Positions 1-36,167 of a stretch of 36,167 bases of DNA are shown one piece after another (the stretch's first letter is position 1; the number at the start of each line of letters is the position of its first letter). The stretch spans positions 1-36,167 of IMG/VR virus record IMGVR_UViG_3300042868_009976; one strand, given 5' to 3'. The notes below the pieces were generated by a model that did not search any database, had not been told where the DNA came from, and saw only the letters and a list, made by a program, of their open reading frames with translations. This DNA comes from a virus. The translations under genes were made by a program, and so were the position numbers.

Positions 1-56
1 GCTGTGCGGTTTCCTCGGCCCACCCCCCCCTAGGGAGGACCCAAGCGCTTGGCGCG
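1..56. other. Left part of putative cos region
   Basis: Non-coding stretch between the gpZ-like stop codon and the left end. Bases 1-13 are identical to 36155-36167. When the ends are joined, CCTCGG at 13-18 pairs with CCGAGG at 36150-36155 across an 11-base loop. Two further palindromes follow: CCCTAGGG at 28-35 and the perfect 12-mer CCAAGCGCTTGG at 41-52. Eight C residues run at 23-30. Dense symmetry beside the small-terminase gene fits a terminase binding and nicking site, by analogy with lambda cos. The symmetry is seen directly; the function is inferred. Confidence 0.55.
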
Positions 57-707
57 TCACAGCCTGCGCCCAGTGAACCCAGCGAGGGCGGCGTCGATGC
101 CCGCCGACGCCGTGCGCACGAACGACTCGTCGATGGTGCGCTGCGCGGTCACGTGAAAGCGCAGTCGCGCCTTGAGTCGGACGCTCGGGACGAGCTTGTA
201 GAGCAGGTCGGTACGGGCCCCAAAGCGCACACCCTTCACCCTGCCCGCTTTCTTCTCCTTCACGAGAAACGTGCCGTTCGGCGTGGTGATCTTGCGCACC
301 TTCGGATCGCTTCGCAGTGTCGAGATGCGCAGACCCTTGGCCACGACCGTGTCTGGTGTTGGCTTAACGGCCGGCAACGGGATCGCGACCGAGCGACCCG
401 ACATGGGCGCCTTAACGCTGTCCTCCTCAAACTTGGCCAGCATATCGCGTGCAGGGTTCACACCGAACGCCGCGCGCGGTCGAGCGTTGGTCGCGAAGTC
501 TTGAGGACTCTGCCGGAAGATGGTCTTCCGTACATAGTCGGGACGCCGAAGGGTGAACCCCGTGGTTAGGGAATCCTGCACGGCCCTCTGACCATCGTCG
601 GCCAGCTTGTTCAGGGTCAGGGTCAGCGCACGGGGGGCCAGCCGGCCGATCTCTTTGAGCGCCCGCTTGATCTCCTCGTGCCCAGTCACGTTGATCGAGA
701 TGTCCAC
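57..707 (-). CDS. gpZ-like minor tail / tail-completion protein
   Basis: The 216-residue product starts with a beta-strand and the motif EEIKRALKEIG, followed by a helical stretch with LNKLADDGQRAV. It continues with an R-rich middle and a C-terminal helix. This resembles lambda gpZ-type tail-completion proteins, which act where the tail joins the head. GTG at 707 is preferred because AGGGGG lies 7 bases upstream; GTG at 713 is the alternative. It is separated by about 34 bases from the RusA stop, unlike the overlapping early genes, and its C-terminus lacks the Ala-Ala ending of its upstream neighbours. On the circle it lies just before cos and the terminase genes, away from the other head-tail genes. 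Family assignment is by appearance only. Confidence 0.6.
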   Translation of the reverse strand: MDISINVTGHEEIKRALKEIGRLAPRALTLTLNKLADDGQRAVQDSLTTGFTLRRPDYVRKTIFRQSPQDFATNARPRAAFGVNPARDMLAKFEEDSVKAPMSGRSVAIPLPAVKPTPDTVVAKGLRISTLRSDPKVRKITTPNGTFLVKEKKAGRVKGVRFGARTDLLYKLVPSVRLKARLRFHVTAQRTIDESFVRTASAGIDAALAGFTGRRL

Positions 708-741
708 AGTCACGCCCCCTGCTGTCTTTGAGTGATCGTCA

Positions 742-1251
742 TCACGCCGCTGCCCTCTGGAAGTTATCCACATCGACCACCAGTCGGGCCGATGTCCCGT
801 CATCCACCCGCTCACAGCTCACGCGCGCCACACTGGCGTCGTCGCGGTAGGCCAGGCCACGGAGCAGGTCGAGCGTGCCCTTGATTCGGTTGTCCACATC
901 GCCGCTACGCTGTGATCGGTGCCACGTGATCGCCACGGACAGCTCGCCGTCGAGCGGCACGACGTGCCGGAAGATCAGGGCTGCGGCCTTGGTGTCGGCC
1001 GCGGCGCCGTCTGCCTTGTAGTTCCGGCCCTTGCCGGTGCGCCAGAGCCGATTGGCCGACGTGACCACCGGCATGGTGAACCGCCAGCCGCCGCGCGGGC
1101 TCATGGCCACCGTCGCCTCGGTCCACGTAAGCGGCGCGGCCCGTTTGGCCGTAGTGGCCTTTCTGCGCGATTTGGGCGCTGTGTCCTTGCCTTGCCCCGT
1201 CTTTCGCGGTTTCGGGGCAGGGCGGGGCGATTGTGGGCGTTTGGCGGCCAT
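742..1251 (-). CDS. rusA: RusA-family Holliday junction resolvase
   Basis: The 169-residue protein has a basic, Pro/Lys-rich N-terminal extension of about 45 residues and then a RusA domain. D118, D120, K124 and D138 have exactly the spacing of the E. coli RusA residues D70, D72, K76 and D90, inside the motif GDVDNRIKGTLDLL. RusA enzymes cut four-way junctions symmetrically, which here would resolve replication or recombination intermediates before packaging. ATG at 1251 overlaps the upstream stop as TGATG; a GTG one codon earlier (1254) is equally possible. It is the last gene of the replication block and ends in Ala-Ala-Ala. The long basic extension is unusual and may help DNA binding. Confidence 0.88.
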   Translation of the reverse strand: MAAKRPQSPRPAPKPRKTGQGKDTAPKSRRKATTAKRAAPLTWTEATVAMSPRGGWRFTMPVVTSANRLWRTGKGRNYKADGAAADTKAAALIFRHVVPLDGELSVAITWHRSQRSGDVDNRIKGTLDLLRGLAYRDDASVARVSCERVDDGTSARLVVDVDNFQRAAA

Positions 1252-2375
1252 CACGCGGCCACCTTGGTCGTGCCATGCACGATCATCATGGCGCCGTCGG
1301 TGCGTGCGACGGGGTCATCGTGATGGCGCCGCGCGTTCTCGGCGAGGGCGCCGATCTTCTTACCGAGGTCGGCCACGCTCAGGAACGGCGCCGAGCGTCC
1401 CTTAGTGACGAGCCCGCAGTAATCTCGCAGGCCCATCACGATGGCCCGGTGCGGCACGTGGTGCGCATCGTCGGGTGGTCGGAACATGGGCCCAAGCGTG
1501 GCGATGAGCTGGCCGACGTTGACCACGCCGAGCTTGGCCTTCCACACCGTGATGCATTCGGAACGGTCAGCCGACGCGAATGCAGGGTATTTCACGTCGT
1601 CGCTCACCTCCCCAGGGGCGCGGCGTGCGCGTTTTGCACGCTGCACATGGTCGTTGGTTCTGGTCGTTGGTACTGGTCGTAGGTCGTTGGTATGTAGCGT
1701 CGACGTGTCGACGACGTGTCGGCGATCATTCGTCGACGTGTCGACGACGACTCCACGAATGGCGTTATTGCGGGCTTGTGTTTCCTGACCATGCTTTCGC
1801 CTATTGCATTGCAGGCAAAGCAGTTGGAGGTTCTGGTCCTCATCTCCGCCGCCATCGGCCACCGCCTTGATGTGGTCGATCTCGGCGAGGTTTGGGGCGG
1901 CATCATACTTGTCGGCCTTGTACCGCTTGCACGTCACGCCACACGCGCAGCATAACCCGCCATCCCGCGCAAAGATGCGGTCCCGTGTCGATGCCAACAG
2001 CGCCTTCCGCTTCCGGCGATCAGTGGACAGCTCGGACGGTTCCGGCGCTGTAATCGGAGGGAGCGCCGCAGCCATGTTGGGCTTGTCGATCTTCTGGTGC
2101 CGCGACCAGTTCGCAATCTCAAGAACTCGTTGCCCGCTGTCTGTCAGACCAGACACCACGCGGCCGGCCTCGGATAGCAACTCCAAAGCGTCCGCGCACG
2201 TGTCCTCAGTCCACGGGAACACAAATGCGTCGATCATCTTCACATTGTGGACAACTCGCCCCGTGTCGTCGGCCATGCTGATGAGGCCCAGAAACACTAG
2301 GCGAGTAAGCGGGGACATCGGCCCCAGCTTCTCGTCCTGCCAGAACTCCGGCTTAATCGTCCGAATACGCGCCAC
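1251..2375 (-). CDS. Replication initiator with internal HNH domain
   Basis: A 374-residue multidomain protein. Residues 1 to about 115 look like the N-terminal winged-helix part of phage replisome-organiser proteins (RTIKPEFWQD, followed by TRLVFLGLISMADDTGR). Residues about 125-200 form an HNH module: Cys pair near CCAC, EIDHIKAVADGG, then LLCLQCNRRKHG. Residues about 209-243 are low-complexity, rich in Val-Asp-Thr-Ser-Thr and Thr-Asn-Asp, and coincide with DNA repeats. The C-terminal part is of unknown fold. Position next to the helicase-like gene supports a role in origin recognition and helicase loading. GTG start overlaps the upstream stop (TAGTG). It ends Lys-Val-Ala-Ala. The HNH insertion is odd: it may be a domain acquired from a homing-type nuclease or a nicking function. 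Confidence 0.7.
   Translation of the reverse strand: MARIRTIKPEFWQDEKLGPMSPLTRLVFLGLISMADDTGRVVHNVKMIDAFVFPWTEDTCADALELLSEAGRVVSGLTDSGQRVLEIANWSRHQKIDKPNMAAALPPITAPEPSELSTDRRKRKALLASTRDRIFARDGGLCCACGVTCKRYKADKYDAAPNLAEIDHIKAVADGGGDEDQNLQLLCLQCNRRKHGQETQARNNAIRGVVVDTSTNDRRHVVDTSTLHTNDLRPVPTTRTNDHVQRAKRARRAPGEVSDDVKYPAFASADRSECITVWKAKLGVVNVGQLIATLGPMFRPPDDAHHVPHRAIVMGLRDYCGLVTKGRSAPFLSVADLGKKIGALAENARRHHDDPVARTDGAMMIVHGTTKVAA
1648..1749. repeat. Iteron-like repeats, putative replication origin
   Basis: Two repeat families sit inside the initiator gene. On the plus strand TGGTCGTTGGT occurs at 1648-1658 and 1661-1671, a truncated copy (TGGTCGT) at 1674-1680 and a one-mismatch copy at 1681-1691, giving a 13-bp period. 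An identical 19-mer, beginning CGTCGACGTG, occurs at 1698-1716 and 1731-1749; each copy contains two GTCGAC palindromes. A less GC-rich stretch (about 1750-1800) follows. Lambda-type phages carry their origin as iterons inside the initiator gene O, so the same arrangement is inferred here. The repeats are seen; origin activity is inferred. Confidence 0.6.
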
Positions 2376-3517
2376 TAGGCCACCCTCCGGTTCGACGGCG
2401 AGCCCAGCGCAATCCCGTGGTCCGCCGCGAACACGTCGCGGCTGTCGTCGTTCGGCATATCCATGATGTGTCCCCGCACGTATTTGAGCTTGATCGACTT
2501 GTCGCGGGACGCCCCGCCGTACCTCAGCTTCATGCCGGACACCTCCATGACATCCGGCAGCACGATGCTGGACACGTCCCGGCGTCCGGCCCGCACCTCT
2601 TGGATCATCTCGCCGTCCGCGGCCGGGTCGAGCACGCGCGAGAGCCCGAAGATGTTGGCCGCCATCTGCTCCTTCTTGCCCTTGTTGTAGAGCCAGTCCA
2701 CGGACGGCCGGCGGTAGTGCGCCAGCGCGTCCCCCCCCGTGCGCGAGCTGTTGAGCTGCGTGAGCAGAATCATGGGGATGCTCAGGTGCTTGGCCGCGCG
2801 CAGGGCCATGGACTGCATGGCGTTCGACAGGGCGATCTCGGGGCCGGACTCGCCCACGTCGTTTTCGGCGTGGTCCATATGGTCGACGATCACCACGTCC
2901 GACTCCTGGAGCTGGGCGACGTGGAGCGCCCGCGCGAAGCTCTTGGGGGTCAAGGCGTCGATGGGCTCGATGCGCAGCGATTCGAGCAGCGTGCGGTCCT
3001 CGCGCATGAGACGGTACGCCACCGATAGCTCGTCGTGCTGGGCCTTGGCCACCGTGTCGCCCTGTTCGACGCGGTCCCGCAGCCGCTTCGACAGCGCGTC
3101 GTCGGCACTGATGCCGCAGTCAAGGCACGCCAGGCGCGTGAACGTCTCGCCGGGGTCGGCTTCGAGGGGCAGGTACGTCACCTTTTTGCCCTGCACGCGC
3201 AGGAAGTGCTGCAACAGATGGGCGGCGAACGACGTCTTGCCGTTGCCGGGGAACGCCGCGATGTAGGTCAGGCGCCCCGGCACGAGCGGTCCCGCGAACT
3301 CGTTCATGGCACGCCACGGCCACCGGATGAGGCTCGCCGTGTCCATCTCGTGCAGCCACTCGGCGTAATCGAGCGCGGCCTGCCCGATGATCCACGGGTC
3401 GCGGCCCACAAGCGCGTGGTGCGCGACGCAGTAGGCCGGGTCTCCATCGACCCACCCGCGCTGGGGCAGGTCGACGGGGTTGGAGCAGAACCGGCAGAGC
3501 AGGGTCGGCCGGCTCAT
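2375..3517 (-). CDS. DnaB-like replicative helicase ATPase
   Basis: The 380-residue product has a short zinc-binding-like N-terminus (CRFC at 8-11, then C30 and a His pair at 33-34). A RecA-like ATPase core follows: Walker A AFPGNGKTS at 88-96, Walker B VVIVDHMD at 208-215 and LLTQLN at 251-256. This matches phage DnaB-like helicases of the gp4/TWINKLE type, which lack the full N-terminal domain of bacterial DnaB. It probably unwinds phage DNA together with the adjacent initiator. ATG overlaps the upstream stop as ATGA. The stop overlaps the next GTG as TAGTG, with GGAGG in the last codons serving as ribosome-binding site. No primase gene is visible, so host DnaG is probably used. Confidence 0.8.
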   Translation of the reverse strand: MSRPTLLCRFCSNPVDLPQRGWVDGDPAYCVAHHALVGRDPWIIGQAALDYAEWLHEMDTASLIRWPWRAMNEFAGPLVPGRLTYIAAFPGNGKTSFAAHLLQHFLRVQGKKVTYLPLEADPGETFTRLACLDCGISADDALSKRLRDRVEQGDTVAKAQHDELSVAYRLMREDRTLLESLRIEPIDALTPKSFARALHVAQLQESDVVIVDHMDHAENDVGESGPEIALSNAMQSMALRAAKHLSIPMILLTQLNSSRTGGDALAHYRRPSVDWLYNKGKKEQMAANIFGLSRVLDPAADGEMIQEVRAGRRDVSSIVLPDVMEVSGMKLRYGGASRDKSIKLKYVRGHIMDMPNDDSRDVFAADHGIALGSPSNRRVA

Positions 3518-3762
3518 GCCGCCCCGTCGAACAGCATGGGCGCCGTGTCATCCTCACGCGGCGCCCGAGGCTCCGCCGCCATGTCGATGCGCGCCGCCGG
3601 ATCGAACGCGCGCCGCGCCACGCCGGCCAGATCTTGCAGGAGGCGCGCAATCACGGTCCGCTCGCCGATGGTCAGGTGGTGCCCGCGCATGGTCAGACGG
3701 GACGCGACCATCTCGGCCGCGGTGATGGCGGTGCGGAGCTCTCCGTTGGTGGTGATGCTCAC
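3514..3762 (-). CDS. Small helical protein of unknown function
   Basis: An 82-residue, mostly helical, acidic-tailed product with no family recognised. GTG at 3762 overlaps the upstream stop (GTGA), with AAGGTGG embedded in the upstream codons as ribosome-binding site. The end is Gly-Ala-Ala and overlaps the helicase ATG. Placement directly before the helicase makes a replication accessory role possible but unproven. Confidence 0.7.
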   Translation of the reverse strand: MSITTNGELRTAITAAEMVASRLTMRGHHLTIGERTVIARLLQDLAGVARRAFDPAARIDMAAEPRAPREDDTAPMLFDGAA

Positions 3763-4604
3763 GCGGCCACCTTCTGCCGGCCGCGCTGCTTGAGCACGTG
3801 GGCGAGCTTCGCCGTGGTCAGGATCAGCGCCTTGATCTCGTCCGGCGCCTGGTCGTAGCCCAGCCGATGCCACCGGCCACCGCTCAGGCGCGGGAGCAGG
3901 GCACGCGGGATGGCGACCCAGTTCGACGCGGCCGTGTTGCGTCGGTTACCGTCGAGGCTCTTGAGCGCGTGGCCCTCGGGCAGCGGGCCGTTGACCGCTT
4001 CCCAGTTGACGATGTGGGATTGCCGCCAGTTGACGGTCCACGAGACCATAGTCGCGTCGCCGACCTTGGTGAACTCGTAGCCCTTGATGATCCGAGTGCT
4101 GCCCAACGGGCGCCAGTTGCGGGGCGACTGCGCCTTCTTGAACTGCGTCGTGCTCATGCGACCGGGGGACCAGCCGGCCGGCCGTTTGATGCCCTTGTTC
4201 AAGGCAACCTGCCCCCGACGGAACTGCGTCGACGCGCCGATCATGGCCCCACGCTGAAGACGGCCCGACGCGGCGGTGGCCAGATATTTGGGGCATTTGT
4301 TCAGCCCAAGGGTATAGGCCCGCCGGGATACGGACGCGGGCGACCTCTGCAACTCGGCCGCGAGCTGCGCGGTCGGCATATGCGGGAATCGTTCACGCAG
4401 GATGGCATCGTCGTCGGCCGAGAACTGCTCCCGTCCCGTCGTCCAGCCGTGGCGCGTACAGAGTGCCTTAATGTGGGCCACGCTCACATCCGACCGACGA
4501 AACCGGGCCACAAACGCCTCGCGGATCTCGCGGCGGGGCAGATCGCGCCGAGCCGCGACGAACAGCAGCTCGGCTTGGCTGTATGCAATACGGCCGCCGT
4601 TCAT
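3759..4604 (-). CDS. HNH endonuclease with DNA-binding N-terminus
   Basis: A 281-residue protein. Residues about 10-110 carry two helix-turn-helix-like segments (one near SVAHIKALCTRHGW, one near PTAQLAAELQRSPASVSRRA). The middle holds TQFRRGQVALNKGIKRP and TTQFKKAQSP, repeats typical of the DNA-contacting arm of phage HNH proteins. The nuclease region contains HIVNWEAVNGPLPEGHAL and DGNRRNTAASNW, matching the HNH_3 pattern seen in free-standing phage HNH enzymes. It probably nicks or cuts DNA; homing versus a packaging or replication role cannot be settled. It overlaps both neighbours as ATGA/GTGA and ends Lys-Val-Ala-Ala. Confidence 0.75.
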   Translation of the reverse strand: MNGGRIAYSQAELLFVAARRDLPRREIREAFVARFRRSDVSVAHIKALCTRHGWTTGREQFSADDDAILRERFPHMPTAQLAAELQRSPASVSRRAYTLGLNKCPKYLATAASGRLQRGAMIGASTQFRRGQVALNKGIKRPAGWSPGRMSTTQFKKAQSPRNWRPLGSTRIIKGYEFTKVGDATMVSWTVNWRQSHIVNWEAVNGPLPEGHALKSLDGNRRNTAASNWVAIPRALLPRLSGGRWHRLGYDQAPDEIKALILTTAKLAHVLKQRGRQKVAA

Positions 4605-4846
4605 GCCGCCGCCGGCAGCGCCATGGTCGACGGCAGGGCCTTCTGCATCCCGCCGCCGTGCAGCGCGATCAGCTTGGCCCCTTCCAGCTGGAGGCTCGCC
4701 GTGTCCACGATCCGGTCCGCCACCTGCACGACGGACGTGGTGCGCTGGATCTCCTGCGCCAGCGCGTCGCTGGTGAGCGTCTCGTCGGTCAGCCGCTCGA
4801 GCTGAGCAAACAACATATCGTTGAGGTCGGACAGTCGGTTTTTCAT
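4601..4846 (-). CDS. Small helical protein of unknown function
   Basis: An 81-residue product, predicted largely alpha-helical, with a leucine-rich first half (LSDLNDMLFAQLERLTDE) and a conserved-looking middle (TTSVVQVADRIVDTASLQLEG). No family recognised. ATG at 4846 overlaps the upstream stop; AAGGGCG in the upstream codons is the likely ribosome-binding site. It ends Ala-Ala-Ala. Confidence 0.7.
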   Translation of the reverse strand: MKNRLSDLNDMLFAQLERLTDETLTSDALAQEIQRTTSVVQVADRIVDTASLQLEGAKLIALHGGGMQKALPSTMALPAAA

Positions 4847-5280
4847 GCGGCGCCCTTCATGGGGTGGGAGAAGTCGGGATCGAGCAGCGGGTGCGTCGGC
4901 GCCGCCGCGGGAGGGGTGAGCCCAAGGGCTCGGGCGCGGATCGGGTGCACCCACGTCGGCGGGGTCCATCCGTCCTTGGTCACGTTCTTGTCGCTCCACT
5001 GCGCGGACCGCGGCGTGGCGGGGGCGTCGTACGGCTGCACGCAGAACCCGCGCGTGCCGTCGTTCAGCCGGTCCTTGCGCAGCAGCTTGCGGCGGGCGGC
5101 GGCACTCAGCACGCGGTACATCGTGCGAAGGGGGACCATCGGGAACGCGGCGCAGATCTCGGGCACGGTTTGTCCGGCGTGTGTACGGACGTGCGCGACG
5201 ACCGGCCCGATCAGCTTGGCCACCGTGTGCTCGACGGGGTCGTGGCGGGTCGCGTAGTTCCGGTCTGGTGTCAGTGCCAC
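4843..5280 (-). CDS. Putative winged-helix DNA-binding protein
   Basis: A 145-residue product. Residues about 20-75 form a probable winged helix (VRTHAGQTVPEICAAFPM, then LRTMYRVLSAAARRKLLRK). The C-terminal half is Pro-rich and probably disordered. GTG at 5280 lies inside the end of the upstream gene, a 10-base overlap. It ends Lys-Gly-Ala-Ala. It may be a replication or early regulatory protein; no specific function can be assigned. Confidence 0.65.
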   Translation of the reverse strand: MALTPDRNYATRHDPVEHTVAKLIGPVVAHVRTHAGQTVPEICAAFPMVPLRTMYRVLSAAARRKLLRKDRLNDGTRGFCVQPYDAPATPRSAQWSDKNVTKDGWTPPTWVHPIRARALGLTPPAAAPTHPLLDPDFSHPMKGAA

Positions 5281-5396
5281 CGCTGCACCTCGCGGGTGAG
5301 CCGGTGGACGAGCTCCTCGATGACCATGACGACGGTGAACAGACCGACTACGGCGAGCGCGCCGATGGCGACCGCCCAGCGGGGGGAGACGGTCAC
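5271..5396 (-). CDS. 41-residue single-pass membrane protein
   Basis: A very short ORF: GTG at 5396 (overlapping the upstream stop as GTGA) to TGA at 5271. Residues about 8-25 (VAIGALAVVGLFTVVMVI) are a convincing transmembrane helix. A charged amphipathic tail with EELVHRLTREVQ follows. GGAGG lies 4 bases before the GTG within the upstream codons. Coupling at both ends and a coherent membrane profile argue for real translation. The function is unknown; small early membrane proteins of phages often act on the host envelope or exclude superinfection. Confidence 0.65.
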   Translation of the reverse strand: MTVSPRWAVAIGALAVVGLFTVVMVIEELVHRLTREVQRWH

Positions 5397-5566
5397 GCGG
5401 CCTCCTGTCGGTCGATCCGCTCGTGCATGGTCCGCATCGCCTTGAGCATCCCGCGGCGGTAGGCGCCAAGCGACACATACGTGGCCGCAAGGGCGTCGTT
5501 GGCGATGAGCGCGTAGACCAGGCGGGCGTAGTGCTCGAGGTCGCGCAGGCGTTTGGTGTCGGTCAC
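5393..5566 (-). CDS. 57-residue helical protein
   Basis: The ORF runs from GTG 5566 (GTGA overlap with the upstream stop) to TGA 5393. The product is entirely helical in appearance (TKRLRDLEHYARLVYALI, then YRRGMLKAMRTMHERID) and ends Glu-Ala-Ala. The last bases, GGAGGCCGCGTGACCG, supply ribosome-binding site, stop and next start in one motif; the same 16 bases recur at the 9746/9749 junction. Function unknown. Confidence 0.65.
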   Translation of the reverse strand: MTDTKRLRDLEHYARLVYALIANDALAATYVSLGAYRRGMLKAMRTMHERIDRQEAA

Positions 5567-5832
5567 GCGGCCCCCGGGAACAGCACGTCGGTGGCGGTGC
5601 GCGGCTTGAGCAGCTTCGCCTGAGTCAGGTCAGCGCGGAGCTGGTCGCGCTCCTGCTCTCTGTCCCACAGCTCAGACGACAGCGCTTCGCGCATCCGCAC
5701 CTCGTCGTCGCGCTGCCGCTTGACGATGGCAAGCTCACGCTCCAATCGGACGACGGTGACCTGAAGCCGCGTGATCTCGTCGATCTGGCGCACGAGATCG
5801 CGCGCCATGAGCTCCTCCATGGACTCGCTCAT
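5563..5832 (-). CDS. Coiled-coil protein of unknown function
   Basis: An 89-residue product. Residues about 12-72 are a long charged coiled coil (LQVTVVRLERELAIVKRQRD, then SELWDREQERDQLRADL). ATG at 5832 overlaps the upstream stop (ATGA). It ends Gly-Ala-Ala with a GTGA overlap to the next gene. No family is recognised; oligomerisation through the coil is likely. Confidence 0.7.
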   Translation of the reverse strand: MSESMEELMARDLVRQIDEITRLQVTVVRLERELAIVKRQRDDEVRMREALSSELWDREQERDQLRADLTQAKLLKPRTATDVLFPGAA

Positions 5833-6311
5833 GCGGCGGCCCTCGCGGCGGCACGCTTCGCAGACTGTCTGCGTCCCTCTTGCAGACGGCAGGTGCGGCA
5901 CATACGGTGTCCAGCCTTGTTCCGCTGCACGTTTTCATTAGAAAACGGATGCCCCTGAGCGCAGTGCGTTTTGCTCGCGTTGCGGGCCGTCAGGATGTTG
6001 ACGCTACGGCCACGCTCCTTGGCATCCCGTGCGTTGTCGAGCACCGTGCCGATATAGAGATGCTCTGGATTGCAGCAGTGCCGCACGTCGCAGTGATGGC
6101 AGACCAGCATCCCCTTCGGAATCTCGCCATAAACGATGCCGGCGACCAAGCGATGAACCGACTTGCTGACCGTCTTGTTGCCTATGCGAATCCCGAGCTG
6201 GCCGTAGCCTTGCCCGTTCCGTGTCTTCTTCCACTCCCAGCAGCCGGCCGCGGAGAACGCCACGTTGTCGCGAATGCGGTCAAGCAGGGCGGTGCCTTCG
6301 GTCGCCTTCAC
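5829..6311 (-). CDS. HNH endonuclease beside attP
   Basis: The 160-residue protein has an HNH_3-type core: CWEWKKTRNGQGYGQ, SVHRLVAGIVYGEIPKG, then CHHCDVRHCCNPEHLYIG and NARDAKERGR. A zinc-knuckle-like segment (HCAQGHPF, MCRTC) and an Ala/Arg-rich tail follow. The open frame extends upstream to 6509, but those codons are the antisense of a tRNA fragment and of a duplicated integrase end. GTG at 6311 is chosen because AGGGGAAG lies just upstream and the junction matches the other early starts. It ends Ala-Ala-Ala. It probably nicks or cuts DNA; a free-standing homing nuclease is a likely origin. Confidence 0.8.
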   Translation of the reverse strand: MKATEGTALLDRIRDNVAFSAAGCWEWKKTRNGQGYGQLGIRIGNKTVSKSVHRLVAGIVYGEIPKGMLVCHHCDVRHCCNPEHLYIGTVLDNARDAKERGRSVNILTARNASKTHCAQGHPFSNENVQRNKAGHRMCRTCRLQEGRRQSAKRAAARAAA

Positions 6312-6323
6312 GCGGCTTCCCCT

Positions 6324-6351
6324 GCTCGCCACTTGCTCGCCAGTTGTGTGC
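6324..6351. repeat. Direct repeat R1 (copy of integrase 3' end)
   Basis: A 28-bp direct repeat that matches 6543-6570 with 3 mismatches; weaker similarity, including CGCCTTCACG, extends the copies to 6303-6351 and 6528-6570. R2 is the true 3' coding end of the integrase (HTTGEQTAS, then VKA). R1, read in the same relative frame, encodes HTTGEQVAS and VKA upstream of the HNH start. The copies are 219 bp apart and bracket the tRNA fragment, suggesting a duplication that accompanied insertion of the attP segment. Confidence 0.8.
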
Positions 6352-6440
6352 GCGTTTTGTCGAAAAGGCGCGTTTCTGGGGGTCTGATACGCCCTATGTT
6401 CACTCTCAGATACAGAGGGAAACCGCGATTCCGGCGCGAC

Positions 6441-6480
6441 TTGAAGTGGCGCGGTCATCGGTTCAATCCCGATCTGTGGC
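6441..6480 (+). other. attP: Putative attP core: 3' part of a tRNA
   Basis: Bases 6457-6473 form a perfect tRNA T-arm: stem ATCGG/CCGAT with 7-base loop TTCAATC. GGTC before it (6453-6456) suits a variable loop. CTGTGGC at 6474-6480 suits the 3' strand of an acceptor stem. Upstream, 6436-6452 can form an anticodon arm with loop TTGAAGT (anticodon GAA, Phe-like), but one stem pair is mismatched. No D-arm or matching 5' acceptor strand (GCCACAG) is present, so this is only a tRNA 3' fragment. Tyrosine integrases commonly recombine in tRNA 3' ends, the fragment restoring the host gene; here it lies 30 bases from the integrase stop. tRNA identity is uncertain. Confidence 0.75.
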
Positions 6481-6509
6481 TCTTCTGTAAGTTGTTTATT
6501 CATCGGCAC

Positions 6510-7721
6510 TTAGACTTTCTCCTTGCGCGCCTTCACGGGCGCGCTCGCCGTTTGCTCACCAGTTGTGTGCAATGTGGGGAGCCGAAGCTCGGCCACCATC
6601 GTGGCGGCGTCCTCGGCACGGTCGCGCAGATACGAGCGCTGAAGCACTCGCACGTCGGTGTCGCCCAGCCACAGCCCGACTTTGGTGATGTCGCCCGTCA
6701 GGGCCAGCACGTTGCCGGCTACCATGCGGCGGATCGAGTGCATCGCCTTGTACTGAATGCGGGGAAGCCCTGCCTTCCGAGCGGCCTCGTGCAACCCCGC
6801 GTTCAGCGACGAGTACGTGAACGGCTTCCCCGCCGTCCGCTTCTGCCGGCTGGAGAACACGTACGGGGACTGCCGCCCCTCCCGCGCCGCCCAGACCCGG
6901 CACACCCTCAGCACGAACACCGCGTCACGCGGGAGCTGCTGGACGCGCGTGCGCCCCACCTTATCGAGCTCGCCACGCCAGGTCACGGTGCGCCCGACGA
7001 CATCATCCCATCGCAGGTTGAGCAGCGCGGTCGAGCGCGGCGCTAGCAGCCCATCCAATGCAATCAAAGCCCAGATGCGCCACGTGTTGAGGGTCCGGTA
7101 GGACAGCTGCGCCATCAGCCGGCTGAACTCGACCGGCGTGAATTCCGGCACCGACATCGGCTGATAGTCGCGCCCCTTCTTGACCGCATACTCGGCCAGC
7201 ACGTTTTCGCGGAGCAGACGCCGCTGCCGCGCAAAGCGCCACACCGACTTCACAAGCTGGATGTGGTGGGCCACCTGGTTGCGTGCCATCGGGACGCCGC
7301 GCCGGGTGTCGGTCTCCAGCAGCTCCTTGCGCCACGAGTCCAGCGTCTCCATCTGCACAAGATCCGCATACGTGTGAGGCGCCACGTGCGTCATGAACAC
7401 CTGCCAACGCGCGCGGGCGATGGCGAGCGTCTTGGGGCGCCAGTCAGGGGCGTGGGCGGTGATGTAGGCGTCCCACAGGTTCTTCACGGTCTGTCGCGTG
7501 GGCGCTGGGGCTTCTCCGGCGCGCAGCCGTTCCGCCACGCCCTCGCCGTACGCCTTTGCCGCCGCTTCTCGATCTCGCCGCGTGCCCTTGAACTGCTTCG
7601 ATTTCTTGACGCCGGCTTCCCGCCACTCCACGACGGCCACGGGTTCTCCACGAGACTCTGCGGTCACAACGTTGACCGTCGCCCCGTAGCTGCCGTAGCT
7701 CTTGAGCTTGACGCGCGTCAT
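6510..7721 (-). CDS. int: Tyrosine-recombinase integrase
   Basis: A 403-residue integrase with an N-terminal arm-type domain (about 1-70), a core-binding SAM-like domain (about 75-185) and a catalytic domain. Catalytic residues: R229 in APRSTALLNLRW, K254 in LDKVGRTR, H328 and R331 in HSIRR, and nucleophile Y364 in LQRSYLRD. The position usually held by His (or Trp) in the LGH motif is D354 (WLGDTD), an unusual substitution. It would catalyse attP x attB recombination at the tRNA fragment 30 bases downstream. ATG overlaps the stop of the excisionase candidate. Unlike its neighbours it does not end in Ala-Ala and is not coupled to the next gene. Confidence 0.93.
   Translation of the reverse strand: MTRVKLKSYGSYGATVNVVTAESRGEPVAVVEWREAGVKKSKQFKGTRRDREAAAKAYGEGVAERLRAGEAPAPTRQTVKNLWDAYITAHAPDWRPKTLAIARARWQVFMTHVAPHTYADLVQMETLDSWRKELLETDTRRGVPMARNQVAHHIQLVKSVWRFARQRRLLRENVLAEYAVKKGRDYQPMSVPEFTPVEFSRLMAQLSYRTLNTWRIWALIALDGLLAPRSTALLNLRWDDVVGRTVTWRGELDKVGRTRVQQLPRDAVFVLRVCRVWAAREGRQSPYVFSSRQKRTAGKPFTYSSLNAGLHEAARKAGLPRIQYKAMHSIRRMVAGNVLALTGDITKVGLWLGDTDVRVLQRSYLRDRAEDAATMVAELRLPTLHTTGEQTASAPVKARKEKV
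6543..6570. repeat. Direct repeat R2 (within integrase 3' end)
   Basis: The partner of R1 at 6324-6351, with 25 of 28 positions identical. It lies inside the integrase coding sequence just before the stop codon. The segment between the copies holds the integrase stop and the tRNA 3' fragment. The higher mismatch on the R1 side and reading-frame conservation in both copies suggest an old duplication. Confidence 0.8.
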
Positions 7722-8065
7722 GCCGCACCGATCCGCGCGGCTTCCCGCAGCATCTCAGGATGCCCGCGCCGCGGCACGATGCACGCCCGCAGCCGGTATT
7801 GCCGCTTCTCATAGATGACGTGCGACGTGTGCAGATACTTGCGGGCGTGCCGGCGCACTTGATCGCCGGTCCATCCAGCCCGGCGGGACGCCTCCTGCTC
7901 AGAGATCCATTGCGTGAACTCTTCGGCCACGTCGGCCGCTTCTTCGGCGCACTGCTCGAGGATGCGGGCCGTGCGTTCGTCGCCACGACGACGCAGGACG
8001 GCGGCCTCTCCGCGCCAGTCCGCGATGACGCCGGTCAGCTCAGGGCGAGGGGCGATGATGCTCAT
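7718..8065 (-). CDS. Putative excisionase / directionality factor
   Basis: A 115-residue product with a helical N-terminus and a probable helix-turn-helix at about 52-75 (ISEQEASRRAGWTGDQVRRH), followed by a basic wing-like segment (KRQYRLRACIVPRRG). It lies directly upstream of and overlaps the integrase (ATGA), the usual place of recombination directionality factors. Many excisionases are small winged helices of about this size. GGGTGG precedes the ATG. It ends Gly-Ala-Ala. The DNA-binding appearance is seen; the excisionase role is inferred from position and could be wrong. Confidence 0.55.
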   Translation of the reverse strand: MSIIAPRPELTGVIADWRGEAAVLRRRGDERTARILEQCAEEAADVAEEFTQWISEQEASRRAGWTGDQVRRHARKYLHTSHVIYEKRQYRLRACIVPRRGHPEMLREAARIGAA

Positions 8066-8118
8066 GTCGCCACCCAGCCAAGATAGGCGCGCTCTTCTCC
8101 TGTTTTAAATCGCGTCAT
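8062..8118 (-). CDS. 18-codon coupling mini-ORF
   Basis: ATG at 8118 overlaps the stop of the upstream gene (ATGA) and TGA at 8062 overlaps the ATG of the next gene (ATGA). The peptide is MTRFKTGEERAYLGWVAT. GGAGG lies 7 bases before its ATG, a better ribosome-binding site than most in the operon. It therefore fills the gap between two genes as a perfectly fitted open frame. It may be a coupling ORF that carries ribosomes onward, a microprotein, or the remnant of a shortened gene. Confidence 0.5.
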   Translation of the reverse strand: MTRFKTGEERAYLGWVAT

Positions 8119-8330
8119 ATCGTTTCCTCCCGCGCCTGCCGCACCGCGCGGTTGAACAGTTTCATGATGAGGGCGCCCATTTCGGTGGCGTAGGTGGCGG
8201 CGTCCTTGAGGTCGTCGGGGCGCCGTGGCTGCGTGACGCGCAGGGCGCCCTCGCGCACGGCGCTCCGACGGAGCCCTTGCACGGCGTTGTACACGTCCTG
8301 GCGGAGATCGTGCAGCGTGCGCCCGGTCAC
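8115..8330 (-). CDS. Small helical protein of unknown function
   Basis: A 71-residue product, mostly helical, with LHDLRQDVYNAVQGLRR and MGALIMKLFNRAVRQARE. The sequence suggests a small regulatory or recombination accessory protein, but no family is recognised. GTG at 8330 overlaps the upstream stop (GTGA). One of the few early products that does not end in Ala-Ala (ends Glu-Thr-Ile). Confidence 0.65.
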   Translation of the reverse strand: MTGRTLHDLRQDVYNAVQGLRRSAVREGALRVTQPRRPDDLKDAATYATEMGALIMKLFNRAVRQAREETI

Positions 8331-8623
8331 GCGGCGCGCTCCGGCCAGCGGCGCAGCAACGGGGCGCAGCTGAGGCACAGCAGGACCACGTCGTCGGCGA
8401 GGTCGATCATCTCCCGCACCCGCGAGACGGACCCGCAGAGGTCGCATCGTTCCTCGTCGGTGGTGGCGGTGTCCATGCGGGCGAAGAACCGCTCGTGCTG
8501 CCGTGTGGCCTGCGCCTGCCGCTCGAGCTCGAGCGCGATGCGGGCCTGCTCGAGGCGGTACTGGCGGACGGCGAGAACGAGCAGCGTGAGAAGCATCACG
8601 CTCAGGATGGCGATCTCTTTCAT
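8327..8623 (-). CDS. Membrane-anchored zinc-ribbon protein
   Basis: A 98-residue product. Residues about 4-19 (IAILSVMLLTLLVLAV) form an N-terminal transmembrane helix. A charged coiled coil (about 20-48) follows, then a zinc-ribbon-like pair CDLC at 60-63 and CLSC at 83-86. Zinc ribbons on a membrane anchor are uncommon among early phage genes. The protein might tether a nucleic acid or protein partner to the inner membrane; no family is recognised. ATG at 8623 overlaps the RecT-like stop; GAGG in the upstream codons is the ribosome-binding site. It ends Arg-Ala-Ala. Confidence 0.7.
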   Translation of the reverse strand: MKEIAILSVMLLTLLVLAVRQYRLEQARIALELERQAQATRQHERFFARMDTATTDEERCDLCGSVSRVREMIDLADDVVLLCLSCAPLLRRWPERAA

Positions 8624-9444
8624 GCGGCCTCGTCCACCGCATACGGGTCCGGCGCGGCCAGCGCGCGGCGGGCGTTGGCGACGGCCTGCTCGGTCGTCGG
8701 CATCGCGTCGCCGTGGCCGTAGGCATCGGTGGTGACGGACCGACTCGGCAGGGCCTTCGGCGCCTGTGCTTCGGCGTACTCGGCGTCGGCAATGACGACC
8801 TTGGCGGTGTCGTCGGCGCTCCGCTCCATGGTCGCAAACTGCGCCCCGAAGGTGGGCAGCACTTCGGCGACCTGCTTCCACGCGCGTCGGCCGGCGCGGG
8901 TCGTGGCGGTCTTGGTGGGCTCGGCATCGCCGACGGGGTCGCGCTGCCGCACGCCACCGCCGCACCAGTTCACGCCGACGACGGTCTGGCCGGTCGCAGC
9001 CACGGTAATCCGGAACACGACGGCCGCCGCCGCCTTCTCGGGCACGCCGTGCATGATGCGGGCGCGGATGCGGCGGGTGCTCTCCTCAATCGCCCAGGCG
9101 TCGCCGTTGGCGGCGAGCTGGTCGAGGCGCGGGTCAGCCTGCACGAACTCGGGCTCGTGCGGGATCAGGGCGCCGGACTGGATCAGGGGCGCCGCGCGTT
9201 CTTCGTACAGCGTGGCCGTCAGGTACGGTTTGCCGCCGAGGACCTCGATGTGGCGCAGCGGGTCGAGGTTGTTGGAGCGGCAGTACTCGGCCAGCGCATA
9301 CACGCCCTCGGCGCTCAGGTCCTTGGACCACTGCGTGCCCCGGATGGCGGCGGCCATGCGGTTCTTCATCTTGTTCTCGGCGATACGCGCCTCCACGTCT
9401 GCGCTCATCGGCGTGCGTTTCACGATGCCCGTTTCTTCACTCAT
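8620..9444 (-). CDS. RecT/Bet-like single-strand annealing protein
   Basis: A 274-residue product with YCRSNNLDPLRHIEVLGGKP near residues 53-73 and KTATTRAGRRAWKQV near 178-192. The first resembles the conserved region of RecT/Bet-type annealing proteins; the second resembles the 'KT..TRA.RRA' helix found in several annealing families. Such proteins pair complementary single strands during phage recombination. The C-terminal 60 residues are Ala-rich and probably flexible. It sits in the early operon where recombination genes usually lie. No exonuclease partner (RecE, YqaJ, Exo) is visible. Assignment is by motif resemblance; another Rad52-like or phage protein family is possible. Confidence 0.5.
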   Translation of the reverse strand: MSEETGIVKRTPMSADVEARIAENKMKNRMAAAIRGTQWSKDLSAEGVYALAEYCRSNNLDPLRHIEVLGGKPYLTATLYEERAAPLIQSGALIPHEPEFVQADPRLDQLAANGDAWAIEESTRRIRARIMHGVPEKAAAAVVFRITVAATGQTVVGVNWCGGGVRQRDPVGDAEPTKTATTRAGRRAWKQVAEVLPTFGAQFATMERSADDTAKVVIADAEYAEAQAPKALPSRSVTTDAYGHGDAMPTTEQAVANARRALAAPDPYAVDEAA

Positions 9445-9749
9445 GCGGCGGCCCGGATGCGGTCGAGATAGGTGGACAGGAACGCGACCTGTGCGGCCAC
9501 GGCCTGCTCAAAAGTCTGCACGTCGTCGTTGTCGCTGATCGCCCGCCAGCACGTGCGTTCGGCGTCGGTCGCGTCTTCCAGCAGCACCTCAATGGCCACG
9601 CGGCGCACGGCCTGCTCGCGGTCGTCCGCGTTACGGCGCCACTGGAACCGCAGGTAGCACATCGCGGTCACCAGATCGCCAAAGCCGCGGATCATGGCGT
9701 GGTGGGCGAGGTCGCGCGCATCCCACGCCAGCTCGATCTCGGCGGTCAC
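9441..9749 (-). CDS. Small early protein, unknown function
   Basis: A 102-residue helical product containing ISDNDDVQTFEQAVAAQ near the C-terminus. Its downstream part shares the pattern DDVxTFExxVxA, and a 22-base DNA stretch with 19 matches, with the gene directly upstream (9746-10000), suggesting a partial duplication. GTG overlaps the upstream stop with GGAGG embedded in the upstream codons. It ends Ala-Ala-Ala. Confidence 0.65.
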   Translation of the reverse strand: MTAEIELAWDARDLAHHAMIRGFGDLVTAMCYLRFQWRRNADDREQAVRRVAIEVLLEDATDAERTCWRAISDNDDVQTFEQAVAAQVAFLSTYLDRIRAAA

Positions 9750-10000
9750 GCGGCCTCCCGCCGTGCGCGGTCGTGCTCGTGGCGCAGGCGCACCGCGGTC
9801 ACAAAGTGCTCGAAGGTCTCCACGTCGTCCGCGATGGCGGCGTGCGGCGCGGTCATCACCATGGTCAGGTGCAGCACGGTGCCGTCTCGGGTGGTGATGG
9901 TGGGGGCAGGATCGCCGCCCAGGACGATGGGGTAGGTGCGGCGACGGCGTCCGTCGGCACTGACATACAGCACCGTGCGCCGGAGATGTGGCTGGTCCAT
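9746..10000 (-). CDS. Small early protein, unknown function
   Basis: An 84-residue product: beta-rich first half (RRTVLYVSADGRRRRTYPIV, then TVLHLTMVMT) and a helical end with DDVETFEHFVTA. ATG at 10000 has GAGG 5 bases upstream, so the longer frame reaching 10075 is not used. It is separated from the ribbon-helix-helix gene by a 92-base leader with a strong hairpin. No family recognised. Ends Glu-Ala-Ala with a GTGA overlap to the next gene. Confidence 0.65.
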   Translation of the reverse strand: MDQPHLRRTVLYVSADGRRRRTYPIVLGGDPAPTITTRDGTVLHLTMVMTAPHAAIADDVETFEHFVTAVRLRHEHDRARREAA

Positions 10001-10026
10001 GGTGGCCTCACTCGGTAGTTTGTGCG

Positions 10027-10049
10027 GGACGGCGCCGGGTGCGCCGTCC
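10027..10049 (-). promoter_or_regulatory. Strong hairpin in early operon leader
   Basis: A perfect 9-bp inverted repeat (GGACGGCGC ... GCGCCGTCC) with a 5-base loop, in the only real gap of the early operon, between the ribbon-helix-helix gene and the 84-residue gene. No T-run follows in the leftward direction (the flank is CGCACAAACT), so a classical intrinsic terminator is unlikely. It could be an attenuator, a boxB/nut-like antitermination site or an mRNA-stability element. No N-like protein was recognised. Confidence 0.5.
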
Positions 10050-10092
10050 TCGCTCTCAGCGGTCAGCCGTCTCACCGGCTGGCCGTTGGCGT

Positions 10093-10290
10093 TTACGCGG
10101 CTTTTGCGCGTGATGCGGCCGCGATTTTCCGGATCGCCGCCTTGACGGCCGCTTCACGGATGAAGCCGGACACCGTGTCGCCCTGCTGGAACGCGGCCTC
10201 GACGACGAGGTCCCGCTCGGGCAGGCTGAACGAAACGGACAGCGGCGACGTTCGCATCTTCATCTGGCGCGGTGACCTTTCAGCAGTCAT
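10093..10290 (-). CDS. Ribbon-helix-helix (CopG/Arc-like) regulator
   Basis: A 65-residue basic protein. A beta-strand SPLSVSFSLP precedes helix RDLVVEAAFQQ, a turn and helix SGFIREAAVKAAIRKIAAAS, the standard layout of ribbon-helix-helix repressors. As the first gene of the leftward operon, opposite the rightward repressor, it fits a Cro-like or early autoregulator that binds the shared control region. ATG at 10290 is weakly preceded by ACGAG. It ends Lys-Ala-Ala with TAA, although no gene overlaps its stop. Confidence 0.7.
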   Translation of the reverse strand: MTAERSPRQMKMRTSPLSVSFSLPERDLVVEAAFQQGDTVSGFIREAAVKAAIRKIAAASRAKAA

Positions 10291-10331
10291 CGTGTACTCG
10301 TTGAGTTAGTGGGGACTCGCTTCGTGTCAGG

Positions 10332-10360
10332 ATAATGCAGGACAGCATGTAATGACGCAA
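10332..10360 (-). promoter_or_regulatory. Early leftward promoter (predicted)
   Basis: On the minus strand, TTGCGT (10360-10355) and CATTAT (10337-10332) are spaced by exactly 17 bases, a good sigma70-like pair. Transcription would start near 10325 and run into the ribbon-helix-helix gene and the early operon. The -35 box overlaps the predicted rightward -35 box, so binding of one regulator could affect both directions. A prediction from pattern only. Confidence 0.55.
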
Positions 10361-10380
10361 GGGCCAATATGCGGTTTTAT
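10352..10380 (+). promoter_or_regulatory. Repressor promoter (predicted)
   Basis: On the plus strand ATGACG (10352-10357) and TTTTAT (10375-10380) are 17 bases apart, each matching the sigma70 consensus at 4 of 6 positions. That start would be close to the repressor ATG at 10396, which has AAGGGG 5 bases upstream, so the leader would be very short. It is weaker than the leftward promoter. Confidence 0.35.
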
Positions 10381-10395
10381 CCTTAAGGGGTTCTC

Positions 10396-10875
10396 ATGGA
10401 CGTGCAAGACGCACTAGAAAGAGTCTGGCAGGAAGCCAAACGCAGCTCGCAGGGTAGAGTCGCTGACCGCATCGGTGTGCAACGGTCCGCGTTGAGCCGA
10501 TGGAAGCAGGGCGAGTCACCGCAGGGAGAGCTTCGCGAGAAACTCATCGCGTGGGCCGAGTCTCTGCCGCCGCGCGCGGCCGTCGCCCCCGAGGAGGCCG
10601 CCATCGAGCTCGCCAATGAGCGGACTGGCCAGAACTTGGTCCGGCTGGCCGAGATCCGGGGCTATGCGAAGTCAGTGCTGGCGATGCTACGGGCCGTGGC
10701 CGACGAACAGCAGCGGGTCGTGGACTCGCTCGAACCCTACGCGGCGGCCGAGGGGCGGCTGCTTGCCACGCGCCTTACGGCGGAAGATCGCCGTGAGATC
10801 TTGGAGGCCGTCACGGCGACCGAGGCTGCCATCACGCAGCCAGAAACTGCGCGTCGGCCGGCGTCTGAGGCATGA
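10396..10875 (+). CDS. HTH repressor without peptidase domain
   Basis: A 159-residue product. Residues about 17-43 hold an HTH (SQGRVADRIGVQRSALSRWK) of the XRE type. The rest (about 65-150) is helical with a Glu/Ala-rich coil, probably for dimerisation. There is no LexA-like self-cleavage domain, so induction through RecA-driven autocleavage is not expected; an antirepressor or another signal would be needed. It is transcribed opposite the early operon, the normal place for a lysogeny repressor. AAGGGG precedes the ATG. Its 3' end overlaps the convergent gene 10832-11083 by 44 bases. Confidence 0.75.
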   Translation: MDVQDALERVWQEAKRSSQGRVADRIGVQRSALSRWKQGESPQGELREKLIAWAESLPPRAAVAPEEAAIELANERTGQNLVRLAEIRGYAKSVLAMLRAVADEQQRVVDSLEPYAAAEGRLLATRLTAEDRREILEAVTATEAAITQPETARRPASEA

Positions 10876-11083
10876 GCAACCCGTCGCACAGGGGGATTAG
10901 CAGGGCGCCGTAATTGGGCGGGCCAACATGGACCACGGTCCACGTCCCGCGCACGCGGCGCACGACGGCGATGGGCACGGGCGCCCCCGGACGCACGACG
11001 ACCACGTCACCGACCCGAGCGGGGACGGGATGAATGAACGCCCCGACCACCTCGAACACATAGGCTGCCTTCTCGAATGGCAC
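10832..11083 (-). CDS. Small beta-rich protein antisense to repressor end
   Basis: An 83-residue product with an SH3-like appearance: VGDVVVVRPGAPVPIAVVRR followed by TWTVVHVGPPNYGALL. GTG at 11083 has GAGG 8 bases upstream. The last 44 bases lie opposite the repressor 3' end. It ends Leu-Ala-Ala, like an ssrA tag. Its transcript would run antisense through the repressor and into the early operon. A candidate promoter (TTGCGC, 16 bases, TACGAT on the minus strand at 11170-11143) is weak. No function recognised. Confidence 0.55.
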   Translation of the reverse strand: MPFEKAAYVFEVVGAFIHPVPARVGDVVVVRPGAPVPIAVVRRVRGTWTVVHVGPPNYGALLIPLCDGLLMPQTPADAQFLAA

Positions 11084-11260
11084 AGAATGTCCTCAATCAT
11101 CCAATCGCCACACGCGCGAAAGATGTCCGCGCGATGCGTTCAATCGTACGGGCTAAGCGGTAAAGCGCAACCCGATTGCGATTTCTCAGAACTGTCTCAA
11201 TGCAGTGCCGTATGACCTGTCAAAATCACGTGAAGCCCTTTGCGGGCAAGGAGCTGTGAA

Positions 11261-11710
11261 ATGAAAAAGCGAACGTTTGTGGCGGTGTTGGTGGTGGTGG
11301 GCGCCATCGCGAGTGTCGTCATGGAGAACGCCAAGGCGGACAGTTTGGCCGGTCTGACCCCAGCACAGCGTGACAGTGCCCGTCTCCACGACGCGACGAT
11401 GAAGACGCTCAGGCGCCGCTCGTCAGATGTGGCGTTTCAGGGCAAGATGGCCATCAAGTCACGGTTGAGAGATCCCGAGTCGGCGCAGTTCGGCCGCGTC
11501 TGGGCCGGTGGTGATTCCCAATTCGTCGCCTGCGGCAAGGTGAACGCCAAGAATGGCTTCGGTGGCTACACGGGGGAGGAGTTCTACTGGGGCGTCCCGC
11601 CGCTGGTCATTACCTCAAGCGACGTGGAGAAGCTGAGTGCCAAGGAACGCAAAGCGATGGTCGCCACCGCCACCGCCTGTGATACCACCTACACATTCTC
11701 AACGCACTAG
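11261..11710 (+). CDS. Secreted periplasmic-type protein (moron)
   Basis: The 149-residue product begins with a textbook signal peptide: MKKR, a hydrophobic stretch (VAVLVVVGAIASVVM) and a probable cleavage after AKA. The mature part carries RDPESAQFGRVW, then CGKVNAKNGFGGYTGEEFYW and a late Cys; this pattern is seen in small periplasmic proteins of phages and proteobacteria whose function is unknown. AAGGAG lies 7 bases before ATG 11261, the best ribosome-binding site in the window. It has its own orientation beside the repressor, is likely expressed from the prophage, and could be a lysogenic-conversion or superinfection-exclusion factor (inference). Confidence 0.75.
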   Translation: MKKRTFVAVLVVVGAIASVVMENAKADSLAGLTPAQRDSARLHDATMKTLRRRSSDVAFQGKMAIKSRLRDPESAQFGRVWAGGDSQFVACGKVNAKNGFGGYTGEEFYWGVPPLVITSSDVEKLSAKERKAMVATATACDTTYTFSTH

Positions 11711-11745
11711 GAACGCGACACAGCGGCCGTCGAGCATACCGCCCT

Positions 11746-13128
11746 TCACTCGCGAGGGGCGGGGATCACGCCGGTGTGGATGTCGGTCTCGCCCAGCGTC
11801 CGGCTGAACGCGAACCCCTCGGCGGCCTTGATGTTGCCCACATAGCCCAGCTGGTGGTGCCAGGCGTCGGTGCCGGACAGGGACCGACAGCGCCGGATCA
11901 CGACGCCCATCTCTTCGTGGACATCGGACTGCATTGGCTGAATCACGGCGCGTTGGGTCTTGCTCTTGAGCGTGTGCAGATGCCCGGTGAGCCACACGCG
12001 GCAGGTCGTGTCCGCCCAGTCGGCACGCGCTTCGTGGGCCATGAGCATGGGCAGCTTGTCGTCCTTCTCCTTGTCCCCGTGCGTCAGACCGATCAAGCAG
12101 CAGCCCCACCGCTGGTAGTGGCGCAAGCGGTCGGGATTCACGACGGTCACGTCCTCCGTAGGGCCGTACATGGCGGCCAGCACTTCGCCGGCGTGCCACG
12201 TGATGGTCTGGTCGTGGTTCCCCACCTTGATCCAGACGGCGACCGGCGCGAGCTGGCGCCACCCTTCGATGATCTCGCGGCACAGCTCGACGCCGCGGCG
12301 GAACACTTTGCGATAGCGCCCGTCGACTTCCTGCGGCGTGCCGGCCGTGGTCGTGTTGGTCGGCGTGTCGGCGGTGAAGAAGTCGTCGCCGATTACAATG
12401 GCGACCTGCTCGGGGGCCAGCACGGCGGCGCGCTGCATCAAGTGTCGGTGGCTCTGGCGCACTCGGTCCAGCGCGATTTCGAGGTCGTAGTTCTCACCCG
12501 TCTCGGGGGCCCACGCCATCTTGCCCAGGTGCGGCTCGCCCATGGTGGCCACGTACAGGTAGCCGGACGCGCCAGCCGCACGAAGGACGGGGCGCAGCGG
12601 GCGGACGTGCGCCTTGATGGCGGCAATCATGCCGTCGGAGACGGCCGACGGGTTCCACGCGCGGCGCTTGAGCCGTGCGGTGACCTGATACAGCGTGGTG
12701 GACACGAGCTGGCCCGCGGGGTTCTTCGCGGCGGCCTCCCAGGTGTTCGCTTTCCACTCGCTGATCTCCCAGACGGTGGTGTCGATCTCACAGACGGCAA
12801 TGAGCTCGTCGAGGGTGCGGATCGGCTCGTGCGTGGTGATCGTGAGCCCGGCGGCGTTACCGGATTCGGACCACTCGCGCCGTCCCGACGACGGTCCGTC
12901 GGCGCGGATCGGTGGGGGCAGCACAGCGCCGCGGATGAGCGGGATGCGCTGCCGCGTGATGTACGCCTCGACCGACGAGAAGGTGCGCCCGACCGCGGCG
13001 GCACAGGCGACGAGGCTGGCCCCCTCGGCCCGTAGCTTGCGGATGATCGCGTCTTCGTGCGGGGTAAAGAACGCGCGCGGGTTGACGGCCTTGCCCCGCA
13101 CGCCGCTGCCCCGTGGGCGGGTGCTCAC
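11746..13128 (-). CDS. Metallophosphoesterase with N-terminal HTH
   Basis: A 460-residue protein. Residues about 20-62 (FFTPHEDAIIRKLRAEG, then GRTFSSVEAYITRQ) are a Myb/SANT-like helix-turn-helix. The calcineurin-type metal motifs follow: GEPH at 197-200 (canonical D-x-H here has Glu), GD at 248-249, GNHD at 303-306, H350 and GHLH at 382-385. Such enzymes hydrolyse phosphodiesters with two metal ions; the HTH suggests a DNA substrate. It ends the leftward late operon. GTG at 13128 overlaps the stop of the zinc-ribbon gene (GTGA). Whether it acts in nucleotide metabolism, recombination or host takeover is open. Confidence 0.82.
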   Translation of the reverse strand: MSTRPRGSGVRGKAVNPRAFFTPHEDAIIRKLRAEGASLVACAAAVGRTFSSVEAYITRQRIPLIRGAVLPPPIRADGPSSGRREWSESGNAAGLTITTHEPIRTLDELIAVCEIDTTVWEISEWKANTWEAAAKNPAGQLVSTTLYQVTARLKRRAWNPSAVSDGMIAAIKAHVRPLRPVLRAAGASGYLYVATMGEPHLGKMAWAPETGENYDLEIALDRVRQSHRHLMQRAAVLAPEQVAIVIGDDFFTADTPTNTTTAGTPQEVDGRYRKVFRRGVELCREIIEGWRQLAPVAVWIKVGNHDQTITWHAGEVLAAMYGPTEDVTVVNPDRLRHYQRWGCCLIGLTHGDKEKDDKLPMLMAHEARADWADTTCRVWLTGHLHTLKSKTQRAVIQPMQSDVHEEMGVVIRRCRSLSGTDAWHHQLGYVGNIKAAEGFAFSRTLGETDIHTGVIPAPRE

Positions 13129-13262
13129 GCGCCCCGCGCCGGTCCGATCAGCTCGGCGGGCACGTACCAGTCACCGCACCGGGTGCAGTAGCCGTCCTTA
13201 TCGGCGCGTGCCCACTCTTTGCAGGTCGCGCAGCGGCGCGGGGTCGTGGACGTGGAGGCCAT
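13125..13262 (-). CDS. 45-residue zinc-ribbon protein
   Basis: The ORF runs from ATG 13262 to TGA 13125. It has two CxxC pairs, CATC at 11-14 and CTRC at 26-29, in the layout of a small zinc ribbon. It overlaps the metallophosphoesterase start as GTGA and begins two bases after the preceding stop. A tight tie to the phosphoesterase suggests a DNA-binding or adaptor role (inference). Confidence 0.65.
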   Translation of the reverse strand: MASTSTTPRRCATCKEWARADKDGYCTRCGDWYVPAELIGPARGA

Positions 13263-13264
13263 GG

Positions 13265-13609
13265 CTACGTATGCACGACGACCGGCACCTTCTGGCATGA
13301 TGCCAGCTTGCGCGCGGCCAGTCCGGTGGCGATCACGACGCGGTCGAACAGCTGCCCAGGGCTCAAGGCTGCGATGGCGGTGGCGACGCTGGTGTCATCG
13401 TGGACCGCCGTCCAGCGGCCGGCGCCGACGTGCGCGAGCGCCTGCACGCCCGCCGGGGACACCAGCGCGGTCGTGGTGCCCTTGGCGCACAGGCGCATTT
13501 CGACGGCCCCGGTGGTCAGGGCGGCGCCGGTGCTCTGGTCGGTCAGCGTGACGTCGTAAAACAGATCATCCAGTCCGCTGATGCTCTCGATCTCGTCGGT
13601 GTAGCTCAT
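13265..13609 (-). CDS. Virion-associated protein, unknown
   Basis: A 114-residue product with an Ig-like or beta-sandwich pattern (YDVTLTDQSTGAALTTGAVE, then GRWTAVHDDTSV). Similar small beta-sandwich proteins are found near phage tail genes, but no specific family is recognised. ATG at 13609 lies 13 bases after the repeat protein; no clear ribosome-binding site. Likely a late gene. Confidence 0.6.
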   Translation of the reverse strand: MSYTDEIESISGLDDLFYDVTLTDQSTGAALTTGAVEMRLCAKGTTTALVSPAGVQALAHVGAGRWTAVHDDTSVATAIAALSPGQLFDRVVIATGLAARKLASCQKVPVVVHT

Positions 13610-13622
13610 GGGTCGCGTCCGG

Positions 13623-15143
13623 TCAGAAAGGGGAAAGGGACTGCGACGCCACGAGCACGCGCGGTGTCGTCGCGTCGTCGGTCAGCAGGCGCCGGCCGGT
13701 GCGGTCGGCGGTGACGGTGATCCGCGGGGCGCTGAGATCCGCGGCGGTGAGTCGGCGCACGCTCCGGTCGACGACGGCCACGCGGGGCGTGCTGTTGTCG
13801 ACCACGCGGACGCTGAAACGCTTGACGAACGTCCCCGTGGCCGTGACGCTCACGCCCAGCAGCGCCGACGCCGCGCCGTCGATGGCGGGGATCGTGGTGG
13901 TGCCGGTCGCGGTGACGGTCAGCCCGACCAGCGCGGTGGCGGCGCCGGTGACGGACGGGGCGCCGACCGTGGCCGACGCCGTGACCGTCAGGCCGACACT
14001 GGCCGACGCGGTGCCGGTGACCAGCACCTCGACCCGGGCGACGACCTGCGCGCCGGCCGTCGGCTTCTGGCGCGGATCGCGGCGCGCGCGCGTGGGGCGG
14101 ATGATGCCACGGCCGGTGATCGGCGGCAGCGCAATGGCGGAGCCGCTGCCGGCGGCCGTGACGTTGAGCCCGAACAGCGCCGTGGCGGTGCCCGTGATCG
14201 TCGGCGCGATGACGTCGCCGGTCGCCGTGATCGCGAGCCCCAGCAGCGCTGACGTGGTGCCGGTGATCGCGGGCGGCGTGACGGTGCCGGTGGCCGTGAT
14301 CGCCAGCTCGACCATCGCCGTCGCCGTGCCGGTGACACTGGGCGGGGTGGCCGTGCCGGTGGCCGTGACCGTGACCCCCAGCAGCGCCGACGCCGATCCC
14401 GTGACCGCCAGCGTCTGCGGGGCGGAGAAGAGTTGCGGGCCGCTGCGCGAGGGGATGCGCCGGCCATTGGGCGGGCGCACGGGGCGGATGATGCCACGCG
14501 CACTGAGGCCACCCGAGGCTGCGTTGGTCGCGCTGGCGGTGACCGTGACGCCCATCAGCGCGGTGCCGGTGCCCGTGATGGGCGGGGGCACCACATCGCC
14601 CGACGCGGCCACCGTCAGGCCGAGCGCGGCCGTCCCCGTGCCGTCGATGGGCGGCGGGGCGGCGGTGCCCGTCGCGGTGACGGTGACACCCACGAGCGCC
14701 GTGGCGGTTGCCGTGATCGGCGGCGGGGTGTGCGTCCCGCTGGCGGTGATCGTGACGCCGACCAGTGCGGTGGCGCTGCCGGTGATCGCGGGCGGGGCGA
14801 CCGTGCCGCTGGCGGTGACCGTGAGCCCCACCGTGGCGGTGCCGACGCCGCTGACGGGCGGGATGCTGGACCGCGTGCGCAGCAGCTGCGGCACCACGCG
14901 ACGCCTGGCGCGGGGGTCGCGCGGGCCACGCAGGGGGCGCACGGCCCCGCGCGCGACCGGGGCGCGCTGGTCGATCATCGTGCCCGACGCGGCCACCGTG
15001 ATCCCGACCGACGCCGTGGCGGTGCCCGTGATGGGCGGGGCCACGGCCGAGCCGGTGCCGCTGACGGTCAGGCCGAACGCGCTCGTGCCCGACCCCGTGA
15101 CCGGGGCCGGCAGACTGCCGCCAAAGAGCAGCAGCAGCGACAC
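13623..15143 (-). CDS. 14-unit 23-residue repeat protein
   Basis: A 506-residue product made of about 14 copies of a 23-residue unit, typified by ITGTATALVGVTVTATGT then Val/Ala-x-Pro-Pro. Thr, Ala, Val and Gly dominate and Cys is absent. Three basic linkers split the array (2, 5, 4 and 3 units); each linker begins with a version of RGIIRP (RGAVRP in the first). The C-terminal 60 residues form two copies of a different unit (APRITV / TPRVLV). GTG start at 15143. The regular beta pattern suggests a fibrous or stalk-like virion protein; no known fold is claimed. The 69-bp DNA repeats could recombine and change copy number. Confidence 0.8.
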   Translation of the reverse strand: MSLLLLFGGSLPAPVTGSGTSAFGLTVSGTGSAVAPPITGTATASVGITVAASGTMIDQRAPVARGAVRPLRGPRDPRARRRVVPQLLRTRSSIPPVSGVGTATVGLTVTASGTVAPPAITGSATALVGVTITASGTHTPPPITATATALVGVTVTATGTAAPPPIDGTGTAALGLTVAASGDVVPPPITGTGTALMGVTVTASATNAASGGLSARGIIRPVRPPNGRRIPSRSGPQLFSAPQTLAVTGSASALLGVTVTATGTATPPSVTGTATAMVELAITATGTVTPPAITGTTSALLGLAITATGDVIAPTITGTATALFGLNVTAAGSGSAIALPPITGRGIIRPTRARRDPRQKPTAGAQVVARVEVLVTGTASASVGLTVTASATVGAPSVTGAATALVGLTVTATGTTTIPAIDGAASALLGVSVTATGTFVKRFSVRVVDNSTPRVAVVDRSVRRLTAADLSAPRITVTADRTGRRLLTDDATTPRVLVASQSLSPF

Positions 15144-15145
15144 GG

Positions 15146-15772
15146 TTAGACGACGGTGAAGACGATGACGACGTTCGTGGTGCCGACGGCGCTACTCGTG
15201 GTCTGGTCGACCTTGATGCCTTGCCCTTGCTGCAACACGATGCACGACGTCTTGTCGACGATCTGCGGCACGTGGTTCAGGAACGAGGCCATGCCCGCGT
15301 ACGGGCTGGTCTCTTCGCTCGACCCGTTGACGTACAGCAGCGTGGCCGACGTGGTGGCCCCGCCGGTCGGCTTCGTGCGCGCCGTGACCTGCGCGGGCAG
15401 CGCGGGGTTCACTGTGTCGAACGTTTGCGGCGTGATCGTCGTGCCGCCGGTACCCACGGCAGACGTGCGGATGATTTCCCACGTCAGGCCGACGCCGGTG
15501 ACGGCGGCGAGCGCGGGGATCACGTAGACCGCGCAGACGTGCAGGATGACGCCCGATCCGCTGGCGTTAAACAGGTCGGCGAACGTAGTCCGCGCGGCGG
15601 CGACGTTGGCGCTGTTGGTGGTGGACGCCACCCACGTGGGGCGACTGCCGAGCAGGTGGCCATCCTCGTCGGCCATCATGACGACTTGGTACTCTTTCGC
15701 GCTGATCGTGTGCGCGGCAATCGTCGCACCCGATCCGGGCGTGACGGCAACGCTATCGTTCGGCAGGGCCAT
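15146..15772 (-). CDS. Virion structural protein, unknown
   Basis: A 208-residue beta-rich product with WEIIRTSAVGTGGTTITPQT in the middle and many Thr/Val stretches. Proteins like this occur in the structural region of phages of proteobacteria, without a known role. ATG at 15772. Lies between the repeat protein and an AT-richer gene pair. Confidence 0.65.
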   Translation of the reverse strand: MALPNDSVAVTPGSGATIAAHTISAKEYQVVMMADEDGHLLGSRPTWVASTTNSANVAAARTTFADLFNASGSGVILHVCAVYVIPALAAVTGVGLTWEIIRTSAVGTGGTTITPQTFDTVNPALPAQVTARTKPTGGATTSATLLYVNGSSEETSPYAGMASFLNHVPQIVDKTSCIVLQQGQGIKVDQTTSSAVGTTNVVIVFTVV

Positions 15773-15774
15773 CG

Positions 15775-16455
15775 CTACCTCGAAGGGCTGCGGACGCCGT
15801 AGCGGCCGAAGGCGGGGGTGGGGGTGGGGGAGCCAAGGTCTTGAGCGAGGGATATTGCAGAAACGATTTTATCGCCGGAGGTTGCGCTCGCCGTCCCTCT
15901 CGCTGTTTTGCTGCCACTGGACGTTTGCAGCCCGTCTGCCGAACCCGTCGTATAATTTGTTTCGGCCCCATCGGACACCCGCGTCGCCACGGCGTTTGAG
16001 AAGCTCCACGTCGGCGTCGCGCTCCCGGTGATAGCCGTTGCCAAAATCAAGGAGTCAGCACTGACCGCCGCAAACGCCACGTCACCGAACGTGGTCGAGT
16101 TGTTCACGTTCGTCGCCAAGGCGTTTTCCAATGCACCGGCAGCACTGTCAGACGTTTGCCACCAATGCACGGTTGTGTCGCCGGTCCCGCCAGACCCTAT
16201 CGCTACCGTATACGACCCCACCGCAACACTGGCGAGAATATCGAAATACAGCCAATCCGTCCGAATGAGGTTGTTGGTGTTGTGAACGTGGACAAGAGCT
16301 GATGTCATTGCGGAGCCGTCAAACGTGACCCCTGACAGCGCGTTCGCGTTTTCTCGGGATACCGCACACACCAGCTTCCGCCGATCCCCGGAACCAACCG
16401 TGACACTGCCGCTGGTGCCTGTGAATGACCCAGTGCCCTGAATACCGTGCGCCAT
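15775..16455 (-). CDS. Beta-rich fibre-type protein, unknown
   Basis: A 226-residue product dominated by beta-strands and Ser/Thr/Gly (FTGTSGSVTVGSGDRR, YTVAIGSGGTGDTTVHWW). ATG at 16455 overlaps the upstream stop (TAATG). Probable tail-fibre or adhesin-type protein. It is more AT-rich than the flanking genes, together with 16455-17207, suggesting a transferred block. Confidence 0.6.
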   Translation of the reverse strand: MAHGIQGTGSFTGTSGSVTVGSGDRRKLVCAVSRENANALSGVTFDGSAMTSALVHVHNTNNLIRTDWLYFDILASVAVGSYTVAIGSGGTGDTTVHWWQTSDSAAGALENALATNVNNSTTFGDVAFAAVSADSLILATAITGSATPTWSFSNAVATRVSDGAETNYTTGSADGLQTSSGSKTARGTASATSGDKIVSAISLAQDLGSPTPTPAFGRYGVRSPSR

Positions 16456-17207
16456 TAGAGCCACCCCGGATCGGATGTGTAAAACGCTACATCGTCAATG
16501 TCCTGTGCAACCGCTGACGCCCACCCAGGAGACTTGGCGCCCAAGAAGTACCCGCTGTCGAAATACTGCCCATCAACATCAAAGTCTTGATTCAGGTTTG
16601 CCCAATCAAAAAAACGAGTATCCCCGCTCCACAGAACCATGCGAGCGTCGTTGACTCCCTCAGCAGATGACATCTTGGCGTAGCAGCGAAAGCGCGTGTA
16701 CGTATCGGGGGTATATGCGTGCGTCACAGTGGGCGACGCTTCGTATAGCCCCCCGCCCGTGCCTGGCCCGTGCCCCACAATGCCAGGGAGTCCCCGGTCG
16801 CAACGGAGCGTGCCACTTGGATAGGTGGAGAACCCAACCTTGTTGACGCTACTGTACCCATTCGGCCCACCCCACAACCGCAAAAACTTGTGGTTTGCGC
16901 TCGTCGGCCACGAGCTTGCATAAGCGGCGGGAGTATAGACCCACCATTCTAGCCAAACTTGAGTCGGCTGGCCTGAGATCGTGAACTTCAGTTCGCTGTT
17001 CGCATCCGTGTACGGGTAATGCAACGCAAAAGACCCTGTACGCGGGTTGTCGGCCGTGACACTGGCGTCGTTTGCCAGTGACGCCCACCCGCACCCGTTT
17101 TCTTCTTTGCTAAAGTCTCCACTCTCAAAACCGTCGGAAAAGAGGGGAAAGCCGCCAACACTACCACCGCCCCCCCGCCGCCGAGCGCCGCGCACACTCG
17201 CCCGCAC
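16455..17207 (-). CDS. Lectin/lyase-like jelly-roll protein
   Basis: The 250-residue product starts with a basic stretch, then FPLFSDGFESGDFSKEENGC, WLEWWVYTPAAYASSW and KFLRLWGG, the pattern of concanavalin-like polysaccharide-binding or -lyase domains in phage tail proteins. GTG at 17207 overlaps the upstream stop (TAGTG); the longer frame upstream is out-of-frame antisense of another gene. It may bind or cleave host surface glycans. GC is only about 37% in 16561-16620, far below the window average, indicating recent transfer. Confidence 0.65.
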   Translation of the reverse strand: MRASVRGARRRGGGGSVGGFPLFSDGFESGDFSKEENGCGWASLANDASVTADNPRTGSFALHYPYTDANSELKFTISGQPTQVWLEWWVYTPAAYASSWPTSANHKFLRLWGGPNGYSSVNKVGFSTYPSGTLRCDRGLPGIVGHGPGTGGGLYEASPTVTHAYTPDTYTRFRCYAKMSSAEGVNDARMVLWSGDTRFFDWANLNQDFDVDGQYFDSGYFLGAKSPGWASAVAQDIDDVAFYTSDPGWL

Positions 17208-17665
17208 TATTCCTCGAACGTCAGCGTACAGCGCACGTTGGACTGCGCCTGCGCGCTGGTCAGGCGCACGCCGAGCAGGCGCGCCGACGCGGCGGCCACG
17301 GGCTGGTCCAAGAACTCGAACGGCTCGATCAGCGTGCCGCCCACCGGCGTGATGCGCTTCTCGTCGATCACGGTCAGCACCGTCGGCTCCGCGCTGTAGC
17401 TGACGAAGCCCGAGCACAACGCGGCCGTCTCGGCGGCGTCGATGGGGACCGGCGTGCGGCTGGTCGCCGTGCCGGCCGTGGTCGCGTCGCTGCGCACGAT
17501 CTCACACAGCACGCTGTTGTCGGTGCCGGTGGTCGAGTCGAACGAGATGGAGACGCCCACGAGCCGCGCGCGGCGGGTGGCGGCGGTGCTGACGGCGGCG
17601 ATGGTCTTCGGCGTCGCGGCCACCAGCGAGACGTTGACCTGCGTGGTGATCTTGTAACGGGGCAT
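17207..17665 (-). CDS. Virion structural protein, unknown
   Basis: A 152-residue beta-rich product with ATRRARLVGVSISFDSTTGT and VIDEKRITPVGGTLIEPFEF. The ATG at 17665 lies two bases after the upstream stop. No family recognised; location within late tail-end genes and composition suggest a structural role. Confidence 0.65.
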   Translation of the reverse strand: MPRYKITTQVNVSLVAATPKTIAAVSTAATRRARLVGVSISFDSTTGTDNSVLCEIVRSDATTAGTATSRTPVPIDAAETAALCSGFVSYSAEPTVLTVIDEKRITPVGGTLIEPFEFLDQPVAAASARLLGVRLTSAQAQSNVRCTLTFEE

Positions 17666-17667
17666 GG

Positions 17668-18057
17668 TTAGCTCGCGGTGTTGGTGAGGCCCAGCGTGAA
17701 CGCGGTGATCGTGACCGTGCCACCCGCGACGAAGGACAACGTGGACAGTTGCAGCTCGCCGGTGCCGACGCCCACCGACCCTTCGAGCACGTTGGTGCCG
17801 CCGACCAGCCGGTAGTGGCCCGCCGTGCCGGTCGCGTCGGCGCTCAGGTCTTCCCACGTGCCGAGCTTGGCCTTGGTCCGCGTCGCGGCGGCGGCGAAGG
17901 CGTCGGCCGGCAGCGTGATCGTGGCCAGCACGGTGCCGGTCGCGGTGTTGCCCGCGCCGGGGGCGGTGCCGGTGCGGATCGTGAGCGTGCCCGAGTTAAA
18001 GGCCGTGTCCACGCCGTCGAGCAGCGCGTGCGCGAAGGTGTCGTTCAGGGTAGGCAT
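17668..18057 (-). CDS. Phage structural protein, conserved type
   Basis: A 129-residue product. LNDTFAHALLDGVDTAFNSG, then IRTGTAPGAGNTATGTVLA and a DATGTAGHYRLV segment match a common small protein found near phage tail genes, of unknown role. Start ATG at 18057. It lies between lysis and structural genes and is probably a virion component. Confidence 0.65.
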   Translation of the reverse strand: MPTLNDTFAHALLDGVDTAFNSGTLTIRTGTAPGAGNTATGTVLATITLPADAFAAAATRTKAKLGTWEDLSADATGTAGHYRLVGGTNVLEGSVGVGTGELQLSTLSFVAGGTVTITAFTLGLTNTAS

Positions 18058-18079
18058 AGTGTGTCCAGAGAGAAGGGGA

Positions 18080-18379
18080 TCACGCGCGCTTGCGCGTGAG
18101 CTGCTGGTGCTGCTTCACCGCGATGGCCAAGATGCCCGCCACGAGCGCTTCGACGGTCTGGTGGTCCCACTGCGCGAGATCGGCCGGCAGGCTGCCCACC
18201 TGGAGCACGGTCCCGAGCGTGGTCGCGGCGGCGGCGATGGCGATGGCGGCGCCCTGCTTCACGAACGCGGGCGCGGCATCGAGCCACCCGCTGGCGCGCT
18301 TGAGCGCATCGAGCACGAACGGCGTGAGAAAGCCGACCAGCACGGGGGTGAGAATCTTGAGCGCGAGCGTGAGCATCAT
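18080..18379 (-). CDS. Holin candidate
   Basis: A 99-residue product with two clear hydrophobic segments (LTLALKILTPVLVGFLTPFV near 3-22; AIAIAAAATTLGTVL near 45-60), a third weaker one (VEALVAGILAIAV) and a basic tail KQHQQLTRKRA. Size, topology and position right after the amidase fit a holin that releases the endolysin. ATG at 18379 is preceded by GGAG with 6-base spacing. The next in-frame codon is also ATG (18376), hinting at a dual-start holin/antiholin, as in lambda S. Confidence 0.7.
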   Translation of the reverse strand: MMLTLALKILTPVLVGFLTPFVLDALKRASGWLDAAPAFVKQGAAIAIAAAATTLGTVLQVGSLPADLAQWDHQTVEALVAGILAIAVKQHQQLTRKRA

Positions 18380-18407
18380 GAGCGTCTCCGGGGTTGAGGG
18401 TCGTGCG

Positions 18408-18911
18408 TTAGGAGACCACCACCAGCGCATCGACCGCCGCACGAAACGCGGCGAGGTCGAGCCCCTTGGGGTCGGTCTTGCGCCCCGCCGGCGTCGCGAC
18501 GGCGGCGTGCGTGGTGATCTTGTCGGTCCAGATGCCGTAGTGCGTGCAGAGCTTCGCGCACACCTCGACCGCGGACGCGACCTGCGACACGGGGAACGGC
18601 TCGTCCCCGTCGTTGCGGTTGCTCAGGCACACGCCGACGCTGAACTGGTTCACGTCGTCGCGCCCGTCGAGGCGGGAGCGCCCCGCGTGCCAGGCGCGGC
18701 GGTCGGGGTTCACGACCGCGAACACGGCGCCATTCCGGCCGATCAGCACGTGGTAGCTGACCTGCGACTCCACCCGCCGCACCCAGTCCAGCGACGACTC
18801 GACGCGCGAACTGGCGTCGGCGTGCAGCACGATGGCGGACACCGGCACCGTGCGCGGCGAATGGTTCGGGGACGGCATCCACTGCCACGTGGTTGGGATC
18901 AGGAAGCTCAC
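18408..18911 (-). CDS. N-acetylmuramoyl-L-alanine amidase endolysin
   Basis: A 167-residue Amidase_2 (PGRP/T7 lysozyme fold) enzyme that cleaves the amide between MurNAc and L-Ala in peptidoglycan. Zinc ligands are H30 (VLHAD), H135 (THAAV) and D147 (KTDPKG), matching the AmpD-type triad; K145 matches the catalytic Lys. AWHAG at 73-77 is also typical. There is no signal peptide, so export through a holin is expected. ATG overlaps the upstream stop. It stands between the spanin-like gene and the holin candidate as a lysis cassette. Confidence 0.92.
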   Translation of the reverse strand: MSFLIPTTWQWMPSPNHSPRTVPVSAIVLHADASSRVESSLDWVRRVESQVSYHVLIGRNGAVFAVVNPDRRAWHAGRSRLDGRDDVNQFSVGVCLSNRNDGDEPFPVSQVASAVEVCAKLCTHYGIWTDKITTHAAVATPAGRKTDPKGLDLAAFRAAVDALVVVS

Positions 18912-19243
18912 GGGGCCCGCTTGCGGCGCGCGGGGCGCGGCTTGCTCTGCGGGATTTCGAGCACCGTCAGGCGGGTCTCGTGGTCGGCGATGATGTCGCC
19001 CAGCCGCTCGAAGCCGCGGGTCTGTGCTTCGTTGGTGCGAGCCAGCGCGGTGGTCAGCGCTGACGTGGCTTCGGTGTTGTTCGCAATGGCGTGCGTGACA
19101 TTGGACAGGGTGGGGGCGATGTGCTCCGCATGGAAGGCTTGCAGCACGGACTTGAGTCCTTTACCGAGCAACCCGATGAGGGTGCCGACGGCGACAGCGG
19201 CGCCAATCCAAGACAGCGGAGTCACAACGCGCCCCGACGGCAT
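18908..19243 (-). CDS. Membrane-anchored coiled-coil protein (i-spanin-like)
   Basis: A 111-residue product: an N-terminal transmembrane segment (WIGAAVAVGTLIGLLG), a helical coil (about 30-90) and a basic tail SKPRPARRKRAP. This layout fits an inner-membrane spanin or another lysis accessory protein. It lies directly before the endolysin. No o-spanin lipoprotein frame was found nested or adjacent, so the assignment is tentative. ATG at 19243 has no strong ribosome-binding site. Confidence 0.5.
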   Translation of the reverse strand: MPSGRVVTPLSWIGAAVAVGTLIGLLGKGLKSVLQAFHAEHIAPTLSNVTHAIANNTEATSALTTALARTNEAQTRGFERLGDIIADHETRLTVLEIPQSKPRPARRKRAP

Positions 19244-19314
19244 CCGCCGCGGTCGGCCAGGGGGGAGAGGGCGGGTGTCGTCATGGGGTGAAAGGTGCGG
19301 ACGCCCAGCGGACC

Positions 19315-19358
19315 GTCCTACGGGACCCCACCGCGACTATGAACCATCGGGGCGGTTT
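19315..19358 (-). repeat. 44-bp repeated element, copy 1
   Basis: Same element as at 33278-33321. In minus-strand order: AAACCGCCCCG, one variable base, TGGTTCATAGTC, eight variable bases, GTCCCGTAGGAC. The last block is a dyad (GTCC-N4-GGAC). The 35 fixed bases are identical in both copies with identical spacing. It begins at the stop of the DUF1353 gene and lies in the 114-base gap before the lysis cassette. It might be a promoter, operator or processing site for late genes. Confidence 0.75.
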
Positions 19359-19705
19359 CAGCCCCAGCGCGGTCCGAATAGGCGCACCACGGCGTACAGC
19401 AGCGCTGCCCGCACGCGCCCGACGCCGGTGGACCGGAGTGCCGCGTAAAACCGCCGATGCACCACCCGCGACGGCGCCCGCTGCGTGACGATCTCGAAGT
19501 CGTGCAGGATCGCCGCGCGCAGCAGGCTCCCGCTGTACGGGTGCCCAACCACGGGCCAGAGCAGGGCGGGCACGCTGGCCCCGTCGCTCAAGAAGCTGGT
19601 GGGGACGGTGATGCTCGTCGTGGTGGTCCGCCACACGAGCGGGGTCATAAGCTGCACGCGCCCGCGCGCCACGAACTGCACCGTGAGCGGCGCGCGGCTG
19701 AACAC
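19358..19705 (-). CDS. DUF1353-family protein
   Basis: A 115-residue product with the DUF1353 signature: FLSDGASVPALLWPVVGHP, SLLRAAILHDFE and AALLYAVVRLFGPRWG. This family is common in the tail-to-lysis region of phages; its function is unknown. GTG at 19705 overlaps the upstream stop (TAGTG), and the longer frame upstream is antisense of another gene. The stop touches repeat element copy 1. Confidence 0.8.
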   Translation of the reverse strand: MFSRAPLTVQFVARGRVQLMTPLVWRTTTTSITVPTSFLSDGASVPALLWPVVGHPYSGSLLRAAILHDFEIVTQRAPSRVVHRRFYAALRSTGVGRVRAALLYAVVRLFGPRWG

Positions 19706-20124
19706 TAGCCCAAGATCTCGGCCGCGCGGCCGGGCGCGATCAGACCGAGCGCTTCGTGGTATTGGACGCCCTGCACCGTGCGCGGGTCGGTGAGGTCGAT
19801 GTCGTTGGCTTCGGCCAGCGACGCGGCCAGCACGCGCAGGGTCGCCCGCACGGTCGCGTCGGCGTGGTCGGTCGTGGCCACGTCGATGGCGATCTGCTCG
19901 GCCAGCGTGTAGCGCCACCGAAACTCCAGCCGCGTCAGCCGGACGCGCGTGTCCGGCACGGCCCAATCGAGCAGCGACGGCGTCCACACGTAGGGCAGGG
20001 GCGGCGGCGCGTCCCACGCGGCGAGCTCGCGCACGGTGCTCTCGGCCGGCGGGGCGGGCAGCTCGGCCGCGGTGGGCGCCCACGCGAGCAGCGCGCCCGC
20101 GCCGGAGGCGAGGATGGCAATCAT
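19705..20124 (-). CDS. Tail-fibre cassette protein, unknown
   Basis: A 139-residue product. The C-terminal half (RLEFRWRYTLAEQIAID, then RTVQGVQYHEALGLIAPGR) matches small proteins found next to phage tail-fibre genes. They may be accessory or assembly factors. ATG at 20124 overlaps the upstream stop (ATGA). Confidence 0.6.
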   Translation of the reverse strand: MIAILASGAGALLAWAPTAAELPAPPAESTVRELAAWDAPPPLPYVWTPSLLDWAVPDTRVRLTRLEFRWRYTLAEQIAIDVATTDHADATVRATLRVLAASLAEANDIDLTDPRTVQGVQYHEALGLIAPGRAAEILG

Positions 20125-20882
20125 AGGCGGGCCGACGCTTCGTCGAGGGTGAGCAGGCCGGGGTAGATGGACACGCGGCGGAACCAGCTGCTGCCGTACG
20201 TCCCGGCGCTGCCGATTTGGTTCAGACGGATTTTCGACCCTGATGGAAACGTGGCCGCACGGGTCAGAGTAGAGGTCCACGCCTCAAAGACAAACGCCGC
20301 TTCACTTATGCTGATGCCAAGTCGGACGCGCTGCGTTGTGCCGTTGTCTTCGATCTGCGCGACCAATCTGATGCGGGCGTTACCGACCGCCGTGGACAGC
20401 GTGGACGATACCGACGAGGTACCGTTCGTAAACGTGAGCTGGTATGTGGTGGCCGTGCCCGTAATCGCTAGAGCGGTGCCGGTTCCAGAGTCGGGACCGA
20501 GATGCAGCACGCCGCCGCCGTTGATGGGCGCTGCTTGCAAGTTGATGCCTTCAATAAGGATCGTCATGCTCTGCGGCACAAATTCCATTGGCCACGTGGC
20601 GTTCTCGGGAGATTGCGCGGCAAGTCCGGTTACGTTTGGCTCGGCGGAAAGCACCCAGTTGTTGTACACCAACCACCGCGGGTATCCATACCCGACCGAC
20701 CACGCGCCTTGGTTCGTGTCATTTGACGTGGAAGCGCTCGCCCGCGTCAGCGTCCCCACTTGCCCCGTCAGCGCGTCCAACGACGCGAAGCGGCCATGCC
20801 AGCTAAACAGCGCGCCGGGGGTCAGGACGGGCGCCGTCGTGCGACGGACGGCGCGGGAGGGGACTGTTGGTGCGCCACTCAT
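20121..20882 (-). CDS. LamG-like tail fibre / receptor-binding candidate
   Basis: A 253-residue product. Residues about 20-60 hold a strongly aromatic stretch (SWHGRFASLDALTGQVG, YGYPRWLVYNNW). The rest is a beta-sandwich ending with FRRVSIYPGLLTLDEA, a typical end of LamG-like lectin domains in phage tails. ATG at 20882 overlaps the upstream stop; a GTG two codons earlier is possible. It follows the tail-tip genes, so host recognition is likely. It is more AT-rich than its neighbours in places, hinting at exchange. Confidence 0.6.
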   Translation of the reverse strand: MSGAPTVPSRAVRRTTAPVLTPGALFSWHGRFASLDALTGQVGTLTRASASTSNDTNQGAWSVGYGYPRWLVYNNWVLSAEPNVTGLAAQSPENATWPMEFVPQSMTILIEGINLQAAPINGGGVLHLGPDSGTGTALAITGTATTYQLTFTNGTSSVSSTLSTAVGNARIRLVAQIEDNGTTQRVRLGISISEAAFVFEAWTSTLTRAATFPSGSKIRLNQIGSAGTYGSSWFRRVSIYPGLLTLDEASARL

Positions 20883-21673
20883 GCCCACGCTCGCTTGTAC
20901 AGGACGAGGCCGGTCGGCGTGCCCGACGTGGCCGTGAGTTCCATCGTGATGCCGGTGCCGTCAATCGCGTCGGACGGGTCGAGGATTGGGAACACGCCGC
21001 TCGTCAGCCACGCATTGCCGCTGGCGGTACCCGTCTGGAGAACGCCCGCCACGTACCGCGCGATACTCTGCGCCGCGCAGTTGATGACCAGCACGTCATT
21101 GGTCGCCAGCGTGCCGGTCAGCGTCAGCCGGTGCGTCTCGGTGCCCTGGGCGTTGCGGACGATGATGATGGGGTTGACCACCGAGGGACTGGCGCCGTTG
21201 AGTGTGACCGTCGGCGCGCTGGTCCACGTGCCCACCGGCAGCGAGGCGCGAGCCGTCGAGAGGCCGTACAGGCGCGGCTCCCGATCCACGCGCACCGGGT
21301 CGGCCGCGGTAAACGTGACCGTCATCCGGCACGACGTGTGCGCGAAGGCGCCATCGTAGAAGGTGACCGCCACACCGGACAGCTCCACCCACATCTCGCG
21401 GTCGGGCGCGTCGGTCGTGCGGAAGAGCCGCAGCCCGCGACACGCGCGCGTGAGCGTGTCCACCGCCGCCGTTCTGGCGATCAGCGTGGCCGCTTCGAGG
21501 TGGACGCCGACCGAGATCGTGCGGGGCGCCACGGACACCGCCGAGGACCACACGCTGGCCGCGTTCGCACCGGCCAGCGTGGCGCGCACCGCGACCGCGG
21601 GCGATTGGTAGCCGTCGAGCGCGAGAATGTCCCGCACCAGATCGGACAGCGGTCGTTCGTTGAGATAGATCAT
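20879..21673 (-). CDS. Distal-tail (Dit)-like protein
   Basis: A 264-residue product with LNERPLSDLVRDILALDGY at the start, APRTISVGVHLEAATL and a DPVRVDREPRLYGLST middle. The pattern resembles the N-terminal belt domain and C-terminal domain of distal-tail proteins that link tape measure and fibre. It lies behind the larger hub-like gene rather than directly after the tape measure. ATG overlaps the upstream stop. Confidence 0.55.
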   Translation of the reverse strand: MIYLNERPLSDLVRDILALDGYQSPAVAVRATLAGANAASVWSSAVSVAPRTISVGVHLEAATLIARTAAVDTLTRACRGLRLFRTTDAPDREMWVELSGVAVTFYDGAFAHTSCRMTVTFTAADPVRVDREPRLYGLSTARASLPVGTWTSAPTVTLNGASPSVVNPIIIVRNAQGTETHRLTLTGTLATNDVLVINCAAQSIARYVAGVLQTGTASGNAWLTSGVFPILDPSDAIDGTGITMELTATSGTPTGLVLYKRAWA

Positions 21674-23805
21674 AGGTCGAACGTGACCCCGGTGAGTCGT
21701 GGTGTGATCGTGCCGAGTTCCAGATTCAGCGATTCGGTCTGGTCAAAGCGGTAGTCGAGGCGCACGATCTTGACCGCGTCATTGATGCCGAGCCGGTCGG
21801 AGCGGAGCCGGACGGACTGGCCGAGCGCGAGCGGGGCGGCGCCGTTGAGCAGGTGCGCGAGATCCACGCCGGTCACGGTGTAGCGGGTGCCAAGCCCCAC
21901 CGTGGCCATGATGTCCTGCGCCCGGTGCCACATCGCGTTCGAGCCGGACCCGTTCTGCATCTGCATCGTCGTGCCGCCGCCGAGCCACAGCGACAGCCAC
22001 CGGACGCCTTGGTAGTGGATATACGGCAGCGTGCCCGTGGCGCCGGCGGTCACTCTGGCCCGAATCGCCGTGGTGGAGGCCAGCGACGTGGTGGCCGTGA
22101 GCGTTTGGTGGGTGGTGCTGCTGGCGGACGGCAGGGAGGTCACCGACGTGGTTACGAGCGCGGTCGACGCATTGCGGATCTGGAGGTTCGGCCAGAGTGC
22201 GCTGCTGCTGGTCCCGTTGCTGTTGCGCGTCATGGTCAGACCGACCGCCGCGGACACCACCACGGGTGTCGCGCCGACGGTGACGGTAAACAGCGGGCAC
22301 TCCAACGCCGCCACGCTGGCCGTAAACCGTGCGACCGCAGACGATGGCGACTCCGTCGGGAACGACACCGGGCGCACCGGGCCGTTCGCCGTGCCGACGG
22401 CCTGCACCGTGATCGTGGTCCCATCGGGGACGGATCCGCTCCACGGCGTGCCGAGCGTGAACGCCCCCGTGCCGCTGCCGCTCGCCACCACGATGGCGTC
22501 CTGGATGACGATGCCGGTCTGATAGCCGACCAGATCGTAGATCTCAAACGCATAGAACCGCGCCCCCGGCGTCGCCCCGCGAAACGGGATCGACGTGGCG
22601 CCGGTCGTGATGGCGCCGTCCAAGGCCAGCGTGGCCGTGCTCGCGGGGGTCGTGCGCGGGTATTCGGCCACGCCCGTCGTGGTCAGGTTTGCCGGCAGCG
22701 TGGTCGAGGTCCATGTGGTCAGCGCCCCGTTGCGCACCAAGTTGCGGCGCGCGTCGCTGACGGTGGTCGCCACGCTGGCCACGAGCCGCCCGCGCGCACT
22801 GGCCACACCGGTCGGGGACGTGAGCTCGACCAAGGCGGCCCCGGTGTTGTCCTTGACGATGGTGATCTCGTCACCCGCCACGATGGTCCCCACCGACGCA
22901 ACCTGCACCGCGCTGTCCGACGCGCGCGAGTCGGTGATCTGCGTGCGCGTCATGTCGCGCTGCTCGATATACAGGCCGTTCAGCTGATCGTCCTGGCGGA
23001 TTGGGTAGAGCAGCGGCGACACCGTGTCGCGCAACGTGAGCCACGCCGGCGCCGTGCCGGTGATCGTGTCCACGCGCCAAATCGTCCGATCCATCGGCAG
23101 GCCCGCGGCGTCGAACGGCACGGTCACCGTGGCCGCCCGCAGCGCGTCCTGCGTCCGCTTGAGCGTGGCGACCTGCGCCCCGACGGACAGCGGCACCGTC
23201 TCCAGCGCGGCGGCTGGATCGGCCAGCACGTCGATGGCGAAGCCGGTGAGCGCCGTGCCGGTGTACACGGCCCGCAGTCGCACCGTGTAGCCCGTCGCCT
23301 GCTCAATGCTGTCGAGGACCACGCCCCGCGACGCACGATCCAGCGCGGCGATCTCGATCACGTCCAGCCACTCGATGGTCCCGAGCGACAGCCACGAGAG
23401 GCTGTCGTCGGCGAGGTTCGTGAGCACGTACGTGGTCAGCAGGTCGCTCACGGTGCTCTTGCCGGCCGTAAAGTTGAAGGTGGACCCCGACCGGATCAGC
23501 CCGCGCACGGCCAGCAGCTGCCGCAGCGAGCCCGCCGTCACGGTCACGAGCCCGTTGTCGCCGTCGTCGTGCGTCACGCTGGTCACGAACCACCACTGCT
23601 CGCCGCGCGACTCGGACAGCACGCGCAGGCAGCGCCCCTCGGACAGGCTCGCGTCGTCCGCGACCGTCCGCTGCACCGTCATGCGGAAGCTCGGCGCGGT
23701 GCCCTGCGCCTCCGACCCCGCCGCCGACAGCCACGGGGTGAGCGACCCGAAGCAGATCGCACCAGACTGACACGAGGGCGCCGACCACACCTGGATGATC
23801 GCCAT
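21670..23805 (-). CDS. Tail-tip / baseplate hub protein
   Basis: A 711-residue product encoded directly after the tape measure. Residues about 1-350 are hub-like: cysteine-containing N-terminus, TIEWLDVIEIAALDRASRGV and QDDQLNGLYIEQRDM. Residues about 370-620 form an inserted Ser/Thr-rich beta region (possible carbohydrate-binding). The C-terminus (VKIVRLDYRFDQTESLNLELG) is typical of tail proteins of the Tal/gp27-like class. It probably closes the tail tube and holds fibres. ATG overlaps the tape-measure stop (ATGA). Confidence 0.65.
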   Translation of the reverse strand: MAIIQVWSAPSCQSGAICFGSLTPWLSAAGSEAQGTAPSFRMTVQRTVADDASLSEGRCLRVLSESRGEQWWFVTSVTHDDGDNGLVTVTAGSLRQLLAVRGLIRSGSTFNFTAGKSTVSDLLTTYVLTNLADDSLSWLSLGTIEWLDVIEIAALDRASRGVVLDSIEQATGYTVRLRAVYTGTALTGFAIDVLADPAAALETVPLSVGAQVATLKRTQDALRAATVTVPFDAAGLPMDRTIWRVDTITGTAPAWLTLRDTVSPLLYPIRQDDQLNGLYIEQRDMTRTQITDSRASDSAVQVASVGTIVAGDEITIVKDNTGAALVELTSPTGVASARGRLVASVATTVSDARRNLVRNGALTTWTSTTLPANLTTTGVAEYPRTTPASTATLALDGAITTGATSIPFRGATPGARFYAFEIYDLVGYQTGIVIQDAIVVASGSGTGAFTLGTPWSGSVPDGTTITVQAVGTANGPVRPVSFPTESPSSAVARFTASVAALECPLFTVTVGATPVVVSAAVGLTMTRNSNGTSSSALWPNLQIRNASTALVTTSVTSLPSASSTTHQTLTATTSLASTTAIRARVTAGATGTLPYIHYQGVRWLSLWLGGGTTMQMQNGSGSNAMWHRAQDIMATVGLGTRYTVTGVDLAHLLNGAAPLALGQSVRLRSDRLGINDAVKIVRLDYRFDQTESLNLELGTITPRLTGVTFDL

Positions 23806-26447
23806 CAGTAGGCCGCCCCCAGACCGCGCTCGGCGGCCTCCAGATTGCGCTGCTCTTCGAGGCCGGTATCGAGCAGATCCACCACGGAGCCCGACTTGAA
23901 CCCGCGGGTGTTGTCCGCGATGTCGAGCAGGATGGCCGTCTGCGTGCGCGCTTCGTTCAGGTGCGCCGTGGCAATGCTGAGGTGCTCGGTGTGGTAGGTG
24001 CCGAGCGCGGTGGTCTGCGCCACGACGCCATCGAGCACGTCGGCCAGCGTCTTGGTCGGGACGACGGTGCCGCCGCTGGTGACGGTGCCGGCGCCGGTGC
24101 CCGCCGCGCCGCCGGTGCCAGACGATCCCGTGCCCGTCGACCCGCCGCCCGTGCTCGTGCTCAGGTTGTCGATGCGGCCGATGATGTCGGTGATGAGGTC
24201 GAGGAACTGTGTCCCGGTCAGGCCGCCCAGATCGGCGGCCGACAGCCCCCCGGTTTGCATTCGCTCGAACAGCCCTTTCAACCGTTCGCGTGTGCCGGCG
24301 AGGTCATTGACATCGACGACGCCAGCCAAGGCCGACGAAAAACGCCCGCCGAGCGCGCCAAGCGCGCCGATCTGCCCGAGGTCGTCGGTCTTGTTGACGC
24401 CGAATCCCGTCTCGGTGGACTGTTTCTGTGAAGAGAAGTCCTGCCCGAACTGCCCCAGCTCGACCAACCCCATGGCCTCGAACAGCTGCCGCAATCCGTC
24501 CACGCTCAAGGCGCCCGACTCGGAGAAGATCTTGATGCCGAGCTGGTCGGCGAGCTTTTTCAGGTCGCCCATGCCCAACCCGCGGCGCGCGAGCGCGTTG
24601 ACGACGTCGGCCTGATTCGCGGCCCCGCGCCCGCCCCGCAGCTGTGGCAGCACTTCGCCGAGCGCGCTACGCATCGAGGCGAAGTCGTCGCCGCTCACGT
24701 TCAGCGACAGATTGCCGAGCTCGTTGCGCAGCCGCTCCATTTCGCGGGTGTTGTCTTCGATGAGTCGTTTACGGGCAGAATCTCCACCCATCATCGAAGC
24801 GAGAATCTGTGCGGCACTTGCCACGATGGACACCATCGAACTGAAGTCGATGGACTTGCCGCCCTTTTTGGCGTCGAAAATCTTGCCGATTTCTTCGGCG
24901 AGGTTGATGACGCTGGTGAGCGTCGACGCCGCTTCGTCGTCAATGATGCCGAACGCCTGCCCTAGATCGAGGGTGGCACGCGCAGAGATGCCGAGTTCGT
25001 CGCCCATGTCTTTGACGCGATCACCCAGCGTCTGCACGAGTGGCGGCAGCGGTCCTGCCTTCTCTCTGATCGCGTCAAAGGCCAGATCCGCTGCTTCTTT
25101 GGTCGCTTGCAGTGCTCTGGTCTGGCCCGCAACGTGCTGCGTGTCGAACGCCTTCTGCATCGCCGGTTGCAACTTCTCAAGGCTCTTCAGATAGTCGGCG
25201 TACAGCGCGTTCATGCGCTTATAGTGCGCCTCGTACTCTTTCAGATACGCCTTCCAGTCGGCGTCCTGCTTTTTGAGCTCGTCTTCGGTGGCGTCGCTGC
25301 GCTGCTTGGACTGAGTCCGGGCCGTCTCGACCGACTCGCCGCCGGTCTTCTTTATGCCGCTCCAGAACGTGGCGTGGTCCGTCGTCAGCTTGCCCCAACT
25401 TCTGTTTGCGTCGGACTCCATCTGCTCGCCGAACTTCTTGAGCGAGGCCCCGGTCTCGGCGACGACGGTCACGCCAAACACCTTCAGGATAGAGCCGCCC
25501 TTCAGGGCCAGCGTGCCCAAGGATTGCAGCACATTGCCCACCATGTCTTGACCAAACACCGCGAACGACCGAAACGCGAAGCTTGCCTCAACGATTAGAC
25601 CCGCCACGCCCTTGAGGATAGGCCCGGCCACGCGCATCAGCATCTCGAACGCCGGCAGCAGCGCTTGGCCGATGTTGCTGGACACCGTCAGCAGCGCGTC
25701 GACCATACGGCCGATCTCTTCGCGATTGTCGCCGACCCACTTCGCCATCCTGGCAAGCGTTTCCACCAGCAGGTTGCCGCTGCCCTGCATCCCGTCGGCG
25801 CCGAGGATCGCATCGCCCACGGCCTGCGCGAACTCGCCGAACATATTTTTTGCGCGCTCGACCGAGCCGGCAAACGTGCCGCCCATCTGCACGGCCGTTC
25901 CTTCGACCTTGAGGCGCAGGTCGCCCATGATGTCGCTCGACCCCTTGAGCTCAGGGATGAGCTTCTGGAGCGCTGTGGTGTTGCCCTCCATCGCCTTGCC
26001 GATGGCACTGGACGCCGTTTCGAGCGGGATCGACTTGGCCGCCGCGAGATCCGCCGCCAGCCCGAGGTTGCCCAAGGCCCCTTTGGCGTCGCCGGTCTGC
26101 ACGGTCATGTCCGAAAACGCCGCCATGAGCTGGTCGTCGGTGTAGACGGTCAGCCGCGTCAGGTCGCCGATGGTGCTGTCGATCTTCGGGCGCATCTGCT
26201 CGAACGACGTGCCGGCGTTTAGGACGGCCGTCCGCATCCGCTGCATGGACTGCTCGCCTTCGAGCGACTCCTCGATGGCCTTCTTGAAGAAGCCACCGAG
26301 CGCGGCCCCGATCCCGAGCGCAGCCAGCGGCGCCAGCAGGTTCTTGGCCTTGGTCGCAAAACTTTCGACGCCGCCCTCTGCTTTCTTGGCGGCGGTCGTG
26401 ACGAACTCTTTGCCGTCGATCACGACCTCGATCTTCTTCTCTGCCAT
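23805..26447 (-). CDS. Tail tape-measure protein
   Basis: An 880-residue protein, the longest in the window. It has an N-terminal basic region, two hydrophobic stretches (LAPLAALGIGAALGGFF; VAGPILKGVAGLIVEA), a long helical middle with Lys/Glu/Gln heptads and a Gly/Ser/Thr linker near 780. It would set tail length at about 130 nm (1.5 angstrom per residue, a rule of thumb). ATG at 26447 (MAEKKIEVV) is chosen over the longer frame, which is antisense-like. It lies between the chaperone candidate and hub genes, the standard order. Confidence 0.93.
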   Translation of the reverse strand: MAEKKIEVVIDGKEFVTTAAKKAEGGVESFATKAKNLLAPLAALGIGAALGGFFKKAIEESLEGEQSMQRMRTAVLNAGTSFEQMRPKIDSTIGDLTRLTVYTDDQLMAAFSDMTVQTGDAKGALGNLGLAADLAAAKSIPLETASSAIGKAMEGNTTALQKLIPELKGSSDIMGDLRLKVEGTAVQMGGTFAGSVERAKNMFGEFAQAVGDAILGADGMQGSGNLLVETLARMAKWVGDNREEIGRMVDALLTVSSNIGQALLPAFEMLMRVAGPILKGVAGLIVEASFAFRSFAVFGQDMVGNVLQSLGTLALKGGSILKVFGVTVVAETGASLKKFGEQMESDANRSWGKLTTDHATFWSGIKKTGGESVETARTQSKQRSDATEDELKKQDADWKAYLKEYEAHYKRMNALYADYLKSLEKLQPAMQKAFDTQHVAGQTRALQATKEAADLAFDAIREKAGPLPPLVQTLGDRVKDMGDELGISARATLDLGQAFGIIDDEAASTLTSVINLAEEIGKIFDAKKGGKSIDFSSMVSIVASAAQILASMMGGDSARKRLIEDNTREMERLRNELGNLSLNVSGDDFASMRSALGEVLPQLRGGRGAANQADVVNALARRGLGMGDLKKLADQLGIKIFSESGALSVDGLRQLFEAMGLVELGQFGQDFSSQKQSTETGFGVNKTDDLGQIGALGALGGRFSSALAGVVDVNDLAGTRERLKGLFERMQTGGLSAADLGGLTGTQFLDLITDIIGRIDNLSTSTGGGSTGTGSSGTGGAAGTGAGTVTSGGTVVPTKTLADVLDGVVAQTTALGTYHTEHLSIATAHLNEARTQTAILLDIADNTRGFKSGSVVDLLDTGLEEQRNLEAAERGLGAAY

Positions 26448-26448
26448 G

Positions 26449-27099
26449 TTACGCCGCGCCTCGCATGGTGTGGTCTGGGGGAAACGCCGCCTTCTCCAGC
26501 GCGCGATAGGCTCGGTCCACGCTCTTGTCCGTGCTCTGCGCCAGCCGCATGGCATTGGCCTGCGAGAGCTGCGCCCCCGCATCGAGCGCCATCAGCCCGG
26601 CGTACGTCGTCCACACAGCCGACGCGGGCGCGTAGCCGTCACTGGTCGGCCAGCGGTCGGGCGCGAAATACCACGCCGCGCCGAGCCGCACTTCGCAGGT
26701 GAGCGCGGCCAGCGCGAGCGTCGGCCCCTGCTTCGAGCTGGTCGGGTGGGCCAGCTTGCGGTGGGCCGCGATCAGTGCCGCCTCGGGGTCCACCGACGGG
26801 TCAATCTCGTGTCCTGGCACTGCCAGAATGCGGTCCAAGACCTGCGCCAGCAGCGCGTCCGGCATAGCGAGCACCAGACGCACCGGATCGCGCCACCAGC
26901 CGCGCCAGCCCGGGGGCGGCCCGAACGCGGCGCGCAGCAGCGCCTCGAGCGCCACCGGTGCCGTGTCCGCCAGCCGCATCTCGGGCAACAGCCGCAACAG
27001 CAGCGCGGCCGACACCGGCCGCGCCCAATACGTTCGCCCAGATACCACAAGCGGCCACGACGCCGTGGCTGCCGTGACCGCTCGCGCCGTGAAGGACAC
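26449..27099 (-). CDS. Tail assembly chaperone candidate
   Basis: A 216-residue, mostly helical protein immediately upstream of the tape measure, the position of tail chaperones (lambda gpG). It contains Leu-rich helices (LLLRLLPEMRL, LVLAMPDALLAQVLDRIL). GTG at 27099. No extended frame or convincing slippery heptamer for a -1 fusion product is evident at its end, so the usual gpG/gpGT frameshift was not found. Ends Gly-Ala-Ala. Confidence 0.55.
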   Translation of the reverse strand: MSFTARAVTAATASWPLVVSGRTYWARPVSAALLLRLLPEMRLADTAPVALEALLRAAFGPPPGWRGWWRDPVRLVLAMPDALLAQVLDRILAVPGHEIDPSVDPEAALIAAHRKLAHPTSSKQGPTLALAALTCEVRLGAAWYFAPDRWPTSDGYAPASAVWTTYAGLMALDAGAQLSQANAMRLAQSTDKSVDRAYRALEKAAFPPDHTMRGAA

Positions 27100-27100
27100 C

Positions 27101-28102
27101 TTAGTCGAACAGGACGGCGACGGCGTTGGAGCCCGAGCCGCGGAACGTCAGCTCGTACATGGCGATGGCGTCGTCGGCGGCCGGCTTGGCCGCGATCAGC
27201 TGCGCGTTGTTGAGCGTCACCGTGTAGCGGTTCGTGGCCGCCGAGCCAAAGCGCACCGACACCGTGATCGGCGTGGCCGCCTCGCGCAGCGCGTCCGGGG
27301 CGATGCCGCCCGTCGTGTGAAACGGCGAGCCCACCAGCGCCGTCTGCTCCACCATCAGCGTGATCTCTGGGCGCATCGCGCCCGGCACGAAGCCGAGATG
27401 GCCACCCGCCGCCGTGATCCGCGCGCGGGCGTTGCCGATGTTGCGCCCGAGCTTGAACGAGCCACCCTTCACGTCCGGCGCAACCCACGCGCCGATGCTC
27501 ACGACCGCACCCGCGGCCACCGGCGGGATGATCGTCGGGTACTGGTACGTGATCGACGGCAGCGTCAGCGTGGTCGGCACGGCGCCGATGCCCTGCAACG
27601 CGAAGCTGTGCGTCGGCACGCCCAGGTCGTTGAAGTCGAACGACCAGTCGGCCAGCGCCCCGGCCATGATGTGCGACTTACCCTGCGCGTAGTGCCCCAC
27701 GGTCAGGCTCTTGTAGCCGGTGCCCGCTGCGGTCGGCGTGTACGTGTGCGTGGTCGAGTAGGTGCGGTCGAAGCCGGACGCCTGCAACAGCAGGTCGACT
27801 TCGCGCGGCGGCAGCACAATGGCGCTGTACGTCGTGCCCGCGCCCTTGAAGAGCACCGGGAAGTCCATCTTCCGCCCGCGGCCGTTCGGGGCCACGCTCA
27901 GGGCGGGGAACAGCGTCGAGACGTCGCGGCCGATGTTGCCGTCGAACAGGTACTCCAGCTCCGTCGGGGCGGCCGGCAGGCCGTCACCCATGTACGGGTA
28001 GATACCATCACTGCCAGCGGTGAGCGTTTCGGCGGTGCCGTACACGGCCTCCACCTTCGCCATGTAGCCGGCGACCTGATTCAGCAGGGCGGGTACGGGC
28101 AT
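27101..28102 (-). CDS. Major tail tube protein
   Basis: A 333-residue beta-rich protein, preceded by AGGAG with good spacing. SDGIYPYMGDGLPAAPTELEY and GRDVSTLFPALSVAPNGRGR resemble the tube proteins of Siphoviridae-type phages. It probably polymerises into the tail tube. Its position upstream of the chaperone candidate and tape measure agrees with this. Confidence 0.8.
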   Translation of the reverse strand: MPVPALLNQVAGYMAKVEAVYGTAETLTAGSDGIYPYMGDGLPAAPTELEYLFDGNIGRDVSTLFPALSVAPNGRGRKMDFPVLFKGAGTTYSAIVLPPREVDLLLQASGFDRTYSTTHTYTPTAAGTGYKSLTVGHYAQGKSHIMAGALADWSFDFNDLGVPTHSFALQGIGAVPTTLTLPSITYQYPTIIPPVAAGAVVSIGAWVAPDVKGGSFKLGRNIGNARARITAAGGHLGFVPGAMRPEITLMVEQTALVGSPFHTTGGIAPDALREAATPITVSVRFGSAATNRYTVTLNNAQLIAAKPAADDAIAMYELTFRGSGSNAVAVLFD

Positions 28103-28105
28103 TGC

Positions 28106-28282
28106 TTACTCCTGTGGGGGAAGGGGGGACGGCCACGACGCGGAGACCACTTCTCCCGTCGCCCAGGCGTCGTCGCTGGTCACGTACTCAAGGACAGCAT
28201 CCTCATCGACCGCGATGCCCATCGGCACCGGGACGCGGCGCCATTCGCCGACGCGGTCAAGCAGGAAGTAAAAGTCGACCAT
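28106..28282 (-). CDS. 58-residue connector-region protein
   Basis: A short ORF from ATG 28282 to TAA 28106. The product begins MVDFYFLLDRVGEWRRVPVP and is acidic with a Pro-rich tail. CCGGAGAACCC upstream gives GGAG at 6-base spacing. It fills the gap between the terminator-like gene and the tail tube. Function unknown. Confidence 0.65.
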   Translation of the reverse strand: MVDFYFLLDRVGEWRRVPVPMGIAVDEDAVLEYVTSDDAWATGEVVSASWPSPLPPQE

Positions 28283-28293
28283 GGGTTCTCCGG

Positions 28294-28815
28294 TTAGACG
28301 CCTTCGATGGTCCGCAGATCGCGGCCATGCACCGTGCAGCGCATCACGATGACGAGCGCGACATCTTCGATGGGCGCCTTGTGTTCGTCGGCCGCGTACT
28401 GGGTCACGTGAAACAACTGCGCGCGGTTGCGGAACTTGAGCGTGTCCGACTGCTGCGGCAGGATGGACAGCACCCGCCGCACGGCCCGCTCGGTCTGCCG
28501 CGCTTCGTTCAGCTTCTGCGTGGTGAGCGCCGAGCGGATGCTGTACCGGATCACGAGCTCGACCTCCGTCTTGCGGCTCGGCGTGACGGTGATGTCGTTC
28601 TCGCGCAGCATCCCACCCGCCACTTGCAAGAACGGACCGGCGCCGTCGGGGATCTGATCGAGCGCGGTCTGCGCGTCGCTCATCTCGGACAGCACCGTGG
28701 GCGCGCTCGGCACCGGGTCGCCGACTTCACGCGGGATGGTCAGCAACTGCGCCGCCACCCCAATCGTGGCGTCAGACAAGGCCGCCGTGACGATCCGCAC
28801 CATCTCGGTAATCAT
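28294..28815 (-). CDS. Tail terminator / minor tail protein (U-like)
   Basis: A 173-residue alpha/beta product: LLTIPREVGDPVPSAPTVL at the N-terminus and RKTEVELVIRYSIRSALTT, VALVIVMRCTVHGRD in the C-terminal half. It resembles proteins encoded between the head-tail joiner and tail tube that cap the tail (lambda gpU class). ATG overlaps the upstream stop. Assignment by position and general fold. Confidence 0.6.
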   Translation of the reverse strand: MITEMVRIVTAALSDATIGVAAQLLTIPREVGDPVPSAPTVLSEMSDAQTALDQIPDGAGPFLQVAGGMLRENDITVTPSRKTEVELVIRYSIRSALTTQKLNEARQTERAVRRVLSILPQQSDTLKFRNRAQLFHVTQYAADEHKAPIEDVALVIVMRCTVHGRDLRTIEGV

Positions 28816-29105
28816 GACGGCACCAAGATCCAGCGTTCCCAGTCGCCGTTCTCTTGGCGCAGCACCTCGCGCACGGTGTACGCGGTGCCGTCGTACGTGA
28901 CGGACCCCTGACGGGCCACCGCGGGGACCGAGCCGACCGCCACCAGCACGGCCTTCTCGGACACCTTAATGCCGCCGCCGGCGCCGTCGTCGATCATCTC
29001 CTGCCGATCATCGAGCGGCACCATCACCGACACGGTGCCCACGCGCAGACACTTGGCGTCCGGTGACCGCGCCAACATCCGCGCGGTGAGCGTGGCCATG
29101 TTCAT
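28812..29105 (-). CDS. Head-tail joining protein (gpFII-like)
   Basis: A 97-residue product starting MNMATLTARMLARSPDAKC. The segment VTYDGTAYTVREVLRQENGD then WERWILVPS is characteristic of small head-tail joining proteins related to lambda gpFII. ATG at 29105 overlaps the upstream stop (ATGA); the longer frame upstream is antisense-like. Confidence 0.6.
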   Translation of the reverse strand: MNMATLTARMLARSPDAKCLRVGTVSVMVPLDDRQEMIDDGAGGGIKVSEKAVLVAVGSVPAVARQGSVTYDGTAYTVREVLRQENGDWERWILVPS

Positions 29106-29323
29106 GCAATCACCCGACGGCGCCGCGTGACCGGCGCCGGGGTCGCCTGCGGCACGGGATCGCCGTGGACGACCACCGGCACCTCGATGGCGTCGGTCGC
29201 CACGGTTGCACGACCGGCCGCCACCCACGACTTCGCCAGCGGCTCGGGGAGGTCATAGACCTCCCCGGCCTCACACGCGGTGCCATTCGGGCCACCCGTT
29301 CCAATGAGCATCCGAATGCGCAT
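29102..29323 (-). CDS. Small head-region protein, unknown
   Basis: A 73-residue product. MRIRMLIGTGGPNGTACEAG, then VYDLPEPLAKSWVAAGRA fit a common family of small proteins found after the major capsid gene, possibly head decoration or connector accessory. Pro/Arg-rich C-terminus. ATG at 29323 lies 12 bases after the capsid stop. Confidence 0.65.
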   Translation of the reverse strand: MRIRMLIGTGGPNGTACEAGEVYDLPEPLAKSWVAAGRATVATDAIEVPVVVHGDPVPQATPAPVTRRRRVIA

Positions 29324-29335
29324 CGCGGGTGCCTA

Positions 29336-31219
29336 CTAGACCAGCAGGTCGCGGAACACGCTGAACGCGGCCGGCTGGCGGACCTGCACGTCGGCGAACT
29401 GGATCGACGTGATCTGGAGCAGGTTGCGACGGGCGAGCGTGTACGGGTCCACGATGATCTCGGCGCCAGCGCCCCACTCGCCGACCATGACGTTGGAGAA
29501 GTCGCCGAGGATGGCCGCGTGACAGACCGAACCCGACGTGCCCTTCACGAGCGTCGACGGCAGGTTGTTGGTGCTGTACGCCGGGGCGCCGCTCACCGTG
29601 TTCGTGTCGAGGTCCCACAGCGTCTTGCTGTCGGTCGACGCAATGCGCGGGATCGCGCCCATCGAGTACTTGATGCCCGGCGTCGTCACCCACGACACGT
29701 TGTCCGTGCTGGCGTTCGCCACTTCCAGCGCGCGGAAGGCTTCGAGCACCTTGGCGTACGTCGCGGCCAAGCCGTTCGTGCCCATGGCGATCAGGTTCGT
29801 GCCCGAGGCGACACCGACGCCCGTCGGCTGGTTCGAGGCGCCCGAGCCGTAGAACACCGCCGTGTCGATGGCGACCGCGTGCTGCGCGATCAGGTCGTTG
29901 AACACGAGCTGGTCGGCGGCCGGCGTCGACTGCGCAAGCAGCTGACGCGAGACCGTGGTGGACGCCTGCAAGCCCTTGGGGCTCAACGTGACCTGGTCGA
30001 GCGACAGCGACGTCAGCGACATATCGGAGCCGGGGGCTTCCGCCACCCACACCGCCGAGTTCGCGGCCGTCTGACGCGGGAACACCACGTTGCCCACGAG
30101 GCCGGGCATGAACTGCGCGCCGAGCGTCCCGATGGCGAGCGACCGCTGGCGGAGCAGGTCGATCAGCTCCGGGCGGAGTTCGCTGGCGACGATGTTGCCA
30201 CCCTTCGCGGCCGTGCCGACCGACATCTGCGTGCGCAGGTTGAGCGGCAGGAAGAAGCTGGAGGCGTTGGTGTAGGTCCGCCCCGTCTTGGACGCGAACT
30301 CGTCCGAGACCTCGAACTCGAAGCCGTCGCGCTTGCCGGCGGCGATGCCGGACAGGGCGCGCATCAGGCTGTACTGCTTCTGCTCCTTCTCGGTCAGCGA
30401 CACGGCCGGCGACGGCGCGGCGCTGTGCTCGGATGCCTTGTTCATACGTTCCAGCAGCTCCTTGCCGATGCTTTGCGGGTCACGCCCCGATGCGACGAGG
30501 GCATCAGCCTCGCGCGCCGAGAGGCCTGCCGAGGCGGCAAAGCCGTAGATTGCTTCCGTGCGCGAGCGCACTTCCGTGATGACGGGAGCCATCGACGCCG
30601 AGTCAGTCGGCGCGGTGGTCACCGTGGCCTGTTCGTCCACACGTGCCTCCTGTGCCTCTATCGAGGCGTCAGTGGGTGATGGTGCTGCTTCGCTCGCCGG
30701 ATGCGAGCGCCCGATGCCGACCGTAGGGTCAGCGGGGATGGGGACCGTGCTCACCTCGAACACGGTCCAGTTGCGGTACCGGCGCACGTCCATGCCGTCG
30801 GCCGTCCGCTCGGTGGTGTAGTCGTTGCCGGTCTGGTAGCCGACGGACACCATGGGGCGGATCCCGTCCTCGATGTCCTGGCGGATCTCCTGCGCCTTGG
30901 CCCCGCGCGAGAACTTGATCCAGCCGCGGAGCGTGCGGTCTTCGCCGATGGTCAGGTCGGTCACCAGCCCGTACTGGTCGCGCGAGTCATGGGACAGCAG
31001 CAGCGGGATGCCGCGCTGCGCCCACGCCATGTTGACCGCGTCGGGGGAGTGATCGAGCACTTCGAGGAAGGCGGCGCCCTGCTCGGCGCGCATCACCGGG
31101 AGCTCGCTCGAGATCGCGACCGGCACGCGCACATCGCCATCGGCGCGGCTGTGTAGCGCCCGCGCGTCGATCTCGATGCCGCACGCCAGGGAGCGGGTGT
31201 CCACGTTCAGTGGTGTCAT
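29336..31219 (-). CDS. Prohead protease-major capsid fusion
   Basis: A 627-residue fusion. Residues 1 to about 175 are a U35/HK97-type prohead protease: LLLSHDSRDQYGLVTDL (H77), RPMVSVGYQ (S125) and EVSTVPIPADP. Residues about 175-275 form a Pro/Thr/Ala and helical linker acting as delta/scaffold domain. Residues about 280-627 are an HK97-fold capsid protein (NASSFFLPLNLRTQMSV, YGSGASNQPTGVG, DPYTLARRNLLQITSIQFAD). Self-cleavage would free the mature capsid protein. ATG overlaps the portal stop. Fused forms are known from some phages but are a minority. Confidence 0.92.
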   Translation of the reverse strand: MTPLNVDTRSLACGIEIDARALHSRADGDVRVPVAISSELPVMRAEQGAAFLEVLDHSPDAVNMAWAQRGIPLLLSHDSRDQYGLVTDLTIGEDRTLRGWIKFSRGAKAQEIRQDIEDGIRPMVSVGYQTGNDYTTERTADGMDVRRYRNWTVFEVSTVPIPADPTVGIGRSHPASEAAPSPTDASIEAQEARVDEQATVTTAPTDSASMAPVITEVRSRTEAIYGFAASAGLSAREADALVASGRDPQSIGKELLERMNKASEHSAAPSPAVSLTEKEQKQYSLMRALSGIAAGKRDGFEFEVSDEFASKTGRTYTNASSFFLPLNLRTQMSVGTAAKGGNIVASELRPELIDLLRQRSLAIGTLGAQFMPGLVGNVVFPRQTAANSAVWVAEAPGSDMSLTSLSLDQVTLSPKGLQASTTVSRQLLAQSTPAADQLVFNDLIAQHAVAIDTAVFYGSGASNQPTGVGVASGTNLIAMGTNGLAATYAKVLEAFRALEVANASTDNVSWVTTPGIKYSMGAIPRIASTDSKTLWDLDTNTVSGAPAYSTNNLPSTLVKGTSGSVCHAAILGDFSNVMVGEWGAGAEIIVDPYTLARRNLLQITSIQFADVQVRQPAAFSVFRDLLV

Positions 31220-32715
31220 GATATGGCTCGTAAGGGTCGGACCGGCGCAGCCGGTGGGGCGTTGGTGGCGTCGGCGGGATCGGGCGTCGTGTCCGCCGCG
31301 TCCGCCGTGCCGAGATCCACGCCCTTCGCTTCGAGATACGCTTCTTCCTCGGCCCGCTCATCGACCAGCGCCGAGAAGGACAGCCCCTGTTTGTTCGCTT
31401 CGCGGGTGCGCGTCGTCAGCCCGAGCGACAGCAGCACGCCGATGGCGTTGGCGTCCTTGAGCGGGTCCACCCACGGCCAGCGCCGCGGGTGCCACACCGA
31501 CGCCTCGGCAATCGTCTCGGCGTTCTGCCCCGTCGGCATCGCAAACGCCCCGAGCATCGGCGCCGTATCCAGCCACAGCCGGAACACGGGGGCCACGATG
31601 GTGGCGATGAACTGCGTCTGGGCGCCCTGCCACGCATCGCGCTCGACCAGCAGACCGGCCCGCATCGACGAGTAGTTCACGTCGCTCAGGTCGCCCGTCA
31701 GGCTGGCGTAGGCCACGTGCAAGCCCGACGCGATCTTGCGCAGCAGATGGCGCGCAAACACGTCGTATTCCTGCGTCGGCTGGCCGGGGTCGAGCATCTT
31801 GACGTCCCAGCCCTGTGGCAGCGTCCACCACTCGCCCGGCGCCTGCTCGATCTGCGGCGGGATGCCGCCATCGCCGTCGAGCGGCTGCGCGTCGGCGCCG
31901 GGGATCAGCGCGCCCATCTTGCTGGCCGTCACGCGGTTGAGCACCACGATGGCCTCGTCCGTCTTTTCCAAGTGCTGCAACAGCAGCATGACGGGCGCAA
32001 GCGCCGTGACACCACGGGCCTGCTGCGGGCGCGAGCGGTGCCCGAGATACAGCAGCCGGTTGGCCGGCAACACGCGGTGCGTCCGCGCGCCGCCGTCCGA
32101 CGGGTGCGCGGTCAGCAAATGGTAGCCGACCACGCGACCGACCACGTCGTACTCGATGCCCTGCACGACGCTCCCGCCGCGGGGCGTGCGGTCGAGATTG
32201 AGCTGCTCATCGAGCAGGTCCGCGTCGAGCGCTTTGACGAAGAGCCCCGAGGGCGCCGCGGCCGACGGGATCAGCTCCAGCAGCGCTTCGCCCTCGATCT
32301 TCCACGACTCGACGATGGTGCCGCACACCTCGATCCACGACTGCCCGTCGGGGGTGCAGGACGCCGCCCACTTGTACCACGCGGCCTCGATCTTGGCCCC
32401 CGATCCGGCGCTCGTGCCGCGGCTGGTCGGGACAATCGCCTGCAACGTGATGCCGTCCGGCCCGATCACGTTGTCGCGCACGAGCGCGGCGTAGCGGGCG
32501 ACGATGGGGCTGTTCTCGCGCAGCTCGCGCGCGCGAAACCGCAGCGCCTTGCCTTGGTAGCGGGTCGCCTTGTCCGCGCTCTGCGCCGTGCCGGGCCAGT
32601 CGGCCAGCAGGCGATGGGCGCCCGCCGCCGCGTAGCTGCGCCGAGAGACCGGCTCGCCGCGCCACGCGCTCGCGACCGCGCGCCACAGTCGGGTGGGCAA
32701 GGGCACGCGGTTCAT
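31216..32715 (-). CDS. Portal protein (lambda gpB family)
   Basis: A 499-residue portal. Features include YQGKALRFRARELRENSPIV, DVNYSSMRAGLLVERDAWQG and WPWVDPLKDANAIGVLLSLG, all typical of the lambda/GpB portal family. It forms the dodecameric DNA channel of the capsid and contacts terminase. The acidic, Ala/Pro-rich C-terminal tail is disordered. ATG overlaps the gpW-like stop. Confidence 0.93.
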   Translation of the reverse strand: MNRVPLPTRLWRAVASAWRGEPVSRRSYAAAGAHRLLADWPGTAQSADKATRYQGKALRFRARELRENSPIVARYAALVRDNVIGPDGITLQAIVPTSRGTSAGSGAKIEAAWYKWAASCTPDGQSWIEVCGTIVESWKIEGEALLELIPSAAAPSGLFVKALDADLLDEQLNLDRTPRGGSVVQGIEYDVVGRVVGYHLLTAHPSDGGARTHRVLPANRLLYLGHRSRPQQARGVTALAPVMLLLQHLEKTDEAIVVLNRVTASKMGALIPGADAQPLDGDGGIPPQIEQAPGEWWTLPQGWDVKMLDPGQPTQEYDVFARHLLRKIASGLHVAYASLTGDLSDVNYSSMRAGLLVERDAWQGAQTQFIATIVAPVFRLWLDTAPMLGAFAMPTGQNAETIAEASVWHPRRWPWVDPLKDANAIGVLLSLGLTTRTREANKQGLSFSALVDERAEEEAYLEAKGVDLGTADAADTTPDPADATNAPPAAPVRPLRAIS

Positions 32716-33248
32716 CGGGCGAACTGGATCGAGACCGTCCCGAACGCCCCGCCGCCGCGCAGCTCACGGGCGCGCTCACGGCGCCAGTGCGCTTCTTCGC
32801 GGTGGACGTCGGCCAGCGTGTGCATCTGCACTTGGCGCCCCCCGATCTGGAACATCTTCATCTCGCCCGCCAGGATGCTCTCGCGGGCCGTGCGGCAGAT
32901 CGCCAGCATCCGCTCGGCGTAGCTCTGCCACTCGCCCGCCGCCGCCGTGCCGATGTCGGCCAGCACGTCGAGCGTGCCCCGGTCGAACGTCTCGACCACC
33001 GACCCGAGCGCGGCGCGCAGGCGCCACTGGTATAGGGCAGGGCTCAGGGTCGCCGTCTGGGCGGCCGTCAGCGTCAGCGCATGGTCGGCACCCGACGCGG
33101 TGGCGGTCGCGGTCAGGACCGTCGGCCCCGCCAGCGCCAGCGACACCACCCAGCCGGCCGTGGCGGGGTACTCCGACAGCGACAGCGTGACCGCCACCGA
33201 GTCACCGGCCGTCACCGTCGCGGGCATCTGCGTGAGAAGAGTCGTCAC
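32712..33248 (-). CDS. gpW-like head-tail protein with N-terminal beta domain
   Basis: A 178-residue product. Residues about 110-178 (YAERMLAICRTARESILAG, RQVQMHTLADVHREEAHWRR) resemble gpW, which binds the portal exit, and the gene lies just before the portal as in lambda. Residues 1 to about 100 are an added beta domain (VTLSLSEYPATAGWVVSLAL, LYQWRLRAALGSVVETF). GTG at 33248, 30 bases after repeat element copy 2. The extra domain is unusual for a gpW. Confidence 0.7.
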   Translation of the reverse strand: MTTLLTQMPATVTAGDSVAVTLSLSEYPATAGWVVSLALAGPTVLTATATASGADHALTLTAAQTATLSPALYQWRLRAALGSVVETFDRGTLDVLADIGTAAAGEWQSYAERMLAICRTARESILAGEMKMFQIGGRQVQMHTLADVHREEAHWRRERARELRGGGAFGTVSIQFAR

Positions 33249-33277
33249 GACCGCATGATGGCGCGAGCGGCTGGCGC

Positions 33278-33321
33278 GTCCTACGGGACAGCGGGGTGAC
33301 TATGAACCAACGGGGCGGTTT
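33278..33321 (-). repeat. 44-bp repeated element, copy 2
   Basis: Second copy of the element at 19315-19358 with the same 35 fixed bases, including the dyad GTCCCGTAGGAC, in the same spacing. It lies between the winged-helix gene (4 bases after its stop) and the gpW-like gene (30 bases before its GTG). Both copies sit in late-gene gaps and point the same way relative to transcription. A shared regulator or RNA-level role is inferred. Confidence 0.75.
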
Positions 33322-33325
33322 TACT

Positions 33326-33619
33326 CTAGGCGGCAATCGCCGGTGTGGTGCGTTGACTCCACGGGATGCGGTAACACCGCCGCCGCCCGTCTCCGTTGCG
33401 CTGTTGCAGGTACCCTCGACGCACCAGCGTGTGCAGCGCCCGCCCTGCCGTCTGCTCCTTGCAGCCGATCAGCGACGCGAGCGCCGCCGCCTTGACCTCG
33501 CGCCACTCGTCCACCGTCAGCAGGTCCATGAGCAAATACATGGCCGTCCGCGTCGTCGGCGACAGGGTCCGGTCGTGTTGCGCTTGGTCGACCGAGCGGG
33601 GCACCCAGCCGCCCGTCAT
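33326..33619 (-). CDS. Winged-helix protein inserted between terminase and gpW
   Basis: A 97-residue product. A helical start (TLSPTTRTAMYLLMDLL) is followed by a wing-type HTH: KAAALASLIGCKEQTAGRAL, HTLVRRGYLQQRNGDGRRR and YRIPWSQ. ATG at 33619 overlaps the terminase stop (ATGA). The longer frame upstream is antisense-like. No lambda counterpart exists here. A late regulator acting at the neighbouring repeat element is one possibility. Confidence 0.7.
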   Translation of the reverse strand: MTGGWVPRSVDQAQHDRTLSPTTRTAMYLLMDLLTVDEWREVKAAALASLIGCKEQTAGRALHTLVRRGYLQQRNGDGRRRCYRIPWSQRTTPAIAA

Positions 33620-35553
33620 CGCATCCACCCGCTCGACCGGCGCGGCATCCACCCGTTCCCCGGCTTGGGCGCCGACGGCAGGGGCGCATCGGATGCCACC
33701 GGCGCCGAAACCGTCGCGGGCGTCCCCGCGGCGTTCACCTTGTCCACTTCGCTGGCCAGAGACGCCACCGGCACGGCCAGCAACAGCGCCGCGTAGGCGT
33801 ACGTCTCGCAGTCGGCCACCTCGTTGCGCACGCCTGGCGTCGCTTCCCACCGCCGCTTGCGGGTCCGCTCGTCCACCCGGCGCCGCATGGACAGCAGCTG
33901 CGTGATGTAGTCGTCGTCGGCGTAGCGGTTCAGGTGCAGATAGCCCGGCCCCACCGCATCCATCGCCAGACGGCGATACAGACGGTCCATGATCGCGTTC
34001 ACGCCGATCAGGAACAGGCGCCCCGGCTTCACCTTGGTCGGCTTGGCGGGGATCATCGAGGCCGTCGGGTTACTCGATCCCTTGATCGCGTACACGTGCT
34101 GGGCGCCACGGCTCGCGCAGTACGTGTACACCTGCTTGCTGTGCGTCCCGTCGCCCGCGTCGATGGCCATGGCACGCAGCGGGAGCGCGACCCCCGACTC
34201 GTGCAGCCACGTCCGGCGTGTCCGGAACTCCTCCAGCGCCGCCCACCACTCGGGCTGACTCGTGTCACCGCGCAGGATCACCCGTTCAATCAGCCACGAG
34301 GTCTCGCCGATCCCCCACGCCCGCACCACGATCTCGCCGCGGTCGTGCTGCAAGTCCACGCCGGCCGTGACCACGCCCGCCTCGCGCGGCACCAGAAACC
34401 GGACGGGCGCGTCCTCTTCGGTGCCGTCGTACCGCACCGCGCGCGTGAGCAACGCCGACTTGACCGTCTCGGCCGTCTGGTCGCGGTACAACTCGCCGAG
34501 CGTGGTGTTGAAGAACGCCCGCAGCATCTCGGCCCGGAGCGCGGGATCTTTCTGGCCGTTCGCGGTCACGAACTCTTGCGCGACTTCCTCCCACAGCGCG
34601 AACGCCGCCACCAGCCCGTGGATGTGAAACGACCGCTTGTGCGGTGCGCGCGCCTCAGCCGTGGCCGTCCACCGGCCGGCGCGCAACAGCGCCCCCTTCG
34701 ACCGCGCCGGGATCAGGAACTCACAGGCCGCGCAGCAGTACGCCACTGACTCGGGCGCGACCTTGCCCGCGTCGTCCACGCCCCACTTGAGCCGGTCGAA
34801 TTGCAGCACCTGCCAGTGGCCGCAATCCGGACAGGCCACCTCGTAGACCTCCTGCGTCCCTTCGAGGTAGCTCGGCCAGATCAGCGACTCCTCGGCCGAC
34901 GTGGGGGACGACACCTCGACGATCTTGCGCCGCCGCTGGAACGACCGTGTGCGGGCGCGGGCGATGGCTTTCACGTCGCCTTCGGTGCCCGCCGACCGCG
35001 GGTGGCGGTCGCGCTCGTCGAGCAGCACCACACGCTTGGGACGCATGGCGAGACCAGACGGGGCGTTGGCGCCGGTGATGTCGAGCTGTCCCGAGGCGTA
35101 CGACTTGCTCAGTATGGTGTTGTTCGACTCACGCGACCGCGCGGGCGCGATCAGCGCCGACAGGGCCGTGCAGTCGCGGATCATCGGCGCCACGCGGTCC
35201 TTCGAGAACGACTCGCCCGTCTCGACCGTGGGCTGCACCACCAGCATCGGCGACGGCTCCTGGTGGACGAAATAGCCGATCGCGTTCAGGATCAGCTCCG
35301 TCTTCGCCGCTTGGGACGGGCTCACCACCACCACCTCCTGCGTGGTCCGGTCGCTCACCGCGTCCATGATCTCGGCCAGATACGGCACCATGCTGTTCAT
35401 CCACGGCCCGTGATTCGCCGTGGCCTCGGGACTGAGCACCCGATAGCGCTCGGCCCATTGGCTCATCGTCAGACGGGGTAGGGGGCGGCAATGCCGGCGG
35501 AACCGCTCGCGGGTAACCCGGTTGAGCGCCTCGCGCCCGAGCTCGTGCGTCAT
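33616..35553 (-). CDS. Terminase large subunit (GpA family)
   Basis: A 645-residue GpA-family packaging motor and nuclease. N-terminal ATPase: Walker A-like SPSQAAKTE at 78-86, Walker B VVLLDE at 175-180. A zinc-binding region has CPDC at 241-244 and a second Cys cluster (CCAAC) near 273-277. A nuclease domain follows with AGVDLQHDRGEIVVRAWG near 395-412. It packages DNA into the prohead and cuts at cos; lambda-type GpA enzymes make cohesive ends. ATG overlaps the small-subunit stop; AAGGTGG is embedded upstream. Confidence 0.95.
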   Translation of the reverse strand: MTHELGREALNRVTRERFRRHCRPLPRLTMSQWAERYRVLSPEATANHGPWMNSMVPYLAEIMDAVSDRTTQEVVVVSPSQAAKTELILNAIGYFVHQEPSPMLVVQPTVETGESFSKDRVAPMIRDCTALSALIAPARSRESNNTILSKSYASGQLDITGANAPSGLAMRPKRVVLLDERDRHPRSAGTEGDVKAIARARTRSFQRRRKIVEVSSPTSAEESLIWPSYLEGTQEVYEVACPDCGHWQVLQFDRLKWGVDDAGKVAPESVAYCCAACEFLIPARSKGALLRAGRWTATAEARAPHKRSFHIHGLVAAFALWEEVAQEFVTANGQKDPALRAEMLRAFFNTTLGELYRDQTAETVKSALLTRAVRYDGTEEDAPVRFLVPREAGVVTAGVDLQHDRGEIVVRAWGIGETSWLIERVILRGDTSQPEWWAALEEFRTRRTWLHESGVALPLRAMAIDAGDGTHSKQVYTYCASRGAQHVYAIKGSSNPTASMIPAKPTKVKPGRLFLIGVNAIMDRLYRRLAMDAVGPGYLHLNRYADDDYITQLLSMRRRVDERTRKRRWEATPGVRNEVADCETYAYAALLLAVPVASLASEVDKVNAAGTPATVSAPVASDAPLPSAPKPGNGWMPRRSSGWMR

Positions 35554-36095
35554 GCCGCCACCTTCGCGGGCTCCGGCTCGTCGATCACATCCTCGTCGAA
35601 TGTGGACAACTCGACCACGATGCGCTCCGCTTCGGCCTCGGCCGCCGCTTCGGCATCGCTGCCAAGGTGCGCCAAGCGGACCGGCAGCGCGCGCAGCCGC
35701 GCCGTCAGCCGGTCGAGCACGCGCGCCAGCGCCGCCTCGTAGTCGGCGACGGATACCACTTCGCCCCGCGCTTTCGCCACCTCAATCTCGGCCAGTTCGG
35801 CCTCGGCGTTCGCCTTGCGGGTGCGCGCGCTGTCGAGGTCGCCCGGGTTCGCGTCCTTGACCGCCACGCGGACCAGCTCCTGCTCGCGCCAGCGCATGAA
35901 CGCCGGCCACTGCACCCACACGCGGGTGCCGTCCTTGCGGATCGGGGCGCCAGGGCGGGCGGTCCACTGACCGAGACCCTGCTGCGTCATGTGCAGGCGG
36001 TTTGCCGCATCCGTCAGCGTGATTTCACCAGTGTTCGCGCGGACGGGCGCAGCGGGGCGCGCCTTTTTCGTGGCCTGTGGGGCGGCGGCGGTCAT
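35550..36095 (-). CDS. Terminase small subunit (Nu1-like)
   Basis: A 181-residue product. Residues about 25-75 form a winged-helix DNA-binding part (GEITLTDAANRLHMTQQGL, QWPAFMRWREQELVRV) and the rest is a long helical and acidic C-terminus with ANAEAELAEIEVAKARG. It would bind the cos region just upstream and recruit GpA. ATG at 36095 gives MTAAAPQA; a TTG at 36110 is an alternative. Ends Lys-Val-Ala-Ala and overlaps GpA as ATGA. Confidence 0.8.
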   Translation of the reverse strand: MTAAAPQATKKARPAAPVRANTGEITLTDAANRLHMTQQGLGQWTARPGAPIRKDGTRVWVQWPAFMRWREQELVRVAVKDANPGDLDSARTRKANAEAELAEIEVAKARGEVVSVADYEAALARVLDRLTARLRALPVRLAHLGSDAEAAAEAEAERIVVELSTFDEDVIDEPEPAKVAA

Positions 36096-36117
36096 GGGCG
36101 GGCAGGGCAAAGAAACA

Positions 36118-36167
36118 CCGGCGTGCCGGGGGCGCTCGCTAGTGAATTACCGAGGCTGTGCGGTTTC
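36118..36167. other. Right part of putative cos region and terminal repeat
   Basis: The last 13 bases (36155-36167, GCTGTGCGGTTTC) equal bases 1-13. CCGAGG (36150-36155) pairs with CCTCGG at 13-18 when joined, and the 13-mer is centred in this dyad. Another dyad, CCGGC-GT-GCCGG, lies at 36118-36129. The region sits 23 bases before the small-terminase gene. If virion ends carry 5' overhangs, filling in during sequencing leaves exactly such short terminal repeats. Confidence 0.55.

Follow-up and report, generated by a model that had tools for sequence, protein, structure and literature searches.

An attP core matching the 3′ end of tRNA-Thr(CGU) lies within an ORF apparently coupled to the integrase gene in a Gemmatimonadaceae phage, and integration may disconnect its replication genes from the early promoter

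Phages with tyrosine integrases, including P22, L5 and many others, use the 3′ end of a tRNA gene as attB. In lambda, the left operon runs from PL through xis, int and attP to sib, an element beyond attP that regulates int by retroregulation, while the replication genes belong to another operon. The use of tRNA 3′ ends as attB by tyrosine-integrase phages has been described (PMC10865867), and in mycobacteriophage BPs attP is located within the repressor gene, which is associated with integration-dependent immunity (PMC4557955). For Tn916, distinct transcripts covering the transfer genes are formed only when the att ends are joined, according to Celli and Trieu-Cuot 1998 as cited in PMC6540685.

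The stretch of DNA analysed here, referred to as the window, is a 36,167-bp phage record from IMG/VR with a GC content of 68% (Table 1). Its two ends, positions 1-13 and 36155-36167, carry the identical 13 bases GCTGTGCGGTTTC, which suggests that the genome is circular or complete, though the terminal match is short. The contig ends link the phrog_1924 gene to TerS and TerL, and this link is backed by the order phrog_1924-TerS-TerL in a prophage of genome G086. Almost all genes in the window are oriented leftward, the main exception being a repressor-like HTH gene, from which the leftward order is early genes, a wHTH-like gene, int, an ORF with an HNH domain, an HNH gene, the helicase, the initiator-HNH gene, RusA and phrog_1924. 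The first-pass annotation had described a continuous leftward operon, and indeed int terminates at 6510 and a GTG at 6509 opens the next ORF, with no gap. The integrase and the helicase each gave one remote match only against INPHARED, and neither the wHTH-like gene nor the gene at the position of RecT matched a Pfam or phrog family.

Table 1. Features of the attP locus and the early operon in the window.
Feature	Position	Strand	Evidence or remark
Neck/minor tail gene	57..815	-	phrog_1924; connects the replication block with TerS through the contig ends
RusA Holliday-junction resolvase	742..1254	-	PF05866, phrog_34
Replication initiation protein fused to HNH domain	1251..2375	-	phrog_1408, PF01844
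DnaB-like helicase	2375..3517	-	PF03796, phrog_19
HNH_3 endonuclease	3759..4604	-	PF13392, phrog_1891
attP-core-spanning ORF (MNKQLTEEPQIGIEPMTA...) fused to HNH endonuclease domain	5829..6509	-	Pfam HNH_3; SD AAGGAG 9 nt before GTG 6509
P arm-type site GGCGAGCAAGTGGCGAGC (predicted)	6324..6341	-	+126 from core centre
attP common core	6451..6483	+	variable loop, T-arm, acceptor 3′ strand, discriminator T, CT; exact match to host tRNA genes
Tyrosine integrase, 403 aa	6510..7721	-	Pfam PF00589, phrog_1
Hairpin GCGCGCCT/GGGCGCGC	6525..6544	+	on the tRNA-sense strand; may replace the terminator of the host tRNA array at attL
P′ arm-type site GGTGAGCAAACGGCGAGC (predicted)	6543..6560	-	within integrase 3′ coding end; -93 from core centre
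Small wHTH-like gene, candidate excisionase (RDF)	7718..8065	-	overlaps int; homologues directly upstream of int in L008, G090
Early gene at relatives' RecT position	8620..9444	-	RecT (phrog_148) upstream of int in L009, L010, G086
AT-rich region separating repressor from leftward early genes; presumed early promoter	10251..10450	-	GC down to 0.46 in 68% GC genome
Repressor-like HTH gene, intact, 4 kb from attP	10396..10875	+	phrog_638 / phrog_8

A perfect T-arm with the acceptor 3′ strand had been claimed to form attP, and both the element and its reading as attP were borne out. The 29-mer GGTCATCGGTTCAATCCCGATCTGTGGCT, located at 6453-6481 (+), comprises the T-arm plus the acceptor 3′ strand, and together with a flanking GC and CT it makes up a 33-bp core that is identical to the 3′ end of a host tRNA-Thr(CGU) and separated by 26 nt from the integrase stop codon (6510-6512). 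An exact 29-mer would arise by chance in 36 kb with a probability of about 1e-13. The sequence was recovered in exact form from six other IMG/VR contigs, each time directly downstream of an integrase; L002 and L005 have the same sequence at attP, so the contigs represent five distinct phages besides the window, or six when the window is included. It was also identified in 22 GTDB stretches, nearly all of which are from Gemmatimonadota and nearly all of which are complete tRNA-Thr(CGU) genes. This is the host tRNA that the first-pass annotation had proposed to search for, and in Gemmatimonadaceae it is the last gene of a His-Trp-Glu-Glu-Asp-Leu-Thr tRNA array.

ARAGORN called a tRNA-Ser at 6409-6482 in the window, which could be taken to mean that the element is a degenerate or active phage tRNA gene. 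We give this explanation practically no credence: tRNA likeness is confined to the 3′ 33 bp, the sequence 5′ of them varies from relative to relative and the 3′ part is identical to the host tRNA-Thr(CGU), so that sequence comparison already refutes it and the ARAGORN call is an artefact. The identity to the host tRNA, the adjacent integrase with its catalytic residues, the predicted arm-type sites and the attL and attR junctions in relatives (G001, G002 and G086) all support a real attP. On these sequence grounds, the window is shown to carry, at 6451-6483, the functional attP of a temperate phage of Gemmatimonadaceae, predicted to insert at the 3′ end of tRNA-Thr(CGU) and to restore the tRNA. 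The window contains no complete tRNA gene and its core restores the host tRNA, which sets it apart from tRNA-dependent lysogeny, where a short core leaves the host tRNA unrestored and the phage provides one.

The integrase residues R229, K254, H328, R331 and Y364 are invariant in four relatives. Repeats of the GGCAAYGAAACGGCAACG type in L008, L009 and L010 occupy a P′ position matching that of the window, at -93 to -95 from the core centre, and repeats of the GGCAACGAAATGGCAACG type are located at -94/-95 and +126 in the same three phages and at +126 in L007. The arm spacing is fixed among these phages, with P and P′ motifs that co-vary, those of the window having changed together. On the tRNA strand, comparable GC hairpins were identified 35-65 nt beyond the end of the tRNA sequence in each of the six phages (the window, L002, L007, L008, L009 and L010), and host tRNA genes have a GC hairpin followed by a T run at a similar distance. 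In the window, the hairpin overlaps the 3′ end of the integrase gene beside the P′ arm, and it seems that the phage hairpin resupplies the terminator of the tRNA at attL. In L002 (4799-6057), the integrase is divergent (29% identity), yet the HNH block downstream of attP is 67% identical to window positions 3759-4999, which suggests that int was exchanged beside a retained attP.

Antisense to the tRNA, the core is open in one frame only, which reads EPQIGIEPMTA. In all six distinct phages, an SD and a start codon following or overlapping the int stop were found in this through-core frame, as compared to none of 12 cases in the other frames, and the resulting ORF extends 58-207 codons past the core. 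Dinucleotide shuffles yielded an SD and a start in this frame at a frequency of 0.05-0.10 per phage; the product of these frequencies is about 8e-8 before allowing for relatedness, the six phages not being fully independent. The ORF is also present at attL of G001, G002, G090 and G086, and the reading frame of the integrase gene itself extends across the core in G017 and G101. The ORF of the window is fused to an HNH domain, and translation of the HNH part could begin at an internal GTG further on.

The through-core ORF might instead be a by-product, with selection acting only on tRNA identity and the arms, the start signals serving coupling or being remnants, and GC-rich DNA being open by chance; we regard this as unlikely, although it is compatible with other readings of the locus. 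Open frames are frequent in GC-rich DNA, some phages have additional ones downstream of the core, the ORF between core and arm is unconserved except for the core and arm motifs, and a 16.4-kb island in G025 has no such ORF. Against this stand the six-to-none distribution of start signals between the frames, the shuffling result and the integrase frames that themselves span the core in G017 and G101. Translational coupling of int to the attP-spanning ORF is strongly indicated by the positions of these signals, and attP most likely falls within translated sequence that links int to the genes on its far side; in the window this sequence is the HNH ORF. What is new is this placement of the attP core within an ORF that appears to be translationally coupled to int.

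We also compared the window to integrated relatives. A search of GTDB genomes with short peptide patterns of the integrase returned no relative, and a more sensitive search among Gemmatimonadaceae recovered a related integrase in 12 genomes, in seven of which it adjoins tRNA-Thr(CGU) and points at the tRNA. The possibility that prophages of this type integrate elsewhere, raised by the first-pass annotation, thus does not hold for most relatives. No prophage of the exact window phage was found in the search of GTDB genomes. In G001, a remnant prophage, the tRNA is followed by integrase-side sequence, and a second core 2.7 kb further on comes after an L007-like P arm and continues into the sequence located downstream of the tRNA in L013; the remnant in G002 is similar, and both have attL and attR with a duplicated core.

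The gene order predicted for the integrated state was seen in an independent 44.8-kb prophage at the same tRNA in G086, which reads attR, methyltransferase, unknown genes, phrog_1924, TerS, TerL, late genes, repressor, RecT, ParB, int and attL. Neither an initiator nor a helicase was recognised in the attR-side block, so the prophage confirms that the operon is split but not which genes are severed. The G086 prophage cuts the host tRNA-Thr(CGU) short after GGTTCAATCC (attR at 212491-212519), and a complete tRNA-Thr(CGU) of different sequence is located between the junction and int (L055:18539-18610; G086:C5 ~257520-257600), making it, together with its short core, a candidate for tRNA-dependent lysogeny (PMC10865867) outside the actinobacteriophages.

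Other elements were recovered at or near such sites. Three copies of the tRNA-Thr 3′ end in G129:C19, at 72826, 103994 and 112851, bound stretches of 31 and 9 kb and probably represent tandem elements at an integration hot spot; no homologues of window proteins were called when G129, G112 and G121 were checked for further prophages. The G025 island (L059:1385-17837) is located at tRNA-Thr(CGU) and encodes an integrase of the same family as that of the window, but most of its other genes are oppositely oriented and none matched the other window proteins. A phage-like region in G047, found by a helicase search in Gemmatimonadaceae, encodes a related helicase and initiator and was set aside, with no integrase of the window type and no tRNA seen nearby.

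Initiators (phrog_1408, phrog_9474) were identified beyond attP and on the same strand as int in the window, L002 and L010, wherever sequence sufficed, and L008 has helicase and initiator homologues in this position and orientation. In L009 and L010, the recombination gene RecT (phrog_148) is upstream of int. Strongly AT-rich, promoter-like regions near the early genes of the window are attP itself, where the P arm (6331-6450) has a GC content of about 0.53, 11031-11300, and the presumed early promoter region, with divergent gene starts at 10290 (-) and 10396 (+). A single AT-rich stretch was found in 17 kb of L010, next to the repressor and upstream of RecT-int-attP-initiator. Taken together, the AT-rich dips point to one early promoter region. 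A strong promoter of the replication genes downstream of attP had been named as what would overturn the proposed silencing, and it found no support, the test being weak: a scan of 1-11800 for the sigma-70 consensus returned no promoter anywhere, not even at the expected early promoter.

The attP may nevertheless be an ordinary one, with the replication genes expressed from their own promoter downstream of it, control by the repressor alone and a split without regulatory effect; this is possible, if rather improbable in our judgement. The AT-rich P arm of the window could hold a promoter, as could the coding sequence, there are gaps of 100-400 bp downstream of attP in L002, L008 and L010, and tRNA-targeting attP sites adjoining int are commonplace. 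However, no AT-rich dip separates attP from the initiator in L010, those found at attP in L002, L008 and L009 fall on the core and spacer and not on the P arm, the window has no gap between int and the attP ORF, and the gene order is kept across phages with very different integrases.

The reading that we consider somewhat probable is that attP splits a coupled early operon, such that the replication genes are expressed only from circular DNA, a gate added to repression. When the phage DNA is circular, ribosomes, and probably RNA polymerase as well, would continue from int across attP to the HNH, helicase, initiator and RusA genes, presumably along a single transcript from the 10251-10450 region that would be lost on integration; the coupling of the ORF across attP lends such a transcript indirect support. 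Because the promoter region and the replication genes are on opposite sides of attP, integration disconnects the latter from the early promoter: the promoter, the candidate excisionase and int would stay at the tRNA end, while the replication and late genes would move to the far end, lacking an upstream promoter and beside the displaced host tRNA terminator. Integrated relatives show this geometry. The early promoter had been proposed to lie about 36 kb from the replication genes in the prophage; the separation stands, with the distance corrected to about 32 kb and the promoter pointing away. We infer that the replication genes are silenced by rearrangement and would be expressed during infection or after excision, under a topological gate in addition to repression.

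A further and rather doubtful step is to view the attP ORF and the split operon as a dedicated integration sensor, by which excision must precede replication in this phage group. The circular form would then give rise to the long attP-ORF product and the replication proteins, and the integrated form to a short peptide with antisense-tRNA codons at its end, the replication proteins being absent. The attL peptide would be about 31 aa long and end in the antisense tRNA.

Like phages of the P22 and L5 type, the window has a core corresponding to a tRNA 3′ end, an adjacent int, arm-type sites and a tRNA predicted to be restored at attL, but unlike in those phages its replication genes are located past attP in the operon of int, with the core inside a coupled ORF. 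As in lambda, a left operon runs through int and attP and integration would remove the sequence beyond attP from the transcript, whereas the replication genes of the window are part of that sequence. The suggested likeness to integration-dependent immunity held in part: as in BPs, attP is inside an ORF, the two parts of which are separated by integration, but here the ORF encodes an HNH protein or is short, and the cut falls close to its N-terminus. The repressor-like gene is separate and intact, and attP being outside it, this is not integration-dependent immunity of the BPs type. Like in Tn916, the presumed promoter region and the target genes are on opposite sides of att and on the same strand (the window, L008 and L010), with the differences that this is a phage, that replication genes take the place of transfer genes and that a transcript across att is presumed. 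Tn916 is the closest working parallel, and by analogy replication would be gated by circularization. A literature search of incomplete coverage returned no described phage with this layout.

The data name an integration site for phages of Gemmatimonadaceae, a family for which no described temperate phage turned up in a literature search. Whether a prophage excises before or after replication starts decides if neighbouring host DNA can be packaged (lateral transduction). P22 reportedly replicates in situ (PMC8575938). If the replication genes are joined to the promoter only after excision, the phages described here would, unlike P22, be locked into excising first, and this lock would be readable from gene order alone. 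Control by circularization in the style of Tn916 would then extend to phages.
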